A stretch of 64,000 nt of DNA from Symbiodinium sp. CCMP2592 (lineage: Eukaryota > Sar > Dinophyceae > Suessiales > Symbiodiniaceae): assembly GCA_905221615.1 (NCBI GenBank), contig CAJNDT010005446.1:124001-188000 (forward strand), read 5' to 3'. The position numbers and the translations under genes are program-made. The notes below the pieces were generated by a model, which searched no databases, was not told the DNA's origin, and was given only the letters and a program-made list of their open reading frames with translations. Numbering within the stretch: the first letter of the stretch is position 1; each line of letters opens with the position of its first letter. Of the stretch, positions 1 through 64,000 are shown piece by piece.

Positions 1-500
1 CGGTCCGAGCGGCGTACGCCCTAATGCCAACCTCCAGAAGACCCCGAGCCAGTGGTTAATCGGGGCCTTAATAGTTAGAATAGGGTTCCTCTAAAGGGGA
101 TCTAAACGGGTTACCATAAGGGATCTATAGGGGTACTATAATATAGGCTCTTCTGTCTGGTGCTTTGTGGGGAATGGGGGAATGGATCCCTATGATAGTC
201 CCTGTAGAATCCCCAATAATAGTCTCCATGATCCATTCCCCCATTCCCTACTAAGAACCAGACAGCCTACTACGAACCCTAAACCCACATAGTACAACCC
301 TTATAGTAACCGTTATAGTAGCCCTTTAACGCATTGGGATTCTGGCATCTACGCTCCAACTGGCACCGTCTTGGCCCTCTACAACTCCAACTACTACAGT
401 AAACCCAAAGATCCAAAATCCGGTTATACAGAAAACTCCTGAAAATAATGCAGTCGATTCGAGCCTGTCGTATACCACTGCAATCTGATGAAAACGTTCT
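1..500. other. Repeat mosaic with one palindromic element
   Basis: No gene is visible. The stretch holds a fragment of the MITE family whose ends read GGGGCCTTAATAATTAGAAT (about 60-95), copies of the dispersed GATCTATAGGG short repeat, and a palindrome at 153-266. The palindrome arms pair CTGTCTGG...GGAATGGGGGAATGGATC with its reverse complement on the right side. Confidence 0.6.
153..266. mobile_element. MITE-like inverted-repeat element, single copy here
   Basis: The left arm (CTGTCTGG, then GGGGAATGGGGGAATGGATC) is repeated in reverse complement on the right (GATCCATTCCCCCATTCCC, then CCAGACAG). The total is about 114 bp and it has no coding capacity. The size and structure are those of a small non-autonomous inverted-repeat element. 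No second copy was seen in the window, so family membership is inferred from architecture only. Confidence 0.5.
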
Positions 501-818
501 TTGGCAAAGCTAAACGCTCTCCAGTCGCATCATAAAGGCTCTGAGAATGTGCACACGTGCCGGGTAAACACTGGGAAGCACATCGTCCCGGTCTGCACCT
601 GGGCCGCGGTTGCCGTGCTGCCAGCGCGACACTCTCTGCCTTGTCGGCGCCTCGCTCCTATCGCGAGGGCGACTGTCCATGCGACGACCCGTGCGAGTGC
701 GATCGCAGTCTTCTCCCTCTCGGCGCCCACGATCTCTGTCGCGGGTCATGATAAAAGCTTTCATGGCCATGTCCAACCCACATGTCATCTCCACTCCAAA
801 GGCCCCAGTCGCCTTTAA
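501..818. other. GC-rich unassigned islet
   Basis: About 300 bp of non-repeat, GC-rich sequence with open frames on both strands. The minus frame is rich in Arg/Asp-Arg pairs and the plus frame is rich in Arg-Ser. Neither matches a family I can name, and there is no clear splice context. It may be a gene fragment or exon; the strand is undecided. Confidence 0.2.
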
Positions 819-1120
819 AGGAACCCTTAAAGGAACCCCATTCCCTACTAAGAACCCGACAGAAGGTCCTGCACCTACTTTTCGTTTCTTCGGCCGCTCT
901 GGGCTCGGGCTGGCGGCTGAAATGGATAGTTTAAGGGGCCCAAATATTAAACCCGAAACCCTAAACCGTGAACACTGTAACTTTCTTTGTGCTTACTTCT
1001 TGGGGGTTTAGGATCCAGGGTTTAAAGTTTAGGGTTTCGGATAGAATAATTCTTGGGGTGTGGATCTTGCGAAGTCCGGCCTGCTGTTGTTTCTCTCGTT
1101 GCGTGCTTCCAGCTGCTACC

Positions 1121-1297
1121 CAGAGAGCCCAATACCCCTTAATTAAGGAATATGCCTAGGGTTCCTTTAAGGGATCTATAGGGTTCAGGGTCTAGGGGAA
1201 AATACCCCTTAATTAAGGAATATGGCTTAAACTATATAGGGCTTCATATTATGATCTAAGCTATATTCCTTAATTAAGGGGTATTGGGCTCTCTGGG
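1121..1297. mobile_element. MITE family C, interrupted copy
   Basis: The ends are CAGAGAGCCCAATACCCC and its reverse complement, and the core reads CTTAATTAAGGAATA. A second copy lies at 15841-15947. In this copy about 46 bp containing the dispersed TTTAAGGGATCTATAGGG repeat sits between two copies of a roughly 24-bp stretch beginning AATACCCCTTAATTAAGG. The insertion therefore came with, or caused, a long direct duplication. Confidence 0.75.
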
Positions 1298-1506
1298 TAC
1301 AGTACTGTGTTCTGTACATGTGATACATCTTTTTTAAAACCATCGCAGTTAAGTTCACAGCTGGTTCGTGCGACACGTAAACTCAACTCCAACCACGACG
1401 CTGGAGTTTCAGAAGAGAGGGCCGCGCCATGAGCTGTAACTCTGCGATAGGATCCGTATTCTAAGGTCCCCTGAACAAGCTACCCCTTCGGCGAAGGATA
1501 ACGCGG

Positions 1507-1635
1507 CAATGAAACCCCTAAACTAAACCCTACTAAACCCTCTAAACCCTACTAAACCCTACTAAACCCTACTAAACCCTACTAAACCCTACTAAACCCT
1601 ACTAAACCCTACTAAACCCTAAACCCCAAACCCAA
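1507..1635. repeat. Telomere-variant tandem array (10-bp unit)
   Basis: A tandem run of ACTAAACCCT, a 10-bp derivative of the CCCTAAA heptamer with an extra ACT, in roughly nine units and flanked by ordinary CCCTAAA. The unit is homogeneous here but uncommon elsewhere in the window, so it looks locally amplified. Confidence 0.85.
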
Positions 1636-1639
1636 AACA

Positions 1640-3720
1640 TGAACCCGAGACGGAGGGTCCCGAACGTGCAAGCCTTCTAAAACTCTAGAACGGTTCGAAA
1701 GTCCCATGAAGCCCACACAATCTAAGGCCCTTTAAAGCCTAAACTCCAAACCCCTAGTCACAGTCAGTGGTACCGATTTTATAAGCAATTTAGGGTTTAG
1801 CGGTCCAAGTTTCCCTCGAACATAGCTGAAACCCTAAACCCTAAACACCGAAACCCTAAACCCAGAATACCTGAAGCCCTAAACTCTTACAGATCCCTTA
1901 AAAGAAGCCTTATAGTACCCCTTAAAGGAACCCTAAACCCCGGAAACCCTAACGAGGTCCAGCTGACTCTCCACCATCGTCAGTAGCAGGTTCTTCTTCC
2001 TCAAGTCCTTTCTTTTGACCCAGGCCTGTCAAAGAGCGGGTTTTCTTTCAAAAGGGTAATTCTCCGAATTCGGCTCCCTTTTAGGGTCCTCGTTTAAGGG
2101 TGACGTACTCTTCTGGGACCCAGAAACAGGCCTAATTTAGAGAACCACCCCTAAAGATCGTTTGAAGGGTTCTACAGAGAACCCTAGAAAGTTGGAAAAC
2201 GGAGTTAGGATGATTAGTGCTAGGATTCCCTCTACTCTACCTTCAGGGCATGAGGATATATATGTCCCAACCCTAAACCCTAAACCCCAAGCATGAGGGT
2301 TCCTTGAAGGACTCCTATAATGGGCCATGTAAGGTCTCTTTCGGGCTTAAGGTTAAGGGTACCCGGGACTCCCACAACCCAAGCTTTGTAGCACACTGGT
2401 TCCTTTGAGGGTTACTATATAACTTACTTGCCCAGTATCCTATATATATGGGAACTAAAGGTTAACCTTTGGGATCATATAGGGGTTATAGCACCCCAGA
2501 AAGGCTAAAGGTTAGCTATCCTACTACGGGAGAATGCACAAAGGCCACAACAAGGACCATAGAGGGCCGATTTAGGGTTGGGGTTTAGGCGAAACTTGGA
2601 GGTTCATGGGTAGCTACAAGTAGGGTTTACAGACGTATATAGGATGATTGTAGTTATGGCCTATATTGGAGATTTATGCACAACAGACCACACATAGTCA
2701 AAGGCATCGACTCAATTGAAGAAGGAACCCTTTTTGTTCGTTTAGTTTGGGTCTTCTTTCAAGGAAAGGAACGACATGGGTGAGTTAGTGCAAAGGAAAG
2801 ACAATGAGAAGTTAACTGCCTGAATAGAACAAGATTTTGATGAAGAGTTTGGGTACTGCCCATTACAGTAACAGCCTATAATAGTGCCACTACAAAAAGC
2901 CTAATATCTATAATATGAAGATTGTTCAACTGTTACTGACCTATATTACAGTACCCATGTAGATCCCTTTTAGTAGCCCTTATAGACCCCTTTAAAGGAA
3001 CCCTAGGATCGCGATCGGTATTTATTTAGGCCCCTATGTTGACGGAGAGTTAACTTCAGCTTAAGACTTGGCCCTTACACGTTTGTATTTCTTGGGTCTT
3101 GCGATCTGGACCATGGAACCACCACGATAAGGGTTTAAGGGTCTAGGGCTTAGGGTTTAGGGAAGTGTGTGTGGTACATTTAGAAACTCAATGAAAGGGA
3201 CACATGAAGTGAATCAAATGAGCAAATGCGTGCCTTACTTCTAGGTAAAACAACCACATCACCAGCTTACTTTGCCAGGGTAGTTTTATCAAACTCATTT
3301 CCAACACACCCTCCAACCCTTGGAATCTCACTTTGTTCATAAATGACCTACAAGCCTAAGAAGATTCCAATGCAAAAGAACCCATGGGGTTTCTATAGGA
3401 ATCCTGACATGATTTCAGGTGAGTTCTCCACGAAGTCCTGAAAACCCCAGACCCACCCCCGGCAGCCTAAACCCCGACCCTAAAAAAGATATACCTGTTG
3501 TATATCTATATGTATATATATATACATACATACATGTATGTAGTGAGGGTCTAGTTGGCCTTTGCATGAAATAAGAACCCACATGCAAACTTCAAAAAAG
3601 CCGATGAACGCTGCACAGAAATGTCATAGAACCCACAGCAATTCTTACGACTAACAGAAACTGTACAACCGTGCAAAACCTTGCAGAAACTTTAAAGGAC
3701 CCTTATAGAACCGTTGCAGA
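1640..3720. other. Gene-poor repeat mosaic
   Basis: No coding region can be supported. The stretch holds scattered CCCTAAA/TTTAGGG copies, the dispersed CCTTTAAAGGAACCC repeat, and a partial relative of the repeat also seen near 15680 (GCCCAGTATCCT ... AACTAAAGGTTAACC). An AT-rich microsatellite lies at 3506-3540. Base composition is near neutral with no long open frame. Confidence 0.5.
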
Positions 3721-3724
3721 CCGA

Positions 3725-3849
3725 TACTTAACGGACCATGGGACTTAGTAACTAGGGTTATTATTGTGGTAACTACACTTATATTTACTTATACCCCCAA
3801 TTAAGGTACTTATAAACCATAGTTACTAAGTCGCATGATCCTCCACGTA
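3725..3849. mobile_element. MITE family B copy
   Basis: An inverted-repeat element of about 125 bp. The left end reads CATGGGACTTAGTAACTAGG and the right end is its near reverse complement (TTACTAAGTCGCATGATCCT). The core carries TTATAACC/GGTTATAA-type words. The family has about eight copies in the window. Confidence 0.8.
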
Positions 3850-3920
3850 ACAAAGGCGAAGTGAACAAAACCATGGCTGCCTTCACTTTGTCGCCCTTCT
3901 GCAGGTATTCCCTCGCCTGG

Positions 3921-4022
3921 CTTGGAGGTTCATGGGTGGTTATAGGTAGGGTTATAAGTTATACTTATAACCCTTATTAGGGGACTTATAACCCTTCTTA
4001 TAACTACCCATGAACCTCCAAG
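3921..4022. mobile_element. MITE family B2 copy
   Basis: Palindromic arms CTTGGAGGTTCATGGGTGGT and ACCCATGAACCTCCAAG enclose a core of TATAACCC words. It is related to family B by the core but has different end sequence (GGTTCATGGGT in place of GATCATGGGAC). Other copies lie at 5344-5461 and 39036-39155. Confidence 0.75.
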
Positions 4023-4139
4023 CAGGCAGCACTTGATCTTCTTGCTCGGGGTTTAGGGTCTAGGTTTAGGGTTACAATTAGGTTGGGCCGAAAGTTTAAG
4101 CTTTAGGGTTCAGGCTCAAGGTATGGGCACAGGATGGCT

Positions 4140-4265
4140 TACTTAAAGGATCACGGGACTTGATAATTCAGGTTATTAGTAGGGTAGCTTATACTTAGAA
4201 CTACTTACGACTCCAATTAAGGTACTTGTAACCATACATACGAAGTAGGCATGATCCTCCAAGTA
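4140..4265. mobile_element. MITE family B copy, diverged
   Basis: The ends are TTACTTAAAGGATCACGGGA and GCATGATCCTCCAAGTA, and the length is close to other family B members. The core contains CTCCAATTAAGGTACTTGTA. Point differences from the best copies (35123, 59605) suggest an older insertion. Confidence 0.7.
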
Positions 4266-4279
4266 AGGTTCGAGACGAG

Positions 4280-5000
4280 GGGTTAAGGTGTTTAGGGCTT
4301 AGGTTCCAGGTTGTCATGGTGGTATTCCACGACACTGAACCCGAACATTTTATAGAAATCGAAGAGATACGGCCGAAGGCGTCCACCTGAGCATTACAAA
4401 CCCCTGCCACCGCAAAGATTTGCATGCTGTCTGGCGCGTTTGAAATCGGATTTGATTTAGGTGCTCCACCGCCTTGTCCTTCAGGTTACAGCTTGGCCGG
4501 GGCGCTCCGGTCAACGTACATTTCGGGACGAAGGTCGTCCGACCGTTACCAAGGAGGCGGAGGCGGATAACAACTTTCAATTCCCCCTCCCCTGGTATGC
4601 CTGTATGAAACCCCAGGGAGGGCGGAACAAAATTCATGCTGATACCGGGCTTCGAAAGGGAGGGGTTTTGAGCCTGAGGATCCGTGCTTGCGTTCTAGAG
4701 CTTAGTTTTCGTGAGGGGGCTGAAGGGTAATTCAAGACCTGTCACTTCAGATACGGCTTTGGCGGGGTCGATTTCGAAAAGATGCTTTTTTGATGAGCAA
4801 TCGCCGTACATGGGACGAAAGATGGTCTTTCGCAGCGCTAAAATGCAAGGAATGCACACACCGGCCGTCGAGAAGTGCAACCACGACCGCAAACACGTTT
4901 GTGTTTCGGTGTGTTTTTCGAAAAGATGCTTCGCACATTAACAAACGCCGTACCGTGGTTCCCTTCAACGGGTTTGATTTAAGTTGCCATGATACGAAAC
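4280..5000. other. Unassigned GC-rich islet with internal repeat
   Basis: Non-MITE sequence with several medium open frames on both strands and no family I can recognise. Two stretches about 145 bp apart (near 4770 and 4915) share TTTCGAAAAGATGCTT and a following CGCCGTAC word. On the minus strand this gives a repeated VRRLL..ASFR-type peptide. It could be a decayed repeat-protein gene; the strand and function are undecided. Confidence 0.25.
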
Positions 5001-5227
5001 CATATTATTTGCTATGGATTCCTATTGCCGATTATGGAAACTTCAACCTTAAAACCCTGAACCCTTCAAGGAACCCTGATAGATCCCTATAATGGTAACC
5101 TAAATTAACTTCCTTAACAATGAGCCAGGTACCACTGAAGCAGCTGTTTAGTCCCTGCAAAGCCTTGCAAACCGCCCCCGCGTGGAGGTTCATGGCTAAA
5201 AGTAGGGCTTATGCTTAGGGCTTAGAG

Positions 5228-5232
5228 ATAGC

Positions 5233-5277
<45 letters not shown>

Positions 5278-5302
5278 TATATATATATATATATATATAT
5301 AT
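5228..5302. repeat. Compound microsatellite (TA)n(GA)n(TA)n
   Basis: Simple-sequence run of TA, then GA, then TA dinucleotides. Confidence 0.95.
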
Positions 5303-5343
5303 AGATAGGTTCCTCAAAAGGTTAAGGGTTTAGGGTTTAGGCC

Positions 5344-5461
5344 TACTTGGAAGTTCAGAGGTAGTTATACGCAGGGCTTACAAGCAGGATAACTATGCTT
5401 ATAGCCTACATTATTAAGGGACTCATGACCCCACTTCTGCAACTACCCATGATTCTCCAAG
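5344..5461. mobile_element. MITE family B2 copy, diverged
   Basis: The left end is TACTTGGAAGTTCAGAGGTA and the right end is TACCCATGATTCTCCAAG. The core has the family's GGATAACTATGCTTATA stretch. It is more decayed than the copy at 3921. Confidence 0.6.
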
Positions 5462-5909
5462 CTTCTCTGCTACAGAATAAGCTCGAGCCCCAGCCGCAAG
5501 CCTCTACACCCCTAAATCCCACATCCAGCACCCCGAACCCTAAGCCCTGAACCCTACACCCAACATCTCGAAGAAACTGACTTGAAGAATCATGAAACTT
5601 GGTATTTAGGGTTATCTTTACGGTCACCATTCTTATCACTACCTGTTCCCCCAAAGAAGGTGCTTATAACCATACTTACTAAGTCCCATGTGCCGCATTA
5701 TAGAATCCTTGCAGATCCCTTTAAGGATCCCTTTAAGGAGCCCTTCAAGGAACCATACTTACTAAGTCCCATAATCTTTTAAGTAAGCCCCTTAACCTTC
5801 CCTATAGATCCCTTAAAGGAACCCTCAAGGACCCCTTTAAAGGAATCCTAAACCCCACCCATGATCCTCCAAATACTTTGGCAGGCCGAGCACCTGTTCA
5901 TTAAGGAAT

Positions 5910-6120
5910 AAATACCTCAAATCTTACTAGGGTTCCTGTTGTAGTTTAGGGAATCTTCCTTTATACCTCAAATCTTACAAGGGTTCCTATATTGTAGTTT
6001 AGAGAATCTTCCTTTATTCAGGGGTTTAGGGTTCCTATATTGTAGTTTAGGGAATATTATTTTTTAAGTTGTTTTGGAATATCTGGGTTCCTGTTGTAGT
6101 TTAGGGAATCTATTCCTTTA
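5910..6120. repeat. Short tandem repeat, about 55-60 bp unit
   Basis: Three to four imperfect copies of a unit containing AGGGTTCCTATATTGTAGTT then TAGGGAATCTTCCTTTA. No open frame runs through it. Confidence 0.7.
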
Positions 6121-6741
6121 GTAAGGGGTCTTGGAATCTCTGGGTCAAGCGGGCTGGCTGCGCGTCCATCACCGCTTGCCCATCCTGGCGACTCTTGACG
6201 GTTTAGGGTTTACTGGGTTGGCCTTTAAACACCCTGAAAAATATTTATGTATAGGGTCCCCTATAAACCCAGATAAGGAACATGTAAGATGTCCCAAAAT
6301 CCAACCTAATTTACTGGGTGTCGATTTCAACAGTCGCCAATTGTTTTAACAAACTTTGGGCTGGATATTAAGCAAAAAGGGAAATCAAAAACCAGCCCAA
6401 ATTGATATATACCCAGTTCAGTGTTTCGAAAGGTCGGAGGTCCAGGGTCTAGGGTTGAGGGGTTACGATGTAGGGGTCAAGGTTTAGGGTCCAGAGGAAG
6501 GTCTGGTGTTTACGGATTTAAGGGGGCCTATAAGTGTTACTATAGGGGACCATGCAGAGATCTAGAAGGCTACTATAGTCTAGGGAACTTCAGAATTAGA
6601 ATAGGGTTCTGGGGTATATTACAGTCGGGTAAGGCACCCAAACAACAAGTAATTATATACAGAACTCCTATATTTCCCTATCCTCAACCCTGAACACTAC
6701 CTACTACCTGGACCAGGCAACCCAGGACCCATCCCCTGTTA

Positions 6742-6869
6742 GGGCCCCAAAAAAGCACATAAGCAAAAAATGGGATGGGGATATCCCATATAAACCCTCT
6801 TTAAAGGAATCCCAAAAAGGTAGGGATATCCCGGTCAAATGCTTATGCTTATGTGCTTTTTGGGTCCCT
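6742..6869. mobile_element. MITE-like palindrome
   Basis: The left arm (GGGCCCCAAAAAAGCACATA) and right arm (TATGTGCTTTTTGGGTCCC) are inverted copies. A shorter inner pair, GGATATCCC, appears on both sides. The centre holds the dispersed CTCTTTAAAGGAATCCC repeat. Confidence 0.65.
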
Positions 6870-6872
6870 AAC

Positions 6873-6940
6873 CTGTAGGTCCTTGATCTGGCTCTTGTGG
6901 AGAAAGGCATACTTCGCGGCACCGATATTCACGTCGGCAC
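6873..6940 (-). CDS. Ankyrin-repeat-like exon fragment
   Basis: On the minus strand a 68-nt open stretch lies between a CTGTAG acceptor-like site and a CTACAG|GTTAGG donor-like site. Its peptide contains GADVNIGAAKYAFLH, and GADVN is the typical ankyrin hairpin-loop signature. Ankyrin repeats are protein-interaction modules of about 33 residues. One partial repeat is a weak identification, but similar minus-strand islets recur at 42.3, 43.4, 60.2 and 62.3 kb. It may be an exon of a long intron-rich gene or a relic. Confidence 0.4.
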
Positions 6941-6947
6941 CTACAGC

Positions 6948-7122
6948 CCAGACCCCCGGGAGGATCTAGAAAGTAGATCCCCTAATTTGGGGCCCTATAC
7001 TACTAAGGGTACTGTTTAGGAACCTAAACCCTAAACCCTAAAACCCTATAGATCCCTTAAAGGGACCCTTAAAGGAACCCCTAAAACGAACCCCCATGGA
7101 GGGATCCTCCCGGGGGTCTGGG
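6948..7122. mobile_element. MITE family I, interrupted by telomere-type insert
   Basis: The ends are CCCAGACCCCCGGGAGGATC and GATCCTCCCGGGGGTCTGGG. The uninterrupted relative is at 61262-61382. Here 48 bp (7025-7072) of CCCTAAA units plus TATAGATCCCTTAAAGG are inserted, with AGGAACC on both sides (7018-7024 and 7073-7079). The intact copy has AGGAACC once. Confidence 0.8.
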
Positions 7123-7174
7123 AGAAAGGGAAGGTTTCGGGCTGAAAACCCAGCAAAACCTGAATGTCCAACAC

Positions 7175-7243
7175 ATGGGAGCTTCCGAAAATAGGGGAGG
7201 ACTCTAATCTAGTACCCTAAGTAGTAGGATCCTTATTATAAGG
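7175..7243. mobile_element. MITE family D, half copy
   Basis: Begins ATGGGAGCTTCCGAAAATAG and runs to GTAGGATCCTTATTATAAGG, matching the left half of family D (compare 40381 and 62355). The right half is missing. Confidence 0.6.
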
Positions 7244-7422
7244 ACGCGAGTGTGCCAGTCGTGCTGCTTGTGGATTGGGCACCAGGTCATCTTGTACTTG
7301 TACACCGAAAGCGTTCCCGGAGCAGACCATTTTGGTTTCCAAAGTCAAGCCACGGCGGAGCAACACAGAGCGCAGCCGGAACACATCCTGGTGTGGGTGG
7401 CAACCACACCTGGGATGTCAAC

Positions 7423-7596
7423 CTGCAGGTCTCCTGAGTCAGCTTGATCTGGCGCACAATGGAGACGAACACATGCTTGTTCTCATGCCAGATGTTCTTC
7501 AGCTTTGGCGTCGCGTCTTTCATGATGGCCAGGACTTGAGGAAGGCTGGTCTGGAGGTTGTAATACTGCTTGATCGTGGCCAGCAGCTCATCCAGA
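7423..7596 (-). CDS. Unassigned protein-coding exon, partial
   Basis: On the minus strand 174 nt between an ACAATTAG acceptor-like site and a CTGCAG|GTTGAC donor-like site encode 57 residues. They start LDELLATIKQYYNLQTSLPQ and end KLTQETCR. Codon use is strongly skewed to C/G third positions (GAG CTG CTG GCC ACG ATC AAG CAG), unlike the surrounding repeats, so this is very likely real coding sequence. An ATG-start frame runs on to 7287-7607, but the tail beyond the donor site has weaker codon bias. The helical, Lys-rich peptide matches no family I can name. No repeat element interrupts it. Confidence 0.5.
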
Positions 7597-7776
7597 CTAA
7601 TTGTCATTATAGTATGAGCTTGGGGTTTTAAGGGTTTAATGGGGGGTTAGGGTTTACAGTAGGGCTTCTTTGAGGGTTCCTCTTAAAGGGGTCTGTAAGG
7701 GCGACTATAAGGGATCTATGAGGGTACTACAACATAGTGCAGAGCCTAGGGGACTTCACCCATAACCCGCAAGTAT

Positions 7777-7882
7777 TATAGGCGCCTTAATAAGTATAGG
7801 CTTTTGGGGCTCACTACACTACAATTATGAGAAGGAACCCCCCAAAAAATAGTATACGTAATTATCGAGGCCCCTATAACAC
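7777..7882. mobile_element. MITE family H copy
   Basis: The left end is AGGCGCCTTAATAAGTATAG and the right end is TAATTATCGAGGCCCCTATA. The core has CACTACAATTATGAGAAGGA. It resembles the copies at 9981 and 43797. Confidence 0.65.
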
Positions 7883-7979
7883 AAGACAAGAACCCAAACC
7901 TGCTAGATCCAGCACCCGCTAGAGACTCCAAAACCCCGTAGCTGAGGGCAATCATAATAGTCGGCTCTCCGTCATACGG

Positions 7980-8074
7980 CTGATGATACAAATCCTGCAT
8001 TACCCAAAATAAGGAATGTACCATTACTACCATAGTCGAGGGTGATTGAGGTAATGCAGGATTTAGATCATCAG
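7980..8074. mobile_element. MITE family F copy
   Basis: Inverted arms CTGATGATACAAATCCTGCA and TGCAGGATTTAGATCATCAG of about 20 bp enclose a core with AATAAGGAATGTACCATTAC. Related copies or halves lie near 12748, 12885, 62570, 62700 and 62831. Confidence 0.75.
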
Positions 8075-8338
8075 CAGTCCTTTCTCTGGCCTCCCCCGAA
8101 CTCTAAACCCTGAAATCCTAGACCAAAAGCCCTAAACAACCCCTCAACATCAGGCCCTTGACCCTCAAGGCCCTAAACCCGACATCCTACACCCCTGCCC
8201 TAAATCCTGAACCCTAAATCCTCCCTAGCCCCTAGGGTTTAGGGTTTAGGGTTTAGGGCTAAATCCTACACCCTAAATCCTCCCTCGCCCTTAGAGGGTT
8301 TAGGGTTTAAAGCTACACCCTAATCCCTAAACCGTCAC

Positions 8339-8432
8339 CCCCCAAGACGCCGCCTGCGTTGCAAACTGCCACGACCGTGCCATCGAGCTGCTGCCCGACC
8401 TTGAAATCCATGAGGTCCTTGTCCCCCATCTC
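8339..8432 (-). CDS. S1-domain-like exon fragment
   Basis: On the minus strand, after a CGCGCAG acceptor-like site, the frame reads MGDKDLMDFKVGQQLDGTVV followed by AVCNAGGVL. The VGQxLxGTVVxV...GGVL pattern is that of the first strands of an S1 RNA-binding (OB-fold) domain. A CAG|GCGGCG junction at 8354 could be a GC-type donor, a donor class known in dinoflagellates. The plus strand is also open here, so strand and identity are tentative. A possible companion piece is at 14.9 kb. Confidence 0.35.
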
Positions 8433-8519
8433 CTGCGCGCGTTAAGTACGGGTTTGGATGTTCGGTCTTGGAGTTCGTGTTCGGGGTTTAAGGCTTCGGG
8501 TTTAGGCAAACGTGAGTGT

Positions 8520-8660
8520 TTTAGGGGTACCGCATGTTGGGGGTCCTTATAATAAGGATCCTACTATTTAGGATACTATATTAGGGTCCCCCCATTTTAG
8601 CGCAAACTCCCCAAAACCCCTAAACTCTGAACCCCGAAGGCCCTACTTTCGGAAGCTCCC
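8520..8660. mobile_element. MITE family D copy with internal insertion
   Basis: Contains TTAGGGGTACC, then TCCTTATAATAAGGATCCTA, and ends ACTTTCGGAAGCTCCC. Extra CCCTAAA-type sequence separates the right end from the core. Confidence 0.6.
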
Positions 8661-8708
8661 GCTTGAAGTTCGAGGGCCCTTGGCCTGATCCTCCGATGCA
8701 CAGTCGAG

Positions 8709-8751
8709 ATTTAGGGTTTAGGGTTTAGGGTTTAGGGTTTAGGGTTTAGGG
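8709..8751. repeat. Interstitial telomere-type array (TTTAGGG)n
   Basis: Six perfect TTTAGGG heptamers in tandem, the plant and dinoflagellate telomere type, at an internal position. Confidence 0.95.
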
Positions 8752-8983
8752 AATATATCCCCAAGGGTCCAAAGGACCCAGAAAAGGGGGTTTAGGGGTC
8801 CTGTAAAGAATCTGGGGGGGGGTTCCTTTAAAGGGGGGTTTAGGTTTCCCTATAAAGGTCCATTCGACCCAATAGTTAGGTATTCGGTTTTAGGATAGTA
8901 GTTATGTAGGTTAGGATTTTGGAGAGCATATGATTATTTGAACTTGGACCGTTGGGGTATCATACCATGATCATAACCTAGGA

Positions 8984-9076
8984 TGCCCAGTAACCTCGGA
9001 ATAAAAAGAGCTCCCTTGCCGGTATTGGGCAACTTGATAAGGAACCTAGGACTAAGGGTAGTAAAGGGCATAGTAC
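8984..9076. mobile_element. MITE family G, truncated copy
   Basis: Shares CTAGGATGCCCAGTAACCTC and GGTATTGGGCAACTTGATAA with the complete copies at 38590 and 40871, but the right end has decayed. Confidence 0.65.
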
Positions 9077-9206
9077 CATGATCATAATAAGGAACCCCCA
9101 CAATAGTGTTGGTATCTATTTAGGCCCCTAAAGGCCTAAAGTACCAGCATTACAACCCTGCCTGTAGGCTTGAAGGCTAAACCAGAAAGTGGCCCGAACA
9201 GTGTTC

Positions 9207-9238
9207 CCTAAACCCTAAACCCTAAACCCTAAACCCTA
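9207..9238. repeat. Interstitial telomere-type array (CCCTAAA)n
   Basis: Four and a half CCCTAAA heptamers in the orientation opposite to the array at 8709. Confidence 0.95.
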
Positions 9239-9980
9239 TTGGGGTTGACGGTTTGGGGTCAGGACTTGGGGTTGGATCTACGGCTGGGTGTTCAGGGCCC
9301 CGAGACCCAAAGCACTGAACCCCCTTAACGGTAAAAACTCGATCTGTTCACTCAGAGAAACACGTCTCATTCTTGGGGGCTACCTACCCTGGCATAAACC
9401 CTAAACCCTTAACCCCAAACTCCCTAAACCCTAAACCAGTCTATAGACACCGAAAGGTCAACGGCTGCGTTTGTGTGAATGCAGGCCATCCTCGAGTTGC
9501 CTGAGATGTGAAGAGGGAAACCCCACAGAATATCTAAACTCTCAAAAACCCCCGAAACCCCGAAACTCCAAACCCCAAACTCCCAAAATCTTAAACCAGA
9601 CATCCTACACCCTGAACCCTAGAACCCCTCGGCTCTGCCTATACACCCGCTTGTCCATACTGCCTTCAAAAGGCATGTTTTTCGGGCCACAGGTAAACTA
9701 AACCCTTCTTACTATGTCCCGTGATCTTCCAAATGCACATGGGGGCGCACCCGCAGAGTCAGTTCCAGGCGTTTGGAGTCGTGGCCTCAGCCATGCGCGG
9801 GGTTGCATTTAGGGCTTAGGGTTTACGGCTTCGAGCTCACCGTAAGGGTCCATGCACCTGATAATCATCGACTCTTCAGAATATCTAACTTCGTAACCAC
9901 TATCGGAAAGCCGAGTACCTAACTACTCGATCCTTTGGGCCCTTGGGACTTAGACCCCCTTCAAGACCCTTGGGGTTAAT

Positions 9981-10081
9981 GTAGGGGCCTTAATAATTAG
10001 AATAGGGTTTTGGGGCCCATTATACTATAATCATAATAAGGAACCCCCACCATAATATTGGTAATTATTTAGGCCCCTATA
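9981..10081. mobile_element. MITE family H copy, near complete
   Basis: Begins AGGGGCCTTAATAATTAGAA and ends TAATTATTTAGGCCCCTATA, forming inverted ends. The core has TTTTGGGGCCCATTATACTA. It serves as the reference for the interrupted copy at 30782. Confidence 0.75.
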
Positions 10082-10084
10082 TTA

Positions 10085-10660
10085 CTCTTTTTTGGAGGGG
10101 GTTCGGACCTAAGGATTTTCGTCCTTTCTCGTGGCTTGGGTGGCAGTGAGTGTACCGTGGATCCAGAACCTATCGTTCTAAGGGGCTCTACCCTCTAGCT
10201 AAGGGGTCCTGACCTACTATTTTGTAGGGTTTGGGGTCCCAGGCAGGGCCAACACTTCGACTGCAAAAGCTTCCACCAGGGCGGGGGGAGGGAATTGTTG
10301 TTTTAGCGTTCACCGTAGCCCCACGAAGTCTACCGTTTTAAGGAGAAGGAGATTGTAATAGGGAGCCCGAAAACTTTAGGTTCAGGTTTCTCAGGGCCTC
10401 AAAGCCTACAAAACCCGAAACCTTTAGAAATCTAAGAACAAGAATCCCTGAAAGGGACCATTGAATCCTTTAAAGAATCCTTAAAGGGACACTGACAGGA
10501 ACCCTTAAAGAGACTCTTAAAGGAACCCTTAAGGTTTGTGGTTTAGGGTCTAGGAAGGATGTAGCTCTGCCGGGAACACGAAGAGGATATCGTAAGGAAG
10601 AAATTCGAGGGGCCACAATCGATGCCTCGGGTTTAAGCTTCAGGGGGTGAAAGCTTTCGG
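10085..10660. other. Repeat mosaic, no gene seen
   Basis: Contains dispersed CCCTTAAAGGAACCC words and isolated telomere-type units. No supported coding region or structured element. Confidence 0.5.
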
Positions 10661-10663
10661 ACA

Positions 10664-10785
10664 CCACTTGAAGGATCATGGGACTTAGTATCTAAGGTTA
10701 TTATTGAGGTAACTATACGGATAAGTACTTAGAACCCAATGAAAGTACTTATAATTAAACTTACTACGTCCCATGATCCTTTAAG
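10664..10785. mobile_element. MITE family B copy
   Basis: The left end is CACTTGAAGGATCATGGGAC and the right end is CGTCCCATGATCCTTTAAG. It abuts the downstream side of the viral polymerase relic. Confidence 0.75.
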
Positions 10786-10786
10786 A

Positions 10787-11218
10787 CTTTAAGCAGGGGA
10801 CGACTTCGATGCACAAGGTGGCATGGTATCCGGCGAGCAGAGCCATCCCACCCAGAGAAAAGTCCATGCCTGCCACATCCGAAGTAACAAGGACCCCGTC
10901 CTTGCTGAAGGACCTCATCTCATCAAAATCATCCAGAACGCGTGTGGCCCCCTTATCGTTGGAGGAAAAACCGATTCCCGACTCGGCATACAAGAAGCCG
11001 AGCACATTGTTCTGGACGACCGCCCTGAGAGACTTCTGGTGGCGCTTGAACAAAATCTGGGCTGCGACGTGGTCGACGACACCCTGGATCAAGATGGACC
11101 TCCGCCTTGGGTTCGCCAAAACCTCCTCCGAACCTCGATCTCCCCCAAAGCTTCTTTCCAGAGGAATCTTTATCTTGCTTCCCGTCGGCGTCAAGCTTCG
11201 GCTTCAGTACCCTGCATT
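10787..11218 (-). pseudogene. Endogenous RNA-virus RdRp fragment (sobemo/HcRNAV-like)
   Basis: A 137-codon minus-strand frame (10781-11194) carries, in order, a block with spacing like the pre-motif-A region of sobemo-like RNA-dependent RNA polymerases (basic stretch, then LIQGVVDHVAAQILF), a GIGFSS loop, and SDVAGMDFSLG. The last matches polymerase motif A (Dx4D). Motifs B and C (GDD) and the rest of the enzyme are absent. The fragment is bounded on one side by a family B MITE and on the other by a family A MITE. Sobemo-like viruses include HcRNAV of the dinoflagellate Heterocapsa. I read this as an old integrated virus or virus-like transcript copy. It is not a functional polymerase. Confidence 0.6.
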
Positions 11219-11342
11219 TACTTGGAGGGGCAGGGGACTTAGTAAGTAGGTTAGAAGTAGAGTTACAAGTACCCTAAATGGAGTTACCCCAATGATAACC
11301 CTTCTTATAAACGAATTACTAAGTCCCCTGCCCCTCCAAGTA
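11219..11342. mobile_element. MITE family A copy
   Basis: A 124-bp element with inverted ends TACTTGGAGGGGCAGGGGAC and its exact reverse complement, and the core word AAATGGAGTTACCCCAATGA. Five copies occur in the window; arms of about 27 bp are almost identical between copies, suggesting recent spread. Confidence 0.85.
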
Positions 11343-11418
11343 CGGCGATTCATGAGCTTCTGCGATCGCTGCTAGCTGCATCCCCAAACTCTGAGCCTTA
11401 AGCCCTGAAACCCAAGAC

Positions 11419-11519
11419 TACTCGGAGGATCATGGGACTTAGTAACTAGGGCGATTATTAGGGTAACTCTGCTTACAATATCTTACAATTGCTTGAATTA
11501 AGCATAAATCCTCGAAGTA
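11419..11519. mobile_element. MITE family B copy, deleted
   Basis: The left end TACTCGGAGGATCATGGGAC is good. The right end has decayed to ATAAATCCTCGAAGTA and the core is shortened. Confidence 0.6.
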
Positions 11520-11529
11520 GTATTCCTTT

Positions 11530-11630
11530 GCTTTTAAGTAACCACGGAGAAAAGACGTATAAACTTTGTTTCATAATGGCTCCTTTGAAAAAATATTAAA
11601 GTGCGGTACTCCACAGCCCAGGTTCTTCAT
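11530..11630. repeat. Dispersed repeat L, copy 1
   Basis: Shares TTTCATAATGG, TATTAAAGTGCGGTACTCCA-type words and the trailing AGCCCAGGTTCTTC with 38458-38585. Paired diverged copies indicate an unclassified interspersed repeat. Confidence 0.45.
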
Positions 11631-11639
11631 AAACTCCAA

Positions 11640-12225
11640 AATGCAGGACTGAAGGCTGGATGATGCCTCATGCCAATCTTCGTAGATACCCTTGGGGGGG
11701 GAGGGGGAGGGGGCGAGGGGGCCTCAATACCTATAATAAGGACTTAATAAGGCCTGTTTAAGGAAGTATAGTCCCCTACCACCCTCCCTTCTACCCCTCT
11801 AAGGGTCTCTATGAAATCTCGCTAACACCAGACAGTTTTCATGACTTCACACACTCTTGCGACAACACGCATTAAAATGCTTGAATCATTAAAGCAATGT
11901 TTAGCCGCAATTGCAAAAAGAACATGACGTTGCTAATTTACAAACATTTTACCGAGGCCCTTGAACAAAATGACTCCGCAAATGCCCTAAGCCCTAGACC
12001 AACCCTACATGGGTGGTTATCAACATTATGGTCCATTTTGGAGTACCCTAAATGATAGGTGCCGTATTAAAATAGGGACCCAACAAGAAGACAAAAATTT
12101 GACAACCACCCACATGGCTTTCTTTCTTCATGCCCAGGCGCTCACAACGCGGCACGTGACCTGGAGCGTGGCAAGCGCAACCCGGGGATCGGGTGCTAAG
12201 CCCTACCATAAGCTACTTTAAAGGG
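11640..12225. other. Low-information stretch with possible short exon
   Basis: Mostly AT-rich non-coding sequence with a G-run near 11696. At 12120-12200 a pyrimidine-rich tract ending TTCATGCCCAG precedes a GC-rich open stretch that could be a short plus-strand exon. No family is recognisable. Confidence 0.25.
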
Positions 12226-12229
12226 AACT

Positions 12230-12314
12230 CCAGAAAGTTGGAATATGGTTTCAGGGTAGGATACCTTATAATTTACCATAAAGGGCTTAGGATAGTCATA
12301 TTCCAACTTTCTGG
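12230..12314. mobile_element. MITE-like palindrome
   Basis: The arms CCAGAAAGTTGGAATATG and CATATTCCAACTTTCTGG are exact inverted copies of 18 bp around a roughly 50-bp core. Confidence 0.7.
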
Positions 12315-12480
12315 CTTTTACTTTAGGGTTTAACTAGGGTATTTTTGGGGGGTTTACATGCCTTGGGTTCCACAGTCAGGGCGCAAGATGTACGAAAGAA
12401 GCCTAATATTATTCCTTGGGGTTCCTTGTTACAAGTATACTATAATTAACCCAAAACCTTATTCCAAATATTAAGGCCGC

Positions 12481-12604
12481 TACTTGGAGGGGCAGGGGAC
12501 TTAGTAAGTAAGTTGTAAGTAGGGTTACAACTGGGGTAGCTCCATGTAGGGCACTTATAACTCTACTTATAACCTACCAACTAAGTCCCCTGCCCCTCCA
12601 AGTA
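12481..12604. mobile_element. MITE family A copy (left part of a composite)
   Basis: The ends are TACTTGGAGGGGCAGGGGAC and its reverse complement, 124 bp in all. It is joined directly to a 103-bp block of CCCTAAA, ATAGATCCCTTTAAGG words and a third copy of the family A end at 12682-12707. The whole 12481-12707 composite recurs inverted at 13912-14139 and, in part, at 36863-37080. Confidence 0.8.
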
Positions 12605-12707
12605 GACCCTAAACCCTAAACCCCATAGATCCCTTTAAGGAACCCTATAGATCCTCTTTAAGGAGCCCTTTAAGAACTCTTACTAATTCCCCGTGCCCCT
12701 CCAAGTA
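12605..12707. repeat. Composite tail of MITE A with telomere-type units
   Basis: Order: GACCCTAAACCCTAAACCCC, then ATAGATCCCTTTAAGGAACC, AAGGAGCCCTTTAAGAAC, then CCGTGCCCCTCCAAGTA, a family A end. It travels with the adjacent MITE in three places, so the unit may move or be copied as a whole. Confidence 0.65.
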
Positions 12708-13162
12708 CCTTAGATGGCAAGCCTAGAAGCCTGTGGGTCCGCGTCTGACTGTTGGTGGACAAAAACCTGCATTAGCCATTATAGGGCTCCTGAAAGGGAT
12801 CTATAAGGGTTCTATAATCGGAAGATCATGGGACTTGGTAAGTGTGGTTATAAGTACCTTAATTGGGTCATGAGTAATTAAGTTAGTTACTATACTACTG
12901 TTGATGATATAATTCCTGCATGGGGTTTAGGGTTTGGGGTTCAGGGTTTAAGGTCCAAAGGACGCAAGAATTAGGTACTGGGGTTTAGGATAGTCGTTAT
13001 GTAGGTTACCATTTTGGAGACTATACGACAATTAGGTCCGTGGACCTTAGGGCTACACTCCGAACCCTGCACCAGCTGCCCTGAACACCACCAAAAGGTG
13101 AACGACACGAGCCCACGAGCAGCCATGCACTCGCGATAACGAAACCTTATCTTGGCTGACTT

Positions 13163-13256
13163 CCTCAAAGTTAGACTTTTACCCCCCCTCTCCTAGTTCA
13201 TATAGAAGCCCAAAAAAGCTAAAGTCCTAAGAGCCAACCAGAAGAATGCCAAGTTA
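13163..13256. repeat. Dispersed repeat K, copy 1
   Basis: Shares AAAGTCCTAAGAGCCAACCA and CTAGTTCATATAGAAGCCCA with 44881-44972. Ends are not clearly inverted, and the class is unknown. Confidence 0.5.
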
Positions 13257-13911
13257 TACTTTAGAGAAAGAGCCCTAAAGAAGCCTTCAACGGAACTCGA
13301 TAGATCGGAACCCGTGTAGAACCCTACAAAACTTAAAAAGACACTTTATCGAAACTTTCATGGACATCTTGTAGAACCCGTGTCGAGCCCTAAGCCCGTT
13401 ACAAGCTAACCGGACACCCTTCCAAACCCTGGTGTCGCTGGGCCTTCTTAAAACCCTCCACAGAACTCCGCGAGGCACTGGAGAGCTTGGGGTTTAGGGC
13501 TCAGGGTTTAAGGCTTTTGGCTTTAAGGTTCAGGGACTCAGGCTCAGGGTTTAGGGTGTAGGCTTTAGGGTTCATGGTTTTGGGCCTTATAAATCCCTAT
13601 AAAGGCCTTGTCTCCCTCATCAACGACCTCACCGGGATGACCCACGTAACCATCCCGCAGCTTGGAGACGTGCCTTGGAGTTAAGGCGGGTTTCGGGTGT
13701 GGGGTTAGGGGGTTTAGAGTGGTTTTTTCGGTTTGGTTTCAAAGGTTTCTGGGATTTGGGGGCCTTGGGTTAAACAAATTTTGGGGCTCGCGGCCTTTAG
13801 AGGGTTTGGGTTTAGGCGTAGTGGGCTTCCGGTTTAGGGTTCGGGGTTTGGGGCTCCGGGTTGTGGGTTTCGACTGCGGGTTTCGACTGCAAAGCTTAGG
13901 TGTATAGAGTT

Positions 13912-14139
13912 TACTTGGAGGGGCACGGGGAATGAGTAAGAGTTCTTAAAGGGCTCCTTAAAGAGGATCTATAGGGTTCCTTAAAGGGATCTATGGGGTT
14001 TAGGGTTTAGGGTCTACTTGGAGGGGCAGGGGACTTGGCTATAAGTAGAGATATAAGTACCCTAAATGGAGTTACCCCAATTATCGCTCCACTTATTCTA
14101 CTTAGAACCTGCTTACTAAGTCCCCTGCCCCTGCAAGTA
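13912..14139. mobile_element. MITE A composite, inverted copy
   Basis: Reverse complement of 12481-12707: family A end (TACTTGGAGGGGCACGGGGA), then GAGTTCTTAAAGGGCTCC, telomere-type TTTAGGG, then a complete family A MITE (14015-14139). With the copy 1.2 kb upstream it forms a large inverted repeat of about 227-bp arms. Confidence 0.75.
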
Positions 14140-14164
14140 GGGTTGAGGGCTCAGGGTCTACCCT

Positions 14165-14235
14165 AAGGCTCCTGGACCCTCGTAGTGAGATCTCGAAAAC
14201 GCTTACGGCCTCCAGCCTCCAAATCCGAAAACGAG
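14165..14235. repeat. Dispersed repeat J, copy 1
   Basis: Contains CTCCTGGACCCTCGTAGTGA, which is repeated exactly near 34487 and 59282. The flanks are similar (AACG/AACC ... CCAAAGCC). Unclassified interspersed repeat. Confidence 0.6.
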
Positions 14236-14814
14236 CCCTACCTGTAGCCGACAAGTCCTACCTTGTTAGGGTTCCTTATTAGGGTTTCCATATATAGTGC
14301 CCTGAAAAAAGGTAGGTCTTTAGACAGGTATATAAAGACTCAGAACACCGAAAAAACGAATTAAACCCCCCAAAAGAGAACCCTAAACCCTGAACGCCAA
14401 AGCAAGAAGAAACCAGCTAAACGCCCTCATACTGCTCTAACTGTATCCTCGAAGGAAAGCCTTACAGGAACCCATAAAGGAACCCCAAAGGAGCCCATTC
14501 AAGGGACTCCCTAGATCCCTTCGAGGAGCCCTCTAATTAGCCCACAGAGGAGGGAACCCAACGATCTAAACCTTTCGGCTCCAAAAAAAGGTTTAGGGTG
14601 TAGGATTCAAGCTTCGGGTTTATGGTTTGGGGTTTGCCGGAACCCCAAACCAAAACCCTCAACCCTAAACTCAAAAACCTAAAACCCTAAACCCTAAACC
14701 CTGAATCCTACCGCCAAAACCCTAAACCCTGACTCCTAAACCCAAAACCCTATACCCTGAATCCTAAACAATAAACCCTAGACCCCGAAGGGTTTGGGGC
14801 TCATTTCTTCGGGC

Positions 14815-14924
14815 CGAGAGAGAGCGGCAAAAAGCCAAAGGCAGCCGAGGCGCGCGAAGCCGTCGACTCCCGGCTTGATTGTGATGACGATGCCGCTGTT
14901 TAAGACTCGCTTGACCTTAGTGCT
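14815..14924 (-). CDS. S1-domain-like exon fragment
   Basis: On the minus strand, after a CTGGAACAG acceptor-like site, the frame reads STKVKRVLNSGIVITIKPGV followed by DGFARLGC. GIVxxIxPGVDGFARLG resembles the strand 3-5 region of an S1 OB-fold. The exon end is unclear. If real, it belongs with the 8.4-kb piece and would make a minus-strand gene encoding an S1-type RNA-binding protein. Only short motifs support this. Confidence 0.3.
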
Positions 14925-14937
14925 CTGTTCCAGATAT

Positions 14938-15098
14938 GCATGCATGCATGTGTATATATATATATAACTATATATATAGAGAGAGAGAGAGTGTGTGTGT
15001 GTACATATGTACCCGTTTATACACATAGAGAGAGAGATAGATATATATATATATATACGTTTACATATGTATATATATATATATACATACATACATAT
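14938..15098. repeat. Compound microsatellite
   Basis: Runs of ATGC, TA, GA and GT dinucleotides. Open frames across it are artefacts of low complexity. Confidence 0.95.
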
Positions 15099-15840
15099 CT
15101 TCTGTTACAAAGCCATGCGTCAGGAAGATCTTGCGGCTGACGTCATTTTTCTATCTTGGGGCCTTTAAACTCATAGAGCACAGAGGACTGCTACGAACAG
15201 CCAGAAAAACTCCCGAAGCATCATGTTCCTCTTTTTGTATCTAACAAGCACTCACGGTTACGGTCGAACAATGGAGCTTTTATGTGGCTTTAAGCGAAGT
15301 GGGTACGGCGAGATAAGGAAGACACGTCCGAATTGCCCTCTTGCGTCTGATCTCCGGAAGGATCCAGCAAGTAGAACCCCCTGGCTCGCCGGATACTACT
15401 AGAGTTGGATTTACCGTTTCTGGGTTTGGTTTTTAAAAAAGGTGCAGGCGTCCCAGGGTTTAGGGTTTAGAGCTTAGGGAGGAACTCACTTAGGGGCTTC
15501 GGGTTCAGGCCTGGGTCCCTATGAGATGAGATCGCACGTGAGGATGTGCTGACCCAAAACCCTTCATGTAGAAGCCTAAATCATTACCTACACTAAATTG
15601 GGGGGGGGGGTCCTTAATTGTAAGTATAGTAAAAGGTACCCCAAAACCCTAGTCTAATTATTACGGCCCCTGTATGACTTGCCCAGTATCCTGAGGGAAA
15701 CTAAGGTAACTAAAGGTTAACCGTTGGGATTAGATAGGGATTAAAGTACTTTGCTCCTAAGAGCCAGAAGACCACCAAACGCAGCAACAAAGCACTCAGC
15801 ACAGAACACCATATGCATGTCTAAGGCCTCGAAAAGGAAC

Positions 15841-15947
15841 CCGGAGAGCCCAATACCCCTTAATTAAGGAATACGGCTTAAACTATATAGGGCTTCCTAT
15901 TACGATTTAAGCCATATTCCTTAATCAAGGGGTATTGGGCTCTCTGG
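15841..15947. mobile_element. MITE family C, uninterrupted copy
   Basis: The ends are GAGAGCCCAATACCCCTTAA and its reverse complement, with the core TAAACTATATAGGGCTTCCT. It serves as the reference for the interrupted copy at 1121. Confidence 0.8.
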
Positions 15948-15949
15948 AA

Positions 15950-16980
15950 ACAAGTGCCAAACCAGGGCGTCAAGGAACGCGGGGCCGTAACTGGGTTACA
16001 AGTTTACAAAGTAGAGCAACTCCAACTAGTATCACTCTAATTAGCACAGATTTACTCAGTGATTTAGGAACTTGCATATGACACCCATATTCATAGTCAC
16101 GCTCACCTGTGTTTCTATTGAACCCGAAACCTGAGCATGCGTGAACCACATGGGATTGGCTCCTAAAGCCAAAGAAATCCGAGGCCGGCGCTATCCCATT
16201 CAGGGCCTCGGTTTAGGGTTTAGGGTTTAGGGTTTAAGGTTTAGGGTTTAGGGTTTAGGGTTTAGGGTTTAGGGGGTTTGGCTGTTATAAGGTCTTCTGA
16301 GGGCTGTATAAACGGCTTCACAAGGTGTTTATAGAGCTTGAAGAGCGCCGCAAGCGTTTTAACTAGGGCTACAGGGTTTAGAGTCAGTGCGCTTAGGGGT
16401 TTTAGGGCTTGCATAGGGTTTTGGGTTTAGGGTTTAGGGCTTACACGGGGTTTGGGGTCTTGGGTTAGGGCTCGGAACGTGTCGTGGGTCATCCATTGCT
16501 TCCTGTCTGGCTGCACATCCCCGCATGTTCCGGAATAAGGGGCCGCAAGTTTTGTGAGCACAGCTTATGGAGAGTTTTGTTCCTAAACTCAAACGAAGTA
16601 TATTCCCCTAAACCCAAAACCCTGAACCTTAAAACCCTTTTAAGCAGATTCAGCCCGGCGCCTGCCCTTGATCGTAGAACTTCCTGCGGTCAGGTGTGTG
16701 AGGGTTCCTCAAAAGGGCTGTTTTTTAAGGTTTAGGGCTTACGGCTTCTAGGGCAACTTTCAATGGTTTAGAGCTTGAAGGTTCAGGAGGACTTAGCAAG
16801 CGGTAATAGGGTCTTTGCAGCCTCACTCACAATCCTCCCCAAAGCTGCCCGAAGCCGTAAACCCCAAACCGCTAATGAAGCGCTAGAGCGAACAGAAACT
16901 AAACCCTGGGCGGAAGGATCTTGAGGAAGGCTGGGGAAGCTCCTGACGGGGTCCAAGAAACCTCAACTGTACCTCCATGG
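15950..16980. other. Repeat mosaic with telomere-type array
   Basis: No gene is supported. A TTTAGGG array of about nine units with one TTTAAGG variant lies at 16211-16277, followed by degenerate copies. The open frame near 16484-16735 mixes unique and repeat sequence and is not convincing. Confidence 0.5.
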
Positions 16981-16983
16981 TTC

Positions 16984-17106
16984 TACTTGAAGGGTCATGG
17001 GACTTAGTAACTAAGGTTATTATTATGGTAGCTATACTTATAATTACATATAACCCCAATTAAAGGACTTATAACCGTGGCTACTAAGTCCATGATCCTC
17101 CAAGTA
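16984..17106. mobile_element. MITE family B copy
   Basis: The left end is TACTTGAAGGGTCATGGGAC and the right end is TCCATGATCCTCCAAGTA. The core is near consensus (TAACCCCAATTAAAGGACTT). Confidence 0.8.
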
Positions 17107-17179
17107 TGCAGTGGCTGCAGAACTGATGGGACTTTCGCTATGCTTCAGCGTTGGAGGTTTGGGCTCCTAACACTGCGTA

Positions 17180-17272
17180 ACCCTGGGGATCAAAATAGCC
17201 CAAAAGCCTCATGTAGTATGGCCTTTGGGACCAAAAGCCCTAATATGTGAGTCCCTAGAGCCCTAGGGTAAG
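17180..17272. repeat. Dispersed repeat M, copy 1
   Basis: Shares GGGGATCAAAATAGCCCAAA and a following GTCCCTAGAGCCCTAG-type end with 33722-33812. Class unknown. Confidence 0.5.
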
Positions 17273-17329
17273 GCAAGGGACTTTCGGCAAAGTTCAGGCT
17301 TTGAGGTTTAAGGTTCCTATGCTACTGGA

Positions 17330-18290
17330 CCCACAAGCTGAACGGAGATGGGACCTGGGATCATGCGCCCGGCATTCGCGGTATCGTCATTAAGGTCCAT
17401 ATCGTCGGAATCGCCATCAGTTTAGGGGTTTAGGGTTTAGTTTAGGGGTTTAGGGTTTAGGGTCAGAACCACCATCATCGCCATCAGCAGCAGCAGCATA
17501 CCAGCAGCATCAGCAGCATTATCAATGTCACTCTTCCAACTTTGCCCGCAATCCTCCAGCCTAACCCCTAAATGCCTAAACCCTAAATCCTAAACCTTAA
17601 ACCCCAACCCTAAACCCCAAAACCCTAAACCCTAAATCCCTAAACCCCCTAAACCCCTAAACCCCCCCCCATAAAACCCCTAAACCTCTAAACCCTAAAT
17701 ACTAAACCCTAAACCCCTAAACCCCTAAATCCCGAAACCTAAACGCAAAGTGCCTAACACCCGAAGAGGTCTTCGAGCATCTATTCCTCAATCTGCGCAC
17801 CTCTCAACTCCAAACCCGAGATCCTGAGGTTAAGGTTTAGGGTTTAGGGGTTTAGGGTTTAGAGGTTTAGGGTTTAGGGTTTAGGGTGCAGAAACGGCCA
17901 AAAACCCCAAAGCCCTGAACCATATAGTACAACATAGTAATTACTCGTATAACTGTCGTGTAGCATAATATCATATGATGTATATACACTATAGAGCAAT
18001 CACAAAAGCCGATATAAAACTTAGACTGTCAGTACTACAAAAAAATTATGTACACATACTATGGCATTTAAGACACAAGGTGTTTTCCGCTTGAGCCTAA
18101 CGCCGTAACACCTGAACTCACAGCAGGAAGCCGGAGAGCCTGAAACACAGCAACCCCAACCCACCCCCAACCCCATGAAGCCCTGAACTCCAAACTTCTA
18201 AACTCCTGAACTTCTAAACCCTAAACCCTAAAGCCGTGAACCCTAAACTTCTAATCTCATGGACTCCGAAACCCTTAACCCTAACTCCAA
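17330..18290. other. Degenerate telomere-type and CAG-rich stretch
   Basis: TTTAGGG/CCCTAAA units of variable length (17428-17461, 17566-17735, 17830-17886), with insertions giving CCCCTAAA and CCCTAAAT. A CAG-rich patch lies near 17490. At 17330-17420 a short open stretch could be coding, but no family is recognised. Confidence 0.5.
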
Positions 18291-18523
18291 AACCCTACAC
18301 CCTACACCCCAACCCAATGAACTGCAAACATCTTGAGACCCGGGAAGTCAAACAACCTTGACTGCTGACCCTTTCGACCATAAGACCGCCATGTGAGGGC
18401 CTTAATGCTTAGAGTAGGGTTCCTCAGGAAATTGCAGCTATCGTGTAAGATATGTGATGTCCCCTGTAGCAGAGAACCTAAGTCCTTTACCTTTGAAGCC
18501 GGCAACCCTAAACCCTCAGAGCC

Positions 18524-19041
18524 AGCACCAAGCTCCTCGCGACTGTCATTGGTGAACCAGTTGATGGCTATGGAGGAGTCGGACACAAGGTGCTTGAGGC
18601 GCTCACTGTGTCCGTGTGAGGCGCATATCCAGGTAGGCCACACAGGTGCCTCGATGTAATCGCGGCGTGGGTCAGTAGCAAGCCCACTCAGGTTAAAACG
18701 ACCTTTGTTGTCGTATAACCCAGGGCCGCCAGGCTGGCGGGCAGCCACGATGGCCTGCGCGGCCTGGAGGCCGATGCCCAGGAATGGTGAGTCAGGAGAA
18801 TAACCGCCTTCTTTTGACGGGCTGCCCTATTCATACATAGGAAAGGGTTTGGGCCCTGGGCGTACAGGGACAAATATGCCACCAAAGATAGGATACCTCG
18901 CGTACCGATGTTGATGCGGTGCACATCCCACAAGTGCTGTATCACTTCTTGGATTCTCACCCACTTGCCGACCCGTGATGGAAGCTGAACATTGGACCCT
19001 CTGACTACACCAGTTATGTAGCACTGCTTCCACTCGCTCAT
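18524..19041 (-). pseudogene. Broken Tpt1/KptA-like gene fragment
   Basis: Two minus-strand frames (18688-19041 and 18302-18748) together match the N-terminal half of the Tpt1-like domain of element 2. Matching pieces are TGVVRGSNVQL, GKWVRIQEVIQHLW and GTRGILSLVAY, then DNKGRFNLSGL and WICASHGHSE. Between VAY and DNK about 160 bp (18715-18874) are inserted. The insertion has CCCAGGGCC/GGCCCTGGG near its ends and no equivalent in element 2, so it could be an intron or introner-like insertion. The ADP-ribosyltransferase half (YHxTT onward) is absent, replaced by telomere-type and MITE H sequence. It lies 113 bp beyond the 3' LTR of element 1. It is either a remnant of an element-2-like retroelement or of a host gene captured by one. 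Confidence 0.65.
18715..18874 (-). other. Intron-like insertion in the Tpt1-like fragment
   Basis: Roughly 160 bp interrupt the codon run GCATA|CGACAAC that is continuous in element 2. Inverted CCCAGGGCC and GGCCCTGGG words lie close to the two ends. The left edge is TTTGTCC and the right edge GGTTATA, so no GT-AG pair is obvious. The inverted ends favour an introner-like insertion over random sequence. Confidence 0.4.
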
Positions 19042-19148
19042 GGCAGGCCCTATAGACGCGACGTGTACGGTTCAGGGTACAGGGAATATGGGATTTTCAG
19101 AATTTAGGGATTTAGGGATTGGTGGGTTTAGGGGTTCAAGGTGTATGG

Positions 19149-19153
19149 TTTGC
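19149..19153. repeat. Target site duplication, element 1 left
   Basis: TTTGC directly outside the left LTR, identical to 30646-30650. A 5-bp duplication is the normal copia value. A TG...CA definition of the LTR would start 2 bp later (19156). Confidence 0.85.
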
Positions 19154-19302
19154 TTTGAGAAAACTGGTGGATCTTTTCGCCGACTGCGAAGCTATCTGAA
19201 TATGACTCAAGGGCCCTAACGGCAGCGGGAAATATATACAGTTAACACATGCATGTCATGGCCATGGCTTCCTGTACATGTACAACAGAGGGTGCATTCA
19301 CA
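19154..19302 (-). repeat. 3' LTR of element 1
   Basis: 149 bp, the same as 30497-30645 apart from one C/G difference. In coding orientation it is short for an LTR and begins TGTGAATG. Just upstream (19303-19316, minus strand GAGAACAGGTTGAG) is a purine-rich stretch that could prime plus-strand DNA synthesis. Confidence 0.92.
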
Positions 19303-19468
19303 CTCAACCTGTTCTCATGCCATGACATCGAGGAAAATCTGAATTAACCACATGAGGTACAATAGGCATTGTCCTCCGGAAGTGGTGTCTGCATGCTACC
19401 CTAGCACCGACTCAGCTACTATGGTACATACAACGTATGCCCACGATTGTAGCGTCTGCAATCTACGT
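19303..19468 (-). other. 3' untranslated region of element 1 with polypurine-like tract
   Basis: 166 bp between the pol stop codon and the 3' LTR, with no ORF of interest. The last bases before the LTR are purine-rich on the coding strand but are interrupted by pyrimidines, so the primer site is only tentative. Confidence 0.5.
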
Positions 19469-22400
19469 CTACAGCTTAGCTCGACTAATACTGTACTCAC
19501 CAGATTCAATCACCTTTATGATGAAATCCGGTTTCATGGACTTTGTGAAACAATCAGCGGCTTGAGTGGCTGTATCGACCCAGTCCACTCTATCTCCACC
19601 CGCAGGGTAGGCTTCAACCGTGCGCTTACCGTCTTCTGTAAAGATAGACTGGCGAAGAGCGCTAAGTTCGATTTGCAATCGTTTGTCTTGCACACGGGAC
19701 GGAGCCTCCGTGTTGAGGTGATCGGCTAAGCTGCGGCAGTCCGTCAGCGCTATGTGCGGAACCTGTGTTCTCGCACGAAGTTCCCAATCGGGACCACTAC
19801 TACCGAATCCGTAGATTTCGGCTAGGGCTGCTCTTATGCGATCCCCTGCCTCTTGGGCACTTTGGAGTGCGTAAGTCTCAGCTTGAAGAGTTGCTCTGCA
19901 TACTCGTTTGATTGTGGTGGATGAGAACGACACGATCATTGTGTCGTAACGACTACAATTTGGATCGCGAAGCTGGGCAGCTGGAGCGAGAAAATGGATC
20001 CGTCCTTGTTGTGATCGGTCTCCCTTTTCACCCGCAAAGCTAGCGTCTGAGGCTGTCAGTACGCCCAGGCTCTCGAAATCAAAAGCACCATTTTTGTATC
20101 TTAGCTTAAGGTCGCGACCCTTTAAGGCAAGTTCTAGGACTTTGTTAGCCTCATGAAGAGTGCTAACAGTTGCACCTTTTATCGAGCTCTGAAGCTTCGA
20201 TACGCGGTATAGGATATCTGGCCTAGCTTGCCTAGAAATCCACGAAAGGCTGCCGACTACAGAACGTAGTTGACGTTCCTCACCTCGGTCAATAAGATCC
20301 GAGTGTTTCCTTCCTGCCTTGACATCAATGTAGGTGATCTTGTTCGTGTTATCGGTAACGTCGATTAACACGTCCTTTCCAGATATGTCGAATTGCTTAC
20401 CGCAGAAGCGTAGTCTTCCCGACTCGCGGCGGCCTACTTCGAACTTCTTTAGGAGCTTATCTATGATAGTTCCGCCCTTGCCTATCGATGCCCATAAAAA
20501 GTCATCGACATGTGTTGTCAAGACACAGACTACTTTTCCGGCGGCGCGGTAAAAGTAAAATGCAGGGAAAATCCTGCTTACCTGGAAACCGACTTCACGT
20601 GCTTCTCGGTCGACTTTCCTCCAGAATCCTCTGCCGCTATCGCAGAGTCCGTATACCGGTACTCTGATCAGGAGCATCGCTTCCGGATCTACTCCTGGAA
20701 GTCCTCCGCCAGGTTGTCTCATAAGTACAACCCTGTCTATTGGCTCGGCCTGAAAGTAGGCGTTGCGAATATCTGACGATTCTACAGGGACTCCATTGGA
20801 TGCGGCGAACGCTGATACTAGGCCATGCGTTTCGAGGTCTGAGGTTGGCGCGTCCGTGCGAACCTCTGTGGAATCTTCAAAATTTCCACAGGACACCAGT
20901 CTGGATTTGAACTCAGGTTCATAATCCGGCTTAAGACGTTCATGATAGTTCTTAATAGTGTCGACCCATTTAGATGGTATCGGCGTATGACCAGCGTCTA
21001 ATAGTTCCTTAAGCTGCGCTCCTTTCAGCGGAATTGCCGCTTGAAAATCCTCATATTTCTTCCATTCCTTAGCGCGTGATCCATCGATCCGCAGGCGGAC
21101 TGCTGGGGTGCATTCCCAGTATTTCAAGGCCTCGGGGAGGTCCTTGAGCTCCTGCTCAACCTGTTCTCTGGAAGAGAACCGGTTAGACCAAAAGCCACGG
21201 AGTTTCTGTCGAATACTCACGTTTGCTTCCTCCTCGTGTCTACGTTCCTCAAAACGTGACCTAATAGGGGCCGGCAGATCGTCCAGGAGGTCTGATCTGC
21301 TTCCTCTCCTGCTAGGATTAGGAGTTCTTTCTGCCTCGGGTTCAGCTGTACTGACCCGTCGGGACCTCGAAGATGATGCTGGTGGAGGTGATCTAGATCT
21401 ACCTCTCTCCGGTCGCTCTGGTTGTTCATTCATCTCCTCATCCTCGAAGATTGATGAGAGTGGTCCTGGGCCGTCCAGAAGACCATAGGATGGTTCTTCG
21501 ACTTCCTCTTGAGGTGTACCTTCCGAAGGTCCTTCTTCGGGCTCCTCATCATCGATGTCACCACCAGGTGCATCTCTGAGGTCCTCGAAGTGTTGCTGTC
21601 CGCGCACCAGTTCTTCTGGCAGCACGGGTTCCCCTTGGAGAACTGCGTGTGCAAGTGCCTCGGCATCTTGCGCAGGCCTAAGATTCTGTGCGGACACTAG
21701 AACCGGTACGTTCTGACACAAAACCCACACGCTCTCGTTCTGGCTACCCTCAAAACCGATTACTCTAGACGCGGTAGACCAAACAGTTTTACCCGTTTTA
21801 TCCCGCCTAAAGCAAACCACGTCTCCTACCGAGTACGTGTACGGCAGCGGTTTCGCATTCCTGAGAAGTGCACGCTGCACGCGTTTCGAGGTGTCCAGAT
21901 GGACAAAAGCCTTCTTGGCTTCCGTCCGAGCCTGATGGATTAGGGCAAAACGACTCTCGGGATCAACTTGGTCGTTTAACGATCCAAGATCTGCGGTGTT
22001 ATCCTCCTCTACTAGAGATGGAGGTCCCCGCGGCGTCTTCCCGAGTACCCACTGAGATGGGGAGTAACCTCCATGTCTCAGCATGCTATTCTTGGTGAGA
22101 CAACACTCATCCAAGACTGTCTGTAATGCCACTTCGCCTACGGCCTGTGTTTGCGATACTACCTTTCTAGTCATCGCTTTCAGGATCCCGCCGTGGCGTT
22201 CCACTCGGCCAATCGACTCGGGTGTTTCTAATGGCGCGTGGTGTACTTGGATGCCATGAGCCGCGCAGAACTGCGCTAGTACCCCGCGATTATGTAGACC
22301 TCGGTCGCACCGTATGATCGCCGGCATACCAGCCCATGCTGTCCAACGGCGTTGGATGGCCTCTAGACACCGGGCTGATGAAGGCAACCCGTCGCCTACG

Positions 22401-24547
22401 CGTACGGTCTCTGCAAGCTGAAAACACGTCCCTAAACACACCATATTCATAACTTGGTACTTAGTGCCTTGTGCATCTAAGCATTCGAAGATATCAATAC
22501 CTAGGGCGTGATTGAAGGAATACCGTTCCGGCATGGATACGGTGTGCGCGTTTCTACGAGGCTGTGCGTCTTCGCACTCATTGCACCTATGAAATTGAGC
22601 CGCCTCTATGTACGACTTATCGATTCTAGCGGTCCTTAAGAGGTTAACTAAAACCTTCTTAGGGCAATGGCCGAACTGGCGATGTAGCCGTCGGATCGCT
22701 ATGCGTATCCGCTGTGGCACTGCTCGCCATTTCGCGCGGCGCTCGGATTCCTCTATGGGTAATCCCCGCAAATCGACGTTGTCGAGGCGAGTTTCCTCCT
22801 CGATGGCCTCCTCGGAGGGGTCCATCAAAGCGAAATCGCGCGGTTCTTCCACCTGATCGAAGGGTTCTTCGTCGGCCTCAAGAGCCGGAAAAGCTTCTTG
22901 GGAAACAAGTGCAGTAGCTACTTGATGTTCTGCTATTTGCCGAAGCCACACAACGAAATCTACGGAAAACACATTGTCAAAACTCAACGGCGCCATATAG
23001 GGATAGCTATTTGTGGTCCAACCATCAAATACATCCATAATGCCATTGTCGTTGCCATAGTAGGAAATGTCGCCTACTCCGTATACAGGTTGAATAGGAA
23101 TGCTAGCTTCCTGCCACCTATAGGTCTGGGCACTGTCCATTAACAGGTACGGTGTTCCGGATGCTTCGGAGTGGCTGACAACTTCATCTATAAGGTCGGA
23201 GTGATTAAGGCCATCTATCGGGTCCTTATACCTTATAGCTACTATGACTAAACTAGGACCCACAGACTGCAGCTCCTTCCTGGCACCACTTGGTGTCCAG
23301 GCGCTCGTGGCGTTCAGGCCCACGTTGATGCAGTGGATCATTGGGTCCTGGAAGTGTTGGGGCTCGCTAGTGAAAACAACGATGTGCTTAGGACCAACAG
23401 TGGTTCCTACGTTGCTTACATCTAATAGGCGCTTAAGGGCCTTGTCATGGTCCCTTAATTCGTTGATACCTTTGGTTATCAACTTACGCCTCCCCTTACT
23501 CAACACTGCCATTGAGCACACAGACTTGAACCCAGCACTAGTTGGGGACTCCGAAGCAATTACTACTCCCTCGTCGCTATGCTCCTTTTTCAAAGTGAGG
23601 TTTAGCTGGCGGGCAATAGTTTCGGATTCAGAACTGGGGTCTGATCCAGAGCTAGACCACGACGCCCAACGTTTCTGTTTCTTGGTTCTTGGGTTCTTGG
23701 GTTGAGGAGGTCTTGGAGGTAAGGGCCTACCTCTCAAACCGTCACTACCCCTATCACTCGAAGGAACCTTCAACCAACCTGGGTCGTCGGGGTCTTCCTT
23801 TGGCTTCTTTTCTAGCTTGACCGGCTTCGGTTCAAGTTCCTGTGGAGGTCCAGATCCTACAGGTTGTGCGCTAAAAAGGCTTGGTGGTTGCGGCTTCTTC
23901 TTGCTTGCTACACCGGGGCCTGGCTTCAGGACTATAGGCTCATCTAGCTTGGGTTCTGGATTACTCCTAGAACCTGAGCCTAAACCGAACCCTGCACGCT
24001 CCCCTGTGTATGCGCCATAGGCTGTGCGCTTCTTGCTTTGCCCCTCAGGTTGTTTCTCTTTCTTGTAGGTAGAGTGGTGAGGCATCCTCTGGCCGGCAAC
24101 GCCTAGAGGTGGTCTCGCGAGACAAAGGAACTTGTTCTCGCCCGCCACGTCGCTGTCCTCCTCTACGGATGGACAGGGGGCATCAATGCTAACATCCCGG
24201 AGCAGGATTGTTAGCTCACCCCTCTTGAAGAGAACAACCGTCTTCTTCCACTGGTCGAAGGCATAGTCGTAGCGGAAGTTCTGCACGGTGGAGCCACCTC
24301 GTGGTCTCCACCAAAATCGCACATTGTGGAGCAATGTGCGATTGTTGCCTCCGCCCCTGCCGACGGGGCCGCGCCAGCCGTCTTTGTTCTTGAGCCCGTT
24401 ATCGGCTTCAAGCTGCTCCCTTTTGATGGTCCTTGCCAGATCCACCAACTCAGGGAAGGAGAGGTTTGCTGCCCACGGCGTGTTGTCGTCGGGCTCATCG
24501 TCGATCCCCGGGATCGCGTTCATTTCCTCTTCCGCGACGCTGTTCAT
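19469..24547 (-). CDS. pol: Element 1 Pol: integrase, reverse transcriptase, RNase H
   Basis: 1692 residues. Residues 1-600 are a poorly conserved, partly disordered N-region. The integrase zinc finger is H622-x4-H627...C655-x2-C658; the catalytic core has D685, D748 and E783 (Dx34E); and an SH3-like C-terminal part lies near 903-955. An acidic linker follows. The RVT_2 reverse transcriptase spans about 1150-1400, with D1259 and the HVDD active site at 1346-1349 (HVDD where YVDD is usual). RNase H has D1501, E1557 and D1603 and ends with the copia-type ADCFTK motif near 1664. Together these copy element RNA and integrate the DNA. The frame is open upstream of the first ATG and overlaps ORF4, so a +1 shift from ORF4 would be needed for a fusion. 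All key residues are present, so this copy may be active. Confidence 0.93.
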   Translation of the reverse strand: MNSVAEEEMNAIPGIDDEPDDNTPWAANLSFPELVDLARTIKREQLEADNGLKNKDGWRGPVGRGGGNNRTLLHNVRFWWRPRGGSTVQNFRYDYAFDQWKKTVVLFKRGELTILLRDVSIDAPCPSVEEDSDVAGENKFLCLARPPLGVAGQRMPHHSTYKKEKQPEGQSKKRTAYGAYTGERAGFGLGSGSRSNPEPKLDEPIVLKPGPGVASKKKPQPPSLFSAQPVGSGPPQELEPKPVKLEKKPKEDPDDPGWLKVPSSDRGSDGLRGRPLPPRPPQPKNPRTKKQKRWASWSSSGSDPSSESETIARQLNLTLKKEHSDEGVVIASESPTSAGFKSVCSMAVLSKGRRKLITKGINELRDHDKALKRLLDVSNVGTTVGPKHIVVFTSEPQHFQDPMIHCINVGLNATSAWTPSGARKELQSVGPSLVIVAIRYKDPIDGLNHSDLIDEVVSHSEASGTPYLLMDSAQTYRWQEASIPIQPVYGVGDISYYGNDNGIMDVFDGWTTNSYPYMAPLSFDNVFSVDFVVWLRQIAEHQVATALVSQEAFPALEADEEPFDQVEEPRDFALMDPSEEAIEEETRLDNVDLRGLPIEESERRAKWRAVPQRIRIAIRRLHRQFGHCPKKVLVNLLRTARIDKSYIEAAQFHRCNECEDAQPRRNAHTVSMPERYSFNHALGIDIFECLDAQGTKYQVMNMVCLGTCFQLAETVRVGDGLPSSARCLEAIQRRWTAWAGMPAIIRCDRGLHNRGVLAQFCAAHGIQVHHAPLETPESIGRVERHGGILKAMTRKVVSQTQAVGEVALQTVLDECCLTKNSMLRHGGYSPSQWVLGKTPRGPPSLVEEDNTADLGSLNDQVDPESRFALIHQARTEAKKAFVHLDTSKRVQRALLRNAKPLPYTYSVGDVVCFRRDKTGKTVWSTASRVIGFEGSQNESVWVLCQNVPVLVSAQNLRPAQDAEALAHAVLQGEPVLPEELVRGQQHFEDLRDAPGGDIDDEEPEEGPSEGTPQEEVEEPSYGLLDGPGPLSSIFEDEEMNEQPERPERGRSRSPPPASSSRSRRVSTAEPEAERTPNPSRRGSRSDLLDDLPAPIRSRFEERRHEEEANVSIRQKLRGFWSNRFSSREQVEQELKDLPEALKYWECTPAVRLRIDGSRAKEWKKYEDFQAAIPLKGAQLKELLDAGHTPIPSKWVDTIKNYHERLKPDYEPEFKSRLVSCGNFEDSTEVRTDAPTSDLETHGLVSAFAASNGVPVESSDIRNAYFQAEPIDRVVLMRQPGGGLPGVDPEAMLLIRVPVYGLCDSGRGFWRKVDREAREVGFQVSRIFPAFYFYRAAGKVVCVLTTHVDDFLWASIGKGGTIIDKLLKKFEVGRRESGRLRFCGKQFDISGKDVLIDVTDNTNKITYIDVKAGRKHSDLIDRGEERQLRSVVGSLSWISRQARPDILYRVSKLQSSIKGATVSTLHEANKVLELALKGRDLKLRYKNGAFDFESLGVLTASDASFAGEKGDRSQQGRIHFLAPAAQLRDPNCSRYDTMIVSFSSTTIKRVCRATLQAETYALQSAQEAGDRIRAALAEIYGFGSSGPDWELRARTQVPHIALTDCRSLADHLNTEAPSRVQDKRLQIELSALRQSIFTEDGKRTVEAYPAGGDRVDWVDTATQAADCFTKSMKPDFIIKVIESGEYSISRAKL

Positions 24548-24662
24548 TTGGTCCAGCCCGTCCGCAAAGGCGGTACGGGTTTCCTGGCCAACGTCGGCGC
24601 TGCTCCTTCCCGGCGTGCCTGATCGACGGCCATGCTTGCCGGGGTGGCGTCCCTCCAGCCTT

Positions 24663-26090
24663 TCAGATCTTGATCTCGGTGTCGAGCTCCTCGAGATGTA
24701 GCTGCCGGTGGATCTCGATCTCCCTCGCTGGGTAGAATCGCCTGCCAGAAGGGCTCTGTGCAGGGGTGCGCCTGCCAGAAGGGCTCTGTGCAGGAGTGCG
24801 GTGGTATCCTGTTAGATACCCCGCCTGTTGTTGCTGCTCAAACCACTGGTTCCAATCGTCGGCAACACATGCTTTCCCATAGAGTTCCTTATTCTCGGCT
24901 TGCAGCTCGAGAATGTTCAACTCGAGGGCCGCTTGGCGGTCCCTCAGCTCTTGGTTTTCCTTCTGAAGACGATCTAGAAGGGCTTCCGCACGCACTGCAC
25001 GATCGCGCCAGTCAAGGTCAGCGGATCGTCCAGGTGCCTGTGGATTGGGAGGTCCACTAGGGGTACCACCCTCTTCGGAACGCCTCGGTGGCCCACGAGG
25101 GGGTCCACGCGGTGACCGATCCTGAGTCGGATTCGGCGGTGGCGGTGGCGGCGCACCTCCGGATACCGACCCAGGGGTTGTGGTCGTAGACGGTCCTGCC
25201 GACTCCTGCTTCTTCGGCTGCTTGTTGGGAGTCGGCGCCCTGCCTAAGGATCCACTAGGTGGATTCCTCGGGGTCCCCGTTCTAACCGGTGGACCAATAG
25301 AGGTCGAGGACCTTCTACTCGGTGCAGGTGGTAGGCTATGCGAGGCAGGATCCGGCGGTGGTTGACGCATCTGCCGGTCCCTCTCTGCCTGCGCCGGGTG
25401 GCGCGCATAGCTGGTTATGGCGGGATCCAGATGCGCCAAGACCTTATTCCCGAGTTCAGTCGCAGAGGCATGTGTAAAATGTCCTCTGCACCAGGCGCAA
25501 TGGCCGCCGCACTTCATGTCCCCCCAGGATACATAGGCGTGTAGATGACCTAAAAAGTGGTTCATCCCCAAAGCATACAGGCCAGCCGACACGCAGGTCC
25601 CCATAGCGACACTGCGGTGTCTGTTCCCGTTGCAGAATGGCAAGACAATGCACGGCGTGTTCGACTTCACTGCCTTCTCGATGTCTCTAAAGATCATCGA
25701 AAGGAGTGCAGTGGCTCCAGGCATGAAGATCTGCTCCAGTATCTTCGGATGTCTGCCCACACATCCACCATACTCTCCGTCATGAGGATCGTTAAGCTTC
25801 CTCAGGTCGTGCAGGTGGAGCTTGTGGGACTTCGCAATCGATGGGGGAAGGCTATCCTCCCATCCGTCGCGGTTGTGGATCCTTACTCGGGTCTTGCCTC
25901 GAGCATCAAATTGATATCTTGCTCCACCAGTCAAGATAACGACGTCGCCGAAGTGGTCGTACGCCTTGTCAAAATGGAAGGATTCAGGGCCAACCGCACA
26001 CCCATTAACCAGTCCTTCAGTATCAGGTACTGGAGAGGTAAGGACCATGGCTGTTGGAGAAGGTCCCTTACGGGTACCTTCCTCAAGCAA
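24663..26090 (-). CDS. Element 1 ORF4: RapZ C-terminal-like domain plus coiled coil
   Basis: 475 residues from a TTG; the frame is open up to 26168, so translation probably enters by frameshift from ORF3. Residues about 88-175 hold HLHDLRKLNDP, then a long helix, then LPFCNGNRHRSVAMG (C153, H158, R159, S160). This arrangement (D.R.L.DP ... CxxGxxHRSVA) is that of the RapZ/YvcJ C-terminal domain, an RNA-binding region in bacterial RapZ. It also fits a Cx5R(S) phosphatase-like loop. A CxxxCxxC cluster (C194, C198, C201) follows. Residues 240-350 are Pro/Ser-rich; about 355-400 form a coiled coil; and a tandem 10-residue repeat lies near the end. I know of no standard copia protein with this domain. 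Its role is unknown. Confidence 0.65.
   Translation of the reverse strand: MLEEGTRKGPSPTAMVLTSPVPDTEGLVNGCAVGPESFHFDKAYDHFGDVVILTGGARYQFDARGKTRVRIHNRDGWEDSLPPSIAKSHKLHLHDLRKLNDPHDGEYGGCVGRHPKILEQIFMPGATALLSMIFRDIEKAVKSNTPCIVLPFCNGNRHRSVAMGTCVSAGLYALGMNHFLGHLHAYVSWGDMKCGGHCAWCRGHFTHASATELGNKVLAHLDPAITSYARHPAQAERDRQMRQPPPDPASHSLPPAPSRRSSTSIGPPVRTGTPRNPPSGSLGRAPTPNKQPKKQESAGPSTTTTPGSVSGGAPPPPPPNPTQDRSPRGPPRGPPRRSEEGGTPSGPPNPQAPGRSADLDWRDRAVRAEALLDRLQKENQELRDRQAALELNILELQAENKELYGKACVADDWNQWFEQQQQAGYLTGYHRTPAQSPSGRRTPAQSPSGRRFYPAREIEIHRQLHLEELDTEIKI
24739..24798. repeat. Two 30-bp tandem copies inside ORF4
   Basis: CGCCTGCCAGAAGGGCTCTG... is repeated twice with one base difference, adding ten in-frame residues (RTPAQSPSGR) near the C-terminus of ORF4. 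It preserves the frame, consistent with selection on the protein or a very recent event. Confidence 0.9.
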
Positions 26091-27736
26091 CCCCTCGATT
26101 GGTCCCCTAGGGTACCAATCTCCAGGGATGCTTCCGAATCTTCTGCAACCAGGGCCCTCACTGCAGGCCTAGCTCTGACTATGGACCTACATTCAGGGGT
26201 CCTAAGTGCCCTAACACAGGCTGGTAAGTCCTCTTCAAAGGTACTTAAGCATAGTAGAAGTAGTCCTGTTTCCTGGCACCTACCAAGAGGTACCCGTGAT
26301 AATGAGCCATCTTGGTTGCGGATCATGCAGGTACATGTTTTCATGTCCTTAATAAGCCCTAAGGTGCTTTGGGCAAACAGGCTCAGCAGCAAGGGGTTTC
26401 GGGCAGAGGTGTCTACTTCGTGAGATTCTAGTACACCCCCAATGGTTGTGTCTCCCTTGACTATGCTGAACGGCAAACGACGTTTTCCAAGTGTGTTGGA
26501 TGTTGCACCTAAACCCGCAAACGACTTTTTCCTAGAATCAACCCAGGGGAAACTTAGGCCTAGCGCCTTAAGTCTCTTCTCGGCTAGTGCTCCCCAGGAT
26601 GCACTATGGCAGGTGGAATTGCAACCTTCGTCGAGGGCACCCCATACGTGGGCCTCTAACGGGTCCCACATGTCTACTAGGGGGAGGTTGTCAATTCGGA
26701 CTAGATCGCTACCAGAAGCTGATCCTGCACCTGCAATATTCCTAGGAAAAACCTTAGGTTTTCCATCGCCCTTCCCCTTAGCCTTCGCCTTAGAGAGGGC
26801 CTTGGGCGGTGCAGGTTGACTTGGCTCTGAAGGTGAGATCCCTCTACCTTTACCCCGCTTAAGCCACCTAGGTTTCGGTTCTATCCCTGCTCCCTTGCCC
26901 TGCCCGATGGTCCTCGCCGGCGCCGCGGTCGAAGCTGAGTTGCCACTGTCGGGCAGGTCCTGTCGAGAGGCGGAGGCACTGGCCCGGGAGGGTCCAGTGA
27001 AGCGGTTAGGCCTCGTGACGTAAGGATCACGGGGCTCCTCTTCAGCTTGCACATAGGCTTGTGCTGCGTCTGCCTCCCATACAACCGACCTATCTACGAA
27101 ACCACCCTTAGGGTTTTCCTTAGGGGTCGGCTCGACTGGATTAGGGGTCTTAGGGATATTTTGGTTTTGGCTCGACGACGAGGATGCCTGGGCATTCCTC
27201 GGAGAGGATGCTTGAGCATTCCCCTGTGGGGGCGAGGAGGCTTCCGCCTTCCACTTGGCGCGGATGTACTCAGGTCCTGCCTTAGCGCAGGCCTCTCTGT
27301 ACTCCTCCTCGCGCCTCTGTGCGTCGAGTTCTCTTCTCCTGGCGAAACCCTCTGCCAGGATCTGCTCCCGTCTGCGTCTCCAGGCATCATGCCTTGGGAG
27401 ATTCTGGAGGTCCAGGTCTCGCTCTGTAGGATCCTCCCACCAAGGGACCGGTTCGGTTCCCTGCCGCTGGCGTGCTTGGAAGTCCAGCTGCATGATCTCC
27501 CTTCCGGGAACGTGTCGCACTTGCAGACGGTTCTGAGCCGCCGACGCTGAGGCAGGAGGCGTCACACTGTCGGATTCGGCATCATTCTGAATCTGCTGGC
27601 GCGCCTGCTCAAAGGCTGCGTCAAGATCCTCTTGAGCTTGCCTGGCGAAAAAAATCGTCCAGCTCAGCAACATTGTAGGATCCTGGCGATCCGTCGTCCG
27701 ACGAACCACCCGGGAACGGGTCGTACAGATCGTCAT
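25931..27736 (-). CDS. Element 1 ORF3: protease region
   Basis: Up to 601 residues. The first 30 residues overlap ORF2 in another frame, and real coding probably enters at the T7 run near 27650 (ORF2 ...DDFF, ORF3 FFARQAQEDLDAAFEQARQQ). Residues 30-160 are a charged helical region. 160-345 are low-complexity Pro/Ser/Lys-Gly. About 362-466 is a retropepsin-like aspartic protease: ALDEGCNSTCHS holds the catalytic Asp (D369) in a DEGC variant of DTG, followed by SFAGLG, LPFSIV and PLLLSLFAQSTLGLIKDM. It would cut the polyprotein. The last 60 residues overlap ORF4, and the true continuation is probably ORF4 through a -1 shift. Confidence 0.75.
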   Translation of the reverse strand: MTICTTRSRVVRRTTDRQDPTMLLSWTIFFARQAQEDLDAAFEQARQQIQNDAESDSVTPPASASAAQNRLQVRHVPGREIMQLDFQARQRQGTEPVPWWEDPTERDLDLQNLPRHDAWRRRREQILAEGFARRRELDAQRREEEYREACAKAGPEYIRAKWKAEASSPPQGNAQASSPRNAQASSSSSQNQNIPKTPNPVEPTPKENPKGGFVDRSVVWEADAAQAYVQAEEEPRDPYVTRPNRFTGPSRASASASRQDLPDSGNSASTAAPARTIGQGKGAGIEPKPRWLKRGKGRGISPSEPSQPAPPKALSKAKAKGKGDGKPKVFPRNIAGAGSASGSDLVRIDNLPLVDMWDPLEAHVWGALDEGCNSTCHSASWGALAEKRLKALGLSFPWVDSRKKSFAGLGATSNTLGKRRLPFSIVKGDTTIGGVLESHEVDTSARNPLLLSLFAQSTLGLIKDMKTCTCMIRNQDGSLSRVPLGRCQETGLLLLCLSTFEEDLPACVRALRTPECRSIVRARPAVRALVAEDSEASLEIGTLGDQSRGCLRKVPVRDLLQQPWSLPLQYLILKDWLMGVRLALNPSILTRRTTTSATSLS

Positions 27737-28295
27737 CGGCCCTGGCCCTGAAGCTTTCTATTAGAATAGCTTCTCGATAATCGCGATTGAGATCCGGGTC
27801 CTGGCTGTGCACAACGGAATCGGTCCCCAAGGAATCCGAGATGTTGTACAGCTCCGGAGTATTTGAGGCTGGCTCAGGCTCTGGAGCTGGGTCTGGCTCT
27901 GAAGCAGGAACGGCTGGAACAGGCTGCTTAGCCTTCCCCTTTCCTTTGTTGCGCCCGGGGCTGCGCCCTCGGGCCACCATTGCTGTCGGGGCGAACTCCC
28001 AGGAGGGACTTATGGGACTAGACCCGACTATCATGGTGATTGCTTCCTTAAGCCACAAGTGAAGCCCTGTTGGGTGAATCCGTTCCTCCAACGCAATGGC
28101 CTGGTTGATGCGATCTTGGTACAAACCCATGATCTGCAGCACTGCCTCAGGGTCGAGGTCAGCGGTCGCGTCGTCAGCGGTAACCGCTTGAACCAGGGGA
28201 AGCGCGAGGTCCGTCGCTTCCAAGATGCGTTCCGAGACGGCTTTCCGTTCTCGGTGAAACTCCTGCGGCACTTCATCAACGATAGTGCCACACAT
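27621..28295 (-). CDS. Element 1 ORF2: unassigned linker protein
   Basis: 224 residues starting at an ATG, but the frame is open upstream across the gag stop, so a -1 shift from Gag is equally possible. Residues 1-90 are helical (ERILEATDLALPLVQ...LQIMGLYQDRINQAIALEER) and 100-150 are Lys-Gly and Pro/Glu-rich. The C-terminus ends in acidic sequence leading to the T7 run, where the frame passes to ORF3. No known domain is recognised. Its place between Gag and protease suggests a Gag-Pol linker. Confidence 0.55.
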   Translation of the reverse strand: MCGTIVDEVPQEFHRERKAVSERILEATDLALPLVQAVTADDATADLDPEAVLQIMGLYQDRINQAIALEERIHPTGLHLWLKEAITMIVGSSPISPSWEFAPTAMVARGRSPGRNKGKGKAKQPVPAVPASEPDPAPEPEPASNTPELYNISDSLGTDSVVHSQDPDLNRDYREAILIESFRARADDDLYDPFPGGSSDDGSPGSYNVAELDDFFRQASSRGS

Positions 28296-28369
28296 TCTAC
28301 AGAAGGTTCGGGACGTGATCCTCGAACTACCCCGATGGTCTGTTGCTTCATGTGAGCATACAGAGGGGT

Positions 28370-30433
28370 CTACGGTATATACATGTTCCCGTTTTTCTTG
28401 GGATACATGGCCGCAGTCCCTGCAGGTCTTGCGGACGTAATTCGCGGAACTCCCTTCTCCGCCAAGGGCGGATTCGGTGGAGTCTTTTTCTTCGCGCCCT
28501 TTCCCCTCGGGCGAGGGTTATAGGTTCCCTCAGGGATACCTATCGAGGCACGAGTTTCGCGATAGTATTGACCTCCTACACCCTGCTGAATGACATAATA
28601 TCTATTAAACCAGGTGAGGAAATCCTTAAGGTGCGCGGCAGGGCTCGGCTGGACGAGGGCCCAGCGCACGAACTCAGTCTTACGGGATACCTCCTCGTAA
28701 GTCTGGCCCTTGTGTTGACCGAGATTAAATCTTCGGTCGGCACCCTCCATCTGCATTGAGCTAGATGGTTGTGAGGGGGCAGCCTTGGATCTGGGTTCGC
28801 CTAGATCCCGCACCATATGGCCACTCGGGTCCATATCGTTCCCTGAGGGAACGTACAGGCCCCCGTCGGGGTCCTGTCGTGGCTCCACAATTGCTATGTG
28901 GGCCCGGGGTTTCCCTTTCCCTCCCTTAGAGGTAGGGAATTTGCACTCGGGGTCACCTGCCCAGTGACCAATAGCTCCACACCTGAGGCATTTCGACCGT
29001 GCCTTCAGGTTTTTCATTTTCTCGCGACGTTCGTCGAGCGTAAGGTGTGATCGCACTACCTTACCTTTCCCTTTTCCCTTGCGGCCCTTGCCCTTACGCC
29101 CCTTCGCTTTTCCGAATGCGGCGTTCGCGGCAAGCTGCAATTGGATCACATGGCCGCTGTCTGCATCCTCGGGATCAAGCTCCTCGAGGCAGTTAAGGGC
29201 AGTTGCCTCTTCTTCCTCGAGCTCGAATTCCTCGTAGCCCGGGTCCTCTTCCTCCTCCCCGGCGGGGTAGGAGTGAGGATCGTACTCAGGCTCGTCCCCA
29301 AAGGCGGGGTACGAGGTGTCGTCGTACTCTTCGGCATCGTCGCCGTCGTCCGGCGGCGCGTCGTCGTAGTACTGCGTCTCGTCTTCAGCGACGTAGGCGC
29401 GACGGTTAAAACCCTTAGACCTATTCTTACCGTAGCCCTTAGGGTTCCCGCGGCGGGCACCAGGATGGTGATGCGGTCGACGGTCCTGAAAGGTACCGCC
29501 ACCTAAGGAACGACCTTCCTTTAGGTGAACGCCGCTGTAGTGCTCCACTAGGGTAGCAGCAACTGCTTCAAAGCTCCGGTTGCTAGTGGTGCATGCCTTA
29601 ATGACAAGGCACTCTTGCCGAGTCAAACCGGAAAGCTCCAATAGCAATTCTACGCGCATCGGCTCGGAAAGCTCGATGCTGGCGTCGAGAGTTTTGAGCA
29701 GTTTCCACCAGCGTCGTCGTCGGCTGACGTACGACAGCATCGACTCGCCACCTTGGCGTGCGAGGACACCTTGCTTTTGGCCCGCACGGAAGAGCTCTCG
29801 AGCTTCTTCGGTCGCACGGGGGAAGACGACATTCCTCAACTTGGTGATGAAATCCCGGAGGCCACCAGGGGCAGTCAGGGATTCGATACCGATATCCCGG
29901 GCGAGTTCGAAGGCTTCGTCCCGAAGTCCTTCCAGCACTTTATGCACCATTTCGGTTCGTGCTTTAACCGCATAGGATGACATTTCGTCGGCAACCGGCA
30001 GTTCTGTGACCGAGTCAGGTGACTTCGGTGCAGATGGTCTCCTGCGAGATCCACCATCAGAGGCTGCTGCAGATGCCTCGGCTGCATCTATGTCGGGCCT
30101 GTCCTCGGGAGGTACAGGGGCAGTGGCTCCCGCAGTCGGACTCTGCTCCACGACGCGGCTCTCATCGTCACTGCCTTCTTCTTCTGGCTCCACGGTCTTC
30201 TTAGATTTGCTCCTGATGGCATCTTCGTACAGTTTAAGCCTCATAGAGGTCCTAAACTCCCAGTCGTGGAACGTACTGGGGGTGCCATCATATATGTAGC
30301 TCCCGCTACGAGTCTCAAGGGGAGTACTCGAGTAGGTGGAGCGACTGTACCGAAGACCGGCCACGGACATGCTTGGCGAAAGTTCGAAGGGAAAGAATTG
30401 AGAGGGAGGTATGCAATGGTAGGTATTGAGCAC
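28370..30433 (-). CDS. gag: Element 1 Gag, zinc-knuckle protein
   Basis: 687 residues from a GTG; the first ATG is at 30370 (MSVAGLRY...), the likelier start. Residues about 60-300 contain the helical Gag core (YAVKARTEMVHKVLEGLRDE ... LLLELSGL). An acidic stretch (350-430) and a Lys-Gly tract (440-460) precede a zinc knuckle C482-x2-C485-x4-H490-x6-C497, in which the last spacing is 6 instead of the usual 4. Near residue 575 LGQHKGQTYEEV...FVRWAL..L..FL.WF resembles the small ExoX-C-type domain, which is unusual in Gag. Gag forms the particle that packages element RNA. The stop at 28370 overlaps the ORF2 frame. Confidence 0.85.
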   Translation of the reverse strand: MLNTYHCIPPSQFFPFELSPSMSVAGLRYSRSTYSSTPLETRSGSYIYDGTPSTFHDWEFRTSMRLKLYEDAIRSKSKKTVEPEEEGSDDESRVVEQSPTAGATAPVPPEDRPDIDAAEASAAASDGGSRRRPSAPKSPDSVTELPVADEMSSYAVKARTEMVHKVLEGLRDEAFELARDIGIESLTAPGGLRDFITKLRNVVFPRATEEARELFRAGQKQGVLARQGGESMLSYVSRRRRWWKLLKTLDASIELSEPMRVELLLELSGLTRQECLVIKACTTSNRSFEAVAATLVEHYSGVHLKEGRSLGGGTFQDRRPHHHPGARRGNPKGYGKNRSKGFNRRAYVAEDETQYYDDAPPDDGDDAEEYDDTSYPAFGDEPEYDPHSYPAGEEEEDPGYEEFELEEEEATALNCLEELDPEDADSGHVIQLQLAANAAFGKAKGRKGKGRKGKGKGKVVRSHLTLDERREKMKNLKARSKCLRCGAIGHWAGDPECKFPTSKGGKGKPRAHIAIVEPRQDPDGGLYVPSGNDMDPSGHMVRDLGEPRSKAAPSQPSSSMQMEGADRRFNLGQHKGQTYEEVSRKTEFVRWALVQPSPAAHLKDFLTWFNRYYVIQQGVGGQYYRETRASIGIPEGTYNPRPRGKGAKKKTPPNPPLAEKGVPRITSARPAGTAAMYPKKNGNMYIP

Positions 30434-30482
30434 AGGCTACAGGCTACTGCGATCCGCGCAGATACAGGTCCCGGAGGTACAA

Positions 30483-30495
30483 GGCTCCGCTGCCA
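30483..30495 (-). promoter_or_regulatory. Primer binding site of element 1
   Basis: One base inside the 5' LTR the coding strand reads TGGCAGCGGAGCC. It begins with TGG, complementary to tRNA CCA ends, and closely resembles the initiator-Met-type PBS TGGTATCAGAGC used by many copia elements. Minus-strand DNA synthesis would start here. Confidence 0.65.
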
Positions 30496-30496
30496 G

Positions 30497-30645
30497 TTTG
30501 AGAAAACTGGTGGATCTTTTCGCCGACTGCGAAGCTATCTGAATATGACTCAAGGGCCCTAACGGCAGCGGGAAATATATACAGTTAACAGATGCATGTC
30601 ATGGCCATGGCTTCCTGTACATGTACAACAGAGGGTGCATTCACA
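30497..30645 (-). repeat. 5' LTR of element 1
   Basis: 149 bp, one mismatch to the 3' LTR. It is expected to hold the element promoter on the minus strand; no TATA-like box stands out beyond an AAATATATAC word. Confidence 0.92.
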
Positions 30646-30692
30646 TTTGCCCTAAACCCTAAACCCTAAACCCTAAACCCTAAACCCTAAAC
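30646..30692. repeat. Element 1 right target duplication and telomere-type array
   Basis: TTTGC (30646-30650) is the second copy of the target duplication. It runs directly into six CCCTAAA units, so element 1 inserted at the edge of an interstitial telomere-type array. Confidence 0.85.
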
Positions 30693-30781
30693 AGCCAAGG
30701 GTTAAGAGGTACTCCTCCTAAACCCGTGGCCCAGGAAACTGCCTGGGTCCCTAAAGCCTTGGCTTCATCGTCGCCTAATGT

Positions 30782-30950
30782 AAGGGCCTTAATTCGAATA
30801 GGGTTTCGGTTTAGGGTTTAGGGTTTAGGGTTTAGGGTTTAGGGTTTAGGGTTTAGGGTTTAGGGTTAAGGGGCCCATCATACTAGAAGTACAAGAAGGA
30901 ACCCCCCCAAAGGACGTCGTGTAGGCAATTACTACGGCCCCTGTATGAAA
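30782..30950. mobile_element. MITE family H split by a telomere-type array
   Basis: The left part (AGGGCCTTAATTCGAATAGG) and right part (GGGGCCCATCATACTAGAAG ... TACGGCCCCTGTAT) match the intact copy at 9981. About 60 bp of TTTAGGG units (30808-30868) sit between, at the position where the intact element reads AGGGTTTTGGGG. Confidence 0.75.
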
Positions 30951-31194
30951 CCCCTGGTCCCCTAAACCCTCATCCCCGAACCCTAAACTCAATCCCCAAA
31001 TCTCCTCCCTGCTAGGACCCTTGCAGGAACCCTTAACGGAACCCTGACTAGAGGAACCCTTACTAAAGGAACTCTGACTAAAGGAACCCCCAATAATTCA
31101 GAAAAGCTTATTCAAGGAACCCTTAGCAGGAGCCCTCCCCTAGCCCAGATCCCTGGCCCTAATCCCCTAATCCCGTAATCCCCTGAATCCTAAA

Positions 31195-31575
31195 CCCTAA
31201 AACCCTGTAAAAAAACCTATAAACCCTCTAAACCCTACAGACCCTATAAACCCCATAAGCCCTGTGAGCCCTATAAACCCTAAAAACCCCATTAACCCTA
31301 TAAACCCTATAATTAGGCCCTATAAACCCTATAAAACCTCTAAACCCTTAAATAAACCCTATAAGCCCGATAAGACCTACAAACCCCATTGCAGCCTTCA
31401 TACATCTATAAACCCAATTCTTAGTCCTACAAACCCTACATAAACCCTACAAAACCTTTCATCTCTATAAGCCCTCTAAGCCCTATTTTTCGCCCCTATA
31501 AACCCTACATAAACCCTACAAAACCTTTAAACCCTACAAACCCTATAAGCCCTATAAACCCTGTTTTTAGCCCCT
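31195..31575. repeat. Degenerate telomere-derived repeat (CCCTATAAA)n
   Basis: Runs of CCCTATAAA, CCCTACAAA and CCCTATAAG units of 9 bp, mixed with ordinary CCCTAAA. Looks like a heptamer array diverged by ATA insertions and re-amplified. Confidence 0.8.
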
Positions 31576-31582
31576 ATGAATC

Positions 31583-31684
31583 CTCAACGCTTCCCAGGAG
31601 CCTCCCGAACTCCAGCTCCGGGTCTGGCGCGGCACGGACCCTCGCCAGCTCCGCTTCGACCTCGGCGTTGCTTGGGAACTTTGG
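31583..31684 (-). CDS. Unassigned exon-like fragment
   Basis: On the minus strand after GATCCCCAG, 34 codons with strong G/C third-position bias encode PKFPSNAEVEAELARVRAAP and then DPELEFGRLLGS, and end in TAG. It may be a terminal exon. The family is not recognised. Confidence 0.3.
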
Positions 31685-31739
31685 CTGGGGATCATTTTTT
31701 TTTTTAGGGCCTTTTTCCGCCTGGGGATCAAAGTTAGGG

Positions 31740-32530
31740 TTTAGGGTTTATTGAGAGTTTAGAGTTGAGGGTTTAGAGTTTAGGGCTAGGGAACTTTGGG
31801 TTAGGGCCTGGGGTTTAGGTAATAGAGGCAATATGGGCTATATAATATAATATAAGGCTTAGGAGATAGGGTTTAGGGTACATGGGCTCTATCCCCAAGG
31901 GTCCAAGTACCCAATAATCATGGACTCTCCAAATACCTAACCTCCATAACTACTATCCTGAAACCGAATACCTAATTATTGGGTCCTTTGGACCCGGTGG
32001 GCCCTTCGGTGCCGCCAACGGATTCAAAACTGCCGGTGGTCCTGGCCAGGACTCTCCTGAAGTGCTGTCCGAATCAGAGGACGTTTGCCGGCGCCGCTTC
32101 GACACACACGTGCTCGGCTGAGGAATCGGATTCACTGCAGGTGGCTTCTTGCAAGCTGCTGGTCTCTCCGCTCTTTCCACCGTACCGGCTGTGGCTTGAT
32201 CTTTCGGACGATGCCCGGAGTGCCAGCCGGCTTTCCAGAGATGCCCCGAGTGCCAGCCGGCTTCTTGCAAGCTGGGATTCTTGCTGGGGGTCTAAGTCAG
32301 GGTTTAGGGGATTTTGTGGGAGTTGAGAGTTTGAGGGTGATTTTTGTCGGGGATCAAAAGTTTGGGTTTAGGGTGTTTTGCGAGAGTCTCGAGTTGAGGG
32401 TGATTCTTGCTGGTGATCAATTGTCAGGGTTTAGTGTTTCTTGAGAGTTTAGAGTTGAGGGGGATTCTTGCTGGGGATCAAAAGTTAGGGTTTAGAGTGT
32501 TTTTTGAGAGTTGAGGGTTTAGGGTTTAGA
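31740..32530. repeat. Minisatellite-like region around a small GC-rich islet
   Basis: From 32270 a unit of about 75 bp repeats three to four times (GATTCTTGCTGGGGATCAAA ... TTGAGAGTTTAGAGTTGAGG). Similar words occur at 31690-31800. The GC-rich islet 31980-32270 has open frames on both strands and a direct repeat encoding GWHSGH twice on the minus strand. No family is recognised. Confidence 0.55.
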
Positions 32531-33215
32531 GTCTATATCCAAGAAGGACGACGGCGGCCGGTCTCGTGTCCCCAAGCTCTGTACTCTTTCTTCGGCACAC
32601 ATCAAAATGTCTACACCATAAACCCTAAACCCTACACTCTACACCCTAAACGCTAAACTCTCTCCTCGTCTCAGCCCATAAGACATACAGGTAGAGTTTA
32701 GTTACAAAAGGAGCCCTAATCATAGAATTGGGTGTCGGTGTAACTTGTTGTATAACTCTGAGGAATAATCTTGGGCATCTTATAGAATGCCCACGATACG
32801 GAACCCTGAGGAATAAGTAGTATGTGGAATTATTCCAGCCATGAACTGCAAGTTTAGTTTCGGGTCTAGCATAGAGTCTTAAAAGCAAGGAGGTTGTTCC
32901 TGGGTTTTAGGTGTGAAATTCAAGCGTTGGGGTGTAAGGCTTCGGGTTCGGTATTCAGCTTTAAGGCTTCGGGTGTTCAGTGTTGAGGGCTTGGGGTTGG
33001 TGGGGCTGGTTTGATTGAGGCTTGGGGTGCAAAGCTTGGAGTCGAGGGTTAAGGATTTCAGGATGTACTTGCAGGATCACATATGATTATAAAACCCTAA
33101 ACCCAAAACCCCTAAACCCTAAACCCTAAATTAACTAAATCAGCTCCCCCAGCTGGCAGCATGGGCCTAGCCTAGTATCAACCCCACGGCCCACTTACAA
33201 CTTGACCTGTTTGGT

Positions 33216-33311
33216 CTACCCTAAGGCCCCATAGTAGTTCCTTTTGGGGATTACCTTATAGGATCCTACATGTGAACCGCAAAAAGGAACTACTTGGGGG
33301 CCTTAGGGTAG
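33216..33311. mobile_element. MITE-like palindrome
   Basis: The arms CTACCCTAAGGCCCCATAGT and GGGGGCCTTAGGGTAG, with inner arms GTAGTTCCTTTT/AAAAGGAACTAC, are inverted around a short core containing GGATCC. Confidence 0.7.
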
Positions 33312-33721
33312 GCAACCCCAAACCTTAAGCTGGAAAACAACCCTTAAACCTGAACCCGAAGCGCACCTTGTCCACTTCCCCCACCACCTTTTGGGTGTTC
33401 GGCGCGGCAAAGAGGGTTCCCACGGAATGCCTGAAGTTATTGCTCGGAGCTTGGAGTTTCGTACAGTCTTGTAGGCATTTGCAGGGCATTCGTGGAGTTT
33501 TGATGATACAGTAGATGCATCTAGGACTTTAGGTCTAGGGTGGTTTAGGGTTCGAGGTTCAGGATTTTCAGGGCTGAGAACCTGCTTTGTTGAGTTCCTA
33601 AGCCCAAAATCCGCAAACTTTTGGCGCAATACGGGATAGTGTTATCCCAAAACGTATTAAACACTAGACCTGAAACCCTAAACCCGGAACCCTAAACCCT
33701 AAAACACCTAAGCCTATATGA

Positions 33722-33812
33722 CCGTGGGGATCAGAATAGCCCAAAAGCATTGTACAGTATCGTCGTCGCTGGGCCTAAAAAACCTCAATATATGAATCCT
33801 TAGGGCCCTAGA
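33722..33812. repeat. Dispersed repeat M, copy 2
   Basis: Diverged partner of 17180-17272 (GGGGATCAGAATAGCCCAAA ... CTTAGGGCCCTAG). Confidence 0.5.
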
Positions 33813-33819
33813 TTATGCT

Positions 33820-33891
33820 TTCAGGAGTCGCCTCTTTGCATCCGAGCGACCACCCCGCCAAGGCAACGAGGGCCAGCGCAGTTACCGACGC
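33820..33891 (-). CDS. Possible ankyrin-like exon fragment
   Basis: After a CCCAAACAG acceptor-like site on the minus strand the frame reads ASVTALALVALAGWSLGCKE. The TALxLVALAG pattern is compatible with an ankyrin first helix, but this is a short and weak match. Confidence 0.22.
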
Positions 33892-33894
33892 CTG

Positions 33895-34790
33895 TTTGGG
33901 GTTCAGGCTTTAGGGTTTGGGGTTGGGTTTGGGGTTTAGGGTTCGGAGTATAGGGTTTAGAATTTCGGGGGTTAAGGTTTTAGGGTTTAGGTGTTTGTAG
34001 GGTTTAAGGTTTAGGGTTTGGGGTTTAAGGTTTAGGCCCCATGGAACAAAAAGTCGAAAGCGGGACCGTCAAAGGGTTTGGTATAGTGTTTCGGACAATA
34101 ATGTCCTGACATTAACCGAATTTGGTGGCGCCACGGGCACTCCGAATCGAACCACAAAGGAAACCCCTGAAAGCCTAAACAAGAAGAAAGAGATTTGATA
34201 CACATCATGCAGGAACGATCCTCCTGGCTCGAGAACGAAGGAATTTGGGGATTCATGCTGTTAAGAGTGTGGGATTGTTTAACCCCTGAGTCCAATCGCA
34301 CGGTCACCAATCGCGGCACTGGGCTTTTAGGCACGGCGTTTACATGCTGCTATGTCACCCCATGTCAACCCTAAACCCCAAGCCCTAAAAACCTAAACTC
34401 TAAACCCTAAACCCTAACGAAGAGCCGCTGCTATGTGTCCTTGGAGACTTCAGCAAGATCTTAAAGAACTCGGATCTCGCCCAAATGCTCCTGGACCCTC
34501 GTAGTGAGATCCCAAACCCTAGCCCCCAAAGCCGAAACACACCCCAGAAAGCCCAAGACCCTCTTACGAGCCTCAGGGGAGGTACTAAGTCCCATGTTCC
34601 TTTAAGCAAGACCCTAAGCCCCCCTAAAGAAGCCTGATCTTCTTACAACAGTCGTCATGGTTTCGGAGGTTCTTTGCTGAATCGCCAGCTCTATATCATA
34701 GAACCCCACTATAGATCCCTTCTAGACCCCTTAAAAGTACCCGCATAGATCCCGTGTGGTAGCCTCTATACCCCATATGACAAACCAGAC
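33895..34790. other. Repeat mosaic, no gene supported
   Basis: Degenerate TTTAGGG (33900-34035), a unique stretch at 34036-34360 with no convincing frame, and repeat J (CTCCTGGACCCTCGTAGTGA near 34487) followed by MITE-derived ends. Confidence 0.45.
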
Positions 34791-34792
34791 CC

Positions 34793-35033
34793 TAAACCCT
34801 CAACTAAACCCTAAGCCCTAAACTAGACCCTAAACCCTAAACTAGATCCTAAGCCCTAAACTAGACCCTAAACCCTAAACTAGACCCTAAACCCTAAACT
34901 AGACCCTAAACCCTAAACTAGACCCTAAACCCTAAACTAGACCCTAAACCCTAAACTAGACCCTAAACCCTAAACTAGACCCTAAACCCTAAACTAGATC
35001 CTAAACCCTAAACTAGACCCTAAACCCTAAACC
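34793..35033. repeat. 19-bp tandem satellite derived from telomere units
   Basis: About a dozen copies of CTAGACCCTAAACCCTAAA: two CCCTAAA heptamers plus CTAGA. The units are nearly perfect, so amplification is recent. There are no spacers between units. Confidence 0.93.
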
Positions 35034-35122
35034 CTCCTATAGGAGCCCCAAAAGGAACCCCGCCTTCCCGAACGCACCGGGCCAACGCCTTGCCGAGCGC
35101 CTAGTGCACTGTACTTACAGGA

Positions 35123-35246
35123 TACTTAAAGGATCATGGGACTTAGTAACTAGGGTCATAATTAGGGTAACTATACTTATAAGTACTTATAACCCCAATT
35201 AAGGTACTTATAACCTTAATTACTAAGTCCCATGATCCTCCAAGTA
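35123..35246. mobile_element. MITE family B, near-consensus copy
   Basis: TACTTAAAGGATCATGGGAC ... CCCATGATCCTCCAAGTA, 124 bp, with a core almost identical to 59605-59731. Confidence 0.85.
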
Positions 35247-35249
35247 GAG

Positions 35250-35700
35250 GTGTAGGGCCATAGGGGTTTAGGATTCCTTTAATGGGGTCTATAAGGGAAT
35301 CCTTAAGGGTTCCTTTAAGGGATCTACAGGTAAGGATTTTTGTGGCTTACTTGAAAGATCATGGGACTTAGTATGTATGGTTCTTGAAAGGGATCCTTCA
35401 AGGGAGCTATAAGGGTTCTATGATGGAGGATCATGGGACCTAGTAAGTATGGTTAGGGTTCCTTTAAAGGGTTCCAGGGGGTTCCATGACAAGGCTCCCT
35501 TTAAAGAAATTTTAATACTCTTTGAAGGGAGGGGTTCCATCATAGGGATCTCTTTACGGGATACCCGGGGTCCTCAGTTCCCTTCAAGGGTTCTTTTCAG
35601 GAGTTTCTTTGAGGGTTCCTCTAAGGTAAGGGTCTAGGGGTATTCAGGGTTCATAAGGCTCCATGTTGCTATGGTAGGCTTCCAGGGGCTCTACATAGCC
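35250..35700. other. Dense dispersed CCTTTAAAGG / GATCTATAGGG repeat
   Basis: Many overlapping copies of AGGGTTCCTTTAAAGG and GGGATCTATAAGGG, plus two fragments of family B (35345 and 35425: GATCATGGGACTTAGTA). An open frame at 35449-35637 consists of this repeat and is not a gene. Confidence 0.6.
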
Positions 35701-35705
35701 TTCAC

Positions 35706-36098
35706 TTAGGCCTTACAGCAGTTCCTACACAAGAACTCTGAGACCCGCATAGGCAGTACAGTTACATGGAGCTTTGAGGGAATAGGCTGGATGCAGCGGA
35801 ACGTAAGGGTCACGAAGGATGCGGTAGTCCAGCCACTCCTTCTCGAAGCACCACTGCCCGGTTTTGGGGTGCTAATACCATCGACAAGTCCGGCTGTCGT
35901 CGGTGTAGAAGCACTGGAAGCCCCTTCTGCGCAGCTCCTCCGTGGGGTCCAGCAACAACCTCCGTGGAACTCGCTGGTCCAGCGACAACCTCCGTGGAAC
36001 TCCGTGGAACTCGCTGGTCCAGCAACAACGTCCTGGGCCACTTTTCCTTTGCCCTTGCCCTTGCTTTGCAAGAGGTCTCTCCTATCGGGCTCCTTCAA
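35706..36098 (-). CDS. Unassigned GC-rich frame with internal repeat
   Basis: A 130-codon minus-strand frame with a Lys-Gly tract (QSKGKGKGKVAQDVVAG). A 30-bp direct repeat (CCTCCGTGGAACTCGCTGGT..., 35935-36030) gives FHGG-C-W repeats, and LHVTVLPMRVSEFLCRNCCK lies at the end. Other frames are also open, so the reading is uncertain. The GKGKGK tract is common in dinoflagellate proteins. No domain is recognised. Confidence 0.25.
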   Translation of the reverse strand: MKEPDRRDLLQSKGKGKGKVAQDVVAGPASSTEFHGGCRWTSEFHGGCCWTPRRSCAEGASSASTPTTAGLVDGISTPKPGSGASRRSGWTTASFVTLTFRCIQPIPSKLHVTVLPMRVSEFLCRNCCKA

Positions 36099-36862
36099 GG
36101 GTCCCAGGGCTTCTTTCAGTTTTCCTTAAAGGTTCCGTTTAGGGTTCTATAAAGGATGTAGGGCTTAAGGTTTCTTTAAGAGTTTCTTTCAAGGTTCCGC
36201 TTAGGGTTCTATGTAGGATTCAGGGTTTAGGGCTTCATGGTGCAAGGTTGCGGGTCGGGATTCAAAGGACAGAGCTGAAAGGTTAGCTCCTTGCTTTCTG
36301 TGAACTTTGAACAGCTCGCACTTCGTGAATTTTTCGGAAACGAACAGGATGCGATATCCTGCATGGAAAAATAGGTAGCTCTGGCGGGCAAGTCGTTTTT
36401 GCTGCGTGCTTGCGATCCTAGCAGTGCAAAGAAGCTTTGGTTTCACCATTGCCCCCAGAAGCTTCATTGCTTCCTGCCGGAGTGTGTTGCTTGCGTAGAA
36501 AGTCAGCTTGTCGGTTGTTGCCAGCCTCCGGCCCTATGCGAAACCCATCCTTTCTTTCCTAAGGCGCTGTATCCGATACAGCACAAAACGCTCAGTTTGG
36601 CCAAACACTGGAACTGATAGATTCTAAGGACTCGGTGCGAAGCTTGGGAGCTAGGGTTTAGGGCTTAGGGAGGACATCGGCGACTGTTTTGATTATCGCG
36701 GCACGAGGTGCGCAAGACACCTGAGCAACCAAATAAATCTGCTCAAGCAGGCTCTTTGTATCCCTGACTCTTACCTCCCCAATGGGCCACAGAAAGAAAA
36801 TGTTAAACTTTCCGATAACTACTAAGTAATAGTAAACTACAAGAACCCAAAAGCTTAAAGGT

Positions 36863-36989
36863 TGCTTGGAGGGGCAGGGGACTTAGTAAGTATGGTCATA
36901 AGTAGAGATACGAGTACCCTAAATGGAGTTACTTTCAATTATAACCCTACTTATAACCCTACCTACTAAGTCCCCTGCCCCTCCAAGTA
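36863..36989. mobile_element. MITE family A copy with composite tail
   Basis: The right end CCCCTGCCCCTCCAAGTA is clean; the left end is GCTTGGAGGGGCAGGGGAC. It is followed to 37080 by the same CCCTAAA/ATAGATCCCTTTAAGG tail as the composite at 12481, but the terminal family A end is lost. Confidence 0.8.
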
Positions 36990-37159
36990 GACCCTAAACC
37001 CTAAACCCCATAGATCCCTTTAAGGAACCCTAGAGATCCCTTTAAGAAGCCCTTTAAGAACCCTTACTAAGTGGGTGTTGGGGAACTAAGGAACCCTACT
37101 GTAAGCCTTGAGAACCCACTCAGACCATGCCTGCGGCTTGTGAGCGAGGGCGCCTGCCA

Positions 37160-37700
37160 GGGTTTAGGGTTTAGGGTTTAGGGTTTTTGTCGTGTTTGAT
37201 GGTGGTGGGACTTTGGTTTCGGATGTTTCTTGGTTTCATGCCTGTTTATTTATACACAGTCACATGCAAGCGGACGGACGAAGCGTAAGCATTTAGGGTC
37301 TGAATGATGAGCCTAAAAGGTTCGTGACCTCAGATTTGATGTATTGAAAGGGATACAAGTGATACAAGAGTTAATCCTAACCGCTGCCTGGACCCTACGG
37401 AACCTACCTTTTTAGGGCCCCCCTATTATGATTTCCTTATATAAGTGCGTTTTTAAAACGGTAGGTCACGTGGGAATAAGGTGAACCTTCAACCTTGAAC
37501 CCTGCACCCTCAGCCGTCAACCCCGAGACTGAAACCCTACAACCCACTGGCTCTACTGCCGTAAGACCTTGAACCCCTAGGGTTCAGGGTTTAGGTTTAG
37601 GGTTTAGGGTTTAGGGTTTAGGTTTAGGGTTTAGGGTTTAGGGTTTAGGTTTAGGGCTTAAGGTTTAGGTTTAGGGTTTAGGGTTTAACCTAAAATCCAG
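37160..37700. other. Telomere-type arrays and unique filler
   Basis: TTTAGGG array at 37160-37182 and a longer TTTAGGG/TTAGGT mixed array at 37588-37690. The sequence between has no supported gene. Confidence 0.6.
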
Positions 37701-38455
37701 AAACCCTGACTGGGTGTCATCCCGATCCGAAAATAAGCTAAGCGCGTAGGCTTTAGGGTTTACAGGTACAGGGTCAGGGTTTAGGGGCTTCGGTTTTAAT
37801 GTGTGGGTGTAAGTCATGTGCAAACCCTGGACCACCAAACCTCTCAACTCCTAAATGCAAAGCCCTAACATCTAAGCCGCTAAAGCCGAAGTGGTTTAGG
37901 GCTTGATTGTTCAACACTAATCTACCACCGCCATAATATGAGGATTCATGCAAATTTCATTGGGGCTTAAAGGCTTAATAAACCTGCAAGCTTGGAATAG
38001 GGCTTGCTTGCAAAGAACTTCTGGGGAGTATCATTAATTACCCAGTCTTCCAGCCCCGATACCCTAACCTCTAGATCAAGACTCGAGGTGCACTTTTCTA
38101 CAGCTCAGCTATACGTTTACATACTCCTAGTTACCAAGTCCCATGACCCTGAATAAACCCTCATTCAAGCGCTAAACCTTGACACAAACCCGATAAGACT
38201 CTGGAAGGCCCTTAAAGAAAAAGCACACGCCAAAAAACTATGAAGACGAAAGAACCTCACGAACCCTGAACACTGACTTTACTTTACACCCAAAGTCTCA
38301 ACCCTGAAACAGAAATCCTAAACCCGAAAGCCTAAGCCGAGACTTTGAGCGTTCTCTTTATTCTAGAACGGCAAATAAATCTCTCAACTTGTTCAGGGTG
38401 TTTAAGGTCGGGGGGTTTAGGTTTTGGGCTTCCTATAACTGTCCGGTAACTGTTT
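37700..38455. other. No gene or element recognised
   Basis: Low-complexity, A-rich sequence with scattered single CCCTAAA units. I see no open frame, palindrome or exon-like islet worth naming. Confidence 0.4.
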
Positions 38456-38457
38456 TA

Positions 38458-38585
38458 AGTATAAAAAGACTGGACTTTGAAGTAACCAGGCGGAAAAAAG
38501 TATAGACTGTTATTTCATAATGGTTGCCTTTCAGGAAAAGGTCCCAGAAAAAGTATTTAAGTATGGTATTCCAAAGCCCAGAAGA
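38458..38585. repeat. Dispersed repeat L, copy 2
   Basis: Diverged partner of 11530-11630 (TTTCATAATGGTTGCCTTTC ... GGTATTCCAAAGCCCAGAA). Directly precedes MITE G. Confidence 0.45.
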
Positions 38586-38589
38586 ACCA

Positions 38590-38701
38590 CTAGGATACCC
38601 AGTACCCTAAGAATAAAAAGGCCTCTCTTTTTGGTACTGGGTAACTTTATAAGGAACCTAGGACTACAAAAAGGGAATAAGGGTACTACTGGGCATCCTA
38701 G
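38590..38701. mobile_element. MITE family G copy
   Basis: CTAGGATACCCAGTACCCTA at the left and TACTACTGGGCATCCTAG at the right form inverted ends. The core holds GGTACTGGGTAACTTTATAA. It is nearly identical to 40871-40982. Confidence 0.85.
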
Positions 38702-38890
38702 ACCAGCTTTTCTTCACCCGTTGAGCTGAGCCATGGTCCCGCGCACGTCCGAGGTCACTCGTCTCGCCGGGTGCCCAGAGAGCCCAATATCTTTAGGAGT
38801 TTTCGAAAATTAGGGGTACCTTGTTTTGGGGTCCTTTAAGGGTTCCTTAAAGGGATTCATAAAGCTTCTATAAAGGGTTTAGGGTTTAGA

Positions 38891-38990
38891 GTTTCCAAAA
38901 TTCAGGGGGTACCTTGGTTTGGGGGGCCTTGTAATAAAGATCCTACTATTTAGGGTACTATACTAGGGTCCCCTACTTTCGGAAACCACC
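38891..38990. mobile_element. MITE family D copy
   Basis: Starts GTTTCCAAAATTCAGGGGGT and ends CCCTACTTTCGGAAACC, with GATCCTACTATTTAGGGTAC in the core. A half copy precedes it at about 38795. Confidence 0.7.
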
Positions 38991-39035
38991 AATTCAGCTT
39001 AAGAAAGGGATTCGTGATTGGGGCTTAGGCTTCTG

Positions 39036-39155
39036 TACTTCGAGGTTCATGGGTAGTTATAAGTAGGCTGTATAAGTAGGATAACTATAGTTATCGCCGA
39101 AATTCTGTAGGGGCCTTATAACCCCCAATTATGGCAACCCATGAACCTTTAAGTA
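39036..39155. mobile_element. MITE family B2 copy
   Basis: TACTTCGAGGTTCATGGGTA at the left and ACCCATGAACCTTTAAGTA at the right, with the family core GGATAACTATAGTTATCG. Confidence 0.75.
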
Positions 39156-39159
39156 GGGT

Positions 39160-39810
39160 GTGTCTGTGTGTGTGTGTGTGTGTGGGGGGTCATCTGGTTT
39201 TATAACAGTCTGCGGGGCCTTATTGGTGGGTTTTGGTGTTCTCGACGTTCTCGAAGACAAGGGTTCGAGAGGGACGCTATCAGGATCTCCGCGTTACTCA
39301 TCATTTCGGATTTCCCCAATCCTGTCAAGATTTGGAAGATATTCGTTAGTTGGCGTTGATGAACCCTAACCCGTAATCGTGAAACCCTAAACCCTGCAAG
39401 CCCTAAAACTCTGAAAGCCTAAATCCTTCTTGAGGGGCATTCTTGAATTCTCAGATAGATGGGGCTCTTTGGGCTGGAAAACGGAGTCGCAACACTAGTG
39501 GTTGAGGCTTTGGGATGTCGGGCAGAAGGCTGCAAAGGGTTCAATCCGGGGGGACTGAAATTTAAGGTTCAGGGTTTTGGGTTTGGGGTTGAAGGTTCAT
39601 AGAAATTGCATAGGGTTTGGGTCCATGCACCACTCATGTGAAACTTCGGAGGAGGAGGTTTAGGTTGAAGTAGCCCAAAACCCGCACCCTCAACCTCCTA
39701 GGCCTTGAAATGTTATGAGAGTTCAGGGTTTTCAGTCCCAAAGCCCCGCAACGGCGAATGTCGCCAAGCACATACGGTTTAGGTTTCAGGGTTTGCGGTT
39801 TAGGGTTTAG
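39160..39810. other. Repeat mosaic, no gene supported
   Basis: Begins with a (GT)n microsatellite at 39165-39183. It continues with unique filler and degenerate TTTAGGG units. Confidence 0.4.
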
Positions 39811-39811
39811 G

Positions 39812-39869
39812 CTCAGGGCCCTCGCCGCTGCTGCGATGCTTTCAGAAGATCCTCGATTTCCTTGCCTGG
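39812..39869 (-). CDS. Possible short exon (ankyrin-like)
   Basis: On the minus strand after a canonical-looking TTCATTGCAG acceptor the frame reads GKEIEDLLKASQQRRG. The KEIEDLLKA pattern resembles the second helix of an ankyrin repeat. Very short; the end is undefined. Confidence 0.22.
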
Positions 39870-40078
39870 CTGCAATGAAGGTTCATGTAGGACTCAGTGC
39901 TCGGAGATTTAGTGCTTCAGGAAAAGCGATTTAGGTTTGAGGATTTAGAGCAAACGTGTTCTGAGGGTTTATAAACCCTAAACCCTAAACCTGGAAAAAC
40001 TGAGTACAAGGTTTAGGGTTCTTGTTCAGCAGGGCTGGTGGGTCTAGAGAAATGGGTGCAGGCGTTTGAAGGATGTAC

Positions 40079-40200
40079 TACTTGGAGGGGCAGGGGACTT
40101 AGTAAGTAGGGTTATAATTGGGGTATGCCCATTTAGGGTACTTATAACTCTACTTATAACCACTGGACCACACCTACTGAGTCCCCTGCCCCTCCAAGTA
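40079..40200. mobile_element. MITE family A copy
   Basis: TACTTGGAGGGGCAGGGGAC and its exact reverse complement. The core differs slightly from the other copies (CACTGGACCACAC near the right arm). Confidence 0.85.
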
Positions 40201-40227
40201 CACGGGCCGTAAAGGAATGAATAGGGT

Positions 40228-40283
40228 AACTTTATAAGGAACCTGGGACTACAAGAAGGGAATAAGGGTACTACTGGGCATCC
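40228..40283. mobile_element. MITE family G, right-half fragment
   Basis: GGGTAACTTTATAAGGAACC ... TACTACTGGGCATCCT, lacking the left end. Confidence 0.7.
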
Positions 40284-40380
40284 TTCGTGGTCCCTGGAAC
40301 CCCAAAGGACAAGACTCGCAGTTCCTCAGGCTTCTGGTATGAATCCGGAACCTTCCGAACCCTCCTCGATCCATATAAGG

Positions 40381-40480
40381 GTTTCCGAAAATAGGGGATC
40401 CTAATATGGTACCCCAAAAAGTAGGATCCTTATTAATTATAAGGACCCGAAATAGGCTACCCCTCATTGTCGGAAACCCC
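40381..40480. mobile_element. MITE family D, near-consensus copy
   Basis: GTTTCCGAAAATAGGGGATC ... ACCCCTCATTGTCGGAAAC, with AGTAGGATCCTTATTAATTA in the core. Confidence 0.8.
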
Positions 40481-40844
40481 CATATAAACCCTGACAGCCG
40501 CGTCGAAACGCTTCGCAAGATTGGACCAGTCATGAGGTTTTGGGCGTAGGGTTTAGGGCCCCTAAACCCTAAACCCTATAATTCCTAAACCCCGTTAACC
40601 CCTAAACCCTAAAGCCTAAACCTTTAAGCGTTTCCGATCCTGTGCTTCGGGCTTTAGTGCGAGTACAGACAGCTGAAAACGAGCATGAAGCTGCAATGCT
40701 GGCCAATGCGGAGACATCGATCCCGAAAACCTCCACTTCCACCAAGACCCTATCCAACTCCTGAAACGATACAGGCCTAGGTATAACAAAGAACCCGAAG
40801 GAACAGTCTTGCTTGTTCTTCGTGGTTCTTCACTACGTACATTA

Positions 40845-41009
40845 CCTCAATCCCTAGGTCCTGAATTCAACTAGGATACCCAGTAACCTAATAATAAAAA
40901 AACCTCTCTTTTCGGTATTGGGCAACTTTATAAGGAACCTAGGACTACAAAAAGGGAATAAGGGCACTACTGGGCATCCTAGCCTCAATCCCTAGGTCCC
41001 TGAATTCAA
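40845..41009. mobile_element. MITE family G flanked by a 26/27-bp direct duplication
   Basis: The element (40871-40982; CTAGGATACCCAGTAACC ... CTACTGGGCATCCTAG) is flanked on both sides by CCTCAATCCCTAGGTC and CTGAATTCAA (26 bp left, 27 bp right because of one extra C). Normal transposase target duplications are 2-10 bp, so this one is unusually long. Confidence 0.8.
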
Positions 41010-41470
41010 AGTTGAGGCCCTCAATCCGGTCTCGGGGATTTGGAAAGCCAGGTGGCATCTTACTGGAACTTTTGTCACGGTCTTCCAGAGTTTAGCTTAG
41101 TGCACTTAACGATAAGACAGGGGTTTTAGAGTAGCTCTGCAGTACAGCTATACATGGATGGTATGCGGAGAGCTTAGTAGATAGATTGACTGCAGGCTGT
41201 TACTGTTTGGTTTCACTACATCAAAGCACATGAGACGTTCAGCCTTACGCGAGGCCCTGAAGAACCCTTGAAACCTAAACCCTAAACCTTAAACCCTTAA
41301 AGAAGGTACCTTAACCGATCTGTCTATTCTTTATTAGGGGACCATAACAAAGGACAACAGTGCCTTCAACTCTAAACCCCTAAACCCCTGAACGCTAAAC
41401 CCCTAAACCCTTAACCCAAAGCCCTAGTGCCTCTGTTCGTCATCAGCTTCGCCGTGGACCAAACGTCCAT
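41010..41470. other. No gene recognised
   Basis: Unique AT-balanced sequence followed by CCCTAAA-variant units (41270-41420). Confidence 0.4.
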
Positions 41471-41473
41471 TCC

Positions 41474-41660
41474 TACTTGGAGGATCATGGGACTTAGTAA
41501 GTAAGGTTATAAGCACCTTAAACGGGGCTTTAAGTAGTTATGAGTATAGTTACCCTAAACCCTAAACCCTAAACCCTAAACCATGAACCCTAAACCCTAA
41601 ACCCTAAACTCTGAACCCTAAACCCTAAACCCTAGTTATAACCATAATTACTAAGTCCCA
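41474..41660. mobile_element. MITE family B split by a telomere-type array
   Basis: Left arm TACTTGGAGGATCATGGGAC, right arm ATAATTACTAAGTCCC. At 41553-41633, 81 bp of CCCTAAA units (with GAACCCT variants) are inserted; AGTTA flanks both sides (41548-41552, 41634-41638). Confidence 0.75.
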
Positions 41661-41734
41661 AAACCGGGAAACCGGGGAGCCGGGAGCCCGGTTCTCTGAA
41701 ATCTGGAACAGTCGGTTTGGGGTTTGGGGGTTTA

Positions 41735-41880
41735 GGGGGTTTTAGGGGGTTTTAGGGGTTTAGGGGGTTTTAGGGGGTTTTAGGGGTTTACTGGTTTTTG
41801 GGGATTTAGGGTCTAGAGTTTCTGGTTTAAGGTTTAGCGTTCAGGGGTTTAGGGTTTAGGGTTTCAGGTTCAGGGTTGAG
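41735..41880. repeat. Degenerate TTTAGGG array
   Basis: TTTAGGGGG and TTTTAGGGGG units, a G-expanded variant of the telomere heptamer, then mixed units. Confidence 0.8.
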
Positions 41881-42227
41881 GGTTCACGAGGGATTGGGGC
41901 TCAGGGTTTAGCGTTGAGGGTGTGGGGTGAAGGCATCAATACAGGTGCCGAAATGAGCAGACTATGGTTTTGGGCGTATCTGGTAGTACAGTCAAAATAG
42001 GGAATCCTAATCTAATGACTGCCTAGTATTAGTGATTCTTCCGACCCGCAATGTTGGGGCTTTGAATCGAAGTTTCGGGCAAAGCCCACACAAGAAATCC
42101 TAAACCCTGCACCCTAAACTCTTAAATCCTAAACTCCTAAACCCCAAACCCCTAAAACCCTAAAGCCCTAAACCCCAAAGCTGACCCCCTAAACCCTGAG
42201 CCTCTAAACCTTGTACCTTTCAGGGTC

Positions 42228-42294
42228 CTGACGAATCCTTCTGAGCCACATTGCTGCCGCCTTTGACGATGAGCAGGTCCAGGACTTTCTCTAC
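42228..42294 (-). CDS. Ankyrin-repeat-like exon fragment
   Basis: On the minus strand after an AAGCCCCCAG acceptor-like site the frame reads VEKVLDLLIVKGGSNVAQKD SSG. VxKVLDLLxxKGGxNVxxKD is the second helix and loop of an ankyrin repeat. It ends near TCGTCAG, which may be a non-canonical donor. About 22 codons. Confidence 0.45.
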
Positions 42295-42309
42295 CTGGGG
42301 GCTTGTACC

Positions 42310-42655
42310 AGAGCGGCCCTAGTAATATTTAATATTTGAGAATGATCGCAGAATAAGAATAAGACCAATAAAGCAAATGACAGACATAGCATCATCATCA
42401 AAGTATAGTTAGTACCAGGTGGGCCTTAGTAAGGGTTCTTATAAGGTTCTGTTCAGGGTGCCTTTAAGTCTGATACTAGGACTAATACGAATAACAATAT
42501 TAAATGATTAGGGTTCCCTTAAGGTGTTCCTGTAAGGGCTTCTACAACGGCTACTATAAGCATTCACTAGATGAGCCTCCATAGCTAGGGTTTCCTCATG
42601 TAAGAACCCATGCTAGAAACGTCTGGCTCTAAGTTCCCACAATTGGCAAATGCTA
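42310..42655. other. No gene or element recognised
   Basis: AT-rich unique sequence with single TTTAGGG-like units. No exon-like islet. Confidence 0.4.
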
Positions 42656-42660
42656 ATAAT

Positions 42661-42759
42661 TTAGAAGGGGCCCCCACCCTGCAATAGTGGTATAATAGGA
42701 ATATAATAGCCCCTAATATAATCCTTATAGTCACTATTAAGGGTGGGGGCAGCTTCTAA
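42661..42759. mobile_element. MITE family E copy
   Basis: TTAGAAGGGGCCCCCACCCT and GGGTGGGGGCAGCTTCTAA are inverted ends, and the core is AT-rich. A second copy 250 bp away (43012-43110) is in the opposite orientation. Confidence 0.85.
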
Positions 42760-43011
42760 CTGATATTCCAAATAAGCACCAGGGGGCCAGCTCTGAACCC
42801 TTAACTAAAACCTCACCCCAAAGCCCTGGTCCCCGAACCCATAAACCCCTAAGCCCTAATCCCCTAACTCGTAAACCCCTAACGCCTGAATCCCCTCTGA
42901 ATCATTCAGCTAAGGGTTTCTGCGTGGGGCGTGGCAAGCTGGGAGTTTCTTGCACATGCCTCCAAATACCCATGGGAAAAATCTTCAACCGTCTCAGACT
43001 ATGACTACCTC

Positions 43012-43110
43012 TTAGAAGCTGCCCCCACCCTGTAATAGTGACTATAAGGATTATTCGGGCCCTATTATATTCCTATTATACCACTATTGCAGGGTGGGGG
43101 CCCCTCCTAA
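43012..43110. mobile_element. MITE family E copy, inverted relative to 42661
   Basis: TTAGAAGCTGCCCCCACCCT ... GCAGGGTGGGGGCCCCTCC. A truncated third copy is at about 62752. Confidence 0.85.
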
Positions 43111-43403
43111 ACTACCTCACAAAAATTGAAAAGCTGGGTTTTCAACCACCAAGTCACCAAGCCAGCAAGGTACCCTGAATCTTCAGAACCCGCAGAAACC
43201 CGAAAAAGTGTTCATCAAGAACGCAAAATCCTTGAAAAGCCCTATTGAAAAAACAGGTAAAACAAAACACATCTTTTAAAAGTCCCATGTTTGTGAAGTA
43301 CCCCAATCGGTAGGCTGCTGCCCCCAGTAACCCTAAACCTTATACTACCCTTATAGAGCCCTTTGAAGCAACCCTTATAAGCCCTTTTAAAGGAGCCCTT
43401 AAA

Positions 43404-43479
43404 AGGAACCCAGCTGAGCTACCCTATCGGAGCTCTTGCCCCCGACGTGCTCCACAGCCACCAGAAGCGGTGTGCTGCC
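43404..43479 (-). CDS. Ankyrin-repeat-like exon fragment
   Basis: On the minus strand the frame reads GSTPLLVAVEHVGGKSSDRV AQL. GxTPLLxAVExVGG...VxxL is the start of an ankyrin repeat (TPL tetrad). It sits immediately next to a TTTAGGG array that may have cut the preceding sequence. The end is undefined. Confidence 0.45.
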
Positions 43480-43557
43480 TAGGGTTTAGGGTTTAGGGTT
43501 TAGGCTTTAGGGTTTAGGGGTTTTTGGCGCTAGTGTTTTGTCAGGTGTTGGGGTTGA

Positions 43558-43742
43558 AACCGGATTAAGGCCAAATGGTGCTGGAATTCCCTATACATGG
43601 GAGTTTCTGAAAATTGGGGGTGCCATATTTTGGGGTCCTTATAATTAGGATCCCATTATCTAGGGTGCTATATTAGGGTGCGCTATTTTCGGAAACATCC
43701 ACATTACTCTTAAGGATTGAGGCTATTGGGTTTCAAACTGTT
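43558..43742. mobile_element. MITE family D inserted in a duplicated segment (filled site)
   Basis: The element (43597-43704, ATGGGAGTTTCTGAAAATTG ... TTTTCGGAAACATCCACAT) interrupts a sequence whose uninterrupted copy is at 44018-44092. Left flank GGCCAAATGGTGCTGGAATT, right flank CTCTTAAGGATTGAGGCTAT. A TAC triplet is present on both sides. Confidence 0.85.
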
Positions 43743-43796
43743 GGCATTCTACAGTAAAGGGTTCCTTTTGAAAGGGATCTACAGGGGGGTCTGCAC

Positions 43797-43904
43797 GGGA
43801 TCTTGAATACTAGGAGCCTTACTAATTGGAATAGGGATTGCCGGTGTATTATACTACAACTAAAACAAGGAGCCCCAACATAATATTGGTAATCGTTTAG
43901 AGCC
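43797..43904. mobile_element. MITE family H copy
   Basis: CTAGGAGCCTTACTAATTGG ... TTGGTAATCGTTTAGAGCCC, with GTGTATTATACTACAACTAA in the core. Confidence 0.7.
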
Positions 43905-44017
43905 CATGATTCGGGGGTTCGGACTATGATGATCCGGGCGAAGTCTTCCGTGCGTTGCGGCTACGCCTCACAGCGGACGGACTGAAAAGCACACGGCACG
44001 GGTTTCGAGGTTTAGGG

Positions 44018-44092
44018 CACCGGATTAAGGCCAAATAGTGCTGGGATTCCCTTTATACTCTTAAGGATTGAGGCTATTCGGTTTCCAACATT
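44018..44092. repeat. Empty-site copy of the segment around 43558
   Basis: GGCCAAATAGTGCTGGGATT runs directly into CCCTTTATACTCTTAAGGAT without the family D element, which documents the pre-insertion state. Confidence 0.85.
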
Positions 44093-44099
44093 TTAGGCT

Positions 44100-44880
44100 C
44101 CTCCTGCAACCCTCCCTCAAAGCCCTAAACCCTGAACCTTATAGATTCCTTAACGGAGCCATTATAGATCCCCAAAAGGAGTCCTTATGGATCCCTTAAG
44201 CCCCATTGTAGTCGGACTGGGGTCGGGAAGATACCAGGATGCCCTGCTCCCACTATGTTAACGACCCGGACTAGAATTCTGTTAAGGAAGCTCTCAGGCT
44301 ACACCCGCCGTAGAACCACAATAAACATGAGATTGTAAACATTCTCGTGGGTTTTTATGTGAACAAGAATTCAAAACATAGTTCCTGCTTTAAAAATAAT
44401 TCCTGAGGAGACGATAGAAAGAATGGAAATGCCAAGCTATGAGGCACCTACGTCGACACTGCCGGCTTCAAAGGCAGGTTTCCACCTTCGAGTCTTATTA
44501 GTCTTCGGGCCAGGGGTCCCAAACCTGCAGGGTTTATGGGTTCCCTTGAAAAGGACCTATACGGGCTTCTTTTAAAAGGGATCTATAAGGGCTCCTTTAA
44601 CGGGATCTATAAGGGTGTAGTCTAGGGTTTTGTTTCGGGTTTCGGGTGCACCTTTAAGGCTTTGGAGTTTAGGAGCTTGGGAGTTCAGGAGTTTAGGGTT
44701 CAGGGTTAACCTGAAGGGTCTACCACGTAGGGTGTAGGCAGGGCTCAGGGTTTTGGGCTGCGAGGGTCTAGTGTTGATCTTGGGTTTAGGGCGTTGGTGG
44801 TTCAGGATTAGGGGTCAGGTTTTCAGGCTCCTTGCAGCGAAAGTGCCATCATCATTCCTTGGCTGACTTCTGAACCCCTC
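44100..44880. other. Repeat mosaic, no gene supported
   Basis: Dispersed GATCTATAAGGG words, degenerate TTTAGGG units and unique AT-rich filler. Nothing coding is recognisable. Confidence 0.45.
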
Positions 44881-44972
44881 CGAAAAGTTAAACTTTCAGC
44901 CTCCTTATTATAGTTCATATAGAAACCCAAAAAGTTAAAGTCCTAAGAGCCAACCAGAAGAACGCCAAGATT
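44881..44972. repeat. Dispersed repeat K, copy 2
   Basis: AAAGTCCTAAGAGCCAACCA and TAGTTCATATAGAAACCCAA, partner of 13163-13256. A short GC-rich islet after it (44990-45045) could be an exon (minus-strand peptide EKLLSVLDDKFPDQIGRIQ), but there is no second line of support. Confidence 0.5.
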
Positions 44973-45135
44973 CTTGTTTCCGCACTGTATCCGCCCTATC
45001 TGGTCGGGGAACTTGTCGTCCAAGACGGATAGCAGCTTCTCCTAAGCACACACCCACTTACAGGATCATGGGACGTAGTAACGGTTATAAGTACCTTGAT
45101 TGAGAGTGTCGGCGTTGGGGGGCGCTAAACCGTCT

Positions 45136-45320
45136 GCTCCACTCGCTCCACTCGCTCCACTCGCTCCACTCGCTCCACTTGCTCCACTCGTTCCACTCGC
45201 TCCAGTCGCTCCAGTCGCTCCACTCGCTCCACTCGTTCCACTCGCTCCCCTCGCTCCCCTCGCTCTACCGTTCCAGTCGCGAGTGGCGCGAGTGGAGCGA
45301 GTGGCGCGAGTGGCGCGACC
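45136..45320. repeat. 9-bp minisatellite with inverted tail
   Basis: About fourteen copies of CTCCACTCG-type units, then after a short spacer the reverse complement (GCGAGTGGCGCGAGTGGAGC). The whole would fold into a long hairpin. Open frames across it are repeat artefacts. Confidence 0.9.
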
Positions 45321-45380
45321 CCCGACCCCTAAAGCCTAAACCGACCCTAAATAAACCCTCCAACGTCAAGCCGTGAAGAC

Positions 45381-45385
45381 AGAAT
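45381..45385. repeat. Target site duplication, element 2 left
   Basis: AGAAT directly outside the left LTR, identical to 58979-58983. Confidence 0.92.
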
Positions 45386-45546
45386 TATAGTTGTTGTAAA
45401 CCACTGCACACACGCACTGTTGTATATACCCGTCCAAGTGATAACAGCACGGCTTGTACCATTCGGTCACTACCTTTTTCCTGTTAGAGCACTTGTGCCA
45501 CAATGCCGTACACACAACATGATACTTCACACGTGCACAAATTACA
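45386..45546 (-). repeat. 3' LTR of element 2
   Basis: 161 bp, identical by eye to 58818-58978. The coding strand begins TGTAATTTGTGCACGTG and ends CAACTATA. It contains a CACACACG-rich stretch. Confidence 0.95.
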
Positions 45547-45554
45547 CCCCCCTC
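45547..45554 (-). promoter_or_regulatory. Polypurine tract of element 2
   Basis: The coding strand reads GAGGGGGG immediately before the 3' LTR, the expected primer site for plus-strand DNA synthesis. Confidence 0.85.
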
Positions 45555-46056
45555 GCCGAAGCGTCAGTCTGAGGCGCAAACATGCACGGAAGCTTGGTGC
45601 TGTGTGGCCTGCCGTAAAGGCGGCTGGATTGTGGCTCGGGGCTCATAGGCTTTCTACTACCGTAAAGCGGAAGATACGGAAGCAGGTTAATTCTTTTAGC
45701 GCGCAGTTTAAAGTCGCGACATGCATTATAAAATGGCGACGATCCAGCAAGCCTTGAATGATGGCGTGGATACAAGTCGCAAGAACATGTGCAGCATGGG
45801 ACGAATACATCATCCACTGGAGCTGCTGACGACTCCCCTCGAGGTCCAAAGACCTGATGTCGGATTTGTCACAAAGTGACTGCCAGAGGATGCAAGATGG
45901 AATTTTTCTGGTCTTAAGGAAATTCGGCCACCTCTAAGAGGGGCTGTATTTCGGAGTACCGGTTAACGTGACGGAACCACGAAATGTTGATCAGGTACTT
46001 AGTACCATCCTCGGGAACCGGAGGAGCGGCCGTAGGGGTGGGATCCTCGCTAGTAA
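45555..46056 (-). other. 3' untranslated region of element 2
   Basis: About 500 bp between the polyprotein stop and the polypurine tract. Contains one hairpin of the element 2 family at 45606-45627 and no convincing gene. Confidence 0.6.
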
Positions 46057-49000
46057 TTAGCCGCGATCCCATCCCTGCTCCTGGTAGCGCTGTTGCTCTG
46101 CTCTGCGTGCATCAGCTTTGGCTTGTGCGATGCGAGAGCGTTCAGCGTTGCGCTGTCGCTCTTCGTATGCACGGCGTGCAATTCCGACCTGTTCCGCGAA
46201 TTTCCCACGGAGCCACTCAGTCCAGTCCTCGGCAGAATAGCCGAGTCCTGGATCGACGTAGAGTGCCTCTTCTGAGAAAGTAACAATCATCTTCACGATT
46301 TTGTGCTGGAGGAAAACATCTACGAATTTACGCAAACTGTATGCCCCTCCCAGCCACATGATGCAAAACGGATCGTCACTCACTGCGGAGATCAGGCCTG
46401 CCCTAAGGGCGGCTGGATTGCACTCGTGCAAGTAGAGCAACCGGGCAATCTCCTGGTTCCTTGGCCCTTCGGAGCTTCCACCATAGGTGCCGACAGCCAA
46501 CTGTCGTTGCTCCTTTGAACGGCCATGGTTCGGCAGGGCAGCATGCGTAAGCACGTCTTCGATGGCCAGAAACTCTCGATCGTACCCATTGCCGATGGAA
46601 CTCATAGTGTAGTCCACATCGTTATCGAAGCGGTGTACGATGCTTGTGTAGCCTCCTTTCGTAGCCATCTTGAGCTGCTGCCGGGCCTTGTCCAACGCCT
46701 CTGCGTCAAGCGACGTAGTTCCCCGCTGGGTTGAGGAATCTCTGGTCATTTCATGAATGACCTCCTCGGGCGTCAGCTGGGAACGTGGCTTGCCCGCAGC
46801 GGCAGCGGCGGCCTCTTCAGCGAACCAACGAGCTGAACGCGCTTTCTTGCGTGCGTTCTGTTGGGAAGGCTTCACGATGTGCACGCCACAGCTCAAGCAT
46901 ATCATCTGTCCCACAAGGTGTTGAGTACCGCAGTGGGGACATGCCCTGTGACGGCCACCCGTAACGGGGGCTGGAGGGAGAGCCAAAGGAGTCGATTCCG
47001 GCTGAGGCGGTGCCTGCTCGAACATCGGCTCGATCTTGACTTCTTCCTCCTTTTTCACATCGCCTTCGTCTGGCTCGATCTCGATCTCGACTTCAACGGG
47101 ATCTTCCGGCTCAAGGAAACGAACACGCTTTCTGGACTCAGTCGGTGCCTCCGGTGGAGAAGCGCCCCCCTGGTCCAATGTTGTGGTTTCCTCCGGAAGG
47201 AAGTCGGATGCTGTGGCGTCGTTGAGTGCAAGAGGTTCTGGTGATGATGCTAGTGGAGCAACCTCAACCTCAACTTCAACCATAGGCTCGTCTGCTGTTG
47301 CAGACGCTGCTGATTCGACCTCTTCATGGCCACCACTAAGTGGGGCTGAAGGTTCCTCCGGAATATCGGGGAACTGCTCCGGCTCAGCTGCTCCAGGATC
47401 GACAATGGGATCCTGGGCAGTCTCCGGAAGGATTGTGTCTTCCTCTTCGCCGGACTGCCGAGACCACAAAATGATGCCTTTGATCGTGTCTCTGATGTAG
47501 AGCACGCAACTCCCTGGCACCGGGTCGCGAGTGAGTATACCTTCGGAAGTTGTCTCAAACAGATAGGCATAGCGGTTCACCTCCTGAGTGTCGAGAACAA
47601 CTTCATAAGGAAGGTTTGCTCGGCTGCCAGCTTTATTCTCAAGCTCGCTCAGAGTGGCCTTCGCGAAGTAGTTGTGAAACTTCCCGCTCCGGTTGAACCC
47701 CGGCGTGAAGCCAGTAGAGAGAATATTGAAAGCTGAATCATGCGTGGTTCGATGATAGAGGCGTGGGGGAAACTCCCCAAGAGCAAGGAATGGCCTGCCT
47801 TGATAGGCGGCTGTAGGACCAAGCTCCTCACGCGTATCGTTCGTGAACCAATGCAGAGCAATCGAGGAATCAGTCACTTGATCTTTGATGCGTTCGCTGT
47901 GACCATGCGACGCACAAATCCACGACGGCCAAATGTCCGTCTCGATGAAGTCAGCACGTGGATCGGTGGGGAGGCCTGCCAAGTTAAACCTCGATTTGTT
48001 ATCGTAGGCGACTATGGACAAGATACCCCGTGTTCCCAGATCCACACGGTGCTTCTTCCACATGTGCTGAATGAGGTCTTGGATGCGTACCCATTTCCCG
48101 CGCCGTGAGCTGAGCTTCACGTTCGATCCTCGGACAGCACCTGTGAGGTAGCGCTCAATATAGGGTTTGAGGCCTAACTCAGGGAGGTGGTCCTTCGGGA
48201 TCGAATCGGGGAGGATCTGAACGATCTCGCTCCCCTCCGGATCCTCTGGGCACACATCCTCGTCGATGAAGCCACACATTTCCATCAGGTCCAAGTCATC
48301 TTGGTATTTTACCCCGATGTAGTCGTGTGGGCGAGCCCTTAAAAGGCCGCTGGAAGGGTCCCGGTCTTTCTTGGTCATGCCCTCTTTCGCCGCTGACAGA
48401 GTGCGGTGAGACTCTGTGCGATAAGGGATGGCCTCGATGACATCGTCAAAGGACACCTCCGGTACATCGCGAGATGATGCACTGCCAGATGGGCCGCCAC
48501 TAAGTGGGGCTGGATCCTTCCGCTCAGCACGGGCACGTGCTTCCGCCTGCTCTTTCGCGCGCTTTTGTGCCTGCTCGCGAGCTGTGGCCCATTCCCAATT
48601 CAGGACATCCTGAGGTACCTCACGCATTCCAGTGACCGGAAGATCAGGTGGAGGAACATAAGGGGATTCCCATGGATCAGGGCATTCATTCGCAGCTTCG
48701 CGAATCTCGGCCTGCCTTAAAAGGCGGCGGGAGAGCTGGGACCGGTACAGCGCCTTGTCGAAGACATACTGCATGGAATAAACCCGCGTTCCTTCTGGGT
48801 CGAAAGGGAAACGGCGGGCCAGCTCATCCAGCGTCTCTGCGGGCATCTTTGCGAATAAGTGGTCAGCTTGACACACTTTAATCCGCTGTCCGATCACAGA
48901 GGCCAAGGCTGCGCGATGCGTAGAGTCTTCGCGGAAGTGGTAGTGGTCGTGCTTTGGGATCTGGCATACGCTTTCTTTGAGAGAGGCGGTATACAACCCC

Positions 49001-52000
49001 CTGCTCCTTGCGTATCCGAGGAATTTTCGGATAGCTGTTCTGTATTCCGCTGGCAGCCCGTAGTCCAGTGGGTCGGCATCCGAGAGGATTTGTATCGAAC
49101 CCACTGTTGGCCTGCCCTGAAGGGCGGCTAGACGGCCAATTTCGCCACACACACGTGCGGCAATGTCCGCCCAGATCCCTTCCGCGGCAACGCCTTCAGG
49201 ACCAATCTGCCAGTGTGGCGTCCCTGGGTCGACGAAAACACCTCTGCGACCGCACAGTTCGTTGCCCATCCACACAACAACGATATCGACCTCGAGATGC
49301 AAGGGGTTTAACGATTCGTTGATGATCTGCGGCAAGAGCGTGTGAACTGCCTCAACGATCGAGTGGAGGTTGCCTCCCCAAATCGCCTTTTGCCGGACAT
49401 TCGTGTATTGCTGAAGGATATGACCAGGCCCCGTCAGAGCTTTAAAGTCTTCCGCCATCTCAACGAATGTTCTCGCCCCAGCCTTGAAAATGAGGGTAGA
49501 GTCGGAAACAATGATGCAGGCTTTTTCACGGCCACGGCTATCGCCGGGCTGGAAACGCGACAACCCCTCGTCGTTGATCCGTGCCACCTTAGGGAGGGCC
49601 TTATAGCCATGATCAACATCTCCCAGACACGTAGACAAAGCGGTTTGCGCGATTGCGCCTGTGTAGAGCTGTTTCACGCTCTCTTCCCAGTCACGGTCTG
49701 GGTTGAGTCCGAGCTCGTGTCCGAAGACACCGGCCCACATATGGTAGTGAGCCCACTCCCGCTTGATTGAGTCACCCGATGCGGCAATCGTCGCTGGCGC
49801 CGACGGCTTGTTCTCGCCTTCTGCTCGCACTCGGGGATCACTAATCATCTCTGGCGTGCTCTGATGAGCCGCTGCACAGGGGCAGGCAAGCACCTTCCTA
49901 AAGTTCGCAAGATTAGCAAGATGTGAAGATGTGAAATCCTCTAAATCATCATGATCTGCGACTTCGTGCTTGTAAGATGCCTTAGCGATCAGATGCTGGT
50001 TTCCTGAGCGGAAGCTTTCCTTAGCACAGTTCGCAAGTGGCAATGCCTGGAGCCCTGCGCACACCAGATATGCGTTTTCAAGTCGTGCAACTTCGGCATT
50101 AATTCCGTCGAACATGAATTCGTCGACGGGCCCACACAAGAGAACACAGAAGTTACTGGAAAACAAGTGAGCCAATTCAACAATCTCAACAAGACTCCTT
50201 TGTAACCTCCTCAAGTCACCTTTAGAGAGCGATGTCATCACCACCGTGACAAACGAAAGTGAAGTGATAATGACCGCTCCCCCCTCATCGCGAACAGTAG
50301 TGATGAGGCGGGTCAAAGGCAACCATTGTGATGGAGTTTCATGGCGAACCGCAATCCACCACCGTTCGAGTCCCAGACCCCCCTGATCGGTGCATGCAAT
50401 TGGCCTCGGCGAAAGCCGGGCTGGAGCAGCGACCGCAGCTGGTTGGGGCAGCCTGAACTTCAATATCTCCAATTGTTCTCTTACTTCGTTGTTAATACTA
50501 CCTACCTGGGAAGAAGTGAAAGCGATCAATCCAAAACGGGTGCCCTTCCAGGGCATCACGCAGTGGTGTAAGTCGGGGGCAAAGTACAACGGAGAGTGCT
50601 TTGTGTTGTGAGTTCCACCAGTAACAACGCTTCCATTGTCCTTAGTCTGGGTGGCCGGAGCTTGACCCGGCATCCCTTCAACCCACAACAAGCCTCCCGA
50701 AAAATCCCCGAAACTAATCGCGAAGTTCTCACTTCCCTTAAGGTTCCGTGAATCCGCATGCAACAAGGATTTGGCGTCACGATTCACCGCGATCGAAGTC
50801 CATGTGAAGTCGCGACGTGCATGTTTGCTGATCCACTCGTTCATGTATCTACACGCCAAAGGGTACCGTTTGGTGATGTTGGTAATCCCTTGCATTCCAC
50901 TGAACGAAAAGAAACCCCAATTGTGGTAATACGAATTGTCATTCGTGGTAAGACGAGACTTGCGTCTCTTGCTCACCTTCACTGGAAATTGTGATGCAAC
51001 TGATTGCAAACCCTCAAAACTAAAATCCTTAGCCTGAAGTAGAACCTCAGCAGTGGCTTCAAGATCTGGCCGGCCATGGCTGGCGGCTGCAATCTGAGGT
51101 TTCGCAACCAAATGACTGTCTGAGTCCTTGCCACCTTTGTTGGCAACAGTGGGGCACAGATTGTGGTTGATCAACCTGAGAGCGTGAAGCCACTTAGTTT
51201 TCTCGGCGAAGGGTTTTGTAAAGATATCGGCAACCTGTTCGAGCGTATCAACATTGACCATATCGAAATGTTCCACCTCGAACTGCTGCTTCAACCATCC
51301 AAAACTGATGTTCTGAGTGCGATCAGTGTGTCGCATCTTTTCACTGTCACCTTTGTGAACGATCGTGATCGTCGCTTGGTTGTCCTCAAGGAACTGAACG
51401 CGAAACTTGTCGCTCAAGCCCACATTCAAACCCTGAAGATTGGCTACCGATCGCCCACCTGGGATTCCCCCGTACCTGATCTCGTCAAGTTCGGGGTCAA
51501 CTCTTGCTAGAACACCATCGATCTTGATGGGTGGAGGTCTCTTTGGCCTAACCTGATGGTTGGCTGAATTGATCTCAACCTGTTGCCATAGGAAAATCCA
51601 AAGGCTGAGGCTGGGCAATCCCTGAGCGCGAACACCATGGTTAGCACTGATGACCTCGCTTTCTGTGCTTGACATCGTGATACTGGTCTGCTTCTTGGAA
51701 AAGGCATTCAATGGGTAGTAGGTGTTTGGCCCCACGAGATACAGTGCACAGCCTGAGGTTGATTTGCGATCATGTTCCCCAGACCAATCTGCATCACAGA
51801 ACAGCCAAAGCTTACACTCACTGATGCGATCCCCAATAAATCCCTGCATCCGAACATCAAGTGAAGAGTTGATGTAGCAGACAAGCCTGTGAAGTGCTGC
51901 ATCGCAGTCCCTGCTCCACTTCGTCACCCTGCTAGCGAGGCTTTGAGTAGCCCGCAGGAGATCCCATCGTGCCATCCTAGCGGCAAACAGGATTTTCATG

Positions 52001-55000
52001 AGAACCTTGCTAGCAATTGGTTGGAGGCGCCCAGATGGCTCTTCCCCCTCAGTAGGCTTAGCAATTCTGTTCTCTGAAAACGGAGTCGGAACATTGGTAA
52101 GGGACTGCTTCGAGACCTTAGCGAGATCACAGTACCTGTCCACACAAGAAATCAGGAAGTCTTTCATGTCGTATGTCATAACGTTCACGGGCTTATCCAT
52201 TGAAGGAATAGCGTCTTTGCAAATCGTGTCTGTTCCCTTGAACTTCTGTTCCTTGGCTTCCCTTTTGGCCTCGGCCTTAGATCTAGACGGCTTGCCTTTG
52301 GAGGCAGCTAGAGCGTGTCTGATCTTTTCGGCATCGTGACCTGGTAACGGGAACAAGGATCGGCCGGTCCACCACTCCTCGCGCTTAAGGTTGGGGTCAA
52401 GATTGACATCGTGTTCCTCAATCGGACCTTCATCGAAAGCGGTTACCCTGGTTGTTGACAAGTTTGGGAAAACCTCAATGTCCCTGTTGGTGGGAACATA
52501 CAACCTCTTCCTAGGATACACGTGATGACGAACAACTGCACCAAGCTCAGTGTCGACTTCCCAGAAGTCTTCTCGAACTTGTGGCCTCGGGTCACCCCGG
52601 GCTGGAGCAGCCGTCTTCTTGTCGAACACGTATGCAAACGGATGTGCTGATCTGGGAAGTTGTACCTGGGTTTTCTCAAAATGATTACAACCAAAGTACC
52701 TACCAAAAGGCTCAGGAGGATCCATGTCGATGACACTCTCAACTGTCGCCCATCCCTTAGCGAGATTCTTAGTTGGCCCAGCCATCTTGAAATCATCAAC
52801 GTAGATGACCAAAAGAAGATCAAGTTCAGCGTGATAGAAAATGGACTGCCAGATCTCGGGCAACACCGGGGTCCACCCTACGGTCTTCAGCTGGTCTTCA
52901 CAGTGTTTTTCCCAGATTCCGCCAGAATCCGGGTGTCCGTAGAGGGCTAACATTAAAGGTACGACTGGATCGGAAAATCCTCGCCATTCCTTAGGCCACC
53001 GGTTGCGCGGAAGTCTGACCCGAGTTTCTACCCCTTTAAATAATGCTTGCGTGTAAGCCTGCTTCGCGTCAGCTTGCTGCTTCGAGTACCCTGGCTGGCT
53101 ACCGAAGACGTCGATGACTTTAGCGGCCTCCATTGAAGCGGGGCTGGATCCGAGTTCAGAGAAGATCGCATGATCGTTATGTTCATCTGAAACCCGATTC
53201 CCCTGGAACACGCTACGTCCCTTCCACTTCCTGTCCGGGTGTCCTTCTGGAAGTTCGTCGCCCTTGATGCTGCAGATTTCGAAGATTCTTCCGAAGTGGG
53301 TTTTGATGCCTTTCCTGATTGCTTCAGCGGAAACATCACGAAACTCACGAACCTTCGAATGCAACCAACAAGATTTATCGACTAGCTTCTGCCACTCTTT
53401 GTCCATAGCTTGCTTGGCTGCTGGGGTGCGATCAATCTCAGCTTGGTTGACGACCCTGGCTACCAACGCATACTCAAGAGCAGAAAGTTCCCCTAACTTT
53501 TCCCAGTAGAGGGTTGCCATCCTGACACGATGAGGCTCGTTCTGACAAGTCATTACGGGCATAGCTGGAGAAGCATCCCTTTCGGCCTCTGCTCGGGCGG
53601 CTTCCTCGCGACGGCATTTAGACTGATACCTTTCGATGTCAGCCTCGCGCTGATTGCGGGACATCATGTGCCACTCCTCGCTAGAGGTGTCTGGGGGTCG
53701 CTTCGAGCCCTTCTTGTTTCGAACAAGTCTGATCCCATCCCAGTTGTATCCTTCAGGCACAGGTTTGCCGTCGGGCATGGTGTAGGGATCATGTCTCTTT
53801 GGAGGCGGTTTCGGTTTGGAGCTATCTGACGGCTTGTCAGTTGATGATCCACGGCCATCCCCTTCCGGGGGGCTGGAACCACTACCTGACTTACCATCAG
53901 CCTCAGGGAGTTTGTCCTCATCAGGAACAGAAATGGGTTCGGAAGCTCTCTGCCTAAGCTTTTCAAGCTCTCCCTCCACGTCTCTGCCCTCTGGGTTCCA
54001 AGGATCAAGTTCCTTAGGACCGAAGATGTCGTCGATACCACCTGAAGGAGGGAGTGTAGTCTCCTTAGCTGGGAAAACACAGTCTTGATCCTGAAGCTCG
54101 GGTGGATCACCCCCCTGATCCTCAGAAACCGCGAGAGGAAAAACCATATCCCCTATCGGAAGTTCCATGCGCTTGACCCGAATGATTCTCAGGTCGTCAT
54201 TGTCAATTGCATCTTGGCTACCCTTTAAGGGAGCTACGAGGTATTCCTGTCTCCAAATGAAGCCAGGTTGAATGTGGTATCCTAAGAAGATACCGTCTTC
54301 GGCCTTTGGGTCGAACTTAGATGCATTTGTGATGTTCTCTTTGGGATTGTTCCAATAGAGAACCTTGGCACCAAAAGGAATGAGCTTACCGCTAAACCCT
54401 TCACCGAACCTTTCGTCCCATGGGATCTTCGCGGTGTCCATCCTTTTGGACAAGTTTAGAGCCATAGTGTGATGTTGAGCAGCTAAGGGCCAGAGCTTCG
54501 TTGGAAGTCCTGCCTGCAGCAAGTTCGCCCGTGTGCCCTCGAGCACAGTTCGAATCTCTCTCTCAACAACAGACTTGCTCTCATCGACGTAAGGTCGTGA
54601 GGTGTTGTGACGAACTTTGTATTTTCCAGTAGCATTCTTGAGTTCGGGGGCATTGTCAGAGTAAATGATACCTGGTTCATCATCTACAGCGAAGTAGTGC
54701 AACAGGCAATCATAAACCTCTTCCGACTCCTTCGTACCTGCAGGGTACACATAACGAAAGTTAGTGAACACGTCCTTAACCACAAGAGCAACTTTCTCAC
54801 CTTCGATCCCAAAATCACGCAAGTCCTTGGTCACAATGTGATCAATCGTCACGTGGTCTCCGAACTTCTTCGAAAAGATAGTGGAGCTCCCCCCTCGCTT
54901 TCTGGCATGTGGCGCTAGCATTTTGGCCTTTTGGCATACCTTGCAGAAAGGGTTCTTAGGACGGTGGGTGAATTTGTGCTCCGGGCTATTGGCCTGCAGC

Positions 55001-55323
55001 TTGAGCTGGGCTGAACGTTTTTCGTCCTTTGGGTCAGCTTCAGCTTCTCTTTCGCTGTCAGGCTCCGGCTCGGGGTCATCAACAGGTCTTTTAAAGATCG
55101 TTACACTGAGAATGCAGGCATCAGAAGGGAGCTTGGCTACCCGATTGTCCAACGTCCTTACATCCACGTCTTTTTCGATCTCCTGCCATTTCTTGACATA
55201 AGTCCAAGTACTCCGGATGACGTGTTTTGGAAACCTTGTAGCAGGTTTTCTAAAGGTTTTGGGAAAGTGCCCCACGATCATCTGTGGAAAGGAAGGATGC
55301 GAAACCCAACCTGGTTTGTTCAA
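46057..55323 (-). CDS. pol: Element 2 giant Pol polyprotein: IN-RT-RH-oxygenase-SGNH-Tpt1-zinc ribbon
   Basis: 3088 residues from a TTG; the frame is open to 55503 and overlaps the end of Gag-Pro, so entry by a -1 shift is likely. The integrase finger is H116-x3-H120...C127-x2-C130, with core D161, D223 and E254. RVT_2 RT spans about 640-900, with D752 and YVDD at 841-844. RNase H has D1177/D1179, E1221 and D1314, with VADIFTKPF near 1364. Beyond the usual copia end come a 2OG-Fe(II)-oxygenase-like domain (about 1455-1605), an SGNH-hydrolase-like domain (1930-2140), a charged helical linker, a Tpt1/KptA-like domain (2385-2622), acidic linkers, a C2-C2 zinc ribbon (C2795, C2798, C2809, C2812) and a charged helical tail. 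It is uninterrupted over 9.3 kb. Whether the tail is cleaved off by the protease is unknown. Confidence 0.93.
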   Translation of the reverse strand: MNKPGWVSHPSFPQMIVGHFPKTFRKPATRFPKHVIRSTWTYVKKWQEIEKDVDVRTLDNRVAKLPSDACILSVTIFKRPVDDPEPEPDSEREAEADPKDEKRSAQLKLQANSPEHKFTHRPKNPFCKVCQKAKMLAPHARKRGGSSTIFSKKFGDHVTIDHIVTKDLRDFGIEGEKVALVVKDVFTNFRYVYPAGTKESEEVYDCLLHYFAVDDEPGIIYSDNAPELKNATGKYKVRHNTSRPYVDESKSVVEREIRTVLEGTRANLLQAGLPTKLWPLAAQHHTMALNLSKRMDTAKIPWDERFGEGFSGKLIPFGAKVLYWNNPKENITNASKFDPKAEDGIFLGYHIQPGFIWRQEYLVAPLKGSQDAIDNDDLRIIRVKRMELPIGDMVFPLAVSEDQGGDPPELQDQDCVFPAKETTLPPSGGIDDIFGPKELDPWNPEGRDVEGELEKLRQRASEPISVPDEDKLPEADGKSGSGSSPPEGDGRGSSTDKPSDSSKPKPPPKRHDPYTMPDGKPVPEGYNWDGIRLVRNKKGSKRPPDTSSEEWHMMSRNQREADIERYQSKCRREEAARAEAERDASPAMPVMTCQNEPHRVRMATLYWEKLGELSALEYALVARVVNQAEIDRTPAAKQAMDKEWQKLVDKSCWLHSKVREFRDVSAEAIRKGIKTHFGRIFEICSIKGDELPEGHPDRKWKGRSVFQGNRVSDEHNDHAIFSELGSSPASMEAAKVIDVFGSQPGYSKQQADAKQAYTQALFKGVETRVRLPRNRWPKEWRGFSDPVVPLMLALYGHPDSGGIWEKHCEDQLKTVGWTPVLPEIWQSIFYHAELDLLLVIYVDDFKMAGPTKNLAKGWATVESVIDMDPPEPFGRYFGCNHFEKTQVQLPRSAHPFAYVFDKKTAAPARGDPRPQVREDFWEVDTELGAVVRHHVYPRKRLYVPTNRDIEVFPNLSTTRVTAFDEGPIEEHDVNLDPNLKREEWWTGRSLFPLPGHDAEKIRHALAASKGKPSRSKAEAKREAKEQKFKGTDTICKDAIPSMDKPVNVMTYDMKDFLISCVDRYCDLAKVSKQSLTNVPTPFSENRIAKPTEGEEPSGRLQPIASKVLMKILFAARMARWDLLRATQSLASRVTKWSRDCDAALHRLVCYINSSLDVRMQGFIGDRISECKLWLFCDADWSGEHDRKSTSGCALYLVGPNTYYPLNAFSKKQTSITMSSTESEVISANHGVRAQGLPSLSLWIFLWQQVEINSANHQVRPKRPPPIKIDGVLARVDPELDEIRYGGIPGGRSVANLQGLNVGLSDKFRVQFLEDNQATITIVHKGDSEKMRHTDRTQNISFGWLKQQFEVEHFDMVNVDTLEQVADIFTKPFAEKTKWLHALRLINHNLCPTVANKGGKDSDSHLVAKPQIAAASHGRPDLEATAEVLLQAKDFSFEGLQSVASQFPVKVSKRRKSRLTTNDNSYYHNWGFFSFSGMQGITNITKRYPLACRYMNEWISKHARRDFTWTSIAVNRDAKSLLHADSRNLKGSENFAISFGDFSGGLLWVEGMPGQAPATQTKDNGSVVTGGTHNTKHSPLYFAPDLHHCVMPWKGTRFGLIAFTSSQVGSINNEVREQLEILKFRLPQPAAVAAPARLSPRPIACTDQGGLGLERWWIAVRHETPSQWLPLTRLITTVRDEGGAVIITSLSFVTVVMTSLSKGDLRRLQRSLVEIVELAHLFSSNFCVLLCGPVDEFMFDGINAEVARLENAYLVCAGLQALPLANCAKESFRSGNQHLIAKASYKHEVADHDDLEDFTSSHLANLANFRKVLACPCAAAHQSTPEMISDPRVRAEGENKPSAPATIAASGDSIKREWAHYHMWAGVFGHELGLNPDRDWEESVKQLYTGAIAQTALSTCLGDVDHGYKALPKVARINDEGLSRFQPGDSRGREKACIIVSDSTLIFKAGARTFVEMAEDFKALTGPGHILQQYTNVRQKAIWGGNLHSIVEAVHTLLPQIINESLNPLHLEVDIVVVWMGNELCGRRGVFVDPGTPHWQIGPEGVAAEGIWADIAARVCGEIGRLAALQGRPTVGSIQILSDADPLDYGLPAEYRTAIRKFLGYARSRGLYTASLKESVCQIPKHDHYHFREDSTHRAALASVIGQRIKVCQADHLFAKMPAETLDELARRFPFDPEGTRVYSMQYVFDKALYRSQLSRRLLRQAEIREAANECPDPWESPYVPPPDLPVTGMREVPQDVLNWEWATAREQAQKRAKEQAEARARAERKDPAPLSGGPSGSASSRDVPEVSFDDVIEAIPYRTESHRTLSAAKEGMTKKDRDPSSGLLRARPHDYIGVKYQDDLDLMEMCGFIDEDVCPEDPEGSEIVQILPDSIPKDHLPELGLKPYIERYLTGAVRGSNVKLSSRRGKWVRIQDLIQHMWKKHRVDLGTRGILSIVAYDNKSRFNLAGLPTDPRADFIETDIWPSWICASHGHSERIKDQVTDSSIALHWFTNDTREELGPTAAYQGRPFLALGEFPPRLYHRTTHDSAFNILSTGFTPGFNRSGKFHNYFAKATLSELENKAGSRANLPYEVVLDTQEVNRYAYLFETTSEGILTRDPVPGSCVLYIRDTIKGIILWSRQSGEEEDTILPETAQDPIVDPGAAEPEQFPDIPEEPSAPLSGGHEEVESAASATADEPMVEVEVEVAPLASSPEPLALNDATASDFLPEETTTLDQGGASPPEAPTESRKRVRFLEPEDPVEVEIEIEPDEGDVKKEEEVKIEPMFEQAPPQPESTPLALPPAPVTGGRHRACPHCGTQHLVGQMICLSCGVHIVKPSQQNARKKARSARWFAEEAAAAAAGKPRSQLTPEEVIHEMTRDSSTQRGTTSLDAEALDKARQQLKMATKGGYTSIVHRFDNDVDYTMSSIGNGYDREFLAIEDVLTHAALPNHGRSKEQRQLAVGTYGGSSEGPRNQEIARLLYLHECNPAALRAGLISAVSDDPFCIMWLGGAYSLRKFVDVFLQHKIVKMIVTFSEEALYVDPGLGYSAEDWTEWLRGKFAEQVGIARRAYEERQRNAERSRIAQAKADARRAEQQRYQEQGWDRG
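46879..46941 (-). other. Zinc-ribbon segment of element 2 polyprotein
   Basis: Residues 2795-2812, CPHCGTQHLVGQMICLSC, form CxxC-x10-CxxC, a typical zinc ribbon. A hairpin of the element 2 family (46953-46974) lies directly before it in coding order and supplies the residues APVTGG. Confidence 0.8.
47458..48171 (-). other. Tpt1/KptA-like RNA 2'-phosphotransferase domain in element 2
   Basis: Residues 2385-2622. In order: GKWVRIQDLIQHM (family: GWxxVDxLL), GILSIVAYDNKSRFNL (family: I..vV..sdKkRF.L), ICASHGHS (family: IRAxQGHS), RLYHRTTHDSAFNILSTGF (family: LYHGT...I...GL), YEVVLDTQEV and GILTRDPVPGSCVLYI (family: gVWLT..VPp.yL). Tpt1/KptA removes a 2'-phosphate from RNA using NAD. Two normally conserved basic sites are altered: the N-terminal Arg-His pair is not evident and IRA is ICA. 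Catalysis is therefore uncertain; RNA or ADP-ribose binding remains possible. A related broken copy is at 18524-19041. Confidence 0.75.
48904..49536 (-). other. SGNH/GDSL-hydrolase-like domain in element 2
   Basis: Residues about 1930-2140. Block I IIVSDST (S1942 as candidate nucleophile after D1941), block II WGGNLHSI (G1984), block III VDIVVVWMGNEL (N2021) and block V KHDHYHF (D2126-x2-H2129) appear in the family order with plausible spacing. SGNH enzymes are esterases or acyl-hydrolases. I infer a fold match with catalytic residues retained; the substrate is unknown. Confidence 0.65.
50509..50961 (-). other. 2OG-Fe(II) dioxygenase-like domain in element 2
   Basis: Residues about 1455-1605. 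SIAVNRDAKSLLHADSRNLK gives the HxD pair (H1522, D1524); ISFGDFSGGLLWVEG matches the strand after it; and DLHHCVMPWKGTRFGLIAF supplies the distal His (H1586 or H1587) and the 2-oxoglutarate-binding Arg (R1596). The HxD...H...R layout is that of double-stranded beta-helix oxygenases, with overall similarity in style to TET/JBP-type members linked to mobile elements. The substrate could be DNA, RNA or protein. Confidence 0.7.
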
Positions 55324-55442
55324 GTACTCCGCCTTTATACCTAACGGAGCAGCCTCTTTCAGTGCTTTTTCAATCCTGGGGTCGAGGCCACTGCCCGAGG
55401 ATTCGCCTTCCGGCTCGGATTCTGCTGCATTGGCGTGCCTTA

Positions 55443-57458
55443 TTAGGCCGCTGAACGGGGAAAACCCGATGTTGCCTGGATGACTGGCGAATGAGCCGCC
55501 TTCTCATCCTTGGCGGGAACAGCGATTGTACCATCCCCAATTACCGGGACTCGTCCGCGCAGCTTGCAGTAAAGTTTCCGGCCTTCGGGTGTCACGAAGT
55601 AAGGCGTCTTCCCTGCGTACCAATGGAAATCGAAACCCTCATCCATACATCTCCTACCAACAGAGCACACCGGCGGCGTTGAATCTAGCACGTAGCATTC
55701 GAGGATTTTGTTGATTTCAGGGACCTCTAGCTTAACGGCTTCATTACCTTTTACCGGCCCGTTGGCGGTGATCAACGAAACAGGACGTGAGGCAGGTTCA
55801 ATGGGCACGTCGGGGAAGTGAGTTCTGCAGTCCGACTTGCTGATGAGGTCCTCTTCACTTCCGGTGTCCGCTAGGAATTCTAAGCCGGGGACCAGACCTG
55901 CACATGACGGACGTGCAAGTCGCTCGCACTCCTCGCAGAGGAAGCCTTCCTCCATGCATTCATACCCGCATCCCGCAGGCGTTTCGTGAGTCATGCATTC
56001 GATCATGGTGGCAAACTGCTTTGCCCACACAAGAGCCCTTTTAAGATCCTTAGGATTCGAGCGTGGACATGCCTCGACAGTGGGATAGACTTCATCATAA
56101 ACCCTGGGAAGGTAGGCATGCTTTCTCTGCTTTCCTTCCGGTTCGATGGCAATCATTTCTACGGTGCTGTCGAAACTCACCTTAGGGAGTTCTTGCATGT
56201 AGAAGATCGTCTTACCTACCCATGTGCTGCCGGGTCCTTTGGTTGGGGTCTTCCTCCAGTTGTAGATCTTGTTTCCAACAAAAGGGGAGACCGGCAAAAC
56301 CTGCTCGAGCTTAGCTTGGCTCCTAAGCTTCTTGGGGTTAACAGGACATGAATTGTCAGGAACATACCAATCTGTTCGGTACTTCTTGTGATGGCGGATG
56401 ATTTTGTTGCCGGTGAAGTCTACCTCCCAGTAGTCCTCGTCGTGTGACGCTGCCATAGCGAGCTTTTGCGAGATCTCAAGATCCGCTGTATTCTCGAACG
56501 CGATGGCGCATGCGGCCGTCTTTGGGGCCTTGTCACTTGACTTAGCCCTGGGACTTCTCCCTCTGCGCGGAGCAGGAGAGTTGGCCCTGGGTGACCCTGG
56601 CTTTGGAGCTGCCGGGGCTGCTTCGGACTTGGGTGCGGGAGCTGACGGCTTCTCTATGTCCTTATGCTGAAACCGACATTTATCACCCTTGTTGCAGTTG
56701 CCTTCTTTCCAGAACTTGCATGTCACGTTGATTTTCTTCTTCGGTTTGTCGCCTTTGGGGGACAATGATCTCTTCTTGTGAAGGAAAGGGCAGTTATTGC
56801 CTCGCTTGCAAGTTCCTTTGAGGAAATCGTAGCATACTCCCTTTGGGCTAGGTGTCCTAGGCTTGCTGGGAGACTGGGATCTACCTTTGCTGGGTGATCT
56901 TGGCCTTGGGCTCTGCGATCTGCCACGGCCTCCTCTTGAAGAGGGGCTGGAAGTTCGGCCAGGAGACTTTGAAGCAGGGGCACCGTACTTATCTCCGTGA
57001 GATCTTGCGATGCGGTCACGGTTCTTGCGTTTGCGCTCTCGGGTCAAAAGATCCTTAAGTGACTTCACAAGAAACCTGTACGTATGCTGATCCGTGCCCT
57101 CTGCTGCCCTGTCGTAAATCTCAAGATCGTACTTTAGCCTCTTGGACTGCCTGAGTTCACGAAGGAAAATGTCTCTTAGGGTCGTTTCGTCCGGTGTGTG
57201 GCTAAGTCCAGACATGACAGATTCCCAGTTGCTAATAAACACTGAAAGGTCGTCATTGATTAACCTTACTTTCAGCAGGTCCTCCACGGAGTACAGTGAT
57301 CCAACCTCCTCGTTCGTCTTGAAGTACTGATCGAAGAGGTAGAGCACCTGCCGTCCTCGTACCGCCCTGAATTTCGCCGCTTCTGTCTCCTTAAAAATGA
57401 GGATTTCTCGGGAGAGTTCTCCCCTAGCGACTTTGGTGAGTGCAGCAAGAAGTTTCAA
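55443..57458 (-). CDS. gag-pro: Element 2 Gag C-terminal part, CCCH fingers and protease
   Basis: 671 residues from a TTG that lies inside the overlap with the upstream ORF; the true coding probably enters by a +1 shift (CTT G AAA near 57459). Residues 1-160 continue the Gag core (FKETEAAKFRAVRGRQVLYL ...). An Arg-Ser-Pro region (165-205) leads to two CCCH zinc fingers, C209-x7-C217-x5-C223-x3-H227 and C247-x7-C255-x5-C261-x3-H265, in place of the usual CCHC knuckle. A retropepsin follows, with LADTGSEEDLIS (D531-T-G-S). It would package RNA and cleave the polyprotein. A T4C4 run (55457-55464) lies in the overlap with Pol and is a candidate slip site. Confidence 0.85.
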   Translation of the reverse strand: MKLLAALTKVARGELSREILIFKETEAAKFRAVRGRQVLYLFDQYFKTNEEVGSLYSVEDLLKVRLINDDLSVFISNWESVMSGLSHTPDETTLRDIFLRELRQSKRLKYDLEIYDRAAEGTDQHTYRFLVKSLKDLLTRERKRKNRDRIARSHGDKYGAPASKSPGRTSSPSSRGGRGRSQSPRPRSPSKGRSQSPSKPRTPSPKGVCYDFLKGTCKRGNNCPFLHKKRSLSPKGDKPKKKINVTCKFWKEGNCNKGDKCRFQHKDIEKPSAPAPKSEAAPAAPKPGSPRANSPAPRRGRSPRAKSSDKAPKTAACAIAFENTADLEISQKLAMAASHDEDYWEVDFTGNKIIRHHKKYRTDWYVPDNSCPVNPKKLRSQAKLEQVLPVSPFVGNKIYNWRKTPTKGPGSTWVGKTIFYMQELPKVSFDSTVEMIAIEPEGKQRKHAYLPRVYDEVYPTVEACPRSNPKDLKRALVWAKQFATMIECMTHETPAGCGYECMEEGFLCEECERLARPSCAGLVPGLEFLADTGSEEDLISKSDCRTHFPDVPIEPASRPVSLITANGPVKGNEAVKLEVPEINKILECYVLDSTPPVCSVGRRCMDEGFDFHWYAGKTPYFVTPEGRKLYCKLRGRVPVIGDGTIAVPAKDEKAAHSPVIQATSGFPRSAA

Positions 57459-58752
57459 GGGTGAGGAATTTCTCGGGGTCTCGAAGGGATTCCTGCGATG
57501 CGTCTTTGTCGTAGGCCTTCATCACCCATTTAAACGCCTCATCAGGTGAATCTGATGCTGCCCTGACCGCTTCCCTAGCTGCCGTTTTCCACGAACGATA
57601 CGACTCTGGACTTGGAAACTCCGGAAGGCTGATGGACTCTGCTTCTTTCACTTTGGGTTTGTCAGCATCGACTTTGCTCTCACCCCTTATGTTTCTTAGG
57701 CTTTGAAGAATTGCCATTTGGGTCTCTAGGAGACCTGTGTTGAAAGCGTCCGTCCCTGGCGTGCCGGAATCGGCCGCTGGAGGGGCCGCTGTTCCCGGCG
57801 CTGCCTGGGAAGGTCCTGCCTTGGGGATTGAAGATGCTGTTGCAGACGGAATGGACTGAGCATTCAAACCTCCTGGATTCATTGACTCGAACAGACATCT
57901 GGCGCCTTGGGGGATAACGTTCGGCATTGAGAACATGGGCGCTTGAGGAGCTTTGGGGACGACAGAGGGACCTGCAGGGGTGCTTGGAGCAGGCACTGGC
58001 TGACTCTTTGGAGTAGCTGGGTTGTACTGATCCAAGACCTTCTCTAGTGCAGTTTCCGCAGAATCCAACCTGTCCTGAAGCTCTTCATTCTGTTCCCTAC
58101 ATACAGCAAGGGACGCCTCATACTCTTCTTTCTGCCTGTTCCTAAACAACTCAAAGTGTGCTTGGAACTGTTCAACCATGACTTCCTGGGAATTCTCGCT
58201 GTGCCGTCTCGCCTGTTCTTCGAGGTTCTGTGCAAAGCGTGATTCCGCCAAATGTTGATCCAATGCGTCTGTGATTCGGCTTTGTTGAAGTTCCGCTAAC
58301 TCTTGACGCAACCTTTGATCTTCGTCATAGGAATGCGCTTGACTTAAAGTCATTTCCGACAATAGGAGCCTTTCGCGATTTGCCGCCTTGAACTCGCTTT
58401 GTGCCAAGGCTGCTTGCAGTTCTGCTACCACTTCAAGGTGGTTTCGTTCTGCTCTGTGCTCCAAGTCAGCTGTATGAATTGCGGATGCTTCTTGATAGGT
58501 CAGCATGTGTTGCCTGTGTCTTGCTTCTGCCTGAGCCTCTAGTTCTCCGACTTCCAGTCTGATCTGGTTAACGTGTACTTCAACACTATATTGTGGTGCG
58601 AAGACGTTGAATTGTTGGACTGAGGCTGGTGCCGGGAAAACTAAGCCGGGGGGGCCGCTCCCTGTATGGCCACCCGTGACCGGGGGCTGTAAAGGGTTCA
58701 CGGTGCTTGTAACTGTATCCATACTTGCAGGAATAAGTTCCGGTTCGCTCAT
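57424..58752 (-). CDS. gag: Element 2 Gag N-terminal part, coiled coil
   Basis: 442 residues from an ATG 65 bp inside the 5' LTR, so the start is well placed. Residues 60-243 form a long coiled coil (EVGELEAQAEARHRQHMLTY ... RLDSAETALEKVLDQY), 245-335 are Pro/Ala-rich, and 365-435 start the Gag core (LPEFPSPESYRSWKTAAREA ...). The frame ends in TAG just after LTLE, whereas the next ORF continues the domain (LLAALTKVARGELSREI), so a +1 frameshift joins them. Coiled coils probably drive particle assembly. A family hairpin (58668-58689) encodes PPVTGG near the N-terminus. Confidence 0.85.
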   Translation of the reverse strand: MSEPELIPASMDTVTSTVNPLQPPVTGGHTGSGPPGLVFPAPASVQQFNVFAPQYSVEVHVNQIRLEVGELEAQAEARHRQHMLTYQEASAIHTADLEHRAERNHLEVVAELQAALAQSEFKAANRERLLLSEMTLSQAHSYDEDQRLRQELAELQQSRITDALDQHLAESRFAQNLEEQARRHSENSQEVMVEQFQAHFELFRNRQKEEYEASLAVCREQNEELQDRLDSAETALEKVLDQYNPATPKSQPVPAPSTPAGPSVVPKAPQAPMFSMPNVIPQGARCLFESMNPGGLNAQSIPSATASSIPKAGPSQAAPGTAAPPAADSGTPGTDAFNTGLLETQMAILQSLRNIRGESKVDADKPKVKEAESISLPEFPSPESYRSWKTAAREAVRAASDSPDEAFKWVMKAYDKDASQESLRDPEKFLTLETSCCTHQSR

Positions 58753-58817
58753 GCGCTGATTGATTGTATTGTAACCAACCAGTTGTGACCAGGCCGTAGG
58801 CTATACGGCTGATAACC
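58753..58817 (-). promoter_or_regulatory. Leader and weak primer binding site of element 2
   Basis: Directly after the 5' LTR the coding strand reads GGTTATCAGCCG. It resembles the copia PBS (TGGTTATCAG) but lacks the leading T unless the LTR end is redefined. The rest of the 65-bp leader has no ATG in frame. Confidence 0.4.
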
Positions 58818-58978
58818 TATAGTTGTTGTAAACCACTGCACACACGCACTGTTGTATATACCCGTCCAAGTGATAACAGCACGGCTTGTACCATTCGGTC
58901 ACTACCTTTTTCCTGTTAGAGCACTTGTGCCACAATGCCGTACACACAACATGATACTTCACACGTGCACAAATTACA
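58818..58978 (-). repeat. 5' LTR of element 2
   Basis: 161 bp, identical by eye to the 3' LTR. Expected site of the minus-strand promoter. Confidence 0.95.
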
Positions 58979-58983
58979 AGAAT
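58979..58983. repeat. Target site duplication, element 2 right
   Basis: AGAAT, matching 45381-45385. Confidence 0.92.
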
Positions 58984-59600
58984 AAAAGCAAGGATGAACA
59001 GCTGGGTCAGATTCCACGAGGGCTCAGCTCAGGCTTATATAAACGGTTCAGAGATGAAGGCAGAAGGTTAGGGTTAGGGTTCAAGGTTGGGAGTTTAAGG
59101 TTCAGGATTGGGGGCTTGAGGCTTAGTACTTCAGCGTTTTAAGGCTCAGGGGGTCAGAGTTCAGAGGGGTGGTGTCCATTGGGGTTTAGGGTTTAGGGTA
59201 GGCGGCCATAAAGCTTAACAAGGGGTCATGGAAGTTCACGAAGTTCGATATTTCAGGGCTCAGGAGTCTATGCGACCCTAATGCTCCTGGACCCTCGTAG
59301 TGAGATCCTAAACCGTAGCCCCCAAAGCCCAAACCCTCGCCCACAAAGCCCCTAACCCTCTTAGGAGCCTTAGGGTAAACTCTAAACCCTAAACCCTAAC
59401 CCTAAACCTTAAACCCCTAAACCCTAAACCCTCCCTTAGGGATCCCTTTAAGGAATCCCTCTTAGGAGCCTTAGGGTAGGGCCAGAATTGGGGTTGCAAG
59501 TCCCCTAAGCGGGGTCTCCCAATCATGATGTAGGATCCTTAAAGGGTTCCTTAAAGGGCTCCTTTCAGGGCTCTATAAGGGTTCTATAAGGGGGATTTAG
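58984..59600. other. Repeat mosaic beyond element 2
   Basis: Telomere-type units, repeat J (CTCCTGGACCCTCGTAGTGA at about 59282) and dispersed CCTTTAAGG words. No gene is seen. Confidence 0.5.
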
Positions 59601-59604
59601 AGTC

Positions 59605-59731
59605 TACTTGATAGATCATGGGACTTAGTAACTAGGGTTATTATTGGGGTAACTATACTTATAACTACTTATAATAACCCCAATTAAGGGACTTATAACC
59701 ATAGTTACTAAGTCCCATGATCCTCCAAGTA
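59605..59731. mobile_element. MITE family B, near-consensus copy
   Basis: TACTTGATAGATCATGGGAC ... GTCCCATGATCCTCCAAGTA. The core is nearly identical to 35123-35246, with one extra AATAACC step. Confidence 0.85.
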
Positions 59732-59734
59732 ATT

Positions 59735-60200
59735 CCACGGAAGTACTTGATTTGGACCGGCTGGGTGTCTTAGATCCCTGGGAACGGGGACACTTTTGGT
59801 GAAGATAAGATTCGCACGCACAAACTTGATGCGCTTTGTCCATACTTGCGAAAAGAAGTGAGTAAGACGCCTCTCCTATACCCCCCCATAGAACCATAAT
59901 AACAACAGAACAAAACTAATTCCTAAGAAGCTATAGTCTCATACTGCAGAGCTAAAGACCCGAGTCCGAAACCCAACTCGCACCCAACGCCTGAACCCAA
60001 ATCACTCATGTCATCCCACACCCCAAATCCTGTCGCGAATTCCAAACATTTAAGATTTCCAGAGCTCCTAAACCAAACCCAAACTAAACCTTAAACACGA
60101 AACCCTAAATCCTAAACCCAAACCCTAAGCCTTCCCCTCAAACCGACGCCCTGAACCGTACGCCCTAAAACCCTCACCTACCCCCCTCCCCCTCCCCATC
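59735..60200. other. Unassigned sequence
   Basis: 59735-59880 is unique and has a minus-strand open frame (MDKAHQVCACESYLHQK...) without recognisable family. The rest is CCCTAAA-type filler and a C-rich run before the ankyrin exon. Confidence 0.3.
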
Positions 60201-60204
60201 TCAC

Positions 60205-60299
60205 CGAGCTTCAATGATCTCGACGTGTCCCTCTTGGGCCGCCAGATGCAAAGGGATCTCGCTGTCCGAGGACTTCGTCGTCAGAAGCTTCATGTATGC
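60205..60299 (-). CDS. Ankyrin-repeat exon
   Basis: On the minus strand a 95-nt exon-like stretch lies between CCAAAAAG and a consensus donor (GCTCG|GTGAGATGG). It encodes AYMKLLTTKSSDSEIPLHLA then AQEGHVEIIEA. IPLHLAAQEGHVEIIEA is a textbook ankyrin helix-turn-helix. Ankyrin repeats mediate protein contacts. This is the best host-gene exon in the window; its partner exons are uncertain. Confidence 0.6.
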
Positions 60300-61260
60300 C
60301 TTTTTGGGAAATCTAAACCCCAAACCCTGAACCCTGAATCCTGGGTTCCTCTAAAAATTCTGTCTTTAGGGGCTCACAGGAGGCGTTGCTCTAAGGGCTC
60401 TATAAAGATTCCTTAAAAGGAGCACCCCAGGGAACCTTTACAGGAACCTTGATAGGAACCCTGAAAGGAACCCAAACCCTAAACCCTAAACCCCCAAACC
60501 CTAAACCCCTAAGCCCTAAACCCTAAACCAAAGGAACCTTCACAAGAACTCATGAAGGAACCCTGAAAGGCTGCCCTTGCTAGGGTTTACACGGTTTAGG
60601 GCTTCGGGATTAGAGCTCCGGGTTTAGGGTTTAGGGCTAGCCCTATGTAGCACATGGCCTTACAGATTCAAGTGGGGTTCCCTAAATGGGTTGTTTTAGT
60701 GCGGTCAAAAGGGGCTACCACAAGGGCTCTAGAAGGGTACGGTGGTACAGAGGCTTTACACATTTTAATAGGGCTTTGGGGCAGGTTCTACTATGGAAGA
60801 AAATTCGGACTATGAAAGTAGCAACCGTATTGGTTGTCATAACTCCTTGGGTCAATGTTCTCTCACTAATCAGCAATAGTTCTTTCAACAGATTGCTGGA
60901 ACTGCCTGGGCTTGTGTCACAGCGAAACAAGAAAAAAAGCTCCTAAGAAACCCCAAGCAAAACCCAGCAAAGTTACATTTCGGAGATCCTTGTCGTCTCC
61001 ACCAGACACTGTGCCGGGAACCTCCTTAGGTTTGTTACGAGGGCTCTAGAGATTCGAAAGGGTGTTTTGCAAGTTTAGCTCGATTTTTGTTCGTCTATCT
61101 AGGGTATCAGTAGCGCTGAACATGGGTCTAGCGGAGTAAGACTATCCCTGCTTTGTTTCTGTATGAGTACATGTGGGTGCGCGAGGGAGGGGGGGGTGAA
61201 TAAAGCGTGGAGAGGTTGAATCGGGCTTGGGCCCCAAGCTTCCCAAACCCGACAACCCTA
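60300..61260. other. Repeat mosaic, no gene supported
   Basis: CCCTAAA arrays (60476-60530), dispersed CCTTTAAGG words, then unique sequence at 60680-61250 with short open frames on both strands and no recognisable family. Confidence 0.4.
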
Positions 61261-61261
61261 A

Positions 61262-61382
61262 CCCAGACCCCCGGGAGGATCGAGAAAGTAGATCCCCTAA
61301 TTTGGGGCCCTATACTACTACGGGTACTTTATAGGAACCCCACTTAAGGGATCTACTTTTTGGATCCTCCCGGGGGTCTGGG
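61262..61382. mobile_element. MITE family I, uninterrupted copy
   Basis: CCCAGACCCCCGGGAGGATC ... GATCCTCCCGGGGGTCTGGG, with AAAGTAGATCCCCTAATTTG in the core and AGGAACCCC once. It is the reference for the copy at 6948. Confidence 0.85.
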
Positions 61383-61389
61383 AAACAAT

Positions 61390-62245
61390 TGGCTACACCT
61401 CAGCTCCACGAGCCGAGGAAGCACCAAGACCAAGTGTGAAAGACCTCAATCCCTAACCCGACATTCAAAACACTAGAACCAAAACTCTAAAACCCCTAAA
61501 ACCAAAACCGACAGAGCTTCTCGGCATCGAGTCTTAGTGGGAGTTAAAGGTCTATAGACTTGTCTCAGTGCGCCCAGAACTGTGAGTCAGGGTCCCGCTT
61601 GCTTTCTCTACGATACCATTGGACCACAAATCATATTCTTGATACCCCTGGGGGGGTCATATTACAAAAACCTTGAGACATGGTTTTTCAGCAGAATCTC
61701 ATCATACCTCGCCATTGGCATGCTACCCTCCTGTCAGGGTCTCCTCACCCATATGAGTTCATGGACAGACTTCTCGAGAAGAGGCTTTTGGTTTGGGGTC
61801 TCGGGTTTGGGCTTTAGGTTTAGGGTTTAGTATTTAGGGTTTAACGCTTAGGGTTTAAGCTTTAGGGTTTAGGGTTTAAGGTTTAGGGTTTAGGGTTTGG
61901 AGTCTAGGTTAAGGGCTGATTGAGAGCTTAACAGCCAACTGGACCCTGAACGGCACGCTCTAAGTCCCTAAGCGCTGCACATTGAAGCCTGGACGAATAA
62001 GACTTCTTGGCCGCGCTGCTGCAGTATGTGTATACATACATACGTACATACCTAACTACATACATACAGACAAACATACATACATACATACATGCATGCT
62101 ATGGACCCATAACCCCAAGGTATATCGGCGAAGCCCTCACAATCGCAGATCGTTTATTTGCTACACAGATAATCTAAACCCTTAAACCCTTGGCCTCTAC
62201 AGTATCCTTCCGAGGCAGCCATGGACAGGAACCATCAAAGGGTCA
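61390..62245. other. Repeat mosaic with telomere-type array and microsatellite
   Basis: TTTAGGG-type array at about 61817-61900 and (TACA)n microsatellite at 62028-62098. No gene is supported. Confidence 0.5.
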
Positions 62246-62249
62246 ACAC

Positions 62250-62348
62250 CTATCCATCCTGGGTCGAGCAACGCCCAGGATCCAATCCAAAATGCGCACG
62301 GCATTGTTGCCGGCAATGAAATGCAGCGCTGTCCACCCAAACTCATAC
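62250..62348 (-). CDS. Ankyrin-repeat exon, 33 codons
   Basis: On the minus strand 99 nt, exactly one ankyrin repeat length, lie between CCGAG and a GATAG|GTGTTG donor-like site. The peptide reads YEFGWTALHFIAGNNAVRIL then DWILG. GWTALHFIAGNNAVRILDWIL matches the GxTALHxAAxxxxxxIxxxLL pattern. It abuts a family D MITE on its upstream side, so the adjoining intron was invaded. Confidence 0.55.
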
Positions 62349-62553
62349 CTCGGGGAGTTTCCGCAACTAGGGGACCCTAATATAGTACCCTTCATAATAG
62401 GATCCTTCTTATAAGGACCCTAACATAAGGTACCCTAAACCCTAAACCCTAAACTCTAAACCCTAAACCCTAAACCCTAAACCCTAAACCCTAAACCCTA
62501 AACCGCAAGGTACCCCCTAACTTTCGGAAACTTTTACCTCGGGAACTTCGGCT
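62347..62553. mobile_element. MITE family D with 8-bp duplication, split by telomere-type array
   Basis: The element 62355-62545 (GAGTTTCCGCAACTAGGGGA ... CTAACTTTCGGAAACTTTT) is flanked by ACCTCGGG on both sides (62347-62354, 62546-62553). Inside, 82 bp of CCCTAAA units (62435-62516) lie between two copies of AAGGTACC (62427-62434, 62517-62524), a word present once in intact relatives. There were two successive insertions, each with its own duplication. Confidence 0.85.
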
Positions 62554-62559
62554 CCGGGT

Positions 62560-62830
62560 TCGATGAGGGGCTCTACGGCTGATGATACAAATCCTGGCTT
62601 GCCAAAAGGACCCTAAACTACGGTTCCTTTAAAGGGATCTATAAGGGTACCTTTAAGGGCTTCCTTTAAGGGATCTGTAGGGTTTAGGGTTTAGGACTGA
62701 TGATATAAATCCTGCCTTGCCAAAAGGATCCTAAACCATGGGCATTGTGTAGAAGGGGCCCCCACCCTGCAATAGTGACTATAAGGATTATATTAGGGCC
62801 CTATTATATTCCTACTAAAAGGACCCTAAA
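62560..62830. other. Nested MITE fragments
   Basis: Pieces of family F (CTGATGATACAAATCCTGGC, GATGATATAAATCCTGCC) and family E (AGAAGGGGCCCCCACCCTGC at about 62752) interleave with the dispersed GATCTATAAGGG repeat. Confidence 0.65.
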
Positions 62831-62936
62831 CTACTGTTGATGGACAAAACCCTGCATTACCCATTATAAGGAATATACCATAGTTCCCATAGTTTAGAGT
62901 CCTTTTTGTCATGCAGGATTTTGTCCATCAGCAGTA
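62831..62936. mobile_element. MITE family F copy
   Basis: CTACTGTTGATGGACAAAAC ... GATTTTGTCCATCAGCAGTA are inverted ends. The core has CATTACCCATTATAAGGAAT. Confidence 0.75.
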
Positions 62937-62999
62937 TGGGCATTATGGTCTATTGCTTGTTATGGGTAATGCAGGATTTATATCATCAACCCTACAAAT

Positions 63000-63940
63000 G
63001 CTGTATGGGGTCTTCTAAGGGCTCTTCATTATCAGGGCTAAGCTGACGCGCCCTCCCCGAAGCCCTGCGCACTGCAGTAGTGTGTGGGGTTTACTTTAGG
63101 GTTTAGGGTTTAGGGGTGTAGGGTTTAGGGCTTGGGGTTTGGGGTTTAGGGTTGACGTTTGTGTTTGTTTATCGTCTAGGGCTTAAGCCCACACCTAGCA
63201 AAGAAGAAAAGCCAACAGCCATCATCCCATTGTGCCTGTGCCACCGTTTGGCTTCTCGACGCTAAATCCCGCAGCCTAAACTTTACAGCCGCAGAACTCA
63301 AACCCGAAAACCTGACACATCGGGGCCACAATAGGTAGAACAAGGCTTTGGCGCGTGCTCTACTGCTTTGCAGTAAAGAACCTTAAAATAGCGCTCTTAA
63401 ATACTTGATTAATTCCCTCACCTCGAAAAAAATTGTAAGTACTTCAGGCCCTCTATGTCCACAAAACACAAAACCCACGCACCTCTGTGTCGTCAGCCGA
63501 GAGATAAGGTCGCCACCCTCCTGGGGTGTAAATTGGGCTTTGGGGTGTAGGGTTCAGGGTTCAGGGTTTAGGGTTTAGGGTTCAGGGATTAACGATTTCC
63601 CTTAGGGTGTACAGTGCGGGTTAAGCCGTAAGGGTGAATTAGGGGTGTAAGGGCTCAGGCTGAAAAGCCTCCGAGCTCTCTGAATTCCTGCAACCCTACA
63701 GCGCCCAACGGCCCAACTCCCACCCACACCATCACCACTTCGAAATCCTATACCGCTGTAAGCCCCTATACATCATGAACTGAAAACTTGGGGGGCGGAG
63801 CACCCTGGCCCAAAAAGGTTAAACTCTTGAACTATGATCGCACTATATAAGACCCTGCAGGTGAAAGGGTGCCTACTCAGGCCCTAAGAACATTACATGA
63901 GCCTTCCTCCGCGTCTTCTAGACACACCAAAACAATTTAA
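63000..63940. other. Repeat mosaic, no gene supported
   Basis: TTTAGGG-type units (63095-63155, 63540-63590) and small GC-rich islets near 63030, 63210 and 63480 that could be short exons but match nothing I know. Confidence 0.4.
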
Positions 63941-63946
63941 TCAAAT

Positions 63947-64000
63947 GGGAGCTTCCGAAAATTAGGGGTACCTTGTGTTGGGGTCCTGATAATAAGGATC
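63947..64000. mobile_element. MITE family D, cut by window end
   Basis: ATGGGAGCTTCCGAAAATTA ... GGTCCTGATAATAAGGATC. Its AGGGGTACCTTGTGTTGGGG stretch shows the uninterrupted form of the AAGGTACC site discussed at 62347. Confidence 0.75.

Follow-up and report, generated by a model that had tools for sequence, protein, structure and literature searches.

The window, a stretch of 64,000 nucleotides from the dinoflagellate Symbiodinium sp. CCMP2592, contains on its minus strand a Ty1/copia element of 13,593 bp. This element is bounded by two long terminal repeats (LTRs) of 161 bp, the 5' LTR at 58818..58978 and the 3' LTR at 45386..45546, which are identical at 161/161 positions, and it is flanked on both sides by the 5-bp target-site duplication AGAAT (45381..45385 and 58979..58983). 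The first open frame (57424..58752, minus strand) encodes a gag-like N-terminal part of 442 aa with no family match, while the second, in a separate reading frame (55443..57458, minus strand), encodes 671 aa comprising CCCH zinc fingers (Pfam zf-CCCH, 9.1e-10; zf_CCCH_4, 3.6e-13) and a protease-like ADTGSEED motif, together with a sub-threshold match to gag-asp_proteas (0.11). The pol frame is open from 55503 to 46060 on the minus strand, a run of 3,148 codons that is not a product of chance, and its first TTG, at 55323, gives a polyprotein of 3,088 aa comprising pol and a downstream cargo (46057..55323).

Within this single frame, the integrase, reverse transcriptase (RT) and RNase H order of Ty1/copia elements was recognized by eye, through what we take to be the successive pol motifs H116/H120/C127/C130, D161, D223-N224, YVDD 841, D1177 and ADIFTK 1365. 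The RT region (residues 697-868, 52720..53235, minus strand, including YVDD at residue 841) matched Pfam RVT_2 at a sub-threshold 0.0098, and SH3_retrovirus matched upstream of it, also below threshold (0.0018), both at their expected places; no integrase profile matched the pol polyprotein in the Pfam search. RNase H ends at ADIFTK (residues 1365-1370, 51214..51231, minus strand), beyond which the polyprotein extends for 1,718 residues. The initial annotation, made from the letters of the window, had described a dinoflagellate copia element with about 1,700 uninterrupted residues past RNase H, and on both points it was right; it had confined the cargo to 46057..50961, an upper limit that falls slightly short, since the cargo begins just below 51214.

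We analyzed the copies of the element across the genome, which showed that the cargo is a family trait and an integral part of the element. All 28 cargo copies scored, from 4,984 first-look candidates, are full length, 98-100% identical and stop-free. Copies without the cargo were also sought: among 68 scored RT-RNase H copies (of 3,489 candidates), 67 have an oxygenase match 190-214 nt downstream. The 40 LTR copies scored, of 232 candidates, include 16 same-strand pairs spaced 12.4-14.5 kb, every one of which encloses an oxygenase match; pairs of LTRs at a spacing of about 13.4 kb are found repeatedly in the genome. A second family, whose intact copies have frames reaching 3,186-3,192 aa while its other copies have shorter ones, shares the domain order. 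Its member L038 is 57% identical to the element of the window over residues 1-1642 and 29% over residues 1861-3069, with cargo identities between the families of 29-44%, and the catalytic columns tested are identical in it. Because both families possess the cargo, it most likely predates their split.

The cargo is subject to purifying selection that approaches the constraint on RT-RNase H. In family 1, represented by the window copy and five further copies, pN/pS was 0.032 for RT-RNase H and 0.076 for the whole cargo, with values of 0.065 for the putative SGNH hydrolase, 0.058 for the Tpt1/KptA domain and 0.15, the highest of the three, for the putative oxygenase. Residues 2781-3088 gave 0.042 and the acidic Pro-rich linker 0.138, while the middle region (0.66, with very low pS) was nearer neutral. 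In family 2, the comparison of L038 with L040 gave 0.078 for SGNH and 0.093 for KptA at a pS of 0.61, and 0.21 and 0.086 for pieces of the oxygenase. The claim that a maintained multi-domain cargo lies behind RNase H is thus correct and independently demonstrated by pN/pS, although the identical LTRs first offered in its favor are not a valid argument, as LTR identity shows recency only. Retroelements commonly transduce host sequence, and a chance fusion, a passively hitch-hiking host segment or an assembly artefact might be suspected on that ground; such an origin is contradicted by the copy survey and extremely improbable, given an oxygenase directly after 67/68 scored RT copies and a module kept in-frame in two families with a pN/pS near 0.08. 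Taken jointly, the architecture of the cargo and the selection acting on it are almost certain.

The initial annotation had proposed three enzymes and a zinc ribbon in the cargo; profile searches matched one of the enzymes, PTS_2-RNA, which Pfam makes certain, while the oxygenase and the SGNH hydrolase are recognized by motif only and the zinc ribbon falls below the cut-off. The Tpt1/KptA (RNA 2'-phosphotransferase) domain spans residues 2398-2596 (47536..48132, minus strand) and matches PF01885 with E-values of 1.3e-8 for the whole protein and 5e-10 for the slice (40.1 bits against a curated cut-off of 26), and an independent match was obtained in family 2 (38.5 bits), so that its identity by Pfam is certain in two families. 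The predicted 2'-phosphotransferase is therefore confirmed as a fold, but it is a non-standard one, since the essential tetrad is changed in both families. Instead of the Arg-His-Arg-Arg tetrad, we found R-G-R-K (R2398, G2399, R2445, K2548) in 6/6 fetched family-1 copies and in 2/2 family-2 copies, a third family-2 copy, L039, having been left out.

Residues of the domain were numbered by hand on alignments that include PDB 7yw4, 7kw8 and 6e3a, and the roles of the tetrad, the HxT motif and the arch Arg were taken from PMC6333775. As in the cellular Tpt1/KptA enzymes described there, the fold and most phosphate- and NAD+-contacting residues are retained: the equivalents of R18, K66 and R68, the HxT motif (2524-2526) and the arch Arg139 (R2568). 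The element's domain differs from them in its long inserts and in the tetrad, where H19 is replaced by G and R121 by K. The main contacts of the transferred phosphate are thereby preserved, while two of the three residues touching the splice-junction 3'-phosphate are replaced; the loss of this contact is only partial, because the third, R18, is retained. Since R121 also holds the NAD+ phosphates, its change to K may affect NAD+ binding, and at the position beside R2568 an Ala stands for Arg140 of the NAD+ cage. By its residues, this KptA is not a standard 2'-phosphotransferase.

These substitutions also bear on whether the domain is active. Tpt1 enzymes ADP-ribosylate 5'-phosphorylated RNA ends, and alanine at any tetrad position of human TRPT1 abolishes this reaction, as reported in PMC6582358; the G and K substitutions could accordingly mean a dead or binding-only KptA. 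A largely non-catalytic module, in which KptA binds RNA ends or NAD+ and SGNH binds lipid, the whole serving as a targeting or assembly tail in place of an envelope-like ORF3, would fit the altered tetrad, the inactive TRPT1 mutants and the slow turnover of the SGNH esterase of the LINE ZfL2-1, for which membrane targeting was proposed (PMC3905857). We consider this rather unlikely: in two families the catalytic columns of oxygenase and SGNH hydrolase are the same, as are most of the KptA residues that contact phosphate or NAD+, which is unusual for pure scaffolds.

The putative SGNH hydrolase (residues 1901-2170, 48814..49623, minus strand) presents the complete motif in order, S1942, G1983, N2021, D2126 and H2129, with the same residues in L038, and the putative 2OG-Fe(II) oxygenase (residues 1470-1640, 50404..50916, minus strand) presents the HxD...H iron ligands H1522, D1524 and H1587 and a 2OG-binding Arg, R1596, also the same in L038. 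Neither matched any family in Pfam, NCBIfam or PHROGs, nor did the PDB give a convincing match for either, with no SGNH or oxygenase structure among the hits. In hhalign comparisons of low power, the oxygenase alignment (effective depth 1.4 sequences) scored 4.26 against 79 YbiX-type (PKHD) sequences, where 40 column-shuffled versions reached 8.38, and the SGNH alignment scored 1.79 against a TesA set, where column-shuffled versions reached 7.98 and an unrelated control, KptA against TesA, 9.47. For the TET/JBP or AlkB subfamilies, no Pfam family matched the oxygenase slice at E up to 10, a search in which the HMMER filters drop most weak matches. These negative results would be expected if one or both names were wrong and the domains were dinoflagellate-specific, resembling known motifs by chance, particularly for the oxygenase, whose regular expression matches 12% of shuffles, so that its motif alone is weak. 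We give this possibility a low probability, since the ordered SGNH expression matches only 0.015% of shuffles with residues shared by family 2, and since HADS-N-LKGS and HC--P--G-RF are among the best-conserved blocks of the oxygenase region. From these patterns we regard the SGNH assignment as quite probable and the oxygenase assignment as likely, to a slightly lesser degree.

The remaining cargo parts, all on the minus strand, are a fast-evolving middle region (residues 1661-1900, 49624..50343), whose identity to family 2 falls to 12% in bin 1701-1800 and 27% in bin 1801-1900; the acidic Pro-rich linker evident in the translation (residues 2621-2780, 46984..47463); a zinc-ribbon-like CxxC...CxxC (residues 2795-2813, 46885..46941; Zn_Ribbon_1 0.0051, sub-threshold), whose four Cys are retained in L038; and a conserved C-terminal region that aligns with family 2 (residues 2814-3088, 46060..46884).

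Our preferred explanation, to which we assign a probability of roughly 0.5 with its functional part included, is a young multicopy Ty1/copia family whose pol ends in an inherited accessory module, ordered as putative 2OG-Fe(II) oxygenase, putative SGNH hydrolase, Tpt1/KptA-type ADP-ribosyltransferase, zinc ribbon and conserved C-terminus. Being translated together with pol, the cargo would be packed into the particle, where the element's own protease may free it to act on RNA or cDNA of the element itself. KptA would perform NAD+-dependent ADP-ribosylation or phosphate removal, probably at nucleic-acid ends rather than at tRNA splice junctions, because two of the three contacts with the junction 3'-phosphate are replaced; the oxygenase might oxidize a base, whether methylated or unmodified, or some other group of that nucleoprotein, and the hydrolase might strip an acyl or acetyl group or direct the particle to a membrane. 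This cis-acting role on nucleic acids is a tentative proposal. More speculative still is that retrotransposition uses NAD+ chemistry, with a copia-borne KptA re-aimed at RNA or cDNA ends forming, with the oxygenase and SGNH, a three-enzyme editing module, KptA having been captured repeatedly. The released cargo could instead act in trans against host control, altering RNA, DNA or signalling molecules of the host and thereby letting new copies evade an NAD+/ADP-ribose based alarm, cytosine methylation or small-RNA silencing. Single-enzyme precedents tied to host control of transposons (PMC5890265, PMC9289625, PMC12730594) and the KptA that a few RNA viruses have in their polyproteins (PMC9503650) point in that direction, but fusion to pol would favor a role inside the particle, and we consider action in trans doubtful.

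Retroelements with a single extra enzyme are already on record and have been instructive on how transposons deal with silencing. This family has retained three domains that resemble enzymes, among them the fold of an NAD+-using enzyme of RNA ends in which both families share an active-site change, so that a part for nucleic-acid-end ADP-ribosylation in a retroelement life cycle becomes testable. Dinoflagellates have unusual DNA modification, and 5-hydroxymethyluracil in Breviolum has reportedly been the subject of a published study, which makes a transposon-borne putative oxygenase there a direct lead.

In the literature searched, we found neither the trio of oxygenase, SGNH and KptA in one retroelement nor a KptA in any retroelement. 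Among the closest known systems are LINE and DIRS retrotransposons of Symbiodinium that bear a DNMT (PMC5890265). These too are retroelements of dinoflagellates whose coding region includes a captured and conserved enzyme that modifies nucleic acids; they are of other classes and carry another enzyme, one against three here, and the abundant copia elements are described there as lacking DNMT. A 2OG-Fe(II) oxygenase is also borne by LTR retrotransposons of orchids, Ty3/gypsy elements with an AlkBH5-like RNA m6A demethylase active in vitro (PMC9289625). Those elements are gypsy, with a separate ORF and clear AlkB homology, whereas ours is copia, pol-fused, without a Pfam 2OG match and with two further enzymes; for plant copia, that study describes no domain gain. 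Fungal TET/JBP transposons also carry a 2OG oxygenase, on DNA transposons and Helitrons (PMC12730594). SGNH hydrolases are found on bdelloid rotifer LTR elements, whose separate ORF3 is of GDSL/SGNH or DEDDy type and whose intragenomic variation shows no departure from neutrality, whereas pN/pS is low here (PMC5408684; neither KptA nor oxygenase appears in its available text, 'oxygenase' having 0 occurrences), and in ORF1p of CR1/L2 LINEs, with measured esterase activity and a gag-like position (PMC3905857). Some positive-strand RNA viruses likewise have KptA embedded in their polyproteins, and a few large DNA viruses also carry it, none of them being retroelements (PMC9503650, whose available text has 0 occurrences of retrotransposon, retroelement or transposon). 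A LINE of the same Symbiodinium genome apparently carries, in its upstream frame, a KptA with the standard tetrad, which may mean that KptA was captured more than once.

The cargo-bearing element is an LTR retrotransposon of 13,593 bp on the minus strand, with target duplications (AGAAT flanks both LTRs) and with LTRs at 58818-58978 and 45386-45546 that agree at 161 of 161 bp, the identity claimed in the initial annotation. Three overlapping open frames of 458, 691 and 3,148 codons lie on this strand in frames 1, 2 and 1, respectively. The second encodes CCCH fingers above the Pfam cut-off together with a protease-like motif, and the third encodes integrase, reverse transcriptase (RT) and RNase H, assigned by motif order, followed by 1,718 residues of cargo; the initial annotation had already noted an uninterrupted frame running about 1,700 residues past RNase H. 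Just 3' of the 5' LTR, at 58806-58817, stands GGTTATCAGCCG, without the TGG of the usual primer site. Half-tRNA priming pairs with an internal tRNA region, and this stretch may fit such a region. A 9-base repeat array occupies 45109-45288, immediately beyond the 3' LTR. Furthermore, a W-E-V-D...H-H stretch occurs twice, at pol residue 918 (52572) and at residue 341 of the second frame (56438), with 48% identity over 29 residues (E 1e-4), and is possibly a duplicated motif.

The cargo is a family trait of the element. We surveyed copies in the source assembly (1.098 Gb, 5,383 contigs), where the window is G000:C4930:124001-188000; these searches score the best candidates only, and diverged relatives with other layouts fall outside them. 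Of 4,984 first-look candidates for the whole cargo the best 28 were scored, and every one of these copies is full length, lacks stops and shows 98-100% identity. The RT-RNase H search yielded 68 full-length copies (best of 3,489 candidates), and comparing their coordinates with those of the oxygenase matches (best 150 of 4,872 candidates scored) placed an oxygenase match, in some cases a partial one, 190-214 nt downstream in 67 of them. The lone exception, at G000:C4881:528645-530588, contains a stop codon, and its next listed same-strand oxygenase match lies 28 kb away. Among 40 scored LTR matches (best of 232 candidates), 32 form 16 same-strand pairs with a spacing of 12.4-14.5 kb, every one of which encloses an oxygenase match; the remaining eight are single, far apart or opposed. 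Cargo-free copies had been named beforehand as the result that would speak against the proposed architecture, and these two counts speak for it. The source is a dinoflagellate: across its genome the 21-base dinoflagellate spliced leader has 429 exact matches (217 forward, 212 reverse), with none for the backward control.

The KptA search extended this picture to a related family. Within the best 150 of 322 candidates, 111 matches at 58-100% identity represent family 1, to which the window's element belongs, and its decayed relatives, while 39, counted by hand, fall at 41-42% identity and constitute family 2; 18 of these 39 lie in open frames of 3,014-3,192 aa. L038, a family-2 copy, has the same domain order as the window in a single open frame, with 57% identity over residues 1-1642 of the polyprotein and 29% over residues 1861-3069. 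In 100-residue bins up to residue 1400, identity is 47-86% in 13 of 14 bins and 36% in the other; it is 33% and 43% over 1401-1600, 30% over 1601-1700, and 12% and 27% over 1701-1900, with 30-39% in the SGNH bins and 32% and 49% in the KptA bins. In its oxygenase and SGNH regions, L038 matches the window at the putative catalytic columns, except that the Gly beside the SGNH Asn is Ala. Shared order and shared putative catalytic columns argue that the module was most likely in place before families 1 and 2 split. A third family, suspected on contig C61 from the short frame of L040, was rejected, since L040 belongs to family 2 and its frame is broken.

The three proposed enzyme names fared unequally in profile searches. 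The 2'-phosphotransferase fold stood, with PTS_2-RNA (Tpt1/KptA) exceeding its curated cut-off both in the window's element and, as a separate result, in family 2, whereas the oxygenase and SGNH regions found no match in Pfam, NCBIfam or PHROGs and no fitting match in PDB, so that their names come from motifs. In the hydrolase region S, G, N and D-x-x-H occur in order; among 20,000 shuffles a fixed pattern for these residues was matched at a rate of 0.00015, and for family 2 by 0 of 5,000. The oxygenase region has HxD, a distal His and an Arg, a pattern fitted by 12% of shuffles, and by 25% in family 2. Profile-profile comparisons were negative for the oxygenase against the E. coli YbiX-type family (79 of 81 sequences, the other two having stops) and for the SGNH region against the TesA-type family, and in IMG/VR neither the whole cargo nor the oxygenase or SGNH alignment had a viral relative. 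Judged on profile, motif and shuffle results, the Tpt1/KptA domain can be regarded as established, the SGNH hydrolase domain as likely, and the 2OG-Fe(II) oxygenase domain as probable. The zinc ribbon falls below the Pfam cut-off; its Cys residues are kept in L038, and a text pattern for it missed 2 of 7 copies.

Selection maintains the cargo, as shown by its low pN/pS in both families. In family 1, the cargo ratio is 0.078 over the window and six copies, including one on C5274, which has 7 stops from a frameshift in RT and raises the RT-RNase H ratio to 0.77 from the 0.032 obtained without it. Leaving out this copy (window and five copies), the values are 0.076 for the cargo against 0.032 for RT-RNase H, and by part 0.15 for the oxygenase, 0.065 for SGNH, 0.023 for the linker, 0.058 for KptA, 0.138 for the acidic linker, 0.042 for the zinc and C-terminal part, and 0.657 for the middle region, where pS is merely 0.016. 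For family 2, L038 was compared with the natural frames of L040, as the near-identical L039 offered too few changes (in the oxygenase, 1 synonymous and 3 non-synonymous). The ratios are 0.117 and 0.153 for the integrase-RT-RNase H pieces, 0.21 and 0.086 for the oxygenase pieces, 0.193 for the middle, 0.078 for SGNH, 0.132 for the linker, 0.093 for KptA, 0.165 for the acidic part, and 0.137 for the zinc and C-terminal part. The cargo ratio is thus about twice that of RT-RNase H in family 1 and similar to it in family 2, and the family-1 values of 0.076-0.078 confirm the earlier view of a cargo maintained rather than decayed. Among the family-1 copies, a block at about 49147-50406 (residues 1640-2059) has a low pS, 0.007-0.066 in seven 60-codon windows versus 0.055-0.235 across the remaining cargo; it overlaps the region of lowest protein identity to family 2 and may reflect recombination or a constrained RNA element.

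The element's KptA departs from the standard active site. With residues counted by hand on PDB alignments, the C. thermocellum tetrad R18, H19, R68 and R121 corresponds to R2398, G2399, R2445 and K2548, a set common to all six family-1 and both family-2 copies checked; the element retains K66 (as K2443), the HxT motif at 2524-2526 and Arg139 of the arch (as R2568). The KptA domains of L003, L017 and L023, loci elsewhere in the same genome, have the standard tetrad. According to the crystal-structure paper (PMC6333775), the transferred phosphate is held by R18, K66, R68 and Tyr80, the junction 3'-phosphate touches H19 (whose sole contact it is), R18 and R121, and the NAD+ phosphates are caged by R121, R139 and R140. 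Of the four transferred-phosphate contacts, three persist in the element, with His (family 1) or Gln (family 2, as in the Runella enzyme) at the Tyr80 place; two of the three junction contacts differ, and one Arg of the NAD+ cage remains, with Lys and Ala at the other two places. Because the transferred-phosphate contacts are mostly kept and those to the junction 3'-phosphate mostly altered, we infer that the substrate has changed, a terminal phosphate being the simplest candidate; such end-directed activity is known among Tpt1 enzymes (PMC6582358). The same paper reports that alanine at any tetrad position of human TRPT1 abolishes end modification, which counts against a changed substrate; the combination of Gly and Lys was not among the tests seen there. 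An enzyme dead in step 2 was also considered, when the Arg of 'IRA-QGHS' was taken as the third tetrad residue and seemed lost (C/G); it was dropped, as the yeast structure 7yw4 also reads 'WICATQGHS' and the true third Arg lies in 'KxRF' and is kept. The fourth tetrad residue lies in 'RxHVH' and is Lys in the element.

Another KptA type, with near-equal scores, makes up most of the listed genome matches, many of them within an open frame 663-667 aa long; at L023 such a frame combines KptA (140.7 bits) with a PARP-like stretch below the cut-off. Several of these copies are arranged in head-to-tail units. In the unit at L037 (G000:C890:315000-324999), one frame scores above the cut-off for both RVT_1 (79.1 bits) and a ubiquitin C-terminal hydrolase (UCH, 33.8 bits), whereas matches to endonuclease and zinc-finger domains there fall short of it. 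Since successive KptA copies in these tandem LINE-like units lie 10.1 kb apart with an RT frame between them, this KptA type appears to belong to the L037-type LINE as its upstream frame.

Capture of accessory enzymes by retroelements is already known. Examples are DNMTs in Symbiodinium LINE and DIRS elements (PMC5890265), an AlkB-type demethylase in an orchid gypsy element (PMC9289625), GDSL/SGNH in bdelloid LTR elements (PMC5408684) and SGNH in CR1/L2 LINEs (PMC3905857). Outside retroelements, fungal DNA transposons carry TET/JBP, which was not found in any retrotransposon (PMC12730594), and some RNA-virus polyproteins contain KptA (PMC9503650). What sets the present element apart is that the three parts occur together, that they are fused to copia pol, and that the KptA is altered. 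In the available portions of open-licence full texts neither a KptA-bearing retroelement nor the enzyme trio came up; most subscription papers and all preprints lie outside that scope, hence this is no proof of absence.

The window contains a second copia element at 19154-30645, with LTRs of 149 bp that are 99% identical. Its pol (19469-24547; RVT_2, 3.2e-12) has no long cargo after RNase H and gave no blastp match to the pol of the cargo element at E up to 1. A separate frame at 24663-26090 combines a GNRHRS motif with a match to the RapZ C-terminal domain that stays below threshold (0.07), and is possibly another captured domain, situated before pol.
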